DNA of 51,757 nucleotides from Solimicrobium silvestre (GTDB taxonomy: Bacteria > Pseudomonadota > Gammaproteobacteria > Burkholderiales > Burkholderiaceae_D). Shown here piece after piece: positions 1-51,757 of this stretch (its first letter is position 1; each line of letters begins with the position of its first letter). The notes under the pieces are model-generated. The model did no database searches, had not been told where the DNA came from, and was given only the letters and a program-made list of their open reading frames with translations. The position numbers and the translations under genes are program-made. Location of the stretch: NCBI RefSeq assembly GCF_002976435.1, contig NZ_PUGF01000032.1:1-51757 (forward strand), in the 5' to 3' direction.

Positions 1-81
1 CTCTTCGGTCACATAATCATCCAGCACCTCCGGCAGCAGCGTGCTTTGGGTGCGGTGCTCTCCTTGGATAAATCGCTTCAT
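1..81 (-). CDS. IS1182-family transposase, N-terminal fragment cut by window edge
   Basis: Twenty-seven codons run leftward off the window, beginning MKRFIQGEHR and continuing through TLLPEVLDDYV. From memory this matches the conserved N-terminus of IS1182-family DDE transposases, which act in the cytoplasm to move their own element. The start at 81 has a GGAG ribosome site a few bases upstream on the minus strand. The rest of the gene lies outside the window, so intactness cannot be judged. A related transposase family with a similar N-terminus remains possible. Confidence 0.65.
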   Translation of the reverse strand, partial: MKRFIQGEHRTQSTLLPEVLDDYVTEE

Positions 82-447
82 CAACGCTCCTTAACGTGGA
101 TTCGACTTTTTATATAACGCTTGAGAGATATTTCTGTTTACCTCGTTGACAGATTTTTTGAATTATTTTTTATTGCTTTTTAGGGTGCGTTTTTACACAG
201 CCTCTGCCGAAAAGAGCTATTCACCCTAAAGCCATGAACGTCTCCGAACCTACACATTGGAGCCACAAACAAGTTAAAGACAGTAAATCAAAAATTGAAA
301 TTTGGCAACATTATTGTTGGTAAAGACCAAATGACACACAATCCACTTTAAATGTGAATCACTGGCATTTTTCAAATGCCAAACGGTGGCTTTCTTGGTG
401 CTGATTTGTAATAGCCGTAAGTATGAGCAGAGCATTGACAATTCAAG
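82..447. other. Intergenic region beside the insertion sequence
   Basis: There is no convincing gene here. It probably holds the end of the left-edge insertion sequence: a 9-bp inverted repeat lies at 179-187/222-230. A second perfect hairpin (8-bp arms, 363-370/374-381, 3-nt loop) lies downstream of the minus-strand CcdA gene. It has no T-tract on either side, so it is only a weak terminator candidate. Confidence 0.5.
179..230. repeat. Inverted repeat with nested hairpin, possible insertion-sequence end
   Basis: TTTAGGGTG at 179-187 is the exact reverse complement of CACCCTAAA at 222-230. Inside the loop, CTCT and AGAG can form a smaller hairpin. It lies 98 bases upstream of the transposase start, where the terminus of the element would be expected. 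The exact IS boundary cannot be set without a second copy. Confidence 0.45.
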
Positions 448-1176
448 CTAAATTGACGTTGTGAATGTCGTTAACCATTCTGGCGAGTTAGTAAGCAAGA
501 ATGCCTCAAGTTGCTTATCTAATCCACCCAGCACCAGTATTCCTAATGTGAGCAGTAGTAAGCCAAGTGCATTTTTCCCTATCTTTCCTGCACCAATCAA
601 ATTGCCCTTGATGCGTTGAATCACTCGGCGTGACATCAGACTTAATGCAAGTAAAGGTAGGCATGCGCCCAAGCTGAACAGCAACATGACCAGAGTCATT
701 TGAAGAGGATTTTCTCCCTGGCTGGCAAGCGTAATTGCCGCGCCCAATGTCGGCCCGACGCACGGGCTCCAGACCAGTCCGAGTGTGAGTCCAAGTGCTA
801 GCTGCCCTAACCATCCTTCATGCGGAATGCGTTGCGTCCATGTCTGTCCTGCATTACCCAAACCTTGCGTGAGTCGGGCAAATTGCTGCTGCAACCTCTC
901 GGAAAGCAGCACGATGGACAGAATAATCAACACCACAGCGGCAGTGTTGCGGAAGTGCTCTGGGTTAAGGCCGATCGAGGCCCCAACGGTGGCAAGCAAT
1001 ACACCCATTGCGGTAAATGCTGTGGCCAGACCAGCCGTCAGGGCAAGCGGGCCGAAACGATGACTACTCTGCGCACCGGCCAGCAGAATAGGCAGAATCG
1101 GTAATACGCAGGGTGAAAGTGTCGATAATATGCCCGCGCCACCTGCGAGCCCTAAGCTGGCTAGTCCGATGCTCAT
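448..1176 (-). CDS. CcdA/DsbD-like membrane thiol-disulfide electron carrier
   Basis: This 242-residue polytopic inner-membrane protein has about six hydrophobic segments. It carries the two family cysteines in SPCVLP (Cys23) and SPCVGP (Cys139). CcdA-family proteins pass electrons from cytoplasmic thioredoxin across the membrane to periplasmic thioredoxin-like proteins used in cytochrome c maturation or disulfide repair. The gene lies 2 bases after a periplasmic thioredoxin gene, its likely redox partner, in the same operon. The length fits the short CcdA class rather than full DsbD. The two motif cysteines give high confidence in the family; the end acceptor is unknown. Confidence 0.88.
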   Translation of the reverse strand: MSIGLASLGLAGGAGILSTLSPCVLPILPILLAGAQSSHRFGPLALTAGLATAFTAMGVLLATVGASIGLNPEHFRNTAAVVLIILSIVLLSERLQQQFARLTQGLGNAGQTWTQRIPHEGWLGQLALGLTLGLVWSPCVGPTLGAAITLASQGENPLQMTLVMLLFSLGACLPLLALSLMSRRVIQRIKGNLIGAGKIGKNALGLLLLTLGILVLGGLDKQLEAFLLTNSPEWLTTFTTSI

Positions 1177-1178
1177 GG

Positions 1179-1559
1179 TTATAGTGCCTTAAGCATCATT
1201 GCTTCAATTGAATCTGCATGAATGTCAAAAGCGTTTTGAGAGATTACTTTGCCGCCTTTGATCATGATGATCGTGCTTTGAATCGGTACATGCCAGGTCT
1301 TGAGAAAATCTTGATGGGTATCGAAATCAACGTCGACGACATTCAATGTCTGAAAGCGTGGATCTTTCAACAGCGTGTTGACGACTTCGTCCTGTCTTTT
1401 GCAATAAGGGCACCAAGGTGCTGAAACAAGAACCATGATTGGTTTGCCTTCATTTTTCAACGCATCAAAGGTTGCTGCATCGTAGGGTTTTCCAGCGGCT
1501 AGTGCAGCGCCACAGAAAATGACTGAAAAAATCATTGCGGTAATAAAGCGGATAAACAT
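1179..1559 (-). CDS. Periplasmic thioredoxin-fold protein (CPYC)
   Basis: This 126-residue protein has an N-terminal signal peptide ending near ALAA (about residue 22), a WCPYC redox motif at residues 49-53 and a cis-proline region (HVPIQST). It should be a periplasmic thiol reductase or thioredoxin kept reduced by the adjacent CcdA-like protein. The ATG at 1559 is chosen because GGAG sits 5 bases upstream. A longer reading would need a TTG at 1571 that overlaps this ribosome site. Substrates could be apocytochrome c or other oxidised periplasmic cysteines; nothing in the window settles which. Confidence 0.85.
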   Translation of the reverse strand: MFIRFITAMIFSVIFCGAALAAGKPYDAATFDALKNEGKPIMVLVSAPWCPYCKRQDEVVNTLLKDPRFQTLNVVDVDFDTHQDFLKTWHVPIQSTIIMIKGGKVISQNAFDIHADSIEAMMLKAL

Positions 1560-1876
1560 CGTTATCTCCAATTAAATAAAACCATGAAACACAGGGATGC
1601 AAAAACGCGCACTCTTGGTGGCGTTACGCTAGGAATGCTGATTGTTAGGTTGAGTGAGGTTAGTTATTGTGAGTGGCAGTTCCTTTCCTGTTGACGCCCA
1701 TAAGGCGTTATTTATAAAGCGAATCACTTTGCATGAGTCCTGAAATAATTTAATTCCTTACACATAAATTTAAATATTTTCGGATTCATTTATTAGCGTG
1801 GAAATACTAGCAGGAATGCCAATTCTTTTTCATCGTAAATATAGGGTAAAATAGGTTTTTTACGGAGAAAATCGCT
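1560..1876. other. Divergent intergenic region
   Basis: About 317 bases separate the divergent thioredoxin/CcdA operon and the Lrp-type gene, so promoters for both should lie here. A small hairpin (ACGCC/GGCGT) lies near 1696-1711, and the right half, next to the regulator, is AT-rich. I see no gene, and no promoter that I can assign with confidence. Confidence 0.4.
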
Positions 1877-2326
1877 GTGATAGATAAGATAGACAGAGAA
1901 ATAATCGAATTTTTAAGAAAAGACGCTCGAATTAGTTATAAAGATTTGGGCGAAAAAGTATTCTTAAGTGCTAATGCCGTTGCTGAACGGATGCGCCGTT
2001 TGGAGCAGTCTTTGGTCATTCAGGGTTATCAGGTCAAAGTGAACCTGCAGGCGTTGGAATTGCCGTTGATTGCAATTATTGACGTCAAATTAGCTCTGGG
2101 AATTACTGCGCTCGAATTTGAAACTAGATTGCAGCGCGTAACAGGGATTATCGAAGCGATATTACTTACTGGCTCCTTCGACTATATGTTGCGCGTGGCT
2201 TGTCACGATCAGGATGATTTAGTGCGCCTGACGGAAGAATTGCGGGCAAAGTGCGGAGTGCAAGACTCTCATACCAGATTGTTACTTCGTTCCATGAATC
2301 TGGAAAATCGGCTTGCGCACCGCTGA
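1877..2326 (+). CDS. Lrp/AsnC-family transcriptional regulator
   Basis: This 149-residue protein has the usual architecture: an N-terminal AsnC-type winged helix-turn-helix (residues about 1-60, starting IDKIDREIIEFLRKDARI) followed by a RAM ligand-binding domain (about 65-140). Such proteins bind DNA as dimers or octamers and usually sense amino acids. The start is a GTG at 1877 with GGAG about 9 bases upstream. The gene converges with the EamA exporter gene at 2371. Lrp-like regulators often control neighbouring amino-acid exporters, so that gene is a plausible target, but this is inference. Confidence 0.9.
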   Translation: MIDKIDREIIEFLRKDARISYKDLGEKVFLSANAVAERMRRLEQSLVIQGYQVKVNLQALELPLIAIIDVKLALGITALEFETRLQRVTGIIEAILLTGSFDYMLRVACHDQDDLVRLTEELRAKCGVQDSHTRLLLRSMNLENRLAHR

Positions 2327-2370
2327 TGGGCTTTGTGCTTACTTGCGCTTACTTGCACTGTACCTATCTT

Positions 2371-3279
2371 TTAGCTACGCTGCTTCCACATCAAAAGTAT
2401 GACGCCGATGAGAACGACGGCAACCGCCACCCATTCAAAGCTGGTGACTAATTCTCCACCTAACACGGTTCCAAGAACCAGCGCGACGATAGGATTAACG
2501 TAGGTATAGCTTGACGCAAGCGTGGGCGAGGTGCGTTCTAACAGCAGCATATACGCGGTATAGCCGACTAACGAACCGGCCACCATTAAGTAACTCCAGC
2601 TTGCCAGCGCCATTGGCTCAGGCGGCCAAACGGGCACTTCGCCTACCGCAAATGAAACGAGCAGCAGCATCACACCACCAATCAGCATCTGGCTGGCGTG
2701 GCCCATAAAGCCGGGCGCTATTTTTAACGAAATGCCGCCCGGCAGTCCATACACCGCCCAGACGCTACCGATTGACCATGTTACGCAAGCGATGAACATG
2801 AATAGTAATCCGCTGGTTGACGCGCTAAAACCACTACCCTGAGTGAGTAAAAAAATACCGATTAACCCGACGACAATACCAATTCCGCGCCGCATGCCAG
2901 GGCGTGCTCCATACGGCCATTCCGCCAGGGCGACCATTGATGGCACGACTGCGCTAAAGGCGACCACCAAACCTGATCCGACTCGGGTTTCGGCTAGTGC
3001 GGTAAACCCATAACCACCTAGTAACAGCAGTGCTCCCAAAATGCTCCCACCCACCCACTGGCTAGGTTCGGGCCAGTTAGCGCCGCGCCATTTGGCAAAC
3101 ATGGCCAGTAAAATACCGGCGACGATAAATTGTGTACCCATCTGGTAAAACGGTGGAAAACTAACTAGCGCCCACTTGATTGCCAGATACATCGAACCCC
3201 AGATAAACCAGGTTGCAACGAGACATAAGAGAACAAGCGGAGAAAGGCGCGTGGTGCTGAGTTGGGTTGTGGAGTTCAT
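2371..3279 (-). CDS. EamA-family (DMT superfamily) metabolite exporter
   Basis: This 302-residue inner-membrane protein is almost wholly hydrophobic, with about ten predicted helices in two EamA repeats (about residues 15-145 and 160-298). The start resembles the YedA/RhaT group of drug/metabolite transporters (WFIWGSMYLAIKWAL). Such proteins export amino acids or other small metabolites. It is the last gene on the minus strand after the aldehyde-dehydrogenase operon, from which it is separated by about 90 bases, so it could export a product of that pathway or answer to the Lrp-type regulator. Substrate is unknown. Confidence 0.87.
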   Translation of the reverse strand: MNSTTQLSTTRLSPLVLLCLVATWFIWGSMYLAIKWALVSFPPFYQMGTQFIVAGILLAMFAKWRGANWPEPSQWVGGSILGALLLLGGYGFTALAETRVGSGLVVAFSAVVPSMVALAEWPYGARPGMRRGIGIVVGLIGIFLLTQGSGFSASTSGLLFMFIACVTWSIGSVWAVYGLPGGISLKIAPGFMGHASQMLIGGVMLLLVSFAVGEVPVWPPEPMALASWSYLMVAGSLVGYTAYMLLLERTSPTLASSYTYVNPIVALVLGTVLGGELVTSFEWVAVAVVLIGVILLMWKQRS

Positions 3280-3368
3280 GGATTGGAATCAGGTTAATGT
3301 GCGTGTTGATCAATTAATCAGTCTGTCCGGCTGACTGGGTTTGTGCTCTTTTTAATCTGCTTGTTAAT

Positions 3369-4853
3369 TTACTTTTTGAGATACCAGCCCCAAGGTTGGC
3401 TTGAGTCAAAGCGAGTGATTTGCTTGGTTTCCAGATAGTTCTCAAATCCCCAGCGCCCTAATTCACGTCCGATACCGGATTGCTTAAATCCGCCCCACGG
3501 CGCCTCGACAAAAGTCGGCTGCGAGCAATTAATCCAGACGATGCCTGCGCGCAGTTTTTGGGCTACGCGATCACAGCGCGCAAGGTCGGTTGACATGACT
3601 GCGGCAGCCAGACCATAGCGGCTGTTGTTGGCGATAGTGACGGCTTCTTCCTCCGTGTCAAAAGGCATCACGCAGAGCACCGGGCCGAACACTTCTTCAT
3701 TCCAGATCCAGCTATTTGTGCCCATATCAGCAAGGATGGTGGGCGCTAGAAAATAACCTGAATGATTGTTGGCAGGCGGAGTTGATCCACCAGTTATTAG
3801 TGTTGCGCCGTCAGCAAGAGCGCGATCAATTGCGGCGCACACTTTTTGGTGATGTTCGCGTGAAATCAATGGACCCAGTTGTACCTTTTCGTGCATGCCG
3901 TTGCCGATTACTATCCGTTTTGCTTCGCTAGTCAGGCGTGCTAATAACTGCGGATAAAGTGTGCGCTCAATCAGCACGCGGGATGTGGCGGAGCAGACTT
4001 GCCCCTGATTCCAGAAAATACCGAACAGTATCCATTCAAGTGCCTTGTCAATATCGCTGTCGCCAAAGACGATGAGCGGGGATTTTCCGCCTAGCTCAAG
4101 ACTGACGCGTTTGATATCTTGCGCTGCTGCCTGCATCACGACGGAGCCGATTGCCCGGCTGCCGGTAAAGGCCAGCTTGTCGATGGCCGGATGTGAAATC
4201 AATGCCTGTCCGGCGACGGATCCGAAGCCGGTAATAATATTCAACACGCCCGCTGGCAGCCCGGCTTGCTGTGTGATGTCGGCTAGCGCCAACGCGGTGA
4301 GCGAGGTCAGCTCTGACGGTTTGAGTACTACCGTACATCCTGCGGCAAGTGCCGGTGCTACTTTCCATGCGGCCATTAACAACGGATAGTTCCACGGAAT
4401 AATCGCGCCGACAACACCAACCGGATCGCGCACTACCTGCGAGTTAAATCGTGCATCCGGCAGGGCAGGCAGCTCTGGTTCACGACGTTCTTCCTGTTCT
4501 GCCATGTCAGCATAAAAAGTGAAACAGGCTGCGGCGTCGCTGATGTCCCAACGTGCTTCTGGGAGTGGTTTGCCGTTGTCGCGCACTTCAAGTTCCGCTA
4601 ATTTATCTAGTTGATCCAGAATAGCCGCGCTAATTTTGTGCAATACCTGTGCGCGTGCGCTGCCGCTCATGCGCGGCCATGGCCCACTGTCAAACGCTGT
4701 TTTTGCGGCATGCACCGCGTCGGCAACATCGTCACTATCTGCGGCGGCGATGGTTGCGAACACCGTGTCGGTCGCCGGATTGATTACATCGATGTGTCTG
4801 CCGCGACGAGCCGGTTGCCATGTGCCGTTGATGAACAGTTGTTCTTGATTCAT
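3369..4853 (-). CDS. NAD(P)-dependent aldehyde dehydrogenase (betaine-aldehyde-type)
   Basis: This full-length 494-residue aldehyde dehydrogenase has the catalytic glutamate at Glu253 in LELGGK and the nucleophilic cysteine at Cys287 in GQVCSATSR. It also has the cofactor-binding segment around PWNYPLLMAAWKVAPAL. It should oxidise an aldehyde to a carboxylate in the cytoplasm. By pattern it is closest to the betaine/aminoaldehyde group (BetB, PuuC), but the substrate is not determined. It is the last gene of the eight-gene minus-strand operon, 10 bases after the epimerase. A second, only distantly related aldehyde dehydrogenase sits in the same operon, which suggests two oxidation steps or two substrates. 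Confidence 0.9.
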   Translation of the reverse strand: MNQEQLFINGTWQPARRGRHIDVINPATDTVFATIAAADSDDVADAVHAAKTAFDSGPWPRMSGSARAQVLHKISAAILDQLDKLAELEVRDNGKPLPEARWDISDAAACFTFYADMAEQEERREPELPALPDARFNSQVVRDPVGVVGAIIPWNYPLLMAAWKVAPALAAGCTVVLKPSELTSLTALALADITQQAGLPAGVLNIITGFGSVAGQALISHPAIDKLAFTGSRAIGSVVMQAAAQDIKRVSLELGGKSPLIVFGDSDIDKALEWILFGIFWNQGQVCSATSRVLIERTLYPQLLARLTSEAKRIVIGNGMHEKVQLGPLISREHHQKVCAAIDRALADGATLITGGSTPPANNHSGYFLAPTILADMGTNSWIWNEEVFGPVLCVMPFDTEEEAVTIANNSRYGLAAAVMSTDLARCDRVAQKLRAGIVWINCSQPTFVEAPWGGFKQSGIGRELGRWGFENYLETKQITRFDSSQPWGWYLKK

Positions 4854-4863
4854 GGAGTGGTTT

Positions 4864-5754
4864 TTAGATTGAGGTGGGTTGAAAGTGGGCAGTCGCCGTC
4901 ATGCTGGCTCCAGGCTCGAGCAACACGAAACCGGTTTCAGCGCCATCTATGTTCTGGACATGGATGGCGTTAGTGGTATGTGTTACTGGTTCGACGCAGC
5001 AGTAATCTGCATTGTGCGGAGCGTTTATGCATAAGAAGCGATAAGGTGAGTCTGCCGTCATGCGTAAACTGCCATGCTGCCCAGATATCGTGCACCTGCC
5101 ATTCCATTGCTCGAAGACGTTATCCAACCCAGTTTGTAGTTCCAGTCCTTCTGCCAACATTTGTACGGCAGGGTGGTTGGGGTCTGCCGCATAAGGCAGG
5201 CCCAACTCTGACATTAAATGCATGGCCTTAACTTGCGTTTGCACACGCAAGCCTTTACTCCAGGGGAAGAACGTGTGGAGCCCGATACCGGCGGGCATTG
5301 GACTGGTATCTTTGTTGCGTAGTGTTACCGTAATCGACAGTCTTTCTGGGTTTAATTCAATGGTTTGTTGAGCGTGGTAGCGCCACGGCCACGCGCCGCC
5401 ATGATTGTGGTGTGACAGTGTTGCGCGCTGCCGGTGCAAAGTTTGTGTCAACTCATCTACTGTCCACGCCGTAGTCCAGCCCTGACCTAGCAATGATCGA
5501 TTGAAGCCAAAGCCGCTAGGCGGCAGCATGACATGGCGGTCGCCGAACATGAAATCGTCTTTTTCTAGCCAGCTGAAAAATGGCACCATCACAAAGGAGG
5601 CGCTGTCCAGCGGGCCTCGTCCATGATCCGACCACGGTCGCATCCAATCTACATTGCCGTTGCTGCCCTGCGTACGAAAATAAGTCAATGCGCCGCCTAA
5701 TGTGGGCGCGAGCCCGACTGATAGCGTTCCACAATGTAGGTGAAGTATCTGCAT
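4864..5754 (-). CDS. Aldose 1-epimerase-like (galactose mutarotase fold) protein
   Basis: This 296-residue protein has the galactose-mutarotase fold. It opens with an N-terminal strand and GG loop (LAPTLGGALTYFRT), contains the LHTFFPW segment with the family histidine, and has a C-terminal VEPVTH motif resembling the family glutamate region. Mutarotases interconvert alpha and beta anomers of free sugars; distant members act on modified sugars. Only 2 bases separate it from the upstream dehydrogenase gene, so it is clearly co-translated. Its presence argues that the operon handles a sugar or sugar aldehyde. The true substrate is unknown. Confidence 0.82.
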   Translation of the reverse strand: MQILHLHCGTLSVGLAPTLGGALTYFRTQGSNGNVDWMRPWSDHGRGPLDSASFVMVPFFSWLEKDDFMFGDRHVMLPPSGFGFNRSLLGQGWTTAWTVDELTQTLHRQRATLSHHNHGGAWPWRYHAQQTIELNPERLSITVTLRNKDTSPMPAGIGLHTFFPWSKGLRVQTQVKAMHLMSELGLPYAADPNHPAVQMLAEGLELQTGLDNVFEQWNGRCTISGQHGSLRMTADSPYRFLCINAPHNADYCCVEPVTHTTNAIHVQNIDGAETGFVLLEPGASMTATAHFQPTSI

Positions 5755-5756
5755 GA

Positions 5757-6947
5757 TCAGTTTTCAACGACAAGGCGAATAGAAAAATGGCGTCGCTCTA
5801 ACTCGCGGAAGTAGCTTGGGATATCAAAATAAGACTCCGGCGCAAACACCCCAGCGCGTTGCGGCGTTGACAGGATGAGCTGCGCTGCAATCGAAGCGTT
5901 CATTGATGTACAGGCATCAACGTAGGATGCATACATTGGATTCGGTTTGACGATAACTTCACAACGCACTGTGCATGCCTTGCCGTTTTTGCGGCCGCGC
6001 CCAATCGCAAGATGAATTTCATGGCTATCTTGAGCAGGAATATGTTCTGCATTTTTTGCGATATTACGATTGATGAGCGCACTAAGAAAGTCAACTGGTT
6101 TGATCGCTACGCCGTCAACTAACAAGGGCTCTTCAAAGTCGTTGAATCCGGCTTTCACCAGCCCAACCCAGGCCTCATGTTCGCGATGCGGCAGGTGAAG
6201 TTTCCAGGTAAATTCACGAATCCCTTTTTCTTTAATGCCTTCGGCTAAAGGCACTGTTAGCTGTTCGGAATGCGGTGAATACATAAACTCGCAATGCCCC
6301 CACGGTTCCGGCAGTGTCATGAATTCACGACCTTGCTGGGGCGCACACTGAACATGTTTCCCATCCAGGAATTGGGTGCTTGGATGTGCATATTCAGCCA
6401 GTACGGTTGATACGCTGTACGGTGGGCACAATACCGGATTTTCTGCGCCGACCAGCTCTGCGGCCCAGTACAGGTTAATGCTGTCGATGGTATCCAGTTC
6501 GTTGGCGACTGCGCGGCAGATCACATTCGACATGCCCGGATCAGCTCCCACGCCGATTACCGCCGTGACACCTGCGGCGGCAAAGCGTGCATGCTCGGCG
6601 AGTTGCTTGACGGTATACGTTCCCAGTCCGCCCAGATCAATATAGCTAACGCGCGCGGCCAGCGCGGCTTCAAAAATCGCCATTTGGTGACCGGCCAGAG
6701 TGGGCACAGAATTGATGCACAACTGCATGCCATCTAACGCGGCAGCTATCTCAGCCGGGTTGGTGACATCGAGTTGACGCAAGTCGATACGCGGGTCGTT
6801 TAATTCGGCTTTAAGTTTGTTCATCCGCTCTAGTGAGCTATCGCAAATCCGCACGCAGCGGATATCAATAATGGCGCGTTCGGAAAGCAGATCGCGAACA
6901 ATGCCTGCGCCCATCAAGCCTGCGCCTCCAAGTATGACTATTTTCAT
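5757..6947 (-). CDS. Saccharopine dehydrogenase-like NAD(P) oxidoreductase
   Basis: This 396-residue protein begins with a Rossmann motif (ILGGAGLMGAGIVRDL), followed by an early NAD(P)-fold domain and the GVGADPGMSN segment typical of saccharopine dehydrogenase/reductase and carboxynorspermidine dehydrogenase relatives. These enzymes reversibly form C-N bonds between an amino acid and a carbonyl compound. It sits between two aldehyde dehydrogenase genes, which could supply or consume an aldehyde. The domain after about residue 150 is diverged from the lysine-pathway enzymes as far as I can judge, so I do not assign a substrate. Confidence 0.8.
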   Translation of the reverse strand: MKIVILGGAGLMGAGIVRDLLSERAIIDIRCVRICDSSLERMNKLKAELNDPRIDLRQLDVTNPAEIAAALDGMQLCINSVPTLAGHQMAIFEAALAARVSYIDLGGLGTYTVKQLAEHARFAAAGVTAVIGVGADPGMSNVICRAVANELDTIDSINLYWAAELVGAENPVLCPPYSVSTVLAEYAHPSTQFLDGKHVQCAPQQGREFMTLPEPWGHCEFMYSPHSEQLTVPLAEGIKEKGIREFTWKLHLPHREHEAWVGLVKAGFNDFEEPLLVDGVAIKPVDFLSALINRNIAKNAEHIPAQDSHEIHLAIGRGRKNGKACTVRCEVIVKPNPMYASYVDACTSMNASIAAQLILSTPQRAGVFAPESYFDIPSYFRELERRHFSIRLVVEN

Positions 6948-6991
6948 AAATATTCCGATGTAGTAAGTAAGAGATTGAAGAGAGTGAAAAA

Positions 6992-8542
6992 TTAGTTATG
7001 GGTACGGCCGCCAGCATCATGAAACCAGCTATCCGGGTAGGGGTACCACCAGTCTTGCAACGCCGGTTTGTGATTCAGAATGACCATTTTCGAGCGGCGG
7101 AATGCATCTAAACCCTGACGCGATAATTCACGTCCGAGGCCGGATAACTTCCAGCCGCCGAAGGGCAGGGCGTCGTTGTCGATCAGCGGATTATTAATCC
7201 AGACCATGCCCGCTTCAATCCTTTCTGCAGCTTCCATCGCTTCTTCCAGACTGGTCGTAAAAATGGAAGCGCCCAGACCAAATGCGCTGTCGTTAGCCAG
7301 TGTGATGGCTTCGTTAAAATCTGCTACGCGGCAGATGCTGGCAACCGGGCCAAAGCATTCTTCGCGCATGATGTCCATGTCGTGAGTCACGTTAATTAAA
7401 ATAGTCGGTTCATAAAACCAGCCGCGTTCTTGGGAGGGTGGGATGCGGCCGCCGGTGACGATTACCGCTCCTTGCGCGACGGCTGCATCAACAAGGCGCA
7501 TTACTTTGTTGCGCGCCGCCTCGCTCACCAGCGGGCCGATTTCACTGCGCTGCAAACCATGCCCGATGCGTAGCTTTAATGTGCAATTGACGAAGGCGGC
7601 GACGAAGGCGTCGAACACTGAATCCACAACGTAAATCCGTTCGGTTGAGGTGCACACTTGGCCGGACATATGAAATGCGGCCGTGGTAGCGCCCGCTGCG
7701 GCGATGTCGATCGGCGCATGACTGGAAATAATCATCGGATCACTTCCACCGGCTTCGATCACTGCCGGTTTCATTAATGTGGCGGCAGCAGCGGCAACCG
7801 CTTTGGCTGCGGCGACTGAGCCGGTGAAGGCTACGGCGTGGGTACGTTCGGATGCAATCAATGCTTCGGCCACGGCGGCACCGCCGGGCAAGCAATTCAC
7901 AAGGCCATTGGGAAAGTTTGCAGGTAAGTTTGTAAAGCAGCGCATGAATTCGAGCGTGCATAAGGTGGTAGCCGGTGCCGGTTTGATGATGCATCCGTTA
8001 CCGCTGGCGAGCGATGCGGCTACCGTCCAGCACATTAATAAAATCGGGAAATTGAACGGCATGATGTGGACGCTGACGCCGAGCGGCTCGTACCTTGCAT
8101 ATTGAAAAGAGCCGGTTTGGGTGGTGCCAGCGACCTTGCCCGCATCGTCACGTGCCAGTTCGGCGTAGTAGCGAAAAATCGGTGCACAGTTAGCTAGCTC
8201 TCCAATTGCTTCGGGGTAGGGTTTGCCCATTTCGCGTGTCATCAATTCGGCGCAGTAACGCAGGTCTGCTGTTTCAATCGCATTGGCGAGCGCGTGCAAT
8301 GTTTTGGCGCGGCTCTTGGCATCGAGCTGTTTCCAATCCCGTTGCGCTGCGGTTGCCGAAGTAAGTACTGCGTCGATTTCTTCAGGGCGACTCTCGGCAA
8401 ATACGCCAACCGTGTTGCCATTGGCAGGGTCGCGCACGGTATTGACCAAACCTTGAGCAGGAATGAACCTGGGGTTGATAAAGTAGCTGGGCGTTTCGAT
8501 TGAAAATAGGGAGTTCATAGCTTGCTTCATAGTTAAATTCAT
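6992..8542 (-). CDS. Aldehyde dehydrogenase (succinate-semialdehyde-dehydrogenase-like)
   Basis: This 516-residue aldehyde dehydrogenase retains catalytic Glu263 (in IEAGGSDP, where most relatives have ELGG) and Cys297 (in GQVCTSTER). Its sequence style (TREMGKPYPEAIGEL, PFNFPILL) is that of the GabD-like group. It should oxidise a semialdehyde with NAD(P) in the cytoplasm. The ATG at 8542 overlaps the stop of the upstream kinase gene in an ATGA arrangement, indicating translational coupling. It is clearly distinct from the other aldehyde dehydrogenase in the operon, so this is not a recent duplication. Substrate unknown. Confidence 0.9.
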   Translation of the reverse strand: MNLTMKQAMNSLFSIETPSYFINPRFIPAQGLVNTVRDPANGNTVGVFAESRPEEIDAVLTSATAAQRDWKQLDAKSRAKTLHALANAIETADLRYCAELMTREMGKPYPEAIGELANCAPIFRYYAELARDDAGKVAGTTQTGSFQYARYEPLGVSVHIMPFNFPILLMCWTVAASLASGNGCIIKPAPATTLCTLEFMRCFTNLPANFPNGLVNCLPGGAAVAEALIASERTHAVAFTGSVAAAKAVAAAAATLMKPAVIEAGGSDPMIISSHAPIDIAAAGATTAAFHMSGQVCTSTERIYVVDSVFDAFVAAFVNCTLKLRIGHGLQRSEIGPLVSEAARNKVMRLVDAAVAQGAVIVTGGRIPPSQERGWFYEPTILINVTHDMDIMREECFGPVASICRVADFNEAITLANDSAFGLGASIFTTSLEEAMEAAERIEAGMVWINNPLIDNDALPFGGWKLSGLGRELSRQGLDAFRRSKMVILNHKPALQDWWYPYPDSWFHDAGGRTHN

Positions 8543-9537
8543 GCGGATTGTTTTATTGGTAGCCCGACAATTTCCCAGTGCGGAAAATGTTGGTCAAGCA
8601 GGTTGGTAATTGCCTGCAAGTTCGCTTGTTCGAGCGCTTGTCGCAGCAGCCGAACAACACGTGGTTGATGGCGCAGATATTGATATTTGCCATCGCGCCG
8701 CGCCAGACGTTCAAATATGCCCGCTACCTTGGTGTGGCGCTGAGCAGCTAGCAGCCAATAATCGGATAAGAATTGTGGGTGATTAATCTCAGGCATGGCG
8801 TTCAAATAGCGCGTGATCAGATGTTGTTCCAGCCCGTCAGATAAATCACGTCGCGCATCCTGGCACAACGACATCAAGTCGTAAGCGCGGGAACCGATTA
8901 GCGCGTCTTGGAAGTCGAGCAAACCACAGGCAGCGGTTCCAATTCGTTCAGGAATAATCATCAGGTTGTCAACGTGGTAGTCGCGCAGCACCAAGGCATC
9001 GCGTCGCTGTGCCACATCGCTTAATGCCTCCTGCCATCGTTGAATAAATTGCTGGCCGAACTTGGTTGCGCCTTGTTTTAATTCTGGTAGATACCAATGT
9101 AAAAAAAGCTCAACTTCGCTAATTAATGCGGCCATGTCGTAAGTTGGTAGTTCATGCGGCACATGTTGTGCGCTATGCAGTGTTACCAGCGCATCGACGG
9201 CCAGTTCGTATAACGTGGTTTCGTCGTGCCCATTCGCTAATGCACTGGTGTAGGTTTGCGTGCCGAAATCGTCGATCAGTGTTAGCCCTGTCGCAGAGTT
9301 GCTGCGCAAAACGCGTGGCGCGGAAAGGCCGATGTTGTTGAGGTAGTGACTGATAAGGATGTAGGCAGACAGGTCGGGCGAATCCGGTTCCATGTCCATT
9401 AATAATTGCGCGGGCTGGGCATTCGGTAGTCTGAAATAGCAGCGTGATGACGCATCCGCCGCCAGCGCGATGCAAGGGGAGGGTGCAATGCCAGCGGCGC
9501 TAATAAAACGCCGACGTTCGAGATCGCGGATGCTCAT
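8539..9537 (-). CDS. AmgK-like aminoglycoside-phosphotransferase-family kinase
   Basis: This 332-residue protein has the phosphotransferase (APH) fold. The nucleotide-loop segment ADASSRCYFRL is near residue 27, the catalytic loop LRDYHVDNLM (Brenner-type Asp) is near 184, and the metal-binding GLLDFQDA follows. The pattern is that of AmgK, which phosphorylates the anomeric position of N-acetylmuramate/N-acetylglucosamine in cell-wall recycling. Here there is no adjacent MurU-type uridylyltransferase. The gene instead lies among cupin, dehydrogenase and epimerase genes, so a different sugar or amino alcohol is likely. A GGAG site precedes the ATG. Confidence 0.85.
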   Translation of the reverse strand: MSIRDLERRRFISAAGIAPSPCIALAADASSRCYFRLPNAQPAQLLMDMEPDSPDLSAYILISHYLNNIGLSAPRVLRSNSATGLTLIDDFGTQTYTSALANGHDETTLYELAVDALVTLHSAQHVPHELPTYDMAALISEVELFLHWYLPELKQGATKFGQQFIQRWQEALSDVAQRRDALVLRDYHVDNLMIIPERIGTAACGLLDFQDALIGSRAYDLMSLCQDARRDLSDGLEQHLITRYLNAMPEINHPQFLSDYWLLAAQRHTKVAGIFERLARRDGKYQYLRHQPRVVRLLRQALEQANLQAITNLLDQHFPHWEIVGLPIKQSA

Positions 9538-9550
9538 TCTTATTTTCTCC

Positions 9551-9895
9551 TCAACGTATCATGTAAACTTTGGTGACCGTCTCATGTACGGTGCAAACGC
9601 CTTTCCAGTCCTGTGGAAAGAAGGCGGCAGTGTCAGGAGTGATCTCAATAATTTCGCCACTCTCATGCACATAGGTGCAACGACCCGCCAGAAAATGACA
9701 AAATTCATCACGCGTCACGTGGCAGATCCATTTGCCCGGTGTGCAGCGCCAGATGCCGCATTCAGACTGGCCGTCCGGCCCTTTGTGTAATAGCTTGCCT
9801 GATGTGTGCGATGTGCCTTCGAGCATGGTTGGAATCACGCCCCATGCAATTAATTCGGTTTGCGCTAAGGGATTTCTGAGGTAAGGGGTAACCAT
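9551..9895 (-). CDS. Small cupin protein 1
   Basis: This 114-residue single cupin domain belongs to the Cupin_3 type (CGIWRCTPGKW, TRDEFCHFLAG, CTVHETV). Such proteins include ureidoglycine aminohydrolase-like and EutQ-like proteins; many are sugar or small-ligand isomerases or binding proteins. It is clearly paralogous to the neighbouring cupin: both share HKGPD, W.CTPG.W, the RDE segment and CTVHET. The ATG at 9895 has GGAG upstream. Enzymatic or ligand-sensing function is unresolved. Confidence 0.8.
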   Translation of the reverse strand: MVTPYLRNPLAQTELIAWGVIPTMLEGTSHTSGKLLHKGPDGQSECGIWRCTPGKWICHVTRDEFCHFLAGRCTYVHESGEIIEITPDTAAFFPQDWKGVCTVHETVTKVYMIR

Positions 9896-9942
9896 TGTGA
9901 TGCTCCGGATTTATTATTAAGTTGATGAGTCAGGATCGCTGT

Positions 9943-10314
9943 TCAAAGCAAAATGTAGGAATTGCGGATGGTTTCGTGCACAGTGCATTCGCCTTGCCAG
10001 CCTGCGGTGAACATGACCAACGTGCTAGCCATTACCTCAATTACTTCGCCGTTCAGATGTGCATAGGTGGCGCGCCCAGCGACGAAGTAACAGAGTTCAT
10101 CGCGTGGAATGGAAAGGTGCCAGCGACCCGGTGTGCAGACCCACAAGCCGACTTCGGGTTGGTTGTCTGGTCCTTTATGAATGAGGCGACCGCTTGAATG
10201 CGATTCAGCTTTAAATTCGTCTTCAATGGAGTTGGGTTGACGACCCCAATTGAGTAAGTCGGTACGCGTCGATACATCGACTAAATGTGGCGCAGAGCTT
10301 TGAAATTCAGACAT
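9943..10314 (-). CDS. Small cupin protein 2 (paralogue of its neighbour)
   Basis: This 123-residue single-domain Cupin_3 protein is similar to the following cupin gene across its length, consistent with tandem duplication. The start at 10314 is preferred because AGGAG lies upstream and the start overlaps the end of the glycosyltransferase gene by 8 bases. A longer reading from 10344 would overlap more and lacks a good ribosome site. The role is unknown; a cupin pair could form a heterodimer or act on successive intermediates. Confidence 0.78.
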   Translation of the reverse strand: MSEFQSSAPHLVDVSTRTDLLNWGRQPNSIEDEFKAESHSSGRLIHKGPDNQPEVGLWVCTPGRWHLSIPRDELCYFVAGRATYAHLNGEVIEVMASTLVMFTAGWQGECTVHETIRNSYILL

Positions 10315-11605
10315 AGCAGATGTACTCCTTTGATAGAAGTTCATCGAGTAATCTTGCTGCCTTGGCCGGCCCGTTCTGTGCCTGCATATGCCGACTGGTA
10401 GCGGCTAATTTGGTTTGAATTACGGGTGAATACAGACACATTTCCATCTGACTAATCAGCGCAGTTTCGGTCCAGTCATGGCGATTAAGTTTAAATCCGT
10501 GCCCGGTTTCTTCGACACGTGTGGCGTTGTCGTGACCGTCCCAGACAAACGGCATGATGATGGCCGGTTTGCCGAAAAACAGACATTCTGTGAATGAATT
10601 ATTTCCACCGTGATGTATCACCAGATCGACCAATGGGATGACTGATGGCTGCGGGAACCAGCTATCAACGATGACATTCGGCGGTAACTCGGTGTATTGA
10701 TCCTTATAGGCACCGACATTAACCAATACCCGGTATGGCATGGTTGCTAGCGCAGCAATCAGGCGCTTAAGCAGCGCGACATCGCCAGCGCCAAGGCTGC
10801 CAAACGACACATAAATTAATGGTGCTTCATTGTGTGCGCTAAAGTGCGGCACAACATAGGGCTTTTCTTGGCGGACGCATCCCTCAAGATACTCAAATTG
10901 AGGCGATAGCAACGGATGAGCGCGTTTGAATTTTACCGGCTCAGGGTAAAGCAATAGGTTCAAATAAGGCGAGGTCTCGAAGAACTGTCCCAGAGGATAC
11001 GGTGCTTCGCCTGCGCTAGCCAGAAACGCGTTGAAGTCATCGTGCAAGGGGCGGATCACCTCATTAAATCGGGCCCGAAAACGCGCATGTGCTGCGCTGT
11101 CTTGCATGGCGCAGCCGGAAAGATGGGGCGGTATTGCGGGGTCTTCGATCTCGTTTTCAGAGCAGGAAATGATGCGTACCCAAGGCGTGCCATATTGTTT
11201 TATCGCTGGGAATAAAATTACGTTATCTACGCAAATTAAATCAGGGCGTATTTTATCCAGCACGCGCGGCAGGTCTTCTTGTGCGAACTTTGCGCTGTCC
11301 ACAATGGCAGCCCAGCAGTCCTTCACATAATTATCAATTTGATCGAAAGGCGACTTGCTAAAGTTGGGAATGTGCCCATTGATGAAACTCTCCCAGAATT
11401 TTGCCATTTCTTCTGCGGCCATCGGCGCAGACAAATTGACCGGATGTGCTTCAAATCCGTATTCCTGATACAGCGCAACGAAGCCGGGATCGGAAAGGAA
11501 AACTACTTTGTGCCCCAATTGCGCAACTGCCTGCGCTATGCCAATTGAATTGAGTGCCGGACCGTATGCGGCTTCAGGGAAAAATGCAATTTTGCTGGGC
11601 TGCAT
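10307..11605 (-). CDS. UGT/MGT-type (GT1) glycosyltransferase
   Basis: This 432-residue GT-B glycosyltransferase has an N-terminal acceptor domain opening FFPEAAYGPALNSIGIAQA and the C-terminal donor-binding signature HHGGNNSFTECLFFGKP followed by MPFVWDGHDNA. This is the pattern of macrolide/UDP-glucuronosyl-type transferases that glycosylate small lipophilic acceptors using nucleotide sugars. It is the first gene of the eight-gene operon. The ATG at 11605 is chosen because GGAG sits about 8 bases before it; an upstream TTG overlaps that site. A GT1 enzyme here points to a glycosylated small molecule rather than polysaccharide. Confidence 0.88.
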   Translation of the reverse strand: MQPSKIAFFPEAAYGPALNSIGIAQAVAQLGHKVVFLSDPGFVALYQEYGFEAHPVNLSAPMAAEEMAKFWESFINGHIPNFSKSPFDQIDNYVKDCWAAIVDSAKFAQEDLPRVLDKIRPDLICVDNVILFPAIKQYGTPWVRIISCSENEIEDPAIPPHLSGCAMQDSAAHARFRARFNEVIRPLHDDFNAFLASAGEAPYPLGQFFETSPYLNLLLYPEPVKFKRAHPLLSPQFEYLEGCVRQEKPYVVPHFSAHNEAPLIYVSFGSLGAGDVALLKRLIAALATMPYRVLVNVGAYKDQYTELPPNVIVDSWFPQPSVIPLVDLVIHHGGNNSFTECLFFGKPAIIMPFVWDGHDNATRVEETGHGFKLNRHDWTETALISQMEMCLYSPVIQTKLAATSRHMQAQNGPAKAARLLDELLSKEYICYV

Positions 11606-11934
11606 TACTATTTTCTCCAATCTATGATTATTGTCATCAGTGTTTGTGTAGCTTGTTATTTTTTAACTTGATAGTAATTTCTGGTAAATTTGTTTGTACT
11701 AATATTTAAAATAATACACATAATTTAATTGATTGTTGTGAATAATCACTATTAATTGGGATTATTGTCTGATTTTCGATGTATTTTAATTTATTTATTA
11801 AGTTTAATTATGTATTTAAATACCGTTTAAATTTAGATGTTCTTGCATTGATGGGTGGGCTGGCGGGAGGAGGGCGAGATTTGCCTGGCACGTTTGTGTC
11901 AGGCGAATCCCGGTTCCTTTGTGTGGGGGGGGGA
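11606..11934. other. AT-rich promoter region between amine oxidase and operon
   Basis: This 329-base gap is strongly AT-rich over 11620-11830, which suits the promoter of the minus-strand glycosyltransferase operon. It also holds a long hairpin at 11878-11909 (GATT.GCCTG.CAC arms, AAAC-like loop) just after the amine oxidase gene, and a run of nine G at 11925-11933. No gene is seen. Confidence 0.5.
11878..11909 (-). terminator. Hairpin downstream of the amine oxidase gene
   Basis: Near-complementary arms (12 paired positions with two mismatches) surround a 4-base loop about 25 bases after the amine oxidase stop. No T-tract follows, so it may be a weak or factor-dependent terminator or an mRNA 3'-end stabiliser rather than a classical intrinsic terminator. 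Confidence 0.4.
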
Positions 11935-13488
11935 TTAGATTTGCGCGGCTACTTCGGCTGCGGCTCGTTCGCCGGAAAGTACGGCGCTTTGCATTGTGGA
12001 GTCGTAGATGACGGTATGTTCGCCGGCGAAGTGAATATTGCCTTCCTGTGCGGCTTCGTATCCCGCGAACAGGGTCATTTGGCCGACTCTGTAGTAGTGA
12101 TAAGTGCCGCGCTGCCAAGGACTAAGTGCCCAGCGGCTTTCGTAGGATTTTCCTGAGTAGGCGGCGGTAGTGCCTGGGTAGACATTTTCGATCTGTGCGA
12201 GAAACCAGTTGATATCGGCGCTTGGTGTTGCTCCGCGTACGGCGCCGGTTAAGCTGGAGTCTGCTGGAAAAGTAACCATTAATGCCGGGTGACCTTTTGG
12301 TCCTAATGGGACTGATTCATCCCAGGCAGTCTGGTAGCCGGAGGGGCCGGTGTTGGTTACGCCGTTGTAGTTCAGTGCGGGCCAGGTCTTGGTTGAGAAT
12401 TGCGAGGTTATCTTCGATCCTTGTCCCATTCCCTGTTGATTGATTGCCGTCAATTTTAGGGTGGATAGTCCGGCACCGGTCAGGTTGACTAAGCGTAAGG
12501 TGCTGAATGGCAATGCAAGCACGACGTGATCGGCGGTGACATTGCTGCTATTGCCGTTGTTGTTGAATGTGCAGTTATAGCTGCCGTCATTGTTTTTGCA
12601 TAGTGCGGTGAGTTGATACCCTTGCTTGATCGAATTTGCCGGTAACTGGCTGATCATGCCGCTGATAATTTGGTCATTTCCGCCCTTGATGTGAAGTGCT
12701 TCATCGAAGCCGCCGCCGTCGAAGGTTTGGTCATTGCCCAGCCATTGGATCATGCTCAATGCTGAGCTGTCTGCGGCGGTACCTCCGCCGCCAACTTGAA
12801 TGGTTTGAATGAGTTGGCCTAAGCGCGAATTCGGATCAAGTCCGATCTCTGTCAGGTAGTCCAGGCAAGACATATTGTCTAGCCGGAATGCTTCGGGTGT
12901 GTAGTTGTTGTAACTGCTTGTTGGTCCGGTCAGTGCATAGGACGCCTTAAAGGCGGGCCAGGCCAGATTGTTCCAGTCATTCTGTTGCGCGTTTTCGCTA
13001 TAGGTGCTGTTGTTGACCCAGGCAACAAACTGGCCTTTGGGGAGTGCTCCGCCGTTGACGGTTTCGGTTTGAAGTCCGAGTGATTGAGCCAGGGCGAGAA
13101 TGTTGCTGTCGGTCGTGCTAATGAAGGTCCCGCCTTGTTCGGCAATTAATCCATTATCAAAAAATCCCCTTAATGACCAGCAGCGACCGCCAAGGTGGCT
13201 GGTGTCGGCGTCGTAAATGGTTGATGCGATAGGTTTGGTGCGATTCCATAGGCTGTGAGCGCAGCGCAGTCCGGCTAATCCTGCGCCGACAATGACGATG
13301 CGTGGTGCAGTGTTTGCTTTGGCTGCGTTTGATGAGTTGCTCCAGCCGACGGCGAGTGTCACTGCCGCAGCGGCGCCGGTACGAAGTACTTGTCGGCGGG
13401 AGATTCCTTTGGTTTCGCTGGGCGTGTCTACTGGATTTGTGCTGGTATTTTCTGTTGCGTGCTGTGGTGATTTGGGATTTTTTTTCAT
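11935..13488 (-). CDS. Tat-exported flavin monoamine oxidase-like protein
   Basis: This 517-residue protein has a twin-arginine signal (SRRQVLRTGAAAAVTLAVGW, about residues 29-48), an FAD-binding GxGxxG motif (IVGAGLAGLRCAHSL) and a C-terminal FAD-contact segment (HFAGEHTV) typical of amine oxidases, including monoamine, polyamine and L-amino-acid oxidases. It should be folded with FAD in the cytoplasm and exported to the periplasm, where it would convert an amine to an aldehyde plus hydrogen peroxide. GGAG precedes the ATG. It shares strand but probably not promoter with the following aldehyde-dehydrogenase operon, which could oxidise the resulting aldehyde. That link is inference. Confidence 0.87.
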   Translation of the reverse strand: MKKNPKSPQHATENTSTNPVDTPSETKGISRRQVLRTGAAAAVTLAVGWSNSSNAAKANTAPRIVIVGAGLAGLRCAHSLWNRTKPIASTIYDADTSHLGGRCWSLRGFFDNGLIAEQGGTFISTTDSNILALAQSLGLQTETVNGGALPKGQFVAWVNNSTYSENAQQNDWNNLAWPAFKASYALTGPTSSYNNYTPEAFRLDNMSCLDYLTEIGLDPNSRLGQLIQTIQVGGGGTAADSSALSMIQWLGNDQTFDGGGFDEALHIKGGNDQIISGMISQLPANSIKQGYQLTALCKNNDGSYNCTFNNNGNSSNVTADHVVLALPFSTLRLVNLTGAGLSTLKLTAINQQGMGQGSKITSQFSTKTWPALNYNGVTNTGPSGYQTAWDESVPLGPKGHPALMVTFPADSSLTGAVRGATPSADINWFLAQIENVYPGTTAAYSGKSYESRWALSPWQRGTYHYYRVGQMTLFAGYEAAQEGNIHFAGEHTVIYDSTMQSAVLSGERAAAEVAAQI

Positions 13489-13934
13489 CTTTTGCTCCGT
13501 TTAATTTTAATTGGTCGATTGTGTAATCGAAGATCAAAGGCTGGGATTGCAATGAATGGAAAGCTAGAGGGTGTTACGCGAATCAGCGGTGCTGACTGGT
13601 TATTGCTGTCGATCTGGTGTGGTGTAAGTCATCATTATGATTCGCAATTAATTGTACTATTAAATTAAATAAGACAAAGTAAACGTTGTAAAAAGCAAGA
13701 AATATATGGTTTTATGCGGTTTTATTGGGATTGTTTTAAATAATATTAATAAGTTTACAGTTCATTTTTAGTAATAAATACCGTTTAGTTTATTTTTATG
13801 GTCAATTGTAGACGCGTACAAATTCATCGTTATTTAATGAAAAACGACATGCCTATGGCGAATTTGTAGGAGGGATTTACGCTATGTTGTTCTGGGGAGG
13901 TAGATATTTTGCTGCTCTAATTGAATGGATTAAT
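13489..13934. other. AT-rich intergenic region upstream of amine oxidase
   Basis: This 446-base, AT-rich region between the end of hydrolase 1 and the amine oxidase start should contain the amine oxidase promoter. A short dyad TTGTA-GACGCG-TACAA occurs at 13806-13821 and could be an operator. A strong AGGAGG precedes an ATG at 13884 on the plus strand, but that frame runs antisense into hydrolase 1 and I do not call it. Confidence 0.45.
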
Positions 13935-14768
13935 TCAATTTTCCATAAGCCAGGCAGCGGTCCAACCTGCAACCTGATCTCGCCATGCGCGACGCGAAAA
14001 TGTGTGGTCGGCTGCAGCGAGTTCATGCTGGCATACCTGCGGTTGCTTCAAGAATTTTTTCCATTGCGGGGATGTGCTACTAACCTCGGTAAATTCCTTT
14101 GCAGTCAGGTCTTGACCACTCAAGATCAGTAAGACACGGCCATTAAAATTCTGCAACCCGGCCAGCATGCGTTCCGGAAGCTCAAGCTGCGCTGTCTCTT
14201 TTTGATGTGCCGGTTTCAGTTGCTGAAATAGCGAAGTAGCGGCGTGTAGGACATTAAATTTTCCACCGAAAACCTTCTTCCAAAAATCAGCTTGCAGCAA
14301 TCGTTTTGGGTAGTAATGTTTTAGGTAGGCTTTGGCTAGTCCCTGTTCTGTCCTGATCCATGGATTTAGCATGACGATGCCGCTAATGCGCGGGTCGTGC
14401 TGGGCGTAAAGTGCTGCTGCTGTTGCGCCGTCGCATAAACCCCACAAAACAATGCTCTGTATGCTGGGCGCTATCGCACAGAAATAATCTAGCGCAGCAC
14501 TCAAGTCGGCATCGATATTGTCGAAGTTTATTGGCTCGCCAGTGCTGTCGCCCATACCGCGATAATCGAAGCGCATTACCGGGATGCCGCGTGCAGCAAG
14601 TTGACGCGCCAGCAGTGTAAATTGCCGATGGCTACCCGCGCGATATTGAGGGCCGCCTACAATGATTAATACGCCGGATTGTCCTGCCTGTTCCGGTTGG
14701 CTAAGTACTCCCACCAATTGCTGACTTTGGCAAGTAAAGCTGAGTGCCATTTCTTCATAGTGCATCAT
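13935..14768 (-). CDS. Hydrolase 1, exosortase A system-associated
   Basis: This 277-residue alpha/beta hydrolase carries the oxyanion-region motif VGGPQYRAGSHRQF and the RFDYRGMGDS segment. Its nucleophile elbow reads GLCDG, with Cys112 where most relatives have serine. This matches the exosortase A-associated hydrolase 1 family as I remember it, found with PEP-CTERM/EPS loci. The substrate is unknown; an acyl or peptide thioester carried by the neighbouring ACP is a reasonable guess. The ATG at 14768 overlaps the stop of hydrolase 2 (ATGA), so the 42 further upstream codons are probably not translated. Confidence 0.85.
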   Translation of the reverse strand: MMHYEEMALSFTCQSQQLVGVLSQPEQAGQSGVLIIVGGPQYRAGSHRQFTLLARQLAARGIPVMRFDYRGMGDSTGEPINFDNIDADLSAALDYFCAIAPSIQSIVLWGLCDGATAAALYAQHDPRISGIVMLNPWIRTEQGLAKAYLKHYYPKRLLQADFWKKVFGGKFNVLHAATSLFQQLKPAHQKETAQLELPERMLAGLQNFNGRVLLILSGQDLTAKEFTEVSSTSPQWKKFLKQPQVCQHELAAADHTFSRRAWRDQVAGWTAAWLMEN

Positions 14769-15613
14769 TCGGCTCCAGCAAAAATGGCGCAACTGGCATT
14801 TAGCCATTCGGGTGCAATGATGGTTTCCTGAGCGAGCCAAAAGGCTGAACCGGATAGCCGATGTACTTGTAGGGAATTGCCCAATTGCCGCCATGTGTCG
14901 GCGATTAACTGACGTGCCGGGGCAAGTTCATTTTGTGCGTTATTGCTTATTTCCAGCCAGTGCAATTGACCTGCTGGTAGAAGCCAGTCTTGTGCGTTCA
15001 GGCTATCTATCTGTTTTGCCAAATCTGCTGCTATTTCATAGCCGGCTATTTCTATCGTCTCACCCGCTTCCAGCATGGCGCGTATCTGTTTAGTGCCGCT
15101 GACGGATTGTTCTTTGCCGCTGACCATTTCATTGGCGAGCAGCAGGCGGAAAAACTGTGTCATAAACTGTTCGCCGCTAAACACGGGTTGCCAGAGCATG
15201 AGTTTATTTATCTGCTCACGTCGCTCGCGCACAACATCCATCGCAAGCAATGCGCCCAATCGATCACCCCAAAGATTTAATGACTTACTGTGTTTTTGTT
15301 GCAGCCAATTTAGTCCAGCGACAATGTCTGATTTCCAGATATCCCAACGTGCGTCGGCAAAATCGCCGCTGCTATCGCCGCAACCGTACAGATCAATTTG
15401 TAGTACGCCGTAGCCCAGCCCTGCAAGTGCGCGGGCTTGCATTGCAGCCATGCGCCGGCACTTGTTCATTTCTTCCGCAAAGGCATGCACATGCACAATG
15501 CTGCCAAGATCTGCGTCAATCTTGTTGAGTGTGGGCGCATGATATAAGCAAAAGCGCTGACCAATCGGAGTGGGTAAGAAGAAGGCTTGAATGGGTGGGG
15601 GCGACGCGCTCAT
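14765..15613 (-). CDS. Hydrolase 2, exosortase A system-associated
   Basis: This 282-residue alpha/beta-hydrolase-fold protein (HVHAFAEEMNKCRRM near the N-terminus, DLYGCGDSSG, WGDRLGALLA) resembles the second exosortase A-associated hydrolase family. At the nucleophile elbow the sequence is GDRLG: there is no Ser or Cys, so classical serine-hydrolase chemistry is doubtful. It lies 12 bases after the acyl carrier protein gene and overlaps hydrolase 1 by 4 bases, so all three are co-translated. It may be a non-catalytic partner or use a different mechanism. Confidence 0.83.
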   Translation of the reverse strand: MSASPPPIQAFFLPTPIGQRFCLYHAPTLNKIDADLGSIVHVHAFAEEMNKCRRMAAMQARALAGLGYGVLQIDLYGCGDSSGDFADARWDIWKSDIVAGLNWLQQKHSKSLNLWGDRLGALLAMDVVRERREQINKLMLWQPVFSGEQFMTQFFRLLLANEMVSGKEQSVSGTKQIRAMLEAGETIEIAGYEIAADLAKQIDSLNAQDWLLPAGQLHWLEISNNAQNELAPARQLIADTWRQLGNSLQVHRLSGSAFWLAQETIIAPEWLNASCAIFAGAE

Positions 15614-15625
15614 TTGAGGCCGGGT

Positions 15626-15871
15626 TCAGAGCTTGCTATCGACAAAGGCGGCCAGGCTGCCTAGTGTGGCGAAAGTGTTGCCGCTGATTTCATCATCTTC
15701 AACGGTGATGCCAAAATGTTCTTCGATTGCAACGATTACATTGATGACGGCCATCGAGTCGAGCTCGGCCAAGCTGCCAAGCAGCATGGAGTCTGCTTGC
15801 AGTTTTTGTGCTTGGGCGCCGAGATGAAGGGTTTCGGTCAGGATGTTTTTTAAGGCAATAATTGAACTCAT
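15626..15871 (-). CDS. Acyl carrier protein
   Basis: This 81-residue acidic protein has the LDSMAV motif, in which Ser39 is the predicted 4'-phosphopantetheine attachment site. It also has the downstream helix pattern of carrier proteins (VEDDEISGNTFATLGSLAAFV). It would carry an acyl or aminoacyl group as a thioester in the cytoplasm. It leads an operon with the two exosortase-associated hydrolases, and an acyl-CoA ligase and a PLP decarboxylase of the same system lie 14-16 kb away. A dedicated acyl-transfer pathway for the polysaccharide or its proteins is therefore likely. Confidence 0.9.
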   Translation of the reverse strand: MSSIIALKNILTETLHLGAQAQKLQADSMLLGSLAELDSMAVINVIVAIEEHFGITVEDDEISGNTFATLGSLAAFVDSKL

Positions 15872-16051
15872 GCACTACCTATGTTGTACGTTTAGCTTAG
15901 CTGCTGGCGCTTAAATCGTTTTATCTGGTGCTATTGATCGACTATTGCTTTTTTATGTTGAAGGCTATTTGGCAAGTGATTAATATAATACCTGAACTGA
16001 TGCTACGCGGCATTTTTTCAATTTCCTAGTGGGAGTATTTGTTGGTTGTGG

Positions 16052-16067
16052 TGCAAATATTTTCCCG
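16052..16067 (-). promoter_or_regulatory. Candidate sigma-54 promoter for the ACP-hydrolase operon
   Basis: On the minus strand the sequence has the GG-N10-GC spacing with a perfect TTTGCA -12 element, but the -24 element is CGGGAA, poor against TGGCAC. It lies about 180 bases before the ACP start. The spacing alone is expected by chance every few hundred bases, so confidence is low. Confidence 0.3.
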
Positions 16068-16093
16068 ATATGGTGAAGCGTGGAAATATTTGC
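16053..16093. promoter_or_regulatory. Inverted repeat between divergent operons, possible activator site
   Basis: GCAAATATTTTCC at 16053-16065 mirrors GGAAATATTTGC at 16082-16093, imperfect by one extra T, with about 16 bases between. It lies 190 bases upstream of the sigma-54 promoter at 16284 and overlaps the weaker minus-strand site. Its position fits an enhancer site for a bacterial enhancer-binding protein such as PrsR, which is inference. Confidence 0.4.
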
Positions 16094-16283
16094 TTGACTG
16101 AGAATGCGCTGTAAATGTAATGTGCACTGGTATTGGGCTGAATGTATTTACCGTATTTTTTATCAGTTAAAGACTGTCGATATTTTTTACGCTTTTTAGT
16201 GAAATTGTTGAGTTTATGATCCGCGCTCATAAAATATTCTCTAAGTTGTTGATAAAAAAGGAAATTTATTTTGCGTTGCTGAG

Positions 16284-16299
16284 TGGAACGTATCTTGCT
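16284..16299 (+). promoter_or_regulatory. Sigma-54 promoter upstream of Cys-rich Tat/HPr-rel-A operon
   Basis: TGGAAC-GTATC-TTGCT has exact GG-N10-GC geometry and differs from the consensus TGGCAC-N5-TTGCW by one base. It lies about 100 bases before the start at 16399 in the correct orientation. It suggests that the operon is transcribed by RpoN RNA polymerase with an enhancer-binding activator; PrsR is encoded 12 kb downstream. Confidence 0.68.
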
Positions 16300-16398
16300 T
16301 TGAATTGCTATAACATACGTGCAATACGATAGGATATCTAATTAGGATCTCTATTTGGGATTCATCGTGTAAAAATGGTATGCAGGACGGAGAGCGTC

Positions 16399-16980
16399 AT
16401 GACGATTGAACAGACCCCGCAAGACGAAGATAAACCTCAACCTCAAAAATCAGAAATAACTGATTTTGCGGGAGAGTCACGCCGGCGCTTTACCAAAGCA
16501 GGGTTGGCAGCCTCGGGCGTGTTAATGACATTGGCGAGCCGTTCCTTGTTAGCTTGCCATGAAATTTCACCATCCGGATTTAGTTCTGTTAATCAGAGTA
16601 CCCACGGAACACCGCCAGCTAGCCGCTGTCGCCGTCCTTATTACTGGGCAGGTGATTGCAGTTGGCCAATAGATAAAACAACTAAATTTAGCAGTGTATT
16701 CCGCTCCTGTACTAAAGGATCTCCGTACTATAACTACACCTGTGCAGATGTGTTGGCAGGAAAATGCACGACTGACACCAATAGTTATGATTGTGTTGGT
16801 CAGTATTTAGTTGCCGCTTATCTGAATGCTTGTATGGGATGGTCGAGCAACTTTTTAACAACCTCACAATGCCTCGAAATGGGTAATGAATGGTTACAGA
16901 CGAAGGTATATCATCCGACTGCAATCGTTTCTTGGAACTGCAATAAAATCGTCACCTACCTGCAGAACGTACAGGCCTAG
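16399..16980 (+). CDS. Cys-rich protein with twin-arginine signal, unknown function
   Basis: I do not recognise this family. The 193-residue protein has an acidic N-terminal leader of about 28 residues, a twin-arginine motif (SRRRFTKAG), a hydrophobic stretch ending near SLLACH, and a mature part with ten cysteines spread from about residue 52 to the end, several in Cys-Trp or Tyr-Cys contexts. Export by Tat as a folded, perhaps disulfide- or cofactor-bearing protein is likely. The ATG at 16399 is chosen for GGAG upstream. Twenty-nine bases after it comes a PqqD-like gene. PqqD-type proteins bind leader peptides, so this protein is a candidate substrate of the HPr-rel-A system. Confidence 0.72.
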   Translation: MTIEQTPQDEDKPQPQKSEITDFAGESRRRFTKAGLAASGVLMTLASRSLLACHEISPSGFSSVNQSTHGTPPASRCRRPYYWAGDCSWPIDKTTKFSSVFRSCTKGSPYYNYTCADVLAGKCTTDTNSYDCVGQYLVAAYLNACMGWSSNFLTTSQCLEMGNEWLQTKVYHPTAIVSWNCNKIVTYLQNVQA

Positions 16981-17009
16981 TCTCTATAAGTTGAGGATTC
17001 TTGATAAGA

Positions 17010-17282
17010 ATGAAATGGCGAACCGTTACCACTACTGCCAATAACTTACGAATTTGGGGGGATGAGTATGTTGTCTATAACCCTCAGTCTGGAAGCACCC
17101 ATCTGCTAGGTTTGGCTGCTGGCCAAATTCTTCAAAAACTGGAAATTTCACCGTTGGATGTCAGTAGCCTGGCATCGTTACTTGGTGCTGAATGGCAGCA
17201 AGAGGCGGAGCCTGATTTTGTGCAATCCGTGCAAAATTTATTGACTGACTTGCAAGCGCTAGCCTTAATTGAGTGCGCCTGA
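17010..17282 (+). CDS. PqqD-family protein of the HPr-rel-A system
   Basis: This 90-residue protein has the PqqD-like winged-helix pattern: a conserved YNPQSGSTHLLG hairpin and a terminal helix ending in a short hydrophobic strand. Family members act as peptide-recognition (RRE) domains that deliver precursor peptides to modifying enzymes. The HPr-rel-A version is known only from its linkage to an HprK-related kinase and a nucleotidyltransferase. I prefer the ATG at 17010, although a TTG at 17001 is closer to a GAGG site. The stop codon at 17280-17282 is the only thing separating it, in the same reading frame, from the kinase gene. Confidence 0.78.
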   Translation: MKWRTVTTTANNLRIWGDEYVVYNPQSGSTHLLGLAAGQILQKLEISPLDVSSLASLLGAEWQQEAEPDFVQSVQNLLTDLQALALIECA

Positions 17283-18194
17283 TTGAAACTTTCCTCGCTT
17301 ACTCCTTCGGAGCTGATTCGGCAATTGCGTCAGGGATTATTCCTGCAAACGGGCGCATTTGTGGTCCACATAAAAACCCGTATTCCAGCGGTTGCACATG
17401 GCTTGGGGCTGCTGTATGCCGATTATTCCCTGGCTAGTAATGAGTTTGCCGATTTTCATGTGACATTAGCGCCACCGCGTAATCTTCGTCGCTGGTTGCG
17501 GTCGCAGGTTCTGTTTCAGTTTGAAGGAAAGTTACCGTTTAAACCCTTACCCTATAGTCAAGCCTTCCCGATGCTGGAATGGGGGTTAAATTGGTGCGTC
17601 TCTAACCATGCACATACCTACCTCATGATTCATGCTGCCGTAGTGGAAAAGGGCGGGCGAGCCGCCATTTTGCCAGCACCTCCCGGTTCCGGGAAAAGCA
17701 CTTTGTGCGCAGCCTTGATAAATCGGGGCTGGCGCTTGTTGTCGGATGAACTGACCCTAATACGCTTGAATGATGGCTTGATTGAGTCATTTCCACGCCC
17801 CGTCAGTTTGAAAAATGGTTCCATAGAAGTCATCAAACGTTATGTCCCTTCTGCCATATTTAGTCCTGTCGTGAAAGATACGATCAAAGGCACAGTCGCC
17901 CACATGAAACCCTCTACTGACAGTGTGCAGCGTGGGCAAGAACCCGCTCGCGCTGCATGGATCATCTTTCCTAAATTTACTGTAGGTGCGGAAACCCGTC
18001 TCGAAGAGATTCCTTCTGCACGCGCCTTCATGCGCGTCGCAGACAATTCATTCAATTATGGGCTGCTGGGGCAACAAGGCTTTCAAGCATTGGCCCAACT
18101 CATCGATCATAGTCAGGCCTTCGACTTTAGCTATAGCGAGCTTGATGAGGCAATGCAGGTATTTGATAATTTAACCTTAACAAAGCAAGCATGA
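17283..18194 (+). CDS. HprK-related kinase A (HPr-rel-A system)
   Basis: This 303-residue protein has a Walker A motif PAPPGSGKST at residues 131-140 and a following LLSDELTLI segment resembling the catalytic Asp loop of HPr kinase/phosphorylase. The N-terminal part (residues 1-110) is specific to the HprK-related A group. It should phosphorylate a protein or peptide, but the cell's ordinary HPr is not implied. The start is a TTG at 17283, immediately after the in-frame TGA of the PqqD gene. The next in-frame ATG is near residue 97 and would remove conserved sequence. Read-through giving a PqqD-kinase fusion is possible. It overlaps the next gene by ATGA. Confidence 0.82.
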   Translation: MKLSSLTPSELIRQLRQGLFLQTGAFVVHIKTRIPAVAHGLGLLYADYSLASNEFADFHVTLAPPRNLRRWLRSQVLFQFEGKLPFKPLPYSQAFPMLEWGLNWCVSNHAHTYLMIHAAVVEKGGRAAILPAPPGSGKSTLCAALINRGWRLLSDELTLIRLNDGLIESFPRPVSLKNGSIEVIKRYVPSAIFSPVVKDTIKGTVAHMKPSTDSVQRGQEPARAAWIIFPKFTVGAETRLEEIPSARAFMRVADNSFNYGLLGQQGFQALAQLIDHSQAFDFSYSELDEAMQVFDNLTLTKQA

Positions 18195-19273
18195 GGCCAA
18201 ACGGTTTGATACTTGCCGCGTTGCGTGACCCTGCCTCGTTGCCTGATTGGAATCTGCACGAATGGGATTTACTCTTGCGTCAACTCAGGCATGCCAATCT
18301 GACTGCCAGCTTGCATGCGCAATTACTTGCGCTTGGTCTGTTGTCGCGCATTCCAGCACAACCACGTCGGCATCTTGATTGGTCGGCTAAGTTGGCTAGC
18401 AGGCATACACAATCAGTGTTGTGGGAAGTTGAGTTTATCCGCCAGGCAATGAGCGAGGCCGGAGTGCCATTGATATTGCTGAAGGGTGCCGCTTATGTCA
18501 TGGCTGCGCTACCGCACTCACGCGGGAGAATATTTTCGGATATCGACATTATTGTGCCGAAGGAAAATTTGGATCTTGTTGAGTCAACGCTGATGTTATA
18601 TGGCTGGAATGCTACACATCATGATGGTTATGATCAGCGCTATTACCGCACCTGGATGCACGAACTGCCACCAATGCAACATCTGACGCGTGCCACCGCC
18701 ATTGACGTGCATCACGCTATTTTGCCGGTAACGGCTCGGCTACATCCTGATTCGACAAAATTATTGGCAGCGGCAGTGCCGGCTAATGGAGATTTAACAA
18801 CCTTGGTGTTTGCACCGATCGACATGGTTTTGCACAGTGCTGTGCATTTGTTTCATGACGGCGAATATGATCAAGGTTTGCGTGATTTGGTCGACATTCA
18901 TTCCTTGTTGGTGCATTTCTCTGCAGAGCCCGGATTTTGGACCAGTCTTACTACGCGTGCGCAAGAGTTGGAGCTTGTCCGCCCACTGTTTTATGCGTTG
19001 CGTTATGCCGCACGTTTATTGCATACGCCAATACCGTTGCAGGTAATGCAGGCGGCCGATTCGGGGCGGCCTAACTCAGTATTGCTTGCGTTGATGGACA
19101 GTTTGTTTGAGCGTGCGCTAATGCCAAAACATGCCAGTTGCAATGATCGCTACACCGGTGTTGCGCGTTTTGCATTGTACTTGCGCGCCAATTGGCTGCG
19201 TATGCCACTCTTGTTGCTGACACGCCATCTTTTGCATAAAGCTATTTTATCGCCCAGAAAAAAAGAAGAGTAA
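18191..19273 (+). CDS. Nucleotidyltransferase-family protein (HPr-rel-A system)
   Basis: This 360-residue protein belongs to the NTP_transf_5 type: LKGAAYVMAALPHSRGRIFSDIDIIVP (quoted as two parts, LKGAAYV and GRIFSDIDIIV) contains the GR..SDID metal-binding Asp pair near residues 118-121. A later conserved VHHAILP and DLVDIH pattern follows. Such proteins transfer a nucleotide to an unknown acceptor. The ATG at 18191 overlaps the kinase stop by ATGA, so kinase and nucleotidyltransferase are translationally coupled. A similar kinase plus nucleotidyltransferase pairing occurs in some lasso-peptide tailoring clusters, which suggests peptide modification here by analogy. Confidence 0.82.
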   Translation: MRPNGLILAALRDPASLPDWNLHEWDLLLRQLRHANLTASLHAQLLALGLLSRIPAQPRRHLDWSAKLASRHTQSVLWEVEFIRQAMSEAGVPLILLKGAAYVMAALPHSRGRIFSDIDIIVPKENLDLVESTLMLYGWNATHHDGYDQRYYRTWMHELPPMQHLTRATAIDVHHAILPVTARLHPDSTKLLAAAVPANGDLTTLVFAPIDMVLHSAVHLFHDGEYDQGLRDLVDIHSLLVHFSAEPGFWTSLTTRAQELELVRPLFYALRYAARLLHTPIPLQVMQAADSGRPNSVLLALMDSLFERALMPKHASCNDRYTGVARFALYLRANWLRMPLLLLTRHLLHKAILSPRKKEE

Positions 19274-19540
19274 TGTCAGTGTCGAATTTCAGTTGTATTG
19301 CTTGACATCATTCTTTAAAAAAACAGAAAAATAGTTGAAATTTTTCGTCAAAATTTGTCTGTCTGATACTTGCGCTGACTTTAGAACCTGTACCATATCT
19401 TAACTGTGGGCAAGTGATGTCCGGCGGCACTAAAAGTCGATGCATGAATTCAGGCCGAATATCACAGGCTGAATTTCAGCATTGTTAAAAATCATTTTCG
19501 AGCTAATGTTAATGAAAGGGCGCAAGTCCTTGGATTGCAT

Positions 19541-20431
19541 ATGGCAAGTTTAAAATACGTTTGTTTGTTGGTTTATTGCTCTACTTTTGCAATTGGTAGC
19601 TCGGCATTTGCTGGTCATGTTGAATTGCTGTTGAGTACTGATGACAACATTCCTACAGAAGCGATGGTATTAACGAAGCTGGCGCGACAATATGAAAACG
19701 CCGAAGGCATCCCAAGAGATTATGCCTTTGCACTAGAGCTATATTGCCAAGCTGCAAAATTAGGTTATGCCGATGCGCAGTACGCGTTGGGCTGGATGTA
19801 TGCAAATGGACGCGGGGTGGCACGCGACGATGACGTTGCGGCACTCTTGTTCCACACGGCAGCACAGCAAGGGCATGTACAGGCCAAGACGATGACACAC
19901 TACGTCAGGTCTGGAACGATCAAATTACCAGCATGTAAGTCGGAGGAGATTTCAAAGGTTGTGGAGCAGCAGGCCGTATTGCTGGAGAAACAATTTCCGC
20001 GTGGTCAAGTCTTCGATCTGGTGGAAAAACTATCCCCGCTTTATCGCATCGATCCGAATTTAGTATTAGCTATTATTTCTGTGGAATCAGGTTTTAATGC
20101 ACATGCTGTGTCGCCAAAAAATGCACAAGGTTTAATGCAGTTGTTGCCTGAAACGGCGCAACGTTTTGGCGTGAAAGATTCGTTCAATATTGAGCAAAAT
20201 TTAAAGGGCGGCATTGCCTATCTGCAATGGCTGTTAGCGTACTTTAAAGGGAATGTTGTATTGGTTGCTGCTGCTTATAACGCAGGCGAAAAGGCAGTTG
20301 AAAAATATCGTGGTGTCCCGCCTTACCCGGAAACGGTGGACTACGTAAAACGAATCACCGGTTTGTACCCCAAACCTAGTCATCCTTTTCAGCGCCATAT
20401 TGTAGAAGCATCAGCGGTAGTAATGCGATAG
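19541..20431 (+). CDS. Sel1-repeat lytic transglycosylase (SLT domain)
   Basis: This 296-residue secreted protein has a signal peptide ending near AFAG, one to two Sel1-like TPR repeats (about residues 45-120, with YALGWMYANGRGV) and a C-terminal SLT domain (about 155-280). The SLT domain holds catalytic Glu182 in ISVESGFN, then GLMQLLPETA and AAYNAGEKAV. It would cleave peptidoglycan glycan strands, probably to let the polysaccharide or secretion machinery pass through the cell wall. Transglycosylases of this type are common in exosortase A loci. The ATG at 19541 is used rather than the TTG at 19535; the ribosome site is weak in either case. Confidence 0.88.
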   Translation: MASLKYVCLLVYCSTFAIGSSAFAGHVELLLSTDDNIPTEAMVLTKLARQYENAEGIPRDYAFALELYCQAAKLGYADAQYALGWMYANGRGVARDDDVAALLFHTAAQQGHVQAKTMTHYVRSGTIKLPACKSEEISKVVEQQAVLLEKQFPRGQVFDLVEKLSPLYRIDPNLVLAIISVESGFNAHAVSPKNAQGLMQLLPETAQRFGVKDSFNIEQNLKGGIAYLQWLLAYFKGNVVLVAAAYNAGEKAVEKYRGVPPYPETVDYVKRITGLYPKPSHPFQRHIVEASAVVMR

Positions 20432-20643
20432 CACTCAACGAAGTTGAAAGATATGGTTGGAAGATACGATTGGAAAATATGCAGAGCGTTTGTAACGACG
20501 GGCCGCTTAGGCGGTGGATCAACTTAGGGAATGCCGTTGGACGTGCTTTTCATTTTTGACTAGGCTGATGTTTTAGTCTTTTTTGAGTAAATGAAGGAAA
20601 GACTGTGCGTAATATGGCGGCTTGAGTGAATAGGAAAATCAAA

Positions 20644-21453
20644 ATGTTGATTGAGATATTACTCGGTAAGAGGGACTTGCTTATTCCTTACTTCATGTTC
20701 AACAAAGTACTCAGAGGCAATATGGAGTCAACCGTATTGCAGGAGATCTATAAACTCCGATATGAGGTTTATTGTCTTGAATGTAAATATTTAACGGCGG
20801 ACGATTTCCAGGAAGAAATGGAAACGGATAACTACGATGAAAGCTCAACACATTTTGCGGCATATAACTTAGATCAATCCATTGTAGGTACGGTCAGGCT
20901 GGTTCAGCCGCACGATGAGCAGGAATATCCATTCGAGAGTCATTGCGGTGTATTTGATGGATTTGAGTTTCCTGATCGTAAGATGTGTGGCGAAATATCA
21001 CGCTTGGTAGTGCGCAAAACCTACCGCCGTCGCCGGGGCGATTCGATGGAAGGGGTATCCAAAGATTTTGTTGAAGAGGGTAGTGTTGCGAGCATAAAGC
21101 CAAATCCGGAAAGCCATCAGCGTAGCACCAACAGTCCTTTGCTATTGCTGGGTATGTATAGAGAAATGTACCGGCACAGCCGTCAAAACAATATCCGTTA
21201 CTGGTATGCCGCAATGGAGCGATCCTTGGCGCGGTCACTGGAGAAAATGGGGTTCAAGTTTATTCCTATCGGACCGCAAACTGACTATTACGGACAAGTT
21301 ACGCCGCATATAGTTGACCTTGAGGAACTGAATGTCAGACTAAGGCGCGAGAACCGATTTTTAGCGGCATGGTTCAACGACGAACCTATTCCTATTTGGA
21401 TCATGGTAAAGACGTTGGTTGGAAGTATGAAGAGTCAAGCCAAGAAGAAATAA
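20644..21453 (+). CDS. PEP-CTERM/exosortase system-associated acyltransferase
   Basis: This 269-residue protein belongs to the acyl-homoserine-lactone-synthase-like GNAT group associated with exosortase. It shows LQEIYKLRYEVYCLE, then GTVRLVQP, CGEISRLVVRKTYRRRRGD and a late MERSLARSLEKMGFKF segment. It is expected to transfer an acyl group from ACP or CoA, perhaps to the polysaccharide or its lipid carrier; it is not necessarily a signal synthase. The ATG at 20644 is preferred because AGGAAA lies 8 bases upstream; a GTG at 20626 would add six residues. The ACP and acyl-CoA ligase of this locus are plausible donors. Confidence 0.82.
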   Translation: MLIEILLGKRDLLIPYFMFNKVLRGNMESTVLQEIYKLRYEVYCLECKYLTADDFQEEMETDNYDESSTHFAAYNLDQSIVGTVRLVQPHDEQEYPFESHCGVFDGFEFPDRKMCGEISRLVVRKTYRRRRGDSMEGVSKDFVEEGSVASIKPNPESHQRSTNSPLLLLGMYREMYRHSRQNNIRYWYAAMERSLARSLEKMGFKFIPIGPQTDYYGQVTPHIVDLEELNVRLRRENRFLAAWFNDEPIPIWIMVKTLVGSMKSQAKKK

Positions 21454-21558
21454 GTTTATGTAGAAAAAATTAATTTGAGGTGAGTTGACGCGTTATTGTT
21501 TAGAACTCTCTTCACTGCTATGGATGAGTGCGTCCCAACATCTTTTCGATGATCAACC

Positions 21559-22992
21559 ATGAATGCTATTTTAGCGAAACTGCTGCGGCGCCTTATTCGG
21601 TCCCAACTCCAACGCAGTTCACCGCAAAAATTGCTTAAACTTGGTGAAAAGAAATTGTTGCGATCATTTCATCGCGCAGCGCAATTCTCTCCCGCCTATC
21701 AAACCTTGCTGGCAGAATCCAGCGTACAAGCGAGTCAAGTACGCACGCCAGCTGACTTTGCTCAGCTTTGCCCTCTGTTAGAAAAAACCAACACATTTCG
21801 CCGCTTCCCGATTGAGCAATTGATCGTAGCTAATACCAAATTAGCTGATCTGGCTTCCATACTCACCAGTTCCGGACATGGGCAAGGTGGATATGCGTTG
21901 GGTATTAGTACACGCAATCAATACAACTCGACTCCTTTTTTGATTGATCTTGGGCTGGACTTGGCCTTTAACGTTGATAGCAGGCGTACCTTGCTGATCA
22001 ACTGCCTTCCGATGGGCGTTACCTTTCAGTCAAAAGCGCTATGTGTTGCGAATGTGAGTGTTCGTGAGGATATGGCTTGCGCCATCGTAAAACAAACCGG
22101 CCATTTGTTTGAACAAATTATTCTCTGCGGCGACCCCTTGTTCCTGAAACGCTTATGTGACTATTCTGAGGAGCTTCGGCTGGATTGGGCGCGCTATAAA
22201 ATGAATGTGATTATAGGAGAGGAAACATTTACTGAAAGCTTTCGCGACTATTTGGCGGCCAGTCTTGCCATTAATTTGAGTGATGCCAATAGCGGTTTAA
22301 TCGGGAGCTCTATGGGAGTCGGTGAGCTTGGCTTGAATCTGTTTAATGAAACGAGGGAAAGCATTGCTATCCGGCGTGCCTGTGTCAAAAATAAGACGTT
22401 ATTGCAGGATTTGATGGGCGATATTTCCAGTCAGGCACCTCTGCCTACGTTGCTATGCTTCAACCCCTTGCGAACCTATGTTGAGGTAGTTAATCGCGAT
22501 GCCAGCGGCAATGGAGATCTGGTTGTTTCCGTGCTCGATACTGCAGCGCCTGTTCCTCTAATGCGTTACAAAACGGGCGACCGCGCCAAGCTCATTGATG
22601 CGGATCACCTTGCGCAAGTGTTGCAAAAAAGCATTCTTGGATTAACGGCACCAGCACTACCGTTGATTGCCTTGCTTGGCCGCAGCAAAGACATGCTCCC
22701 TGGTAATTGGCATGTCGATCACTTTAAGCAGGTTTTGTATAACAATCCTAATGTTGCTCGTGAATGTTCTGGTGCTTTTCGCTTAAGTCAGCGTGAAGAT
22801 GGCTTGCTATGGGAGGTGCAATTGCGGTTGGACTGCCCCGCAGATCCCATGCTGCTAGCAGATGCCCTCTCGGCTGATTTAGTGCTGTTAGGCAAGGAAG
22901 GGGCGGCTAAAGTGCACTGCCTAAGCTATGAAAAATTCCCCTATGGAAAAACGTTGGATTACGAAAGAAAATTTGTGTATTGCTCAGCATAA
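21559..22992 (+). CDS. PaaK/CapK-like adenylate-forming protein
   Basis: This 477-residue protein is related to phenylacetate-CoA ligase and CapK. It has a nucleotide-binding SSGHGQGG motif near residue 114, a central GLIGSSMGVGELGL segment, and the MRYKTGDRAK motif typical of adenylate-forming enzymes. It should activate a carboxylic acid with ATP, possibly for transfer to the polysaccharide. Relatives occur in many polysaccharide loci without known substrate. It lies between the acyltransferase and the PEP-CTERM gene on the same strand. Confidence 0.8.
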   Translation: MNAILAKLLRRLIRSQLQRSSPQKLLKLGEKKLLRSFHRAAQFSPAYQTLLAESSVQASQVRTPADFAQLCPLLEKTNTFRRFPIEQLIVANTKLADLASILTSSGHGQGGYALGISTRNQYNSTPFLIDLGLDLAFNVDSRRTLLINCLPMGVTFQSKALCVANVSVREDMACAIVKQTGHLFEQIILCGDPLFLKRLCDYSEELRLDWARYKMNVIIGEETFTESFRDYLAASLAINLSDANSGLIGSSMGVGELGLNLFNETRESIAIRRACVKNKTLLQDLMGDISSQAPLPTLLCFNPLRTYVEVVNRDASGNGDLVVSVLDTAAPVPLMRYKTGDRAKLIDADHLAQVLQKSILGLTAPALPLIALLGRSKDMLPGNWHVDHFKQVLYNNPNVARECSGAFRLSQREDGLLWEVQLRLDCPADPMLLADALSADLVLLGKEGAAKVHCLSYEKFPYGKTLDYERKFVYCSA

Positions 22993-23102
22993 ACAGAGCG
23001 ATGTCGATTTTTTTTACAGTATGGATGTGGTGTGTTTTAGGTGGAATTTTTTTTTGATGCAATTTCTTTTTAAATCAACGAGTTATGTTTATTTTCTAAA
23101 TT

Positions 23103-23118
23103 TGGCACAGCTTTTGCT
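23103..23118 (+). promoter_or_regulatory. Sigma-54 promoter of the PEP-CTERM gene
   Basis: TGGCAC-AGCTT-TTGCT matches the RpoN consensus exactly, with GG-N10-GC spacing, 51 bases before the PEP-CTERM protein start. A good AAGGGG ribosome site follows at 23155-23160. RpoN plus PrsR control of PEP-CTERM genes is known from floc-forming Zoogloea, and prsK/prsR lie 3 kb downstream here. Confidence 0.85.
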
Positions 23119-23168
23119 TATTCAAGCTCGTAGATGATGCGATTCAACCTATCTAAGGGGTAACTTAA

Positions 23169-24017
23169 ATGAATATCAAAAAAATTTCCACCGCAGTTGC
23201 ACTAGCGTTTGCAGTTTGCACAGTAGCGTCTGCCGGTCCAGTAATCTTAGAATCCGGTAATCTGAAATTTACCGTGGCTAACTATGATTCAGCTGCTGTT
23301 GGTTACGGCAATACCGCTGGTCTGGTATGCACTACCGCTGCGACATGCGCAACTGCAGGCGGTGCGGTGCCTGGTGGTGTAGCAGGAGAAAGCTCTTGGG
23401 GGATATTCTCCATCAGCTCGATTTCTGAAATATCTACCGGTACTACTATCTGGAGTGCTGGCGCTGGCCAATACCTGACAGGTATGTTCGGTGGCTTGCA
23501 AGATTACGAGGTACAAGTCACCAATTCAATCACCGGGCCTTCCACAACAATTTTGGATTCAGGCGGTTGGTTGAATATGTATATGAATTCAACTAACTAC
23601 ACCCCTGCTGACGGTCCTGGCGGTCGTACTGGTCAGTATGCCTACACAGGCATTACAGGCGGTACTTTGATGCTATCAGCCGATTTTTCGCCAGGTATCC
23701 TCGGCGGCATACCTGCTGCAACATATACTTCCACTTATCAAGACGCGTCAATCGGCGGTACTGGTGAGGGTTATATGGATGTAACTGGTGGGGCTTGGGC
23801 AAGCCAACTGGCAACGGATTCATTGACTGATCCTAACGGTGGCAACCATGACTTGTACTTGGGTACACAATTCGCGGCAAATGCAACAGCAACAGCAGAT
23901 GGCTGGACAGTAATTTCCGCATCTCAAGTATTTGGCGCCGCCCCAGAACCAGCATCATTAGCTTTGTTCGGTTTAGGATTGGCAGGACTGGCATTTTTAC
24001 GGCGTCGTAGAACTTAA
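23169..24017 (+). CDS. PEP-CTERM sorting-domain protein
   Basis: This 282-residue secreted protein has a signal peptide ending at ASAG (about residue 22), a Gly/Ser/Thr-rich beta-type body with two cysteines near residues 58 and 64, and a C-terminal tripartite sorting signal: PEP at 259-261, the hydrophobic stretch LALFGLGLAGLAFL, then RRRRT. Exosortase (XrtA) would cut at this signal and release or attach the protein to the extracellular matrix. A perfect sigma-54 promoter precedes it and a strong intrinsic terminator follows it, so it is a monocistronic, highly regulated gene. The body matches no family I recognise. Confidence 0.92.
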   Translation: MNIKKISTAVALAFAVCTVASAGPVILESGNLKFTVANYDSAAVGYGNTAGLVCTTAATCATAGGAVPGGVAGESSWGIFSISSISEISTGTTIWSAGAGQYLTGMFGGLQDYEVQVTNSITGPSTTILDSGGWLNMYMNSTNYTPADGPGGRTGQYAYTGITGGTLMLSADFSPGILGGIPAATYTSTYQDASIGGTGEGYMDVTGGAWASQLATDSLTDPNGGNHDLYLGTQFAANATATADGWTVISASQVFGAAPEPASLALFGLGLAGLAFLRRRRT

Positions 24018-24042
24018 TCCGTACATGCAGTAAATAGAGTAG

Positions 24043-24071
24043 CTGCCTGGTGTAAGCCAGGCAGTTTTTTT
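24043..24071 (+). terminator. Rho-independent terminator of the PEP-CTERM gene
   Basis: A perfect 8-bp stem (CTGCCTGG/CCAGGCAG) with a 6-base loop is followed by seven T. It lies 26 bases after the stop codon. Confidence 0.93.
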
Positions 24072-24142
24072 GCATTTATCAGAGGTATTTCAGCGGATCT
24101 GCATTAAGCAGTATGTTGCCTTATCTTATGGATGCTGAAGTG

Positions 24143-24242
24143 GGACTTACGCAAAACCGCTCCAGCGGCGTTACGCTCTCCTTGCTGTACATTCGTACTG
24201 TCTGCGTCGGCGTGCCTTACTGGAACAATTTTGCGTAAGTCC
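24143..24242. mobile_element. MITE-like element with 14-bp perfect terminal inverted repeats
   Basis: GGACTTACGCAAAA at 24143-24156 is the exact reverse complement of the sequence at 24229-24242, giving a 100-bp unit with no coding capacity. The interior has a further small hairpin (CCGCT/AGCGG). The size and terminal repeats suggest a non-autonomous transposable element. I cannot see a clear target-site duplication, so a large regulatory hairpin is an alternative. Confidence 0.6.
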
Positions 24243-24537
24243 TAATAGTTCAAATGCTAGCGTACCTGAGATTCTTGAGAACAATAATTCATCTCGTAAA
24301 CAAATATCGCTGATATGATGATATGGATTTCAGACAATTCCACTGAATTTATCTGAAGATTCCGGTATTTTCCTGCAAGGAAAAAAGCTGGTGCAAATTG
24401 TCAAAGCGAATATCTATAACCTTGTATTAGACGCATAGCGACCCTTGGGCTCGTAAGCTAATTCAGGGAGATAAAGCACTCTCCAAAAAACGATTTAATG
24501 CTAAATACTGAGATCATGCAAAGTGGGAATGTAGACT

Positions 24538-25929
24538 ATGCGTATTGCCAATCACCATGTGCCGCAAATCACGGCGTTTTTGCTGTGTGTTGAGTTTTTA
24601 GAAGCATTTGCATCAACTTATTTAGGAGCAATGTTACGTTTTCTTGACAGTAACTATCATTACTCCCCGCATCGCGAATTTTTTTTCATATCTGGCATTG
24701 CCTTTGCTGTCGCAACCGCATTCAGCATGAGTGCGTTTGGTCTGTATCGAATTAGTTACCGGAAGGGAATACGCAATACCTTACTGCGCCTGATCCCGTC
24801 ATTTGCATTAAGCTTTTCACTGATTACCCTGTTGTTTTATTTGCTGCCGGATTTGTATATTGGACGGGGGATTTTAGGTTTAGTCGTCCTCATTGCCGCG
24901 TCGATGATCATCGGCACGCGCGCATTGATTTTCAAATTTTCCGAAGTTGGGCTACTCAAGTCACGCATCGCCTTCCTGGGCTGCGGTAAATTAGCCAATG
25001 AATGTAGAACATTGGCCCTCAATAATACTTCCTATCATCACTACGAACTGGTTGGTTTTATTCCCACCGAAGGCGAAGAATGTCTGGTGCCTGTAAATGA
25101 ACTGTTGACCAATAACAGTGACTTGACCACTGTTTTGAAGCAGCATAATGTGCATGAAATTGTTGTGTCGGTAATGAATCGGCGTGGCGTTCAATTTCCC
25201 TTGCAAGAGCTGTTGGATTGTAAGTTACACGGCATTAAGGTGATTGAATCTACCGCATTTATTGAACGTGAAGCTTGTCAGATCAGGGTGGAATCGTTGC
25301 ATCCTGGCTGGTTGATATTTGGCGAAGGATTTAATCAGAGTTTTTTGCGTAAGTTTGGCAAACAAACATTTGACTTGATCATTAGTGCGTTAATTTTTGT
25401 GATTACCTCACCCATTATGTTGCTGACTAGCATCTTTATTTATTTAGAGGATCGCGGCCCTATCTTCTTTAGGCAGGAAAGAGTGGGAAAAAACAACAGT
25501 ACTTATATGGTTCTTAAGTTTCGCAGTATGCGCAGCGATGCCGAAAAAAACGGTGTACCACAATGGGCCTGTAATAACGACCCGAGGGTGACGCGCGTGG
25601 GCAATATAATACGTAAATTGCGTATCGATGAATTGCCACAAATTATCAATGTTCTTTATGGTGATATGAGTTTTGTCGGGCCTCGACCTGAGCGACCATA
25701 CTTTGTTGACCAGCTTTGTACAGAAGTACCGTTTTACAATTTACGGCATAGCATTAAACCGGGCATTACCGGCATGGCGCAGGTTCGCTATGCTTACGGT
25801 GCTTCGGTAGAAGATTCTTTGCAAAAGCTGCAATACGATCTGTATTACGTAAAAAATAATAGTCTGTTTTTGGATGCCCTGATCCTGATTGATACCGTGC
25901 AAGTGGTCTTGTTCGGAAAAGGCAGATAA
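24538..25929 (+). CDS. XrtA-associated undecaprenyl-phosphate sugar-phosphate transferase
   Basis: This 463-residue membrane protein has about four to five N-terminal helices, a Rossmann-like middle (AFLGCGKLANECRTLAL) and a further helix near 275. Its C-terminal bacterial sugar transferase domain carries FFRQERVGKNN, KFRSMR, LRIDELPQIINVL, GDMSFVGPRPERP and PGITGMAQV. It should start repeat-unit synthesis by loading a sugar phosphate onto undecaprenyl phosphate. The architecture matches the PEP-CTERM/XrtA glycosyltransferase group (WcaJ/EpsB-like). It is followed 15 bases later by prsK. Confidence 0.9.
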   Translation: MRIANHHVPQITAFLLCVEFLEAFASTYLGAMLRFLDSNYHYSPHREFFFISGIAFAVATAFSMSAFGLYRISYRKGIRNTLLRLIPSFALSFSLITLLFYLLPDLYIGRGILGLVVLIAASMIIGTRALIFKFSEVGLLKSRIAFLGCGKLANECRTLALNNTSYHHYELVGFIPTEGEECLVPVNELLTNNSDLTTVLKQHNVHEIVVSVMNRRGVQFPLQELLDCKLHGIKVIESTAFIEREACQIRVESLHPGWLIFGEGFNQSFLRKFGKQTFDLIISALIFVITSPIMLLTSIFIYLEDRGPIFFRQERVGKNNSTYMVLKFRSMRSDAEKNGVPQWACNNDPRVTRVGNIIRKLRIDELPQIINVLYGDMSFVGPRPERPYFVDQLCTEVPFYNLRHSIKPGITGMAQVRYAYGASVEDSLQKLQYDLYYVKNNSLFLDALILIDTVQVVLFGKGR

Positions 25930-25944
25930 CTTGGACATTTTCTT

Positions 25945-28029
25945 ATGCATTCCCCCATGCTAAGCAACGTCGCAATCTTGAGTTACGGCCTTGCCGCTGC
26001 GGCATACCTGGTTTTGTCGGGCATGTTGCTGTGGAAGTGGCGCGGGCGGCTACGTTGGATGCCGCTCATGGTTGCCGCCGGTATAACAACGGTATGGGCG
26101 GCGTCGATTGCGCTGAATGCAAAATTTGGAATCCCGACCGGATTTTGGATCAATAGCCTGGAAGTTATGCGTAGCGCGAGCTGGATCATTTTTTTGCTCA
26201 TGCTGCTGCAACCGCTGGAGCGCGAGACCCCTCAATCCCTGTTTAAGGAAAAACCCTATGTAGTGCTAATAGGGCTATTCCTGTTGCTGTTGCTTGCGGC
26301 GACCATGCTCACTAATGTCGGTCTTATGGTCAGGTTTGGCGGTATCGTTAATATTACCGGGCGTGTTGCGTTGGCCGTTATCGGCATGTTATTGCTGGAG
26401 CAATTATTCAGGAATACGACGGAACACCAGCGCTGGAGCGTTAAATTTGCCTGCCTGGGTTTGGCGGCTTTATTTGTGTATGACTTCTATCTCTATGCAG
26501 ATGCCATGTTGTTCCATGCCATTAACGGTGAAATATTGGCGGCGCGCGGTTTTGTGAATGCCTTGTCGGTGCCACTGCTGATGATCTCGCTAAACAGGGA
26601 TCCCAAATGGACGTTGGGTATTCTAGTCTCACGCCGTGTCCTGTTTCATTCCGCGACCTTACTGGGGGCCGCTGCTTACCTGTTAACAATGGCGGCGGCG
26701 GGTTACTACATTCGTTTCTTCGGTGGGCAATGGGGCACGGTGTTGCAGGTTTTTTTCTTGTTCGGCGCGGTTATATTATTGTTTATTCTGCTGTTTTCAG
26801 GATCGGTTCGGTCTTGGCTGCGAGTCTTCATTAGCAAGCACTTTTATAACTACAACTACGATTACCGTGACGAATGGATACGCTTTACCCGGGTTTTGTC
26901 TGAGTCGGAGCCAGGTCTAGGTGAGCGCGCCATACAAGCCGTTGCGCAATTGGTAGAAAGCGGTGCAGGCACCCTGTTCATTAGCCGCGAATCTGGTTAT
27001 TGCGAACCTGTTGCGCAATGGTGCGCCCAATTTGAGAGCCAGGCTGAGGCGCTGAATAGTCCGTTTTGCCGATTCCTGCAAGAGAAGCAATGGGTGATCA
27101 ATTTGACCGACTATAAATTGCACCCCGAAAAATACGATGATATTTCAGTCCCACAATGGTTGCTCGATTTTCCTAGAGCCTGGTTAGTGCTGCCGCTGAT
27201 ACTTCATGGACGTTTGTTCGGTTTTATCATGTTGGAACAGGCCAGAAGCAAGTTCGATGTGAACTGGGAAGTGCTGGATCTGTTGAAAATTGCAACCAGT
27301 CAGGCGGCTAGTTATCTGGCCGAACAAGAATCTGCGAATGCGTTGATGGTGGCCCGTCAATTTGAATCTTTCAACCGTATGTCGACATTTATGGTGCATG
27401 ATTTAAAGAATCTGGTGGCGCAATTATCGTTGTTGACGGCCAATGCTGAAAAGCATCAACATAATCCCGAGTTTCAAAAAGACATGCTGGATACTGTTGA
27501 TCACTCCGTACAAAAAATGAAATTTTTGCTGCAAAAACTCAGCCGGGGATTTGAAGTGGAAAGTTTGAGTGCGTTGGCGATGGATGAATTGCTGCAACGG
27601 GCGGTTGCCTCTAAATCTCCCTATGAACCCAAACCGGTATTACAAATTGAGCAGCCGGATATTGCGGTGTATGCGAATCGAGAGCGTCTTGAACGTGTCA
27701 TTGGCCACATCATACAAAATGCGATTGATGCGACTCCCCGAGACGGCGATATCAAAATTAAGCTGGGTCTGGATGGACGTGATGCGTTGATCGAGATTGA
27801 AGATAACGGAGTAGGGATGACGGAAGAGTTTATCCGGGAAAAACTGTTCAGCCCGTTCGTGTCCACCAAGGTGGCGGGAATGGGGATCGGTGTTTTTGAA
27901 ACACGGGAATATATTCAGCAATTGGGTGGCCGGTTAGAAGTACAAAGTCGGCCGGAGTCGGGTACTCGCTTCAAAATTACATTACCCGTCTACAGCACAC
28001 TAGAACAAGTCAACACACAAATAGCGTAA
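25945..28029 (+). CDS. prsK: PEP-CTERM system histidine kinase PrsK
   Basis: This 694-residue sensor kinase has about eight N-terminal membrane helices (residues 1-300), a GAF-like region (about 315-470), a phosphoacceptor His485 in MVHDLKNLVAQ, and an HATPase domain with IEDNGVGM and GMGIGVF motifs (about 590-690). This is the known arrangement of PrsK, which senses an unknown cue at the inner membrane and phosphorylates PrsR to activate RpoN-dependent PEP-CTERM genes. prsR follows 17 bases later. The HDLKN H-box and the length fit the family well. Confidence 0.93.
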   Translation: MHSPMLSNVAILSYGLAAAAYLVLSGMLLWKWRGRLRWMPLMVAAGITTVWAASIALNAKFGIPTGFWINSLEVMRSASWIIFLLMLLQPLERETPQSLFKEKPYVVLIGLFLLLLLAATMLTNVGLMVRFGGIVNITGRVALAVIGMLLLEQLFRNTTEHQRWSVKFACLGLAALFVYDFYLYADAMLFHAINGEILAARGFVNALSVPLLMISLNRDPKWTLGILVSRRVLFHSATLLGAAAYLLTMAAAGYYIRFFGGQWGTVLQVFFLFGAVILLFILLFSGSVRSWLRVFISKHFYNYNYDYRDEWIRFTRVLSESEPGLGERAIQAVAQLVESGAGTLFISRESGYCEPVAQWCAQFESQAEALNSPFCRFLQEKQWVINLTDYKLHPEKYDDISVPQWLLDFPRAWLVLPLILHGRLFGFIMLEQARSKFDVNWEVLDLLKIATSQAASYLAEQESANALMVARQFESFNRMSTFMVHDLKNLVAQLSLLTANAEKHQHNPEFQKDMLDTVDHSVQKMKFLLQKLSRGFEVESLSALAMDELLQRAVASKSPYEPKPVLQIEQPDIAVYANRERLERVIGHIIQNAIDATPRDGDIKIKLGLDGRDALIEIEDNGVGMTEEFIREKLFSPFVSTKVAGMGIGVFETREYIQQLGGRLEVQSRPESGTRFKITLPVYSTLEQVNTQIA

Positions 28030-28046
28030 ATGCAAAAGGGTAGATT

Positions 28047-29399
28047 GTGAATCAGGAAAAAAAGAAACTGTTGATCATTGAAGACGACCTCGGTTTGCAA
28101 AAACAGTTGCGCTGGAGTTTGGACGCCTACGAGGTCATCGTGGCTGGCGACCGTGAAAGTGCGATGGCACAAGTGCGCCGCCATGAACCCGCCGTCATTA
28201 CGATGGACTTGGGTTTGCCACCTGATCCCGACGGCTCTTCGGAAGGTCTTGCCATCTTACAACAGGTTTTGTCGATGGCACCCGACACCAAATTAATCGT
28301 CTTGTCCGGTAACCAAGACCGGCAGAATGCGCTCAAAGCGATTGCAATGGGTGCCTACGATTTCCATCAAAAACCTTGCGACCCGGAAATGCTGAATCTG
28401 GTGATACAGCGCGCCTTCTTTCTGCATGCGTTACAGCAGGAAAATCGGCGCATGTTGCAAAATCAGGCCGCGTCGCCGATGGCTGGAGTAATCACCCGCG
28501 ACCCAGCCATGTTGAAGGTTTGCCGCAATATAGAAAAGGTTGGGCCGTCGTCGGCTTCGGTAATGTTGTTGGGTGACAGCGGTACCGGTAAGGAAGTGCT
28601 GGCAAGAGCATTGCATCAATTAAGCCCGCGACAAGATAAACGTTTTATGGCGATTAACTGTGCTGCTATCCCTGAGAATTTACTGGAAAGCGAATTGTTC
28701 GGTTATGAAAAGGGCGCATTTACCGGGGCGGTGAAGCAGAATCTGGGCAAGATTGAATTGGCGAATGAAGGTACTTTCTTTCTTGACGAGGTGGGTGATT
28801 TGCCGATGGCGCTGCAAGCTAAATTGCTACGTTTCCTTCAAGAGCGGGTTTTTGAACGGATCGGCGGGCATAAGGAAATTCCGGTGGATGTGCGCATCGT
28901 CTGCGCTACCCATCAAAACCTGAAAGAGTTGGCGTCCACCGGTCGTTTCCGCGAAGACTTATATTATCGGCTCAGCGAGATCGTGATTAATATCCCGCCG
29001 CTAGCTGATCGTGCCGGTGATGCCGCATTACTGGCCCATCACTTCAAGAATAAGTTCAATGCCAAAGAAGGGCGACCTGGGCTTAATTTTAGCCAGGATG
29101 CCTTAGCGCTGATAGAAAGCCATCGCTGGCCGGGTAACGTGCGCGAGATGGAAAACTGTATCAAGCGAGCCGTGATTATGGCCGATGGCCTGCAAATAAC
29201 GGTGGAAGATCTTGGCCTTTCCGCTAACAACATCGCGGAGGAGCCGATCAATTTGCGCCAGATCCGTGAAGACGCTGAATACAAGGCCGTTGTAAAAGCA
29301 CTGGCACACGTGGACGGTAATATTGCCAAGGCAGCCGAGTTGTTGGGCATTAGTCGTCCGACACTTTATGACTTAATGAATCGCCATTCGATTAAATGA
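28047..29399 (+). CDS. prsR: PEP-CTERM system sigma-54 response regulator PrsR
   Basis: This 450-residue NtrC-type activator has a receiver domain with phosphoacceptor Asp54 (in TMDLGLPPD), an AAA+ domain with Walker A GDSGTGKE (176-183) and the sigma-54 contact loop GAFTGA (223-228), and a Fis-type helix-turn-helix near 425-447 (KAAELLGISRPTLYDLM). It should bind upstream of RpoN promoters when phosphorylated by PrsK. The GTG start at 28047 has an AAGGG site upstream. Likely targets in this window are the sigma-54 promoters at 23103 and 16284. Confidence 0.94.
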   Translation: MNQEKKKLLIIEDDLGLQKQLRWSLDAYEVIVAGDRESAMAQVRRHEPAVITMDLGLPPDPDGSSEGLAILQQVLSMAPDTKLIVLSGNQDRQNALKAIAMGAYDFHQKPCDPEMLNLVIQRAFFLHALQQENRRMLQNQAASPMAGVITRDPAMLKVCRNIEKVGPSSASVMLLGDSGTGKEVLARALHQLSPRQDKRFMAINCAAIPENLLESELFGYEKGAFTGAVKQNLGKIELANEGTFFLDEVGDLPMALQAKLLRFLQERVFERIGGHKEIPVDVRIVCATHQNLKELASTGRFREDLYYRLSEIVINIPPLADRAGDAALLAHHFKNKFNAKEGRPGLNFSQDALALIESHRWPGNVREMENCIKRAVIMADGLQITVEDLGLSANNIAEEPINLRQIREDAEYKAVVKALAHVDGNIAKAAELLGISRPTLYDLMNRHSIK

Positions 29400-29432
29400 G
29401 GGAAGAATGATGTGCAGTTTTGATATCCGCTT

Positions 29433-31028
29433 ATGACCGATCTCGTACATCAACTTATTTTAGAAGCGGCGGCTCGCGCTCCACAAGCGGAAGCGCTTTG
29501 CTACCAGGGACAGCGTATGTCCTATGCGGAACTGGCACAACAGACGCAACAGGTTGGACAGGCATTATTAACATTAGGTGTGCAGCGTAGTGATCGCGTC
29601 GCGGTATATCTGGAAAAACGTTTTGAGACTGTGCTCGCCATGTTTGGCGCATCCGCTGCCGGTGCTGCCTTTGTGCCAGTCAACCCCTTGTTGAAAGCGG
29701 AGCAGCTGATCTACATTCTCAATGATTGTCAGGTAAAAATTTTAGTCACCTCGGCACAACGATTGGCTGTGGTGCTGCCATTGTTATCCGAATGTCCCAG
29801 TTTGAAGGGGGTTATTGTTGTTGGCGGTGACAGCTCTACAGCCATCGCAAGTGGATCGCATTTTCAACTTGTGCACTGGGAAGCTCTGGAACAATTGCAC
29901 GATGCGCGAACACCGCATTGCTGCATAGACCGCGACATCGTGGCTATTCTTTATACATCAGGAAGTACCGGACAGCCCAAGGGCGTTGTGTTGTCGCATC
30001 GCAATTTACTGGCCGGTGCACAAAGTGTTGCGCACTATTTGGAAAACACGGCCGATGATCGGGTTTTGTGTGTTTTACCGCTGAGCTTTGATTACGGCTT
30101 GAGCCAATTAACCACGGTATTCCTGACTGGCGGCACCGCAGTACTGCTCAATTACTTACTACCGCGTGACATTTTGGATGCTGTAAAGCAAGAGCGCATT
30201 ACCGGGCTTGCTGCCGTACCACCATTATGGATTCAACTCGCAGCGTTAGATTGGTCTGGAGCAACAAGTCTGCGCTATCTGACTAATTCTGGTGGCGTAA
30301 TGCAACGTTCTACATTAGATATCTTGCGTCGAAATTTGCCTGATGCAAAAATCTATTTAATGTATGGCTTGACCGAGGCCTTCCGCTCCACTTTTTTGCC
30401 TCCCGAGCAGTTGGATCGCCGTCCAGATTCGATAGGTCGAGCGATTCCTAATGCAGAAGTGCTGGTGTTACGACCAGATGGTAGTGAATGTGATGCAGAA
30501 GAGCCGGGCGAACTCGTACATCGAGGTGCTTTGGTTGCATTGGGATATTGGAATGATGCGGAAAAGACGGCAGAGCGTTTCAAGCCGCTGCCGCTACAGT
30601 TACAGAACAGCAGCTTGCCGCTGCCGGAAATTGCCGTGTGGTCGGGCGATATCGTGCGTAAGGATGCGGAAGGGTATTTGTATTTTCTGGGGCGTACTGA
30701 CGAGCTGATTAAAGTCTCAGGTTATCGAGTTAGTCCAACTGAAATAGAACAAGTTATTTGTACGATGGATGGCGTAAGCGAGTTTGCCGCAGTAGGAGTT
30801 GCGCACCCTGTTTTGGGGCAAGCTATCGTCGCCATTGTTAAGCAGAACAGTAACTTAACTGCAGAGACTTTGCGCCAACAGTGTCAGCGCAGGCTGCCCG
30901 CGTATATGGTGCCGATGCACATCGTAGTCGAAACTGAAGCCTTGCCGCGCAATGCCAACGGCAAGATAGATCGCAAGGCATTGCAACGTCGCTTTGCACA
31001 TATTTTTAACACTGAGTTTCAACATTAA
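29433..31028 (+). CDS. Acyl-CoA ligase (AMP-forming), exosortase A system-associated
   Basis: This 531-residue adenylate-forming enzyme has TSGSTGQPKG beginning at Thr175, YGLTEA, FLGRTDELIKVSGYR and the catalytic lysine region PRNANGKIDRKAL near the C-terminus. It would activate a carboxylate as an acyl-AMP and load it onto CoA or the locus ACP. Its stop directly abuts the decarboxylase start. The gene order (ligase, then PLP decarboxylase) is that of exosortase A loci, where both are thought to supply an unusual acyl or amino group. Confidence 0.9.
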   Translation: MTDLVHQLILEAAARAPQAEALCYQGQRMSYAELAQQTQQVGQALLTLGVQRSDRVAVYLEKRFETVLAMFGASAAGAAFVPVNPLLKAEQLIYILNDCQVKILVTSAQRLAVVLPLLSECPSLKGVIVVGGDSSTAIASGSHFQLVHWEALEQLHDARTPHCCIDRDIVAILYTSGSTGQPKGVVLSHRNLLAGAQSVAHYLENTADDRVLCVLPLSFDYGLSQLTTVFLTGGTAVLLNYLLPRDILDAVKQERITGLAAVPPLWIQLAALDWSGATSLRYLTNSGGVMQRSTLDILRRNLPDAKIYLMYGLTEAFRSTFLPPEQLDRRPDSIGRAIPNAEVLVLRPDGSECDAEEPGELVHRGALVALGYWNDAEKTAERFKPLPLQLQNSSLPLPEIAVWSGDIVRKDAEGYLYFLGRTDELIKVSGYRVSPTEIEQVICTMDGVSEFAAVGVAHPVLGQAIVAIVKQNSNLTAETLRQQCQRRLPAYMVPMHIVVETEALPRNANGKIDRKALQRRFAHIFNTEFQH

Positions 31029-32270
31029 ATGAGTATGAATTCAGACAAACCAGTCCATGCAGCACAAACCAGTTTCACGGTCGCAGACAACTGCCTGCAG
31101 GTGGGTAATGTGTCGTTGACCAGGTTAGCACTGCGTGTCGGCGGTACGCCATTTTATGCCTATGACAGAGAGGTGATCTCGGCCAAAATCCATACTTTGC
31201 GCAGTGTTTTACCTGCGCAGCTGGCTTTGCATTATTCGATTAAGGCTAACCCCATGCCAGCGGTAGTTCAACATTTAGCGGGGTTGGTTGACGGTTTGGA
31301 TGTGGCATCTGCCGGTGAAATGCAACTGGCATTAGATACTTTGACGCCGTCAGAACGTATTAGCTTTGCAGGCCCGGGCAAGACAGATGCTGAGTTGCAA
31401 CAGGCAGTTGCCGCAGGCGTGGTGCTTAATCTGGAGTCGGTCAATGAACTGCGTAGGTTGCAGCGTATCAGTGGAGAGCTGGGCTATGTGCCCAAAATTG
31501 TACTCAGAGTAAACCCTGATTTTGAACTGAAATCATCCGGGCTAAAGATGGGGGGCGGCGCTAAGCAATTCGGTATTGATGCAGAACTTGTGCCGGAAGT
31601 GTTGGCTGAGTTAGCGAATATGGATATGGAATTTTTGGGATTCCATATTTATGCCGGCTCGCAAAATCTCAATCCAGAAGCGATTATCGAAGCGCACGCC
31701 AAAAGTAGTGCCATGGCTATCCGGTTGGCTGACATTGCCCGGCAAGAAGTCCGCACGTTGAATCTGGGAGGCGGTTTTGGCATACCTTATTTCCCGGGCG
31801 ATATCCCTTTGGATATTGCCCCAATCGCAGATCATTTGCACCGTTGTCTTGAACGCGTAAAACTAGCCTTACCGAAGGCAACAGTCGCGCTGGAGCTGGG
31901 GCGTTATCTGGTTGGTGAGGCTGGCATTTACGTTACGCGCGTTATCGACAAAAAAATGTCACGCGGAAAATGTTATCTGATTACCGATGGCGGCCTGCAT
32001 CACCATCTGGCCGCATCGGGTAATTTTGGTCAGGTGCTACGCAAGAATTATCCGGTTGCTGTCGGCGATAAAATGCAGACAATGTCCGACGAGCTCGTGT
32101 CAGTGGTTGGCCCCTTGTGTACGCCGTTAGATTTGTTAGCTGATCAAATGCCGCTTGCTCATGCCGAAGTAGGCGATTTAATTGTCGTTTTTCAGTCCGG
32201 TGCTTATGGTTATAGCGCTAGCCCCATGGCGTTCCTGTCACATCCATCTGCACGTGAGGTGTTAGTGTGA
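31029..32270 (+). CDS. PLP-dependent decarboxylase, exosortase A system-associated
   Basis: This 413-residue protein has the fold of diaminopimelate/ornithine decarboxylases (alanine-racemase-like barrel). The predicted PLP lysine is Lys72 in YSIKANPMP, with a phosphate-binding NLGGGFGIPYF segment and a C-terminal GAYGYSASP substrate region. It should decarboxylate an amino-acid derivative in the cytoplasm, perhaps one already tethered by the preceding ligase. The start codon follows the ligase stop with no gap. It is not a normal LysA: the catalytic CESGD motif is replaced by VGPLCTPLD. Confidence 0.9.
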   Translation: MSMNSDKPVHAAQTSFTVADNCLQVGNVSLTRLALRVGGTPFYAYDREVISAKIHTLRSVLPAQLALHYSIKANPMPAVVQHLAGLVDGLDVASAGEMQLALDTLTPSERISFAGPGKTDAELQQAVAAGVVLNLESVNELRRLQRISGELGYVPKIVLRVNPDFELKSSGLKMGGGAKQFGIDAELVPEVLAELANMDMEFLGFHIYAGSQNLNPEAIIEAHAKSSAMAIRLADIARQEVRTLNLGGGFGIPYFPGDIPLDIAPIADHLHRCLERVKLALPKATVALELGRYLVGEAGIYVTRVIDKKMSRGKCYLITDGGLHHHLAASGNFGQVLRKNYPVAVGDKMQTMSDELVSVVGPLCTPLDLLADQMPLAHAEVGDLIVVFQSGAYGYSASPMAFLSHPSAREVLV

Positions 32271-32288
32271 ATCAGCCTGTGTGATTTT

Positions 32289-32353
32289 GTAGGGGCATCC
32301 CTTGTGGGTGCCTTCGTTGATTAGCCAAGGGTACCCACAAGGGGCACCCCTAC
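32289..32353. repeat. Long imperfect hairpin between decarboxylase and RIFT-barrel genes
   Basis: The left arm begins GTAGGGGCATCCCTTGTGGG (32289-32308). The right arm (32329-32353) is its reverse complement apart from a few mismatches, with about 16 bases between. There is no T-tract. The size and purity of the arms suggest a dispersed palindromic repeat or a MITE remnant, which may also end or stabilise the upstream mRNA. Confidence 0.6.
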
Positions 32354-32387
32354 GCAAATCCATCTCGTTTTAAAAACTGGAGTTGCA

Positions 32388-34490
32388 ATGAATGCTGCGT
32401 CCTTGTTTGTTAGTTTGGTGTTGTTACTGGGTTGGTGTGATGCCAGTTCAGCCGCTCCGGCCAGTGCGGTATCGTCTGCTGACGACGGCGTTCCAATCAC
32501 GTCGATAAAAATACAAAATGCCAGCAAAGGCGCTACTCATGATTCTGTTGCGACCCCCATCACGTTCGGGCAAGTATTTGCTGCGGGCGATGTTCCTGAC
32601 CCCAATGCGTTGGTCGGACGACTTGCCGATGGCACGCACATTCCATTGCAAGTAGATGCAAAAGCACGTCATCCTGACGGCTCATTACGCCATGCTGTTA
32701 TTTCTGCGGTAGTTCCCGTGCCGAGCGGTAGCAGTATTACGGTTTTGTCCCTGAATAAAGTAACCGCACCAACCGCCAAAGCCAGTGGGATCGGACCTGA
32801 AGCACTGCTTGGCAACGGTTTTAGCGCCAGTGTGAATTTAACTCTGGATGGTCAGGTTTATTCGGCATCAGCGAACGATTTGCTGCGGAGCGGAAAATAC
32901 ATTAATTGGCTTGCTGGCCCGCAGGTCAACGAATGGGAGGTATCTGCTCCGTTAAAGACAGCGCAAGGGGTCGCGCATCCTAATTTATCGGCACGGTTTG
33001 CTATTCGTTCCTACACCGGAATAAATTCCGCTTCGGTTGACGTGACCGTCGAAAACGATTGGGCTTTTGCCCCTGCGCCGCAGAATGTGACTTATGACGT
33101 GCAAGTGCTGGTTGGCGGGAAGGTTGTTTATACCAAGTCGGCGTTAAAGCATTTTCATCATGCGCGCTGGCGCAAGGTGTTTTGGTGGGGCACGGAGCCA
33201 CAGGTTAATCTTCAACACGATAGCGCTTATCTGATTTCAACTAAAGCGCTACCTAACTACGATCAAAGCCTGAAGATCGCGGCATCGACTCTGAATAATA
33301 TCGGGGTGCGATTTAGTGGCATGGCAACGGAGCCGATGGGGAATGGTTTGGCGGTGCCGTATATGCCGACGACTGGCGGCAGGGGCGATATCGGCTTGTT
33401 GCCAAGCTGGGCGGTCAGCTATTTACTGAGTATGAATCCGGTTGCCAAGAAAGCGACCTTAGGCACGGCTGATTTATCCGGCAGCTGGTCTATGCATTAT
33501 CGGAACCAGAAAACCAACCGCCCCGTCAGCCTGGTTGATTTCCCGTATATGACGTTGGTGGGAAATCCTAGCGATACCTTTAACCCTGCGACGAAAAGGA
33601 GCGAGGCATTTCCTGCCTGCGGCGGTGATTGCGTCACACCGTATAGCGCTGATCCGGCACATGAACCGGCATTGGCTTATCTGCCGTATCTGGTTACTGG
33701 CGATTATTATTATTTGGAAGAACTGCAATTTTGGGCGATGTTCGATTTGTTTGAGAGCAACCCAGGCTATCGAGCCAACATCAAGGGTTTGTTTCATCAA
33801 ACGCAAGTCAGGGCGCAAGCCTGGACATTGCGCGATCTTGCCAATGCCGCCTATATCACCCCCGATGCGGATGTTCTGAAGAAGCAGTTTGAAACGGCGT
33901 TGTCGGATAACCTTGACTGGTACAACAGCGCATACAAGCCTAAAGCCAGTCTGGATAACGCCTTCGGCGCGCTGACCGATATTAATGCAAGGCAATACAA
34001 TAACTTTACCGGTATCGCTCCGTGGCAAGATGATTTCTTTACCTCCGCCGTAGGGCACACGGTGGAACTCGGCTACGCCAAGGCCAAGCCTTTGCTGGCA
34101 TGGAAAGCACAGTTTCCAATCAAGAGAATGATAGACCCTGCTTACTGTTGGATAGTGGGCGCCGTGTATGCTTTTCAGGTCACCGATACGAACGGTGGCC
34201 CTATTTATACCGATATGGCAAAAGCGTATCAGACCAGTAATCCACAAGCACTGACGGCTCTTCCTTGCGGTGGAACTGAAATGGCATATTTCCTCAAATT
34301 AAAAGTAGGCGAAATGACCGGGCATTCCTCGGAGCCGGACGGTTTCCCGTCGAATATGCAACCTGCGCTGGCGTATAGTGTTTATTCCGGTGCGGCAGGT
34401 GGTGCTGATGCATGGAAAGTATTTATGGCGAGATCAATCAAGCCGGACTACTCCACGTCACCGCAATTTGCAATTCTTCCTAGACAGTAA
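32388..34490 (+). CDS. Secreted RIFT-barrel/PcRGLX-like glycan-active protein
   Basis: This 700-residue exported protein has a signal peptide ending near SSAA (about residue 23). A first beta domain, with ITFGQVFAAGDVPD and LQVDAKARHPDGSLRHAVIS, recalls the N-terminal RIFT barrel of YetA/exo-rhamnogalacturonan-lyase-like proteins. It is followed by a long alpha-rich region (about 370-690) with aromatic clusters (GDYYYLEELQFWAMF) like an (alpha/alpha) toroid. A polysaccharide lyase or trimming enzyme acting on the exported polymer is likely. No catalytic residue can be named with certainty. It opens the group that contains the pyruvyl transferase. Confidence 0.7.
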   Translation: MNAASLFVSLVLLLGWCDASSAAPASAVSSADDGVPITSIKIQNASKGATHDSVATPITFGQVFAAGDVPDPNALVGRLADGTHIPLQVDAKARHPDGSLRHAVISAVVPVPSGSSITVLSLNKVTAPTAKASGIGPEALLGNGFSASVNLTLDGQVYSASANDLLRSGKYINWLAGPQVNEWEVSAPLKTAQGVAHPNLSARFAIRSYTGINSASVDVTVENDWAFAPAPQNVTYDVQVLVGGKVVYTKSALKHFHHARWRKVFWWGTEPQVNLQHDSAYLISTKALPNYDQSLKIAASTLNNIGVRFSGMATEPMGNGLAVPYMPTTGGRGDIGLLPSWAVSYLLSMNPVAKKATLGTADLSGSWSMHYRNQKTNRPVSLVDFPYMTLVGNPSDTFNPATKRSEAFPACGGDCVTPYSADPAHEPALAYLPYLVTGDYYYLEELQFWAMFDLFESNPGYRANIKGLFHQTQVRAQAWTLRDLANAAYITPDADVLKKQFETALSDNLDWYNSAYKPKASLDNAFGALTDINARQYNNFTGIAPWQDDFFTSAVGHTVELGYAKAKPLLAWKAQFPIKRMIDPAYCWIVGAVYAFQVTDTNGGPIYTDMAKAYQTSNPQALTALPCGGTEMAYFLKLKVGEMTGHSSEPDGFPSNMQPALAYSVYSGAAGGADAWKVFMARSIKPDYSTSPQFAILPRQ

Positions 34491-34513
34491 ATAATTTTTT
34501 AACGGAGCTTGAT

Positions 34514-35791
34514 GTGGCGATCAGTAATTCCAAGAAGATGAAAATTTATCTGCATGTGGCAATACCAAGCAGCAAGGAAAACCACGCATTGCCGACTAGC
34601 TTGAAGAAGCGTGTCAAGCGTGTGATGCGCACGGCGCTGGACTGGTTGGCCTGGGGTATTAACAAGACCTTCCTCTTTAAATGCTACAACTATACCCAGC
34701 GTGCTTATTGCAACCGGGGTGATATTGCGATCAAGCTGGCGATCAAGGAATTGTTGCAAAAGGGGCTGCACGACGTGGAGCTGGACTTCGTCGAAACCGA
34801 ATGGGGTTGCCTGAACAAAGAAATATTGGCTGATATTAATCAGAACGCAGCTATTTTTGTTATTGCTGGCGGCGGTTATTGGGTGTTTAGTAAGACCAAA
34901 AAATTGAGCCGTGCCTTTCTTGCCGATTCGCCTTTTTTTCCTAAAATAAGCTGTCCTATAGCGGTGTTTGGTTCTGGCGTGAACTTCAATATGCCGTCGG
35001 CAGATGCCGTCCTCAACGTTCATCTTGATGCGGAACTGCAAAAAGTATTTATGGAGTTTGACCAGCGGGTAAACTTTCTGGCGGTTCGGGATCAGCTAAC
35101 TGTTGATTTTTTTCGCTCGCTCGGCATGAAAAAAACCACGCTTTTATGCGACCCGGCGGTGTTTCTTGAGCCCGCCGCAATGCAGGCGCGGCCATCTGGC
35201 ACACCCATTTCAATAGGTATTAACCTGGCTTTTCACGGCCCGTTTGCCGCGCAGATATTCAAAAAAAATATTCTTTTCTACATCGAATTTTTGAAGTCGG
35301 TACAGAAAAAGTTCCATGCAAAGTTCATGTATTTTGTCCATTCAGATGAAGAGCTTCTGATCGTGCAATTGCTCAGATTCTCCGGTATTAAATTAGAGGT
35401 AGTTGATCAACCTGCGGCAGAGCTGACCGGTGCTTATGCCCAGTTAGACGTGCTCTTGTGTCAGATGATGCACTCGAATATTCTCAGCTTTAATGTTGGC
35501 GTTCCGGCCTTGAATATTGCCTATGATTCAAAAAACTTTGGATTCAATCAATTGATCGGCATGGAAGATTATTGCGTCAGCGCCCACAATCTGGATGCTC
35601 AAGTTCTGCTGGAAAAAATGAGCGATCTGATTGCGAATCGCGCGGCGCTTGCGCTCAAACTGGCAAGCAAGAAAAAAGAACTGTCGTTTCCCATGGAAGC
35701 GTTCTTGCACGAAGTTCGGGAACTTGCGCTGTCACCTCAATCAGTCGAAATTGAGTCGCCATTGCCGTCTTTATGTGTGAAATCCGGTTGA
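34514..35791 (+). CDS. Polysaccharide pyruvyl transferase-family protein
   Basis: This 425-residue protein carries the family features NRGDIAIKLAI near residue 67, VIAGGGYWVF, a GSGVNF segment, FLAVRDQLT (from the conserved RE/D.. helix) and a C-terminal HSNILSFNVGVP pattern. It should add a pyruvate ketal from phosphoenolpyruvate to a sugar in the repeat unit, making the polysaccharide acidic. The GTG start at 34514 has GGAG about 7 bases upstream. Next come a PhyH oxygenase and an acyltransferase, suggesting a modification cassette. Confidence 0.85.
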   Translation: MAISNSKKMKIYLHVAIPSSKENHALPTSLKKRVKRVMRTALDWLAWGINKTFLFKCYNYTQRAYCNRGDIAIKLAIKELLQKGLHDVELDFVETEWGCLNKEILADINQNAAIFVIAGGGYWVFSKTKKLSRAFLADSPFFPKISCPIAVFGSGVNFNMPSADAVLNVHLDAELQKVFMEFDQRVNFLAVRDQLTVDFFRSLGMKKTTLLCDPAVFLEPAAMQARPSGTPISIGINLAFHGPFAAQIFKKNILFYIEFLKSVQKKFHAKFMYFVHSDEELLIVQLLRFSGIKLEVVDQPAAELTGAYAQLDVLLCQMMHSNILSFNVGVPALNIAYDSKNFGFNQLIGMEDYCVSAHNLDAQVLLEKMSDLIANRAALALKLASKKKELSFPMEAFLHEVRELALSPQSVEIESPLPSLCVKSG

Positions 35792-35843
35792 TGTTAACTG
35801 GTGTTTTTTTGGATTGGGTCGTCTTTATAAAGAGCTAAAGATC

Positions 35844-36938
35844 ATGTCAACTACTCCTGGTAATCAAGATTTGGCGCAATTTTTTAAAGCGGGACATTTC
35901 CTATTGTCTGACGCGAATAGCCCGGACGTTATGCAGCGCATCGTCGCGGCGATGAATCGTTTGAAAGTCGCGTATCCGTTTGGGTTTGATCATGCCAACG
36001 GCTTTGGCGCGTCAACCATGAAGCCGCGGCTGGCGGCCCCATTGCCAAGTGACCGCGCACCGACCATTATTTATCATAACGTGGGGTTTTTAGAGCCCGA
36101 TCTTTTACTGCCTTTACATAACCCCGTTATTATCGACATGGTTGAGCGCGTCGTTGGAAAGGATTTTTATTTGTCCAATGTGTGGTTGCAAGTTGTGCCG
36201 CCACATACGGGCCGGATGGGATACCACAAGGACGAGCACGGTTCTATTTCCATCACTATGCCGCTAGATACCATCGGCTGGAATAGCGGCAGTACCTGTC
36301 TGGTTCCCGCAAGCCATCGTAATACCCCACCGCCTAATTTTTGTATGCCGGATATTATGCTCGAGCACGGGCGTGAAGCGCAGCTAACGGGCAGCCTCGG
36401 CGATGTGGTTTTCTTCACGCCGGAAACCTGGCACGGGCGGGCTGCCAACCAGACCGACCAGCCAACTTGCCGGTTATTTTATAATTTTTATAGCCGCGCC
36501 AGCCGCGACGCGACGCGCTGGAGCCCCTGCATTACTGCGGATAAAGTGGCAGAAGTTGCTGAAACGCTCCCAGTGCAATACCGGCACATGTTACGCATTG
36601 ACCCAGCCAAACCGAAACCAACAGCAACGCAGGGCAGGTTCACTACATGGGTGATGCGCAACGGTTCGTCGTCCTCGGCAGCGAATTTATCTGCGGTGCT
36701 TCGAGAGTATTTTTATTGGCGTTTTACTTTCAATACGCCGATCGTAAAAGATGCCAGAGGGCAGAGTTTGCCAGCGTACCGAACCACCATTACCGAGAGT
36801 GAACAATTTTCGTTATTGGAATATATCTGTCATTTAAATGCGATGCGAACCGTCAAAAACGGTGTGCGCATGACGCTTAACTATTGGATGTCGGTATTCG
36901 GTATTGGGGGCAGGGCAGTAGCAAAGGGTGGCGACTAG
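35844..36938 (+). CDS. Phytanoyl-CoA dioxygenase (PhyH)-family oxygenase
   Basis: This 364-residue iron/2-oxoglutarate oxygenase has the metal-binding HxD in GYHKDEHGS, a distal histidine in ETWHGRAAN and the following arginine in CRLFYNFYS. It should hydroxylate a small molecule, lipid or sugar-linked acyl group. The ATG at 35844 is preferred over a TTG at 35814, which would add ten poorly conserved-looking residues. Its place between pyruvyl transferase and membrane acyltransferase genes suggests a tailoring reaction on the polysaccharide or its substituent. Substrate unknown. Confidence 0.85.
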   Translation: MSTTPGNQDLAQFFKAGHFLLSDANSPDVMQRIVAAMNRLKVAYPFGFDHANGFGASTMKPRLAAPLPSDRAPTIIYHNVGFLEPDLLLPLHNPVIIDMVERVVGKDFYLSNVWLQVVPPHTGRMGYHKDEHGSISITMPLDTIGWNSGSTCLVPASHRNTPPPNFCMPDIMLEHGREAQLTGSLGDVVFFTPETWHGRAANQTDQPTCRLFYNFYSRASRDATRWSPCITADKVAEVAETLPVQYRHMLRIDPAKPKPTATQGRFTTWVMRNGSSSSAANLSAVLREYFYWRFTFNTPIVKDARGQSLPAYRTTITESEQFSLLEYICHLNAMRTVKNGVRMTLNYWMSVFGIGGRAVAKGGD

Positions 36939-36970
36939 GGCAGCTGATTCATTAACCATTTCGATGTGCA

Positions 36971-38110
36971 ATGAAACCACACAACAGAATTAGTTCTCTT
37001 GAGTCTAGCCGTGGCTTGTTAGCGCTTTGGGTCGTGGTGGGGCACGTACTCAGGCATGCGGGCTACCGTGAACAAGATCTGGGCATCGCTAAATTTCTTG
37101 TGGAACCGGGGCTGGCGGTTGACGTGTTTATCATGATCAGCGGCTTCGTGATTTTTTTCCTTTTAGACCAGCAAAGAACGTCGACTTTGCATTTTTTGGT
37201 GCGGCGCTGGTTCCGGCTGATGCCAGTGTTCTTGTTCGTATTAATAGCCTCGGCGTTGACGTTGAATTGGCAGTTGAACGTAATTTCCACTACGCCGTGG
37301 CAGGGCGATGCGGTCATGAATGACTTGGCGATTCATTTGGATACGGCAAAATACTTCGTTGCACATTTGCTAGCGCATATCACGTTGTTGCATGGTCTGA
37401 TATCCGATCATATTTTACCCAACAGTCAGTACGCTTTTATTGGTCAAGCATGGAGTATTTCAGTCGAATGGCAGTTTTACCTGGTCGCCCCGTTCATTTT
37501 TCATGCCGTGATTGCTAAAAAATGGAACACGGTAGCGAGCCTGTTAATCGCCGTTTGTGTTTTGCGTTCTCTCAATTACAGCGGTGAAGGGTTTGCGGTA
37601 AATCAGGCAGGGTATTTTTTGATTGGCATGCTGTCTTACTTTATCTGGAAGCGCGCTGATCAGCTTAGTGCAATAGATTTTCGACTGATTGAAGTAGCCG
37701 CCTTGGTGTTGATTGCCTTAAGTTATTTCCTCATAGTTCGGAGCTTATCGCCGGTGCTGTGGATTGCTTTAATGACGTGCATGCTGGCCGAGCAGCATGA
37801 CTCGCCGGGCTTAGTGCAACAGTATCTAGGCCGGCTATTGAATCACCCGTTATTACGCTGGTGTGGAAAAATTTCTTACTCCGTCTACATGGTTCATATG
37901 CTGGTTATTTACGCGATTCAATACAGCATTTTGACCATGTGGCCGCACATTGAAAAAATCTATTTTGTGGCGTTGATGCTGCCCTTAGCCGTAGCGGGAA
38001 CGCTAGGTCTGGCAGTATTTTCGTGGACTTTTATTGAGGCTCCGGGGATAGAGCTCGGACGTCGGGTTAGTGCGTATGTGAAAGTACCGGCACCGACAGT
38101 AATCGGTTAG
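36971..38110 (+). CDS. Membrane acyltransferase (acyltransferase 3/OafA type)
   Basis: This 379-residue protein has about ten membrane helices and the family N-terminus, SLESSRGLLALWVVVGHVLRH, where the histidine is the conserved catalytic-type residue. The RRWFRLMPVF and AWSISVEWQFYL motifs follow. It should O-acylate (often acetylate) a cell-surface sugar at the inner membrane. It is the last gene of the plus-strand cluster and ends 11 bases from the stop of the convergent GNAT gene. Confidence 0.9.
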   Translation: MKPHNRISSLESSRGLLALWVVVGHVLRHAGYREQDLGIAKFLVEPGLAVDVFIMISGFVIFFLLDQQRTSTLHFLVRRWFRLMPVFLFVLIASALTLNWQLNVISTTPWQGDAVMNDLAIHLDTAKYFVAHLLAHITLLHGLISDHILPNSQYAFIGQAWSISVEWQFYLVAPFIFHAVIAKKWNTVASLLIAVCVLRSLNYSGEGFAVNQAGYFLIGMLSYFIWKRADQLSAIDFRLIEVAALVLIALSYFLIVRSLSPVLWIALMTCMLAEQHDSPGLVQQYLGRLLNHPLLRWCGKISYSVYMVHMLVIYAIQYSILTMWPHIEKIYFVALMLPLAVAGTLGLAVFSWTFIEAPGIELGRRVSAYVKVPAPTVIG

Positions 38111-38121
38111 ATATTCTATTG

Positions 38122-39165
38122 TTACTCTTCTATCGGATCGCGAATGTCGAGCACGCGATATCGAATATAATCCTGCGCCCGAATAACCAGGCAGCGAGCC
38201 GTGTTGCGCCGGAAGGTGCCAACGCCCAACTTATAGGTATGATTTGCAAAGTCCGATTTATGGCGCTGCGCTCCCATGCCATTGTCGATGCATGCGATCC
38301 CAAACTGTGCGGCATTTTTTGTCAGCAAATAAAATAATAAACGTCCAGGTGAGTAGGCCGAATAACTCACTTCATAGACGGGAAACCAGTAATGAAAAAC
38401 CCCGTTGGCAAGCAGCCCGAAGTGTGAGCTGATTAGCTGGTCGCCTGAATACAACTTAGATAAAACCCCTCTGAAATACTTGTTCTGCACCGCATGCAAA
38501 TTTGTCAGACACTGGTTAGCCCATTGGCTGGCCATGCCATCTGTGGCTCCGGTTACATAGTATTGGTGTCTTTTTGTTTGTATCAAACTTTGCAGATCGG
38601 ACAAGTCGGGTGAATGGAATTCAAACCGTAGTTCGCCTTTTTCTTTGGAAATTTTATGCAGGCAGCGCATCGTATCCTTGGTAAATTTCGGCGAAATGCG
38701 TTCTCGCTCAGCCCAATAAGCCTCAAATCCATCGCATAAATGGGTTGCCGTTCCTTCACGAATAAATTCTGTATTCAGGCCTAGTTTTGCTTGAAATTCA
38801 TGGAGATGATCGAAGGAATATTGATGAATTTTTGATACTTCCAACAGCTCGATGAGTTGTTCCGGTTGTAATTTTTCCGATGAAATGTAGCCATTGTAAT
38901 CAGACAGGTATAAGCCTATTCGCTCGGCGCGCCCCAGCACACTGTTGGTAAATTGAAATGGAAAGAAGCCAATTGGGGTAGTGTCTTGCAGTGCAACCGT
39001 CACATAGCACCGATCTTTGGCAACTTCGGCGACAGCGCGTGCAAAGTAAGGCGAAAAGAAGGGACTATGAAAAGCCTTGTTGTCTTGGGCGATTTTTTGC
39101 CATGCCTCGAACATATCGGGAGGCAAGTCTACAAGTCGAAATCGCTGAAAAGAGGTTAAGGGCAT
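38122..39165 (-). CDS. FemAB/CelD-type GNAT acyltransferase A
   Basis: This 347-residue double-GNAT-fold protein resembles the CelD/BcsL and FemAB-like acyltransferases of exopolysaccharide loci. The second domain has SHFGLLANGVFHYWFPVYE, a SPGRLLFYL CoA-loop-like segment and IDNGMGAQRHKSDF. It could attach an amino acid or acyl group to a sugar. It is the last gene of the minus-strand operon, 77 bases after the GT2 gene, with a weak ribosome site at 39165. It is clearly paralogous to the GNAT two genes upstream, so two acyl decorations or a heteromer are possible. Confidence 0.82.
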   Translation of the reverse strand: MPLTSFQRFRLVDLPPDMFEAWQKIAQDNKAFHSPFFSPYFARAVAEVAKDRCYVTVALQDTTPIGFFPFQFTNSVLGRAERIGLYLSDYNGYISSEKLQPEQLIELLEVSKIHQYSFDHLHEFQAKLGLNTEFIREGTATHLCDGFEAYWAERERISPKFTKDTMRCLHKISKEKGELRFEFHSPDLSDLQSLIQTKRHQYYVTGATDGMASQWANQCLTNLHAVQNKYFRGVLSKLYSGDQLISSHFGLLANGVFHYWFPVYEVSYSAYSPGRLLFYLLTKNAAQFGIACIDNGMGAQRHKSDFANHTYKLGVGTFRRNTARCLVIRAQDYIRYRVLDIRDPIEE

Positions 39166-39242
39166 AGGGTACTGAAAATAAATAAGTAATTTAAAGTTAT
39201 TCTAGTTGTTGAGAAAGAAATTACCCCCCCAAAACGTTGCTT

Positions 39243-40211
39243 TTATTTGTTAAATAATGAAAACACCAGCATCAGTAAAGCGCGCGGTACATAAGTAAGA
39301 CTCTTCATCGGTCGTGTCCCGTAGTAAGCAGCCTGCAGGAAAGCGGGAATACTCGGAAGATACTCATCGGCAAAAAATAAATTGCAGCCGGTTTGAAATG
39401 ATTGTAGTCCACGAATATGACGAATTTCCTTAGCCGACAATTTGTCTTTTTGCTGTACCAGATGTTTCTCCAGCATAGGCAGTACGATCATTTGCGTTTG
39501 TGCAAGATGGCGCTTCATGAGGCTGCCAGCACTATCATAATAGTTGATCAAAATCTCTTTTAGTACGATAACCTTGCCTCTCAGCGCTAATCTAATCCAC
39601 AAATCAAGGTCTTCTCCTACCGGAAGATTTTCGTCAAAGCCGCCCAGTTCCAGTACCAGATGTCGGTGCGTGAGTACCGTTGGGGTAGGTAGAAAATTAT
39701 AAATTAGCAACGTTTTCCATGCCTCGGCACCTTCCACCGGCGGGCGATTAATATGCCCTTCTTTCAGATATTCACCCGACTCTGAAATCAGTTTACTGTT
39801 GCATGACACCAATGTAATGCTCGGATCGCGCTTAATTTCAACTAATTGTTTTTTTAACTTGCCTGCCAGCCATATGTCATCGGCATCTAAAAATGCGAGA
39901 AATTTCCCTTTTGCTTCACGTATTCCATAATTGCGGGCAGCAGATACTCCGCCATTTTTCGGCATTTGCAGCAAACGTATCACGCTATGAAGTTGCATTA
40001 ATTCAGTGACCGCGATGAAGGTGTCATCCGTACTGCCGTCATCGACAATAATAATTTCAAGTGAATCAACGTCTTGAATCAGAACCGAGCCAACCGCCCT
40101 TGATATCGTCTCCGCTGCATTAAACGCGGGGATGATGACACTCACGTCGCAAGTTTCATCGTTGCTAACGCAGTCATCGTTGTTGATGGGGTTGTTGGTT
40201 AAGTTGTTCAT
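39243..40211 (-). CDS. Family 2 glycosyltransferase
   Basis: This 322-residue GT-A glycosyltransferase has VSVIIPAFNAAETI, a VDDGSTDDT motif, FLDADDIWL (the DxD metal site) and a late GEDLDLWIRLA segment containing the probable catalytic aspartate. It transfers a nucleotide sugar to the lipid-linked repeat unit in the cytoplasm. The start at 40211, 4 bases after the upstream gene's stop, has a GGGA site; a start at 40292 would overlap that gene heavily and add sequence unlike the family. Confidence 0.9.
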   Translation of the reverse strand: MNNLTNNPINNDDCVSNDETCDVSVIIPAFNAAETISRAVGSVLIQDVDSLEIIIVDDGSTDDTFIAVTELMQLHSVIRLLQMPKNGGVSAARNYGIREAKGKFLAFLDADDIWLAGKLKKQLVEIKRDPSITLVSCNSKLISESGEYLKEGHINRPPVEGAEAWKTLLIYNFLPTPTVLTHRHLVLELGGFDENLPVGEDLDLWIRLALRGKVIVLKEILINYYDSAGSLMKRHLAQTQMIVLPMLEKHLVQQKDKLSAKEIRHIRGLQSFQTGCNLFFADEYLPSIPAFLQAAYYGTRPMKSLTYVPRALLMLVFSLFNK

Positions 40212-40215
40212 TGGC

Positions 40216-41298
40216 TTATATTCCCAGCCGCCAGAGTACGCTCTGGAATCCACGCGCAACCAGCGTTGGCAGAGAATTATTGTGCCAGACACCTCGGTAA
40301 AAATAATGTTCGTCGCTGAGAATTTCCTTCTTGCTAGGCGTTACCCCTTCGCCCCGATCTATGGTGTGGATATTGTGCAGCGTAGTTGCCTTGCATATAT
40401 TGTCTAGCAACAGTCTTCCCGGGCCGTATTTGGCCATTTCCGGATTGTATACAGGCAACCAATATTGTAAGACGCCATTACCCATGATGCCAAAATGGCT
40501 GGCTACCCATTGATCTCCGGCCTGCAGATGCGAAAGCACGCCCCGGCATGAGCTTGACTTGGTAAACAGCAGCCGTTCCAGAAGATCGATCTTCCAGGCT
40601 TGCGCCAAGACATCGGGCACATTGGTTCTTTTGTACTGCGCCCGTTTTTGACGTATCAGGTTATGCAAATGCTCTGTGCGATTTTCGATCAGGTCGAAGG
40701 TGAATTCAAGCGGGCCAAAGTCCTCCTTCAAATGCTTCTCGCGCCGTGTCATTTCGCGCATATGCTTTTGGCTGATCGGGCAGTCGACTTCATTGCCGTT
40801 AAATATTTTGTCACAAGGAATTCGTAAGCCCGGCCTTGGCAGCTCACCGGTTAAGCCATAAGCCAGTTGCGATTCATCTAAATGGGAAAAGGTGATCTGA
40901 TTCAGGTTCGCCAGCGATAACAGCGTGGCCGGCGTAATCCTTAAATCTTCGCTGGCGATCAGACCAAAGTAGTCGGTCATTTGCCGGCCGACCGGTTCTG
41001 CGGATTTTAACCATTCCGAAGTGCGATTTTGGAATTGGTAAGGTAAGAAACCACGCAACTGCCCATCTTGCGAGATGACGCATACCTTCACATTGACACC
41101 CGACTCGGCAACGGCGCTGGTGTATTGAAAGCTTAAAAAAGGCGAAGACAAGTGAGCAATGTTTGCTGACAAGGCATTCCACGCTGTAATTTCTAGTTCC
41201 GTCAGATCTGCAGGCGTTACTACGCGTGAGCTTAGTCCGCTGTTTAAGCCACTATTTAGTCCATCCTTCAGTCCACTATTTAAGCCGCTACTCAGCAT
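40216..41298 (-). CDS. FemAB/CelD-type GNAT acyltransferase B with N-terminal repeats
   Basis: This 360-residue protein has the same double-GNAT pattern as the downstream paralogue (ASHFGIMGNGVLQYWLPVY, YGPGRLLLDN, IDRGEGVTPSK). It probably acylates or aminoacylates a sugar. Its first 24 residues are a low-complexity run of SGLN-like tetrapeptides encoded by five 12-bp repeats (41234-41293), not seen in the paralogue. The start overlaps the flippase-deacetylase gene by 11 bases and has GAGG upstream, so translation is coupled. The 12-bp unit can expand or shrink without a frameshift. Confidence 0.82.
   Translation of the reverse strand: MLSSGLNSGLKDGLNSGLNSGLSSRVVTPADLTELEITAWNALSANIAHLSSPFLSFQYTSAVAESGVNVKVCVISQDGQLRGFLPYQFQNRTSEWLKSAEPVGRQMTDYFGLIASEDLRITPATLLSLANLNQITFSHLDESQLAYGLTGELPRPGLRIPCDKIFNGNEVDCPISQKHMREMTRREKHLKEDFGPLEFTFDLIENRTEHLHNLIRQKRAQYKRTNVPDVLAQAWKIDLLERLLFTKSSSCRGVLSHLQAGDQWVASHFGIMGNGVLQYWLPVYNPEMAKYGPGRLLLDNICKATTLHNIHTIDRGEGVTPSKKEILSDEHYFYRGVWHNNSLPTLVARGFQSVLWRLGI
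41234..41293. repeat. Five 12-bp tandem repeats inside the GNAT start
   Basis: Units with consensus near AGTCCACTATTT run in phase at 41234, 41246, 41258, 41270 and 41282. On the coding strand each encodes a tetrapeptide like SGLN. Because 12 is a multiple of three, copy-number change alters the length of the N-terminus but not the frame. Confidence 0.85.
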
Positions 41299-43819
41299 AG
41301 TTTGACCTCGCCACGTAGCCCAGCCTGACTGGCCTTAAGAACAGCCAATATGCCAGCATGAAAGGGTGAAACTTGTTCAGCGTATCGGTAATGCTGCGTT
41401 CAGAAATATGGATGCGACCGAATACCAGATTATCTGGGCTTTGTTGATTGACGATATTTAAAATAGGGTCGCTACTGAACAGGTAGCGGTAGTGCGCTTC
41501 CCTGCAAACTTGCAGCACACTATTGTCGTAGGCACCGTGAGGAAATGACATGGATTCTATATACAGTCCGTTTAAATGTTTGGATAACGTTTCTTGCGCT
41601 AGCTTGACCTCGGACTCGGCGCTAGCCACTTTTGTTAAGGGCTGATGCGTCATGCCGTGGCTGCCGATATAGTGGCGCGCTTTCGCTAGTTTGTGTAATT
41701 GGATCAGGCTCAGCATCGCTGCCGGAGCGTTTGCCCTGTCTTGCAAAATAGTTGCAAGATGCCTTAAATTGTTTGGATTGTGTGTATCTAATTGTTGGAT
41801 CACCGAGCGGATTTCCGCTTCGCTGCTGCGCTCTTTTCCAACCAGCACCACATCAATACTGCTCTGTATGAGCGCCGCATTTAATTGCGTTATTCCATCT
41901 GGATGGGTTGCCAGCAGGCGATAGACAGCTTCCTGCCAAAATGGCGCAGCCTGATTGATCACCGACCCGGCTACAAATACGACAGAAGCCATACCCAGCT
42001 CATCGAGTATCGGCTGAGCGTATTCGGCAGTGTCTGCCCAGCCGTCGTCAAAGGTAATTAACAGGCTACGCGGCGGTAATTTTTTTTGATCGTGCAAGGC
42101 GGCGGCCAGCTCATCCATAGAGATAACGTGATAGTGCCGCTGAAAGAATTGCAGGCATTTTTTAAAGGTTGCCGTGTCCATAGTCCACTCAGGATCAGCG
42201 CCCGGGCGACGCTGATCATGGTGCGGAAGCACCCGATGAAACATGGCAACGGTGAGACGTTCTTTATTTCTAAAACGGTGATAAATACTCAAAATACCGA
42301 GTTTGTATGAGAGGATTTTTACCGCCGTTTTGAATTGTTTTGTTACGTTTTGCTGGCCTTTAAACGACGATGGGCTAGGGGGCTGTATCGACGTCAAAAA
42401 TTCAGTGATCTGCGCAAAAAAAGGATGCTTGGTTAAGATAACGCCGAGCAGCCATCCTACTGTGGCAGTCACCGCGCCTAGTACCAGCGGTTGCCATGAG
42501 CTGCCCGATGCGGCGGGCCAAAAAAGATAAATCAGCAAAGGCCCGGCGGCACTAAAAATAGTAATTAATCCGCTGTGCCGGCAAGCATGCAGTAACTCGA
42601 TAAAATTGATGCGTATCGTCATGCGCAAGTACCTGGACACAATCATCAAAGTCAGCAGTTCTGCCGCGATAATGGCAATGGATATGCCGAAAAGTCCAAA
42701 GCTGGACGCATAAATGACCGCAATAACGCGCAATGGCTGGGAGAGAAGTTGCGCAAAGGTGGCATGTTGTACCTGCCCATTGGCGATCATGACATGTCCC
42801 GCAAAGATCGATAAGGAGGAAATCGCTCCGGCGATGCACAGCATTTGTACGATAGGAACCGACGCATCCCATTGCGGCCCATATAAAACACGCACCATCG
42901 GCAAGGCCAGTAACGCCATAACAGAAAAAAACGGCCATGCCAATGTCGTTAAATAATTGACCGAAAGCAGATACGGTTCCCGCAGATCGGTGCCACTGCG
43001 TTTGATTTGGGAGAAATACGGCAAGATCAGAGGCGTCAACGCGGAGGCGATCAATTTTGCGAAAAGCTGGACTAAGCCATTACCGCGACTGAAATAACCC
43101 ACTGATGCCATGTCGATGACTTTGGCAATCACCAGATCGGGACTATTCGTGCCGATAGCGTTGGCAGCATTGCCCAGGCTGGAGATGCTGCCAAAGGAAA
43201 GGACTTTACCGATATTCGTGAATTGCGGCAGCCACGGAATATCTTTGGGCCGTCCGATGTTGGAGGCGATTCCAAACGATAGTATTCCTGCAAAATTTGC
43301 CCAGGCTAAACTCAACGCACCAAAACCGCGCGTGGCTAATATGGTAGCGACTGCCACATGACAGATTGCGCTGGCAATTTTAATAAAGAAAATTCTCTTG
43401 AACTGCATTTCCCGGCGATAAATCCCGAATAACAGGGAGCCAAAAGGGGATACGGCAAAGCTCAGCGCCATCACTTCAAGAATGTCTTTGATAGCCGGAT
43501 TTTTGTAAAAACCTGCCACTAGAGTACTGCACGCGTACATCGCGCCCGCAACCAATAAGGCCAAAATAATGGCAACGCCGTAAGCGGATCGAATTTTTTC
43601 TTTAGTGAGCTCCGCCTCTTGGATGATGTAGTTCACCACGCCAAAGTCACGGAATACATGGAGCAAAGTCATTAAGAAGGCGGCCACCGAATACAAGCCG
43701 GTATCCGCTGGCGTCAATATGCGAGCAAGAATAAGTACACCGGCGAATTGAATCGTCAGCTCCAGATACTGAGTGACAAAGTTGATGCCGATTGATTTTC
43801 TTGTACTGTTCATCGTCAT
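41288..43819 (-). CDS. Fusion: Wzx-type flippase plus NodB polysaccharide deacetylase
   Basis: This single 843-residue frame has two complete modules. Residues 1 to about 480 form a polysaccharide flippase with about 12-14 membrane helices (opening RKSIGINFVTQYLELTIQF, with DRG-like GIASNIGRP loops). A hydrophilic linker follows, near residues 482-510. Residues about 511-843 form a NodB deacetylase with TFDDGWADT near 590, the SHGMTH metal motif near 721 and SFPHGAYD near 760, so the metal and catalytic residues look intact. No start codon lies at the junction. It would couple flipping of the lipid-linked unit to deacetylation. The ATGA overlap with the upstream deacetylase confirms an operon. 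Confidence 0.85.
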   Translation of the reverse strand: MTMNSTRKSIGINFVTQYLELTIQFAGVLILARILTPADTGLYSVAAFLMTLLHVFRDFGVVNYIIQEAELTKEKIRSAYGVAIILALLVAGAMYACSTLVAGFYKNPAIKDILEVMALSFAVSPFGSLLFGIYRREMQFKRIFFIKIASAICHVAVATILATRGFGALSLAWANFAGILSFGIASNIGRPKDIPWLPQFTNIGKVLSFGSISSLGNAANAIGTNSPDLVIAKVIDMASVGYFSRGNGLVQLFAKLIASALTPLILPYFSQIKRSGTDLREPYLLSVNYLTTLAWPFFSVMALLALPMVRVLYGPQWDASVPIVQMLCIAGAISSLSIFAGHVMIANGQVQHATFAQLLSQPLRVIAVIYASSFGLFGISIAIIAAELLTLMIVSRYLRMTIRINFIELLHACRHSGLITIFSAAGPLLIYLFWPAASGSSWQPLVLGAVTATVGWLLGVILTKHPFFAQITEFLTSIQPPSPSSFKGQQNVTKQFKTAVKILSYKLGILSIYHRFRNKERLTVAMFHRVLPHHDQRRPGADPEWTMDTATFKKCLQFFQRHYHVISMDELAAALHDQKKLPPRSLLITFDDGWADTAEYAQPILDELGMASVVFVAGSVINQAAPFWQEAVYRLLATHPDGITQLNAALIQSSIDVVLVGKERSSEAEIRSVIQQLDTHNPNNLRHLATILQDRANAPAAMLSLIQLHKLAKARHYIGSHGMTHQPLTKVASAESEVKLAQETLSKHLNGLYIESMSFPHGAYDNSVLQVCREAHYRYLFSSDPILNIVNQQSPDNLVFGRIHISERSITDTLNKFHPFMLAYWLFLRPVRLGYVARSNYAE

Positions 43820-44796
43820 TCAGCCAACCAGCGTAACAGGCGCAATTTAAACATCAGTTGTGATTTATCCCAAGGGCGACCGCGTGGAATCTGGTAGGGA
43901 TCGGTTTGACCGGTTGCCGGCCCCATGGTGGTGATGAATGCAGCGCTATAGCCAGCTTCTTTCGCCATTTGCACGTGGCGCTCGTCATAATCCATGCCGA
44001 CCTTGCCGTTAGGGTAAGCAAATAAGCGCACCGGTTTCCCTATAATGGCTTCAAGTTCTTGTTTGCAGCCGACAATTTCTTCTTTGGCGCGTTGGTCATC
44101 TAGCTTGGTCAGGATTGGGTGGGTAACCGTATGGCCGCCAACTTCAATCCCGTTTTCAACCAGTGTGCGCACCATGTCGTGCGTGAGCATTAAACCGGAG
44201 CGGTGCGCAGCGCCAATCAGGCTTTCCAGCTTGAGTGACAGATCCAGCCGCTGTTCCGAAGGCAGGTATTTAGCTGCCCGGATTAATTTGTCGGCTGCAT
44301 TTTCTCGATCGGCCAGCGATGAAATTGGGTGAATTCCCAGCCCCGAATTAGTTAAGTCAAGCGGGCCAACGGGCAAGCTCCGTACCGCTTCGAGTATTCG
44401 GTCATTCCACATATTGCTGCCGTCCAGATAGCTGGTGGTGACAAAAACGGTCGCAGGGAAATTGAATTCTTTGAGTATCGGAAGCGCCAGATCGTGCGTG
44501 GAGCGGTAGCCGTCATCAAACGTAATGCATACCGCTCTGGGCGGCATGCGTCCGTTGCGTAAGGTGTCGAGCGCTTCATGGAGCGGTAATACATTAAAGC
44601 AGCTGGCCAACGCTTCCATCTGCCACCGAAAGCTGGCGACATCCGGTTCCGACTCCAGCAAGGGGTCGACGTGTTCAAGAATGCGATGGTAGATCAATAT
44701 GCAGAGTCGACCCTGCCCAACCGCACTTGGTGCAATTTGATTTCCCACAACGCGAATAAAACGCGATGTTAAATTATTTATAAGTGAGAATGTCAT
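43816..44796 (-). CDS. NodB-type polysaccharide deacetylase
   Basis: This 326-residue polysaccharide deacetylase has ITFDDGYRST, GGHTVTHP and FAYPNGKVG, the three core NodB motifs, with the metal-binding Asp and histidines present. No clear signal peptide is visible, so it may act in the cytoplasm or at the membrane on the lipid-linked unit, removing N-acetyl groups. It lies 5 bases after the ligase gene and overlaps the flippase-deacetylase fusion by 4 bases. The fusion's deacetylase module is only distantly similar, so they are not recent copies. Confidence 0.88.
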   Translation of the reverse strand: MTFSLINNLTSRFIRVVGNQIAPSAVGQGRLCILIYHRILEHVDPLLESEPDVASFRWQMEALASCFNVLPLHEALDTLRNGRMPPRAVCITFDDGYRSTHDLALPILKEFNFPATVFVTTSYLDGSNMWNDRILEAVRSLPVGPLDLTNSGLGIHPISSLADRENAADKLIRAAKYLPSEQRLDLSLKLESLIGAAHRSGLMLTHDMVRTLVENGIEVGGHTVTHPILTKLDDQRAKEEIVGCKQELEAIIGKPVRLFAYPNGKVGMDYDERHVQMAKEAGYSAAFITTMGPATGQTDPYQIPRGRPWDKSQLMFKLRLLRWLAE

Positions 44797-44801
44797 GCGC
44801 T

Positions 44802-46127
44802 CTACGGTGTTTGTTGGGGTACACGGATAGTCAGGTCTACATTGCTGGCAGTAATTGCTGTTGCTTCAGGTTCTGCCGTAGCGTTGCTAGTCAGGCTGTC
44901 CTTTGATAATAGTAATTTCTCAAGCAAAATCAATACGGCGACGATGTCGTAATAAAGATCGTAGTAAGCCAATGTCAAAAAAGCACCGCCGATTGCGTAA
45001 CCAATAATACTGACTTGGCACATGGCGGCAAGATCCGAAGCCCATTTCAGGTCTTCTCGGTCTTTGCAAAATTTTAGTACCCGAGTTCCCGTGCGCCATG
45101 CCAGAAACATAAAAAGTAGAAATAGGCTGATGCCGACGAAGCCGTGTTCACCCACTACCTGAAAATAAATGCTGTGCGCTGCATGTTGGTTATAGGGTTC
45201 CGGCGCATACACAACGAAGAGCCGGTTGGTGAAGCAGTCAAAACCACCGCCCATCAAGTTGGCAGAGGCGACGTTAATGGCAAATCCCCAGGCATTGATC
45301 CGACCTAAAGCGGATGAATCTTGTTGGTAATTATCAATCGTGTGCATGCGATCAAACCACTGTGCCGGCATTACGGCGTAAATGACAACGACAATCAACA
45401 GCAAGATTATTCCGGTACGAATTTTTTGCCGGTTCTTCAGCCAGAGGAAAAAGAACATGGCAGCGCCGCCTAACAGCGCGCCGCGTGAGTACGAGCCGAC
45501 GGCGGCGATGACTGTCAGCATTGTTAATCCGATGAAGCCATAGCGCAGAATTTTTTGCGTGACACTTAGCTGCACATACCAGATCAAGGGTAGTGCGGTA
45601 ACCAGCGCCAAAGCTAGCGCATTGTTATCCGTGATATAGCTGCCTTCTGGGCCAAACACATGGCTGCTACCGCCGGAAAGTATCGTGAATACGCCGCCTT
45701 TAAACCCAAAAAAACCGAGCGAAAGGCCGATTGTCCAGGCCAGTGCCTGTATTTCTTGCTTGGTATTAATGGTAAGCAGGATCACCGCCACCAAGATCAT
45801 AGTTTTCATAACGCGACTCCATTCGGCCCAGGCTCGCGTTGGTTCCAATGCGTAAAAAGTAGTTAATGTCATCCATGTAACGAACACCAGCAGGGTTATC
45901 GTTAGCCCTGTAACTGGAAAATTTTTCTTCTGGTTCGATACCAGTAGACTAATCAACGTCACCACGACGATGACTGCTGCAAACGGAAAGTCATAGGCTG
46001 CGCCATACGTTAGCCTATGCGGGTTCATCAAGCTGACCCAGGTGAACAGCAAGACGCCGATAAACGGCTTCTTGAACACGAAGGGCAGGATGCTGAAAAT
46101 TAAAATAAAGAGTGCAATATCACGCAT
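44802..46127 (-). CDS. O-antigen-ligase-like protein, exosortase A system-associated
   Basis: This 441-residue membrane protein has about 11-12 helices and a large periplasmic loop (about residues 255-330, with YNQHAAHSIYFQVVGEHG). That loop matches Wzy/O-antigen ligase proteins and the exosortase A-associated putative O-glycosylation ligase family. It could polymerise repeat units or transfer glycan to exported proteins. The ATG at 46127 overlaps the previous stop by 8 bases; an upstream in-frame start at 46145 is less likely. No second polymerase gene is present in the window. Confidence 0.88.
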   Translation of the reverse strand: MRDIALFILIFSILPFVFKKPFIGVLLFTWVSLMNPHRLTYGAAYDFPFAAVIVVVTLISLLVSNQKKNFPVTGLTITLLVFVTWMTLTTFYALEPTRAWAEWSRVMKTMILVAVILLTINTKQEIQALAWTIGLSLGFFGFKGGVFTILSGGSSHVFGPEGSYITDNNALALALVTALPLIWYVQLSVTQKILRYGFIGLTMLTVIAAVGSYSRGALLGGAAMFFFLWLKNRQKIRTGIILLLIVVVIYAVMPAQWFDRMHTIDNYQQDSSALGRINAWGFAINVASANLMGGGFDCFTNRLFVVYAPEPYNQHAAHSIYFQVVGEHGFVGISLFLLFMFLAWRTGTRVLKFCKDREDLKWASDLAAMCQVSIIGYAIGGAFLTLAYYDLYYDIVAVLILLEKLLLSKDSLTSNATAEPEATAITASNVDLTIRVPQQTP

Positions 46128-47277
46128 GGTGCCGCAGCCTCTCAAATAGTTGCACGACGCGCTCTGCGTTGGCTTTCCAGGTCAGTTGCTTGTCCGCGAT
46201 AGTGGCTGATGCATTCTTGCTGACACTTAGTCGCAGTGCGTCATCCTTGCACAGTCGGTCTATCGCTTTTGGCATGCCATCGGCCTGGTTGGGGTCAAAC
46301 AATATCGCATTGTGCTCATCAAACAATAGCTCGCGAATATTTGCTTGCGCCGGTGCCACAATCGCTTTACCCAAGGCTAGATATTCAAACAGTTTTAGCG
46401 GTGACGCGTAGGCGACCACGGCGGGCTGTAATGCGATATCAAATGCAGCCACATATTCCGGTATCTTTTCCCGCCCGATGATGCCGGTAAAACTGACTCG
46501 GTTCGTCACGTTGAGTGCTTCGGCCTGTTTCTCCAAAGCGGGTCGCGCTGGCCCGTCGCCGACCACCATTAAATGCCGGCCAGCTTCCGGAGGGTCATTG
46601 GCGATCATGTCGATGACTTTATCTAGCCCGTGCCAGTCACGCACAAAACCGGTAAAGCCAAGTACCAGTTTGTTCTCTAATCCCAAGGCGGATTTAACCG
46701 AGTTGTGGGACGCGACATTGTCGAACTCTTTGGTGTTAATGCCGTTATGAATAACCAGCATTTTTTCAGGCGCTACGCCGTAAGATTGTATGATTTCGGC
46801 CATGACCTGAGTGACCGGCAGCACAAAATCTGCCGCCCGCCATGTTGTGGCTTGCGACCAGCGCGCCAGACGTTTAAGTGACAGTCCGTCATAGCGTTCC
46901 CGCTCTTCAAAGATCGGTGAATTAACTTCCAGCAGCATGGGTAAATGGTGTTTACGCTTAATCCATATTCCGGCCAGAAGAAAAAGGTTGTAGCGCTCGT
47001 AAAGACAATCGGGCTGATGTTGTTTGACGGCTTTTGCCAGGGCGCGGTAAGCGATCCAGTTGTAGGCAAACTCCATCAGCTCATAGCAAAATTTGGGTAC
47101 ATAGCGCTTCAACATCACAACAAAATTATCGTCGGAGCCGAATGACGTATGTTGATTGCCGGCCGGTGCTACAACAATGACTTCATGCCCCAAGTCACGC
47201 AAGGCGGCGATCATTTCTTTGATGTGAACGGCTTGGCCGTCTTTGGAACTGGTGCGATGGTGGTAAAGAATTTTCAC
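46120..47277 (-). CDS. Family 4 glycosyltransferase, exosortase A system-associated
   Basis: This 385-residue GT-B enzyme opens ILYHHRTSSKDGQAVHIKEM, a hallmark of the exosortase A-associated glycosyltransferase group. It has the donor-site pattern SPLKLFEYLALGKAIVAP with the E(x)7E-type glutamates and a GFVRDWHGLDKVID segment. It adds a sugar to the lipid-linked repeat unit. The ATG at 47277 overlaps the preceding glycosyltransferase stop (ATGA). Neighbouring ligase and GT genes follow with overlaps, so expression is coordinate. Confidence 0.9.
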   Translation of the reverse strand: MKILYHHRTSSKDGQAVHIKEMIAALRDLGHEVIVVAPAGNQHTSFGSDDNFVVMLKRYVPKFCYELMEFAYNWIAYRALAKAVKQHQPDCLYERYNLFLLAGIWIKRKHHLPMLLEVNSPIFEERERYDGLSLKRLARWSQATTWRAADFVLPVTQVMAEIIQSYGVAPEKMLVIHNGINTKEFDNVASHNSVKSALGLENKLVLGFTGFVRDWHGLDKVIDMIANDPPEAGRHLMVVGDGPARPALEKQAEALNVTNRVSFTGIIGREKIPEYVAAFDIALQPAVVAYASPLKLFEYLALGKAIVAPAQANIRELLFDEHNAILFDPNQADGMPKAIDRLCKDDALRLSVSKNASATIADKQLTWKANAERVVQLFERLRHHA

Positions 47278-48455
47278 TGTGCTTTTCCACCATTCAAAAT
47301 AGTGTTGAATAAGCGCAGTTGCCCCTGCGTAGTTTCGTCCCAGCTAAATTTTTCTGCGTAGCGGCGAGTGGCTTCATGCTCTGGATAGTTGGCTCGCAAA
47401 CTGTGTATCGCGGCGATCAATGCCTGCGGAGTACGTTCAGAAATCAGTATTCCAGCATCAAGAGAAGTGACGACCTCGGGCGAGCCACCCACGTTACTAG
47501 CAATGACCGGTGTGCCGCACGCCATCGATTCTAAAAGGACATTGGCCCAACCCTCCCGGCTAGAAACTAACACCAGTGCATCTGCCGCACTATAAAACGT
47601 TTTCAGCTCCGTTTGGGGTACTGAACCTAGCCATTGCACCCGATCGGCTACGCCCAACTGCTGTGCTAATTCGTGCAGTTTTTGGTGTTCAGGACCACTG
47701 CCTGCGATCATCAGATGAATGTCGGTGAGTGAACTCAAAGCTCTAATTACCAGATCATGTCCTTTGTGGGTAGTTAGCGATCCGACTGACAGCAATGTGA
47801 AGTGTTGCAGCCCTAATTCTTGCCTTACTTTCTGTCGATCCATCGGCTGAAAGCGCTGTAAATCGACACCGTTACGCAGTGGCGTAATGTGCTCGGACGG
47901 CACGCCCAGTTTCACCATTTCATCTTTGAGAGCATGGCAGACGGTAATTACGCCTCGTGCGTTTTTTGCCGCCCACAGTATCATTTTCTTGGGCAGGTGA
48001 TATTGCGGGATCAGGTTAATGTCCGTGCCACGGGCGGTAATTACGACTGGTTTGTTGAAGTATTTGCCGAGCATGACTGCTGCAACGCCGTCGGGATAAA
48101 AGTAATGGGCGTCGATTAAATCAAAGTCGTAGCCTTCATCAATAATGCGTGCCAGTGTTTTTTTCAGTGAATGCGCCATCAGCAATGGCGACAGGTGCAT
48201 ACCTATTTTGGGAATCTGGGTGTAGCGGGGATGGTCAATGTGAATACCCTGACGGGTTTCCGCTTCGGGTACACGGGCAAAGCTGGCATAGCGGCCAAAG
48301 TGCGGGTGTTTGGAGGGAAACCAGGGAATTGGTGCAATAACCCGTGACTCTGCCTGACCGCTGGCAACTAGGTAGCGCAGCCTGGTCTCTACAAAAATTC
48401 CGTGATTCGCTTGTTCTGCATTCGGGTACAACGTGCTGAATGTGAGTAGCTTCAT
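47274..48455 (-). CDS. Family 4 glycosyltransferase, first gene of polysaccharide operon
   Basis: This 393-residue GT-B glycosyltransferase resembles the exosortase A-associated GT4 group (LLTFSTLYPNAEQANHGIF at the N-terminus, REGWANVLLESMACGTPVIA at the donor site, VGSLTTHKGHDLVIRAL). It transfers a sugar in the cytoplasm. The start at 48455 is preferred; a TTG at 48488 would add eleven residues, and both have poor ribosome sites. It is the first gene of the eight-gene minus-strand operon. Confidence 0.9.
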   Translation of the reverse strand: MKLLTFSTLYPNAEQANHGIFVETRLRYLVASGQAESRVIAPIPWFPSKHPHFGRYASFARVPEAETRQGIHIDHPRYTQIPKIGMHLSPLLMAHSLKKTLARIIDEGYDFDLIDAHYFYPDGVAAVMLGKYFNKPVVITARGTDINLIPQYHLPKKMILWAAKNARGVITVCHALKDEMVKLGVPSEHITPLRNGVDLQRFQPMDRQKVRQELGLQHFTLLSVGSLTTHKGHDLVIRALSSLTDIHLMIAGSGPEHQKLHELAQQLGVADRVQWLGSVPQTELKTFYSAADALVLVSSREGWANVLLESMACGTPVIASNVGGSPEVVTSLDAGILISERTPQALIAAIHSLRANYPEHEATRRYAEKFSWDETTQGQLRLFNTILNGGKAQ

Positions 48456-48767
48456 CTTATTAGGAGGTATGGGTAACGTTACATGCAAACGCTGCCGATT
48501 AATAGAGTCAGACTTTGTAGAGATACTAACAGAGGGAAACTATTTTGGAAGCAACTTTTCGGAAATAGGGATTGAATAGTTGTTTATTGGTACATAACGA
48601 CAAATGTATTATTTAATGAGGATACGTCGCTGCGTACTACGTCAAACCTGATAGAGAAAAGCCTTAACATCAAGTAGAGTCCGCGAGCTTTAATTTGATA
48701 GCGGGTATTCAGTTCATCGATCGCACCGATGGTGGCAAAGGTCATGAAATGGTCAGAAGAAAGAGCA

Positions 48768-48790
48768 TGTGCATGCAAATGGCATGCACA
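48768..48790. repeat. Perfect 9-bp hairpin
   Basis: TGTGCATGC at 48768-48776 pairs with GCATGCACA at 48782-48790 across a 5-base loop. No T-tract follows, so it is not a classical terminator. It may be an operator or a mobile-element remnant. Confidence 0.6.
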
Positions 48791-48872
48791 GTCTTAAAGC
48801 AAATTTCTCGAGCTGTTTTTTCGAATTATGAAGGAAATTTATGTGTTTTTGACAGAGTTTGTGCACAAAGGC

Positions 48873-48980
48873 TATGCCCTAAAGAGGGCATTTTGCTTAT
48901 TCAGCTTCAATAGTTGTGACAATCTCAAAATACTGTTGTTTTTTGTTTAATAACAGATCGAATGCCCTCTTTAGGGCATA
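48873..48980. repeat. Pair of 20-bp palindromic repeats, inverted, upstream of RHS gene
   Basis: TATGCCCTAAAGAGGGCATT at 48873-48892 and its exact reverse complement at 48961-48980 are each near-palindromic (ATGCCCT/AGGGCAT arms). They are 68 bases apart, framing a 108-bp unit. This could be a MITE-like element or a pair of binding sites for a dimeric regulator of the divergent genes. Confidence 0.65.
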
Positions 48981-49155
48981 GACAGGGAGTTGCTTGCAGA
49001 GTATATTGCCAAATCTTTTTATTGAGCAACATGCAACAGGTGGTGAATTGCTGTTTCAAACAACAGCGACTCGGCTTGGGTCACACTATGCAATCGGCTG
49101 TGCGAATCTATCTTCTTTCGGCAACAATCATCAAGTCCACAAACAGGATTTCACA

Positions 49156-51690
49156 TTGAAAAAGCTTTTATTCATTTTCTTATTTTTAATTTTTAATAGC
49201 GAATTGTCTTATTCTCAGACGTCTTATTCTCAGACTTTTGCTGCAACAGCTGTATTTTCTGGTCCCGCTACAGTGTCTACTCTTGCTGCTTTTACTTCGT
49301 ATTGTTTAAATACATACACTCCTGAGCAATTGCATGGTGCTACGCTTTCTGTAGATATGCAACCATATATTCCAAATACAACTTATGTATTTTATTATTG
49401 CATGATTAATGGTAATGGGAATCCTCCTAAATGGTTTCTTTTTGCTGGTGATTTTTATTTTAGTTGCCCAAATTATGATGTTATTGTCCTTGGTCAGGAT
49501 GGTTTCAATAGTACATGCGTCTGCCCTCCAAACAACCTCTATTTTGGTGATGTCCAAAAATGCGTTCCAGTGATACAAGTCCCCCCGCCTAAAAAAGATT
49601 GCGGTTGCAAAGTAGGCGACCCAATCGGCGTAGGAACCGGAAACAGTGTTCAAACGCAGATCGATTTAACGGTAGCCACACCCTTATCTGGTTTAACAAC
49701 GGCACGCACTTACAACAGCGCACCGGGTAACCCCGATGGGCAAATGCTTCGCTCGTTTGGCGCACGCTGGACGCAGCCTTATGATGTCAGCATTGTTCCA
49801 ATGGGAGTTGTAACGCCGACCAATCCCGTTACCTATAACTTTCCCGCGATCTGCTGGGAGCGAACTGATACCAACTATATCTGGTGTGACTATCCAAAGT
49901 ATATTGCATCGCCATTACAGCAGATCGTCGAAGTGGTCCGTGGTGGTGGTCAAGGACTGTATTTCACCTCCGCACCGGGTGGGCCTGTCAACGGGACGAT
50001 GACATGGTTTGCCGATTCCGACGTGTCAGGTCAATTAACCTCCACCGTTGCCAGCAATGGCACAACGATGACAGGCTATACCTTCACGGATACCGATAAC
50101 CACAAAGAAACTTATGACGGTAATGGCGTGTTATTAAGCATCTCCGCGCAGGGTGGCAGCACCCAGCAACTAACCTACAGTACCGGCGTATCGAATGACA
50201 GTAGTGTCGGACGTTATCCAGCCACGGCACCGATTTGCCCGCATGTGCAAGCCGGTGCCGTGGTCAATGGCGGAACATTATTGTGCGTGACTGATCAATG
50301 GGGACGCCAACTGCAATATGAGCACGATAGTTTAGGGCGTATTACCGAAACGATTGATCCCAACAATCAACTTACCCAGTACGCGTACGATGGTCCATCG
50401 GCTGGTTGCACCGCAGCCAATACCGTATCCTCCTTAGCGTGCAGCGCCAATAATTTAACGGCCATTATCTACCCGGATGGTAAAACCAAGACTCTGTATT
50501 ACAACGAAGCGGCGCAAATCAACGGTGGAACGGTCTGTCCTAATTCAGCACCGGTGGGTAATGGCTTTAGTTATCTGCTGAATGCCTTAACGGGCATCGT
50601 TGATGAGAATGGTAACCGCTCGGTGAGCTGGACGTTTAATTGCAGTGGCGTAGCCACGTCATCGCAATTAGGAGCCGGGGTCGACAATTATCAAATTGCG
50701 GTGGGTACCCCGAATGCGAATGGGAGCGGTACAAGCACCGTGACGACGCCATTAGGCGCCCAAGTGACGTACGGATTTACGCCGATTAATAGTTTAGTGG
50801 TCAGTAATACGATCACGCAACCGGCCGGCAGTGGCAGTGGGGTAGCCACCGCAACCAGTACGTATGATGCTAACTCGAACGTGCTCAGCTATACGGATTT
50901 TAACGGCAACGTCACTACCTACACGTACGACATGGCACGTAATCTGGAGCTGACCAAAGTCGACGCAGCTGGTACTGCGCAACAGAGAACGAGCACAACA
51001 GTGTGGAACCCAACGTACCGCTTACCCGCACAAGTGGCCGAACCATTACGCTTAACCACGTACACCTACGACATGAACGGTAATCTGCTGAGCAAGACAC
51101 AACAAGCGACGAGCGATGCGAACGGCAGCCAGGGACTTAGTGCTACGGTAATCGGCGCCCCGCGCACGTGGAAATACACGTACAACAGCGTCGGCCAAGT
51201 GTTGACGATCACCGGCCCCCGCACCGATGTCACCGACCTTACGCAGTTCGCCTACGACACCTACGGCAACCTGAGCAGCGTCACCAACGCCGCCGGTCAG
51301 ATCACGACACTAAGCAATTACGACCTGAATGGTCATGTCGGCAGCATCACCGATCCGAACGGCTTAACCACCACCTACGTCTACAGCCCACGCGGCTGGC
51401 TGACTAGCCAAAGTCGCGGCAGTGAAGTCACCAGTTATAACTACGACGGCGCAGGCCAACTACTCAGTGCCACCTTCCCGAATCAGGCGAAGTTAAATTA
51501 CACCTACGACGCCGCGCATCGCTTAACCAACATTGCCGACAACCTCGGCAACACGGTCAACTACACCCTGGATGCCATGGGCAACCGGACACTGGAACAA
51601 GTCAACGACGCCAGCGGCAACCTGACGCGCCAGATCAGCCGCGTGGTGGATGCCCTAAACCGTCTTCAACAAATCACTGGAGCTCAATAA
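49156..51690 (+). CDS. Secreted RHS/YD-repeat protein, short form
   Basis: This 844-residue protein has a signal peptide (MKKLLFIFLFLIFNSELSYS when the TTG at 49156 is read as Met), an unusual AT-rich N-terminal domain rich in Tyr/Phe/Cys, and a DUF6531-like entry segment (KVGDPIGVGTGNSVQTQIDL). About eight to nine YD repeats follow (YTYDMNGNLLS, FAYDTYGNLSSV, YNYDGAGQLLSA and others). It ends at the TAA at 51690 without the conserved RHS core closing motif or a C-terminal toxin. The start is chosen because AGGA lies 7 bases before and the signal peptide begins exactly there; an ATG at 48994 in frame gives no export signal at the N-terminus. Confidence 0.82.
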   Translation: MKKLLFIFLFLIFNSELSYSQTSYSQTFAATAVFSGPATVSTLAAFTSYCLNTYTPEQLHGATLSVDMQPYIPNTTYVFYYCMINGNGNPPKWFLFAGDFYFSCPNYDVIVLGQDGFNSTCVCPPNNLYFGDVQKCVPVIQVPPPKKDCGCKVGDPIGVGTGNSVQTQIDLTVATPLSGLTTARTYNSAPGNPDGQMLRSFGARWTQPYDVSIVPMGVVTPTNPVTYNFPAICWERTDTNYIWCDYPKYIASPLQQIVEVVRGGGQGLYFTSAPGGPVNGTMTWFADSDVSGQLTSTVASNGTTMTGYTFTDTDNHKETYDGNGVLLSISAQGGSTQQLTYSTGVSNDSSVGRYPATAPICPHVQAGAVVNGGTLLCVTDQWGRQLQYEHDSLGRITETIDPNNQLTQYAYDGPSAGCTAANTVSSLACSANNLTAIIYPDGKTKTLYYNEAAQINGGTVCPNSAPVGNGFSYLLNALTGIVDENGNRSVSWTFNCSGVATSSQLGAGVDNYQIAVGTPNANGSGTSTVTTPLGAQVTYGFTPINSLVVSNTITQPAGSGSGVATATSTYDANSNVLSYTDFNGNVTTYTYDMARNLELTKVDAAGTAQQRTSTTVWNPTYRLPAQVAEPLRLTTYTYDMNGNLLSKTQQATSDANGSQGLSATVIGAPRTWKYTYNSVGQVLTITGPRTDVTDLTQFAYDTYGNLSSVTNAAGQITTLSNYDLNGHVGSITDPNGLTTTYVYSPRGWLTSQSRGSEVTSYNYDGAGQLLSATFPNQAKLNYTYDAAHRLTNIADNLGNTVNYTLDAMGNRTLEQVNDASGNLTRQISRVVDALNRLQQITGAQ
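49206..49235. repeat. 15-bp perfect tandem duplication at signal-peptide cleavage site
   Basis: GTCTTATTCTCAGAC occurs twice in direct succession (49206-49220 and 49221-49235), encoding SYSQT twice right at the predicted end of the RHS protein signal peptide. It is a recent in-frame duplication. Confidence 0.9.
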
Positions 51691-51757
51691 TGCAGGCGCC
51701 TATCTGTCGTTGTAAATTAAACCGATCCCTAACCCTCTTAGCGACGCTGGGACTAGT
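51690..51757 (+). CDS. Start of a possible exported protein, cut by window edge
   Basis: An ATG overlaps the RHS stop codon (TAATG) and opens a frame to the window end beginning MQAPICRCKLNRSLTLLATL, a plausible signal-peptide start with two cysteines and a basic patch. The stop-start overlap suggests translational coupling with the RHS gene. Only 22 codons are visible, so family and truth of the gene are uncertain. Confidence 0.4.
   Translation, partial: MQAPICRCKLNRSLTLLATLGL

Follow-up and report, generated by a model that had tools for sequence, protein, structure and literature searches.

The window analysed here is a stretch of 51,757 nucleotides from Solimicrobium silvestre (contig NZ_PUGF01000032.1), and it carries at 16399-19273, on the + strand, a tight operon of four genes encoding a Tat-signal protein, a PqqD-type protein, an HprK-related kinase A and a nucleotidyltransferase (Table 1). 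The kinase frame begins immediately 3' of the PqqD stop codon, and the kinase stop codon is itself overlapped by the ATG of the nucleotidyltransferase gene. Two genes have alternative starts: the Tat-signal protein has 193 residues when read from the ATG at 16399 and would have 201 from the in-frame ATG at 16375, and the PqqD-type gene may start at ATG 17010 or at TTG 17001. The compact arrangement of PqqD-like, HprK-related and nucleotidyltransferase genes behind a 193-residue Tat gene had been recognized in the sequence-only reading of this DNA, and coordinates, strand and profile scores agree with it, as does the literature search with its remark that no function had been described, for no account was found. 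A profile scan of the flanking genes places the operon among exopolysaccharide and exosortase genes.

Table 1. Operon, predicted promoter elements and regulator gene, in window positions
Feature	Position	Strand	Basis
Motif 1 of the PEP-CTERM box, TGTCGATATTTTTTAC; enhancer site for PrsR, predicted	16175..16190	+	Composite pattern; TTTACA-type motif of PMC1569441
Sigma-54 (-24/-12) promoter TGGAACGTATCTTGCT, predicted	16284..16299	+	Strict and composite patterns; 93 nt past motif 1
Tat-signal protein gene, 193 aa	16399..16980	+	Open reading frame, alignment; no Pfam/NCBIfam model
PqqD-type leader-binding (RRE) protein, predicted	17010..17282	+	TIGR04353, model
HprK-related kinase A	17283..18194	+	TIGR04352
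Nucleotidyltransferase	18191..19273	+	PF14907
Comparison PEP-CTERM box: TGTCGATTTTTTTTAC (23002-23017) and TGGCACAGCTTTTGCT (23103-23118)	23002..23118	+	Before PEP-CTERM gene 23169-24017
PrsR response regulator, predicted operon activator	28047..29399	+	TIGR02915, 743.8 bits at 28068-29396

The HprK-related kinase A scores 405.9 bits against TIGR04352 (cut-off 200), and the canonical HPr kinase/phosphorylase models remain under their cut-offs (TIGR00679, 16.2 vs 240 bits; PF07475, 14.2 vs 33.3 bits). All 25 aligned sequences have His117, the P-loop Lys138, Asp155 and Glu156. The catalytic set of lasso-peptide kinases is given as His-Lys-Asp-Asp in PMC9266682, and by our own reading of the position correspondence the fourth member is Glu156 here, again in all 25. 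In the nucleotidyltransferase (189.4 bits against PF14907, cut-off 31.2), Lys98, Gly99, Asp117, Asp119 and Asp172 are each conserved in 120 or more of the 121 sequences, and both enzymes retain what are likely to be their catalytic residues. Encoded directly upstream of the kinase, the PqqD-type protein exceeds the cut-off of TIGR04353 (57.8 bits, cut-off 35) and falls under that of the general Pfam PqqD model (19.9 bits, cut-off 23.4). Its predicted structure (pLDDT 93.9) is a small winged-helix leader-binding fold with best PDB matches to TbiB1-leader complexes, PqqD and the 6jx3 lasso B1-leader complex (E 0.002-0.011, TM 0.68-0.78), and no PDB match reached E 0.001 or better. The modelled protein resembles the leader binders of lasso peptides, and leader binding is predicted. 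The [Y/W]xxP leader motif recognized by lasso-type binders occurs in none of 90 Tat-protein leaders, so that the mode of binding must differ.

The presumed partner of these proteins matches no Pfam or NCBIfam model, and consists of an acidic leader, a signal (SRRRFTKAG..VLMTLAS), a serine motif (SPSGFSSVNQS, residues 57-67) and a C-terminal GYW-type domain. It displays the S/T-R-R-x-F/L sequence and ensuing hydrophobic stretch by which Tat signals were defined, and its export is predicted. The leader ahead of the Tat motif comprises 26 residues with a net charge of -5 and is negative in 78 of 90 relatives. In an alignment of 98 proteins, all less than 80% identical, the twin arginines are kept in 96 and 97 representatives, Thr44 in 86/98 and Ser47 in 87/98, and, past the signal, Ser59 in 90/98, Ser63 in 92/98 and Ser67 in 79/98; the leader, signal and serine region is conserved at least as well as the folded domain. 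The acidic leader and Tat signal noted earlier from the sequence are borne out across the family, and the conserved serine motif, on which that reading was silent, can be added to them. Its description of the protein as Cys-rich holds for the window protein, which has 10 cysteines, but not for the family: relatives have from 1 to 12, and in our alignment the window protein lacks cysteine at both of the only two widely conserved cysteine columns (92/98 and 86/98). The family is therefore marked by its acidic leader, extended Tat signal and serine motif behind the signal, and not by its cysteines.

Searched with a profile of the signal at an E value limit of 0.01, the genome of S. silvestre yields a single match; 13 of 59 genomes (S. 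silvestre included) have a match, in each case exactly one, with scoring confined in some genomes to the leading 125 candidates. The extended signal pattern [TS][LV]x[SN] behind the twin arginines is present in 75 of 80 operon proteins passing the Tat filter, and in none of 9 other Tat-like ORFs from the same loci. Such unusual conservation would suit an alternative in which the PqqD-like protein acts as a proofreading chaperone for Tat export and the two enzymes regulate that export, the modification being a reversible switch rather than a mature tag. We regard this alternative as quite unlikely, since the control set of 9 is tiny, the serines that follow the signal equal it in conservation, and the precedents of the enzyme trio yield modified peptides. 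In a divergent branch (L069, L077, L078, L080 and L101) the serine motif is absent or unrecognizable and the kinase is retained, with the nucleotidyltransferase on the opposite strand in the last four; a different cargo, in one case of just 66 aa, lies there behind the same signal. No mature-domain match of the Tat protein was obtained in 5 of 27 kinase genomes (G057, G091, G134, G213 and G259).

The association of the Tat gene with the enzymes was assessed in two sets of loci that overlap in part. Relatives of the kinase number at least 580, and in the loci of the best 80 of these, Tat and PqqD genes adjoin the kinase in 79, the sole exception (L110) having kinase and nucleotidyltransferase with no detectable Tat or PqqD gene. 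The other set consists of 40 long loci. Of these, 21 are kinase-fetched and stem from a sample of 274 class genomes, of which 129 match the kinase model at E 0.001 and 27 lie above its cut-off (those 27 were used, leaving out G008, G067, G147, G186, G259 and the genome of S. silvestre); the other 19 are Tat-fetched and come from 19 of the 51 family genomes with a match. All 21 kinase-fetched loci have the Tat gene and all 19 Tat-fetched loci have the kinase; the Tat ORF lies upstream of the kinase on the same strand in 40 of 40, its presence in the latter 19 being so by construction. Some of these loci had also served to train the Tat-protein profile, but 10 of the 40 lay outside its training set and all 10 matched (E 9e-43 to 0.03). 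A single-sequence search detected the PqqD gene in 29 of these 40 loci, and in 30 short Tat-fetched loci (L032-L061) PqqD and kinase genes are found in all 30 and the nucleotidyltransferase in 28, the other two ending before the gene. The linkage of the Tat gene to the enzymes is far beyond chance, and the co-occurrence that the sequence-only reading had proposed to look for is thus observed. Within the same best 80 (of 580 or more relatives), the four-gene set was seen in proteobacterial genera, in one genome of Malonomonas, which we take to belong to the Desulfobacterota, and in one acidobacterial MAG.

These data bear on a further alternative, in which the enzymes act on an exopolysaccharide intermediate, such as a lipid carrier or a sugar nucleotide, and the Tat protein is an unmodified periplasmic partner of that pathway. 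A kinase and a nucleotidyltransferase are a usual pair in sugar-phosphate chemistry, and the operon shares both neighbourhood and regulation with exopolysaccharide and exosortase genes. Nonetheless, the near-constant presence of a PqqD-type protein that models best on leader-peptide binders, together with the conservation of the leader, signal and serine region relative to the folded domain, makes this reading unlikely in our view, if less so than an export switch.

The promoter region, also unremarked in the earlier reading, is of the type found before PEP-CTERM genes. A histidine kinase gene at 25945-28029, beside the prsR gene, is presumably PrsK-like, judging from its position. The PEP-CTERM box motif has been described with TTTACA (PMC1569441), and motif 1 of the window ends in TTTACG. 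Of 120 upstream regions 117 were usable, and 67 of these have the composite box (motif 1 followed by a sigma-54 site) ahead of the operon, as opposed to a mean of 0.02 and a maximum of 1 in shuffled regions; the full box is missing from the other 50. After removal of redundancy it is present in 58 of 102 regions, all 58 with the TGTC-N7-TTTAC form. Of the eight PEP-CTERM genes in the genome, four have both box halves, two only the sigma-54 site and two neither, although for one of the last two (L228) the start taken may be too far upstream. In the promoter-sharing analysis genes were labelled by regular expressions, and 19 of 108 matches were labelled 'other', at least five of them being, by eye, the Tat gene of the operon. 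Scoring sigma-54 sites loosely was uninformative at low cut-offs, which shuffled sequences passed too, and strict and composite patterns took its place. The composite pattern with a 40-70 nt spacer has no match in the window. With a 72-102 nt spacer it matches 10 places in the genome, against 2 for a reversed control pattern; these include the boxes at 16175-16299 and 23002-23118, and also a site (45292-45393) inside ORF 44802-46145, and the pattern by itself lacks specificity. The spacing from motif 1 to the promoter groups near 65, 76, 86 and 96 nt, with a phase score of 0.59 at period 10, whereas none of 2000 random draws went beyond 0.468; given the kinship of the loci, helical phasing is only suggestive. 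Of the 27 genomes with the kinase, 26 have PrsR above its cut-off, as do 47 of 247 others, and for XrtA the counts are 22 of 27 (under cut-off in the remaining 5) and 29 of 247; the Fisher tests on these counts ignore phylogeny. Judging from these patterns, the operon shares the PrsR/sigma-54 promoter type of PEP-CTERM genes, control by PrsR being predicted.

The same promoter argues against a third alternative, namely that kinase and nucleotidyltransferase form a defence or toxin-antitoxin pair whose association with the other genes is a passenger effect. Toxin-antitoxin systems do include nucleotidyltransferases. However, none of the four proteins has a PADLOC match at E 0.01, and the set recurs from proteobacterial genera to Malonomonas and the acidobacterial MAG. 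This reading is already disfavoured, and we consider it very improbable.

Several known systems provide a frame for the operon. Its kinase and PqqD-type protein exceed the curated cut-offs of the HPr-rel-A system of NCBIfam, a name that spans kinase and PqqD-type chaperone, whereas the Tat substrate family stands outside its models; no paper on that system was found in the literature search. As described in PMC13381572, the linear polyphosphorylated peptide (LPP) clusters of Bacillota combine a stand-alone leader binder, an HprK-like kinase that adds several phosphates to core Ser3 and a nucleotidyltransferase, without a lasso cyclase; their precursors (35-200 aa) have a conserved N-terminus, a variable C-terminus and a modified serine near the leader, the clusters often lie near capsular polysaccharide loci, and they feature an SpI-like leader peptidase, an MsbA-like transporter and a [Y/W]xxP leader motif. 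Proteins of the same kinds as LppB/K/N cluster here, the likeness being one of protein kind. As opposed to the LPP clusters so described, the operon occurs mostly in Proteobacteria, has PEP-CTERM-box control and no [Y/W]xxP motif, and pairs a larger folded protein with a Tat signal in place of the transporter; neither an SpI-like peptidase nor an MsbA-like transporter was found among the four operon genes and six flanking genes scanned. Paeninodin and pseudomycoidin share the kinds of kinase (PadeK, PsmK), nucleotidyltransferase (PsmN) and B1 leader binder, and in pseudomycoidin the hexose on phosphoserine requires the nucleotidyltransferase (PMC8498205, PMC9266682). Their target serine is C-terminal, whereas the candidate serines here lie just past the signal peptide, and no lasso B2 peptidase or macrolactam cyclase C was found in the operon and its six scanned neighbours. 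These two, the LPP clusters and the paeninodin-type lasso peptides, are the closest relatives. The PEP-CTERM/exosortase A (XrtA) regulon (PMC1569441, whose main text contains neither 'HPr' nor 'PqqD') shares the two-part PrsK/PrsR/sigma-54 promoter and the PrsR distribution given above, but the Tat protein differs in having a Tat signal and no PEP-CTERM sorting tail, as it is not among the 8 TIGR02595 places in the genome (E 0.1).

We consider it fairly probable that the operon, under PrsK/PrsR/sigma-54 control, provides a single dedicated protein for export and the cytoplasmic enzymes by which that protein is first modified. That the Tat protein is the substrate had been suggested from the sequence, with its cysteines as the key; the cysteines have not stood up, and the suggestion draws instead on the linkage, the single signal protein per genome having one, the modelled leader-binder fold and the catalytic residues. 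From these computed features, together with the conservation of the operon and its promoter, we infer the following course. PrsK/PrsR and sigma-54 would switch on the exopolysaccharide and PEP-CTERM programme and with it the four genes; the PqqD-type protein would bind and present the leader and signal region of the Tat precursor; the HprK-like kinase would phosphorylate a serine just past the signal peptide (S59, S63 or S67), and the PF14907 enzyme would add a nucleotide or sugar onto the serine phosphate. The Tat system would then export the folded, modified protein, which may have a role in the extracellular (exopolysaccharide) matrix. Since the literature search gave no reported modification of the Tat-signal protein, the biochemical step is one that we can only infer, and the role of the nucleotidyltransferase is its weakest part, because deletion of the nucleotidyltransferase gene in the LPP work (PMC13381572) changed nothing detectable.

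The operon is thus probably an undescribed route for tagging a biofilm protein before export. A bolder and more doubtful proposal, advanced tentatively, is that of a Gram-negative pathway in which a RiPP-type binder hands a whole Tat precursor to kinase and nucleotidyltransferase, leaving a phospho-sugar or phospho-nucleotide on serines past the signal peptide. The tagged protein, exported under the PrsR/sigma-54 switch that it would share with PEP-CTERM proteins, would link the cell to its exopolysaccharide matrix. If so, RiPP chemistry would serve matrix assembly instead of a small-molecule product, and the divergent branch, with its different cargo, would provide natural variants. More generally, if our reading is right, the computationally named HPr-rel-A system could be assigned a substrate and a regulon, along with a chemistry that can be tested, and the phosphorylating RiPP-like systems newly described in Bacillota would extend to environmental Proteobacteria, acting there on entire exported proteins. 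The exosortase and exopolysaccharide programme behind floc and biofilm formation would, in turn, be joined by a partner without a PEP-CTERM tail.

The four genes of the operon are closely packed on the forward strand, and NCBIfam assigns the families of two of them, the PqqD-type protein and the kinase, to an 'HPr-rel-A system'. The sequence-only reading had cast the Tat-signal protein as the substrate of its neighbors, and the grouping recurs in other genomes. The kinase is above cut-off in 27 of the 274 genomes sampled from the class. In all 40 long loci (21 from these 27 genomes and 19 from 51 family genomes matching the Tat protein) kinase and nucleotidyltransferase are accompanied by a Tat-type ORF that precedes the kinase and shares its strand; the nucleotidyltransferase is on the opposite strand in four (L077, L078, L080 and L101). 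A profile of the Tat protein matched all ten long loci kept out of its training, the weakest with an E-value of 0.03. Scanning named genomes with the kinase alignment yielded at least 580 relatives, the best 80 of which include Undibacterium, Massilia, Noviherbaspirillum, Thiobacillus, Gallionella, Nitrotoga and Sulfuricella, and reach Malonomonas rubra and an acidobacterial MAG. Among these best 80 loci the nucleotidyltransferase gene is present in 80 and the Tat and PqqD genes in 79 each, the exception being a Nitrosospira MAG (L110), where neither of the latter was found.

Features of the operon and its upstream region (window positions)
Feature	Position	Strand	Remark
Motif 1 TGTCGATATTTTTTAC	16175-16190		upstream of operon
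Sigma-54 -24/-12 site TGGAACGTATCTTGCT	16284-16299		93 nt after motif 1
Tat-signal protein gene	16399-16980	+	outside Pfam and NCBIfam models
PqqD-type protein gene	17010-17282	+	TIGR04353 above cut-off
HprK-related kinase A gene	17283-18194	+	TIGR04352 above cut-off
Nucleotidyltransferase gene	18191-19273	+	PF14907 match

In the window, the operon is surrounded by exosortase-A and exopolysaccharide genes. Family scans identify hydrolase 1, an acyl-carrier-type protein and a PEP-CTERM acyltransferase nearby, and the neighborhood also holds PrsR (TIGR02915) and a PEP-CTERM protein (TIGR02595); the remaining labels there are presumptive, assigned by eye. A Sel1-repeat/lytic transglycosylase gene (19541-20431) lies downstream of the operon, with relatives inside the fetched flanks of 15 of the 80 top-ranking named loci. 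On the opposite strand, just past the exosortase-associated hydrolase genes, is a flavin amine oxidase (PF01593; 11935-13488) with its own Tat signal. Farther away, a single 843-aa ORF (41288-43819) resembles, by eye, a fusion of a polysaccharide flippase with a polysaccharide deacetylase domain, and an ARAGORN tRNA-Ala call (29795-29882), on the same strand within ORF 29433-31028 (by eye an acyl-CoA ligase), is probably a false positive.

Pfam and NCBIfam scans returned no match for the Tat-signal protein, nor for the mature parts of 50 of its relatives. Among 98 representatives below 80% identity, the two arginines of the signal are kept in 96 and 97, and Thr44 and Ser47, inside it, in 86 and 87. 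Behind the signal come a conserved cysteine (92 of 98) and a serine motif (Ser59 in 90, Ser63 in 92 and Ser67 in 79), with Trp89 and Asn143 in 91 each; a frequent pattern is [ST]RRxFxKAGxxAPVIMTLASRP..(G/A)..C..SG..SGN.S....C.G.[ST]PGYWK... The acidic leader ahead of the signal has a median charge of -3 (n=90; -5 in the window protein), and the remainder is a small, mostly helical domain for which a PDB search found nothing matching. This domain also occurs, devoid of the serine motif, in a few ORFs outside the operon; the protein's GYW-type domain has matches in open frames 290-1352 aa long from three sampled genomes (G080, G084 and G099), again with no serine motif and with the kinase not above cut-off.

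Because a divergent branch (L069, L077, L078, L080 and L101) joins a similar signal to other cargo, the enzymes seem to need the leader, the signal and the first residues behind it, and the cargo varies. The Tat ORF of L077 (9278-9511 of the locus), 66 aa from its Met, ends in CISCNASLI straight after the signal and may be a peptide-sized substrate handled by the same enzymes. The signal profile has one strong match in its own genome, plus two at E above 0.05; across 59 relatives, own genome included, 13 have a match (E 0.01; three of them weak), exactly one each, and therefore each genome probably has one dedicated substrate.

According to PMC13381572, the HprK-like kinase of linear polyphosphorylated peptide (LPP) clusters in Bacillota adds several phosphates to Ser3 of the core peptide, deletion of the nucleotidyltransferase gene in a heterologous host brought no visible change, and the clusters are frequently near capsule loci; LPP precursors combine a conserved N-terminus with a variable C-terminus, paralleling the constant signal and varying cargo of the Tat protein. 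For pseudomycoidin, two reviews (PMC8498205, PMC9266682) state that the kinase phosphorylates the C-terminal serine, and that one or two hexoses there require the nucleotidyltransferase; this enzyme may be a glycosyltransferase or a true nucleotidyltransferase. By analogy with both systems, at the level of protein kinds, the kinase would phosphorylate the serine motif, a phospho-linked sugar or nucleotide might then be added at that site, and Tat export would come after both modifications. Conservation of key residues makes both enzymes look active: 25 kinase sequences all share H117, G135, G137, K138, S139, D155, E156, K202 and G203, in apparent agreement, on our reading, with three of the four His-Lys-Asp-Asp positions reported as required in lasso kinases (PMC9266682), and nucleotidyltransferase K98, G99, D117, D119 and D172 are retained in at least 120 of 121. 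With the PqqD-like structure model (pLDDT 93.9), the top PDB matches were lasso-peptide leader-binding proteins and PqqD (best E 0.002).

Like the operon, the PEP-CTERM protein gene at 23169 is preceded by both halves of a two-part element (TGTCGATTTTTTTTAC and TGGCACAGCTTTTGCT). The description of this element is attributed to Haft and colleagues. PMC1569441 places it upstream of PEP-CTERM genes, motif 1 containing TTTACA and motif 2 being a sigma-54 site, and predicts PrsK/PrsR as its regulators; one PEP-CTERM gene was later shown to be sigma-54-dependent (PMC9850573). The composite element occurs in 67 of 117 usable upstream regions of the operon; over 100 shuffles, the count averaged 0.02 and never exceeded 1. 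It is present in 58 of 102 once redundant regions are removed, and in 11 of 21 regions of the broad class-level set, window included. The sigma-54 site alone is found in 77 of the 117, against a shuffle mean of 4.83 (maximum 11) and 10 of 115 for a control stretch farther upstream, and in 10 of 21 class-level regions. Both halves lie upstream of four of the eight PEP-CTERM genes of the own genome, and the 108 composite matches in 120 sequences precede a Tat/Ser-type ORF (56) or a PEP-CTERM-tailed ORF (33), or are unassigned (19). PrsR passes its cut-off in 26 of the 27 kinase genomes versus 73 of 274 overall, the sole exception (G008) being 75% complete, and XrtA in 22 versus 51 (Fisher values, uncorrected for phylogeny, of 5e-16 and 4e-14).

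The kinase family, the chaperone family and the name HPr-rel-A are already in NCBIfam. In the literature searched, mostly outside subscription journals, we found no paper mentioning HPr-rel-A, TIGR04352, TIGR04353, 'HprK-related kinase A' or 'PqqD family peptide chaperone', nor any joining 'HprK-related kinase' or 'exosortase' with 'PqqD'; hence the near-constant candidate Tat substrate, the serine motif it carries and the inclusion of its operon in the PEP-CTERM-box regulon appear undescribed within that literature. Regulation is the chief addition to the sequence-only reading.
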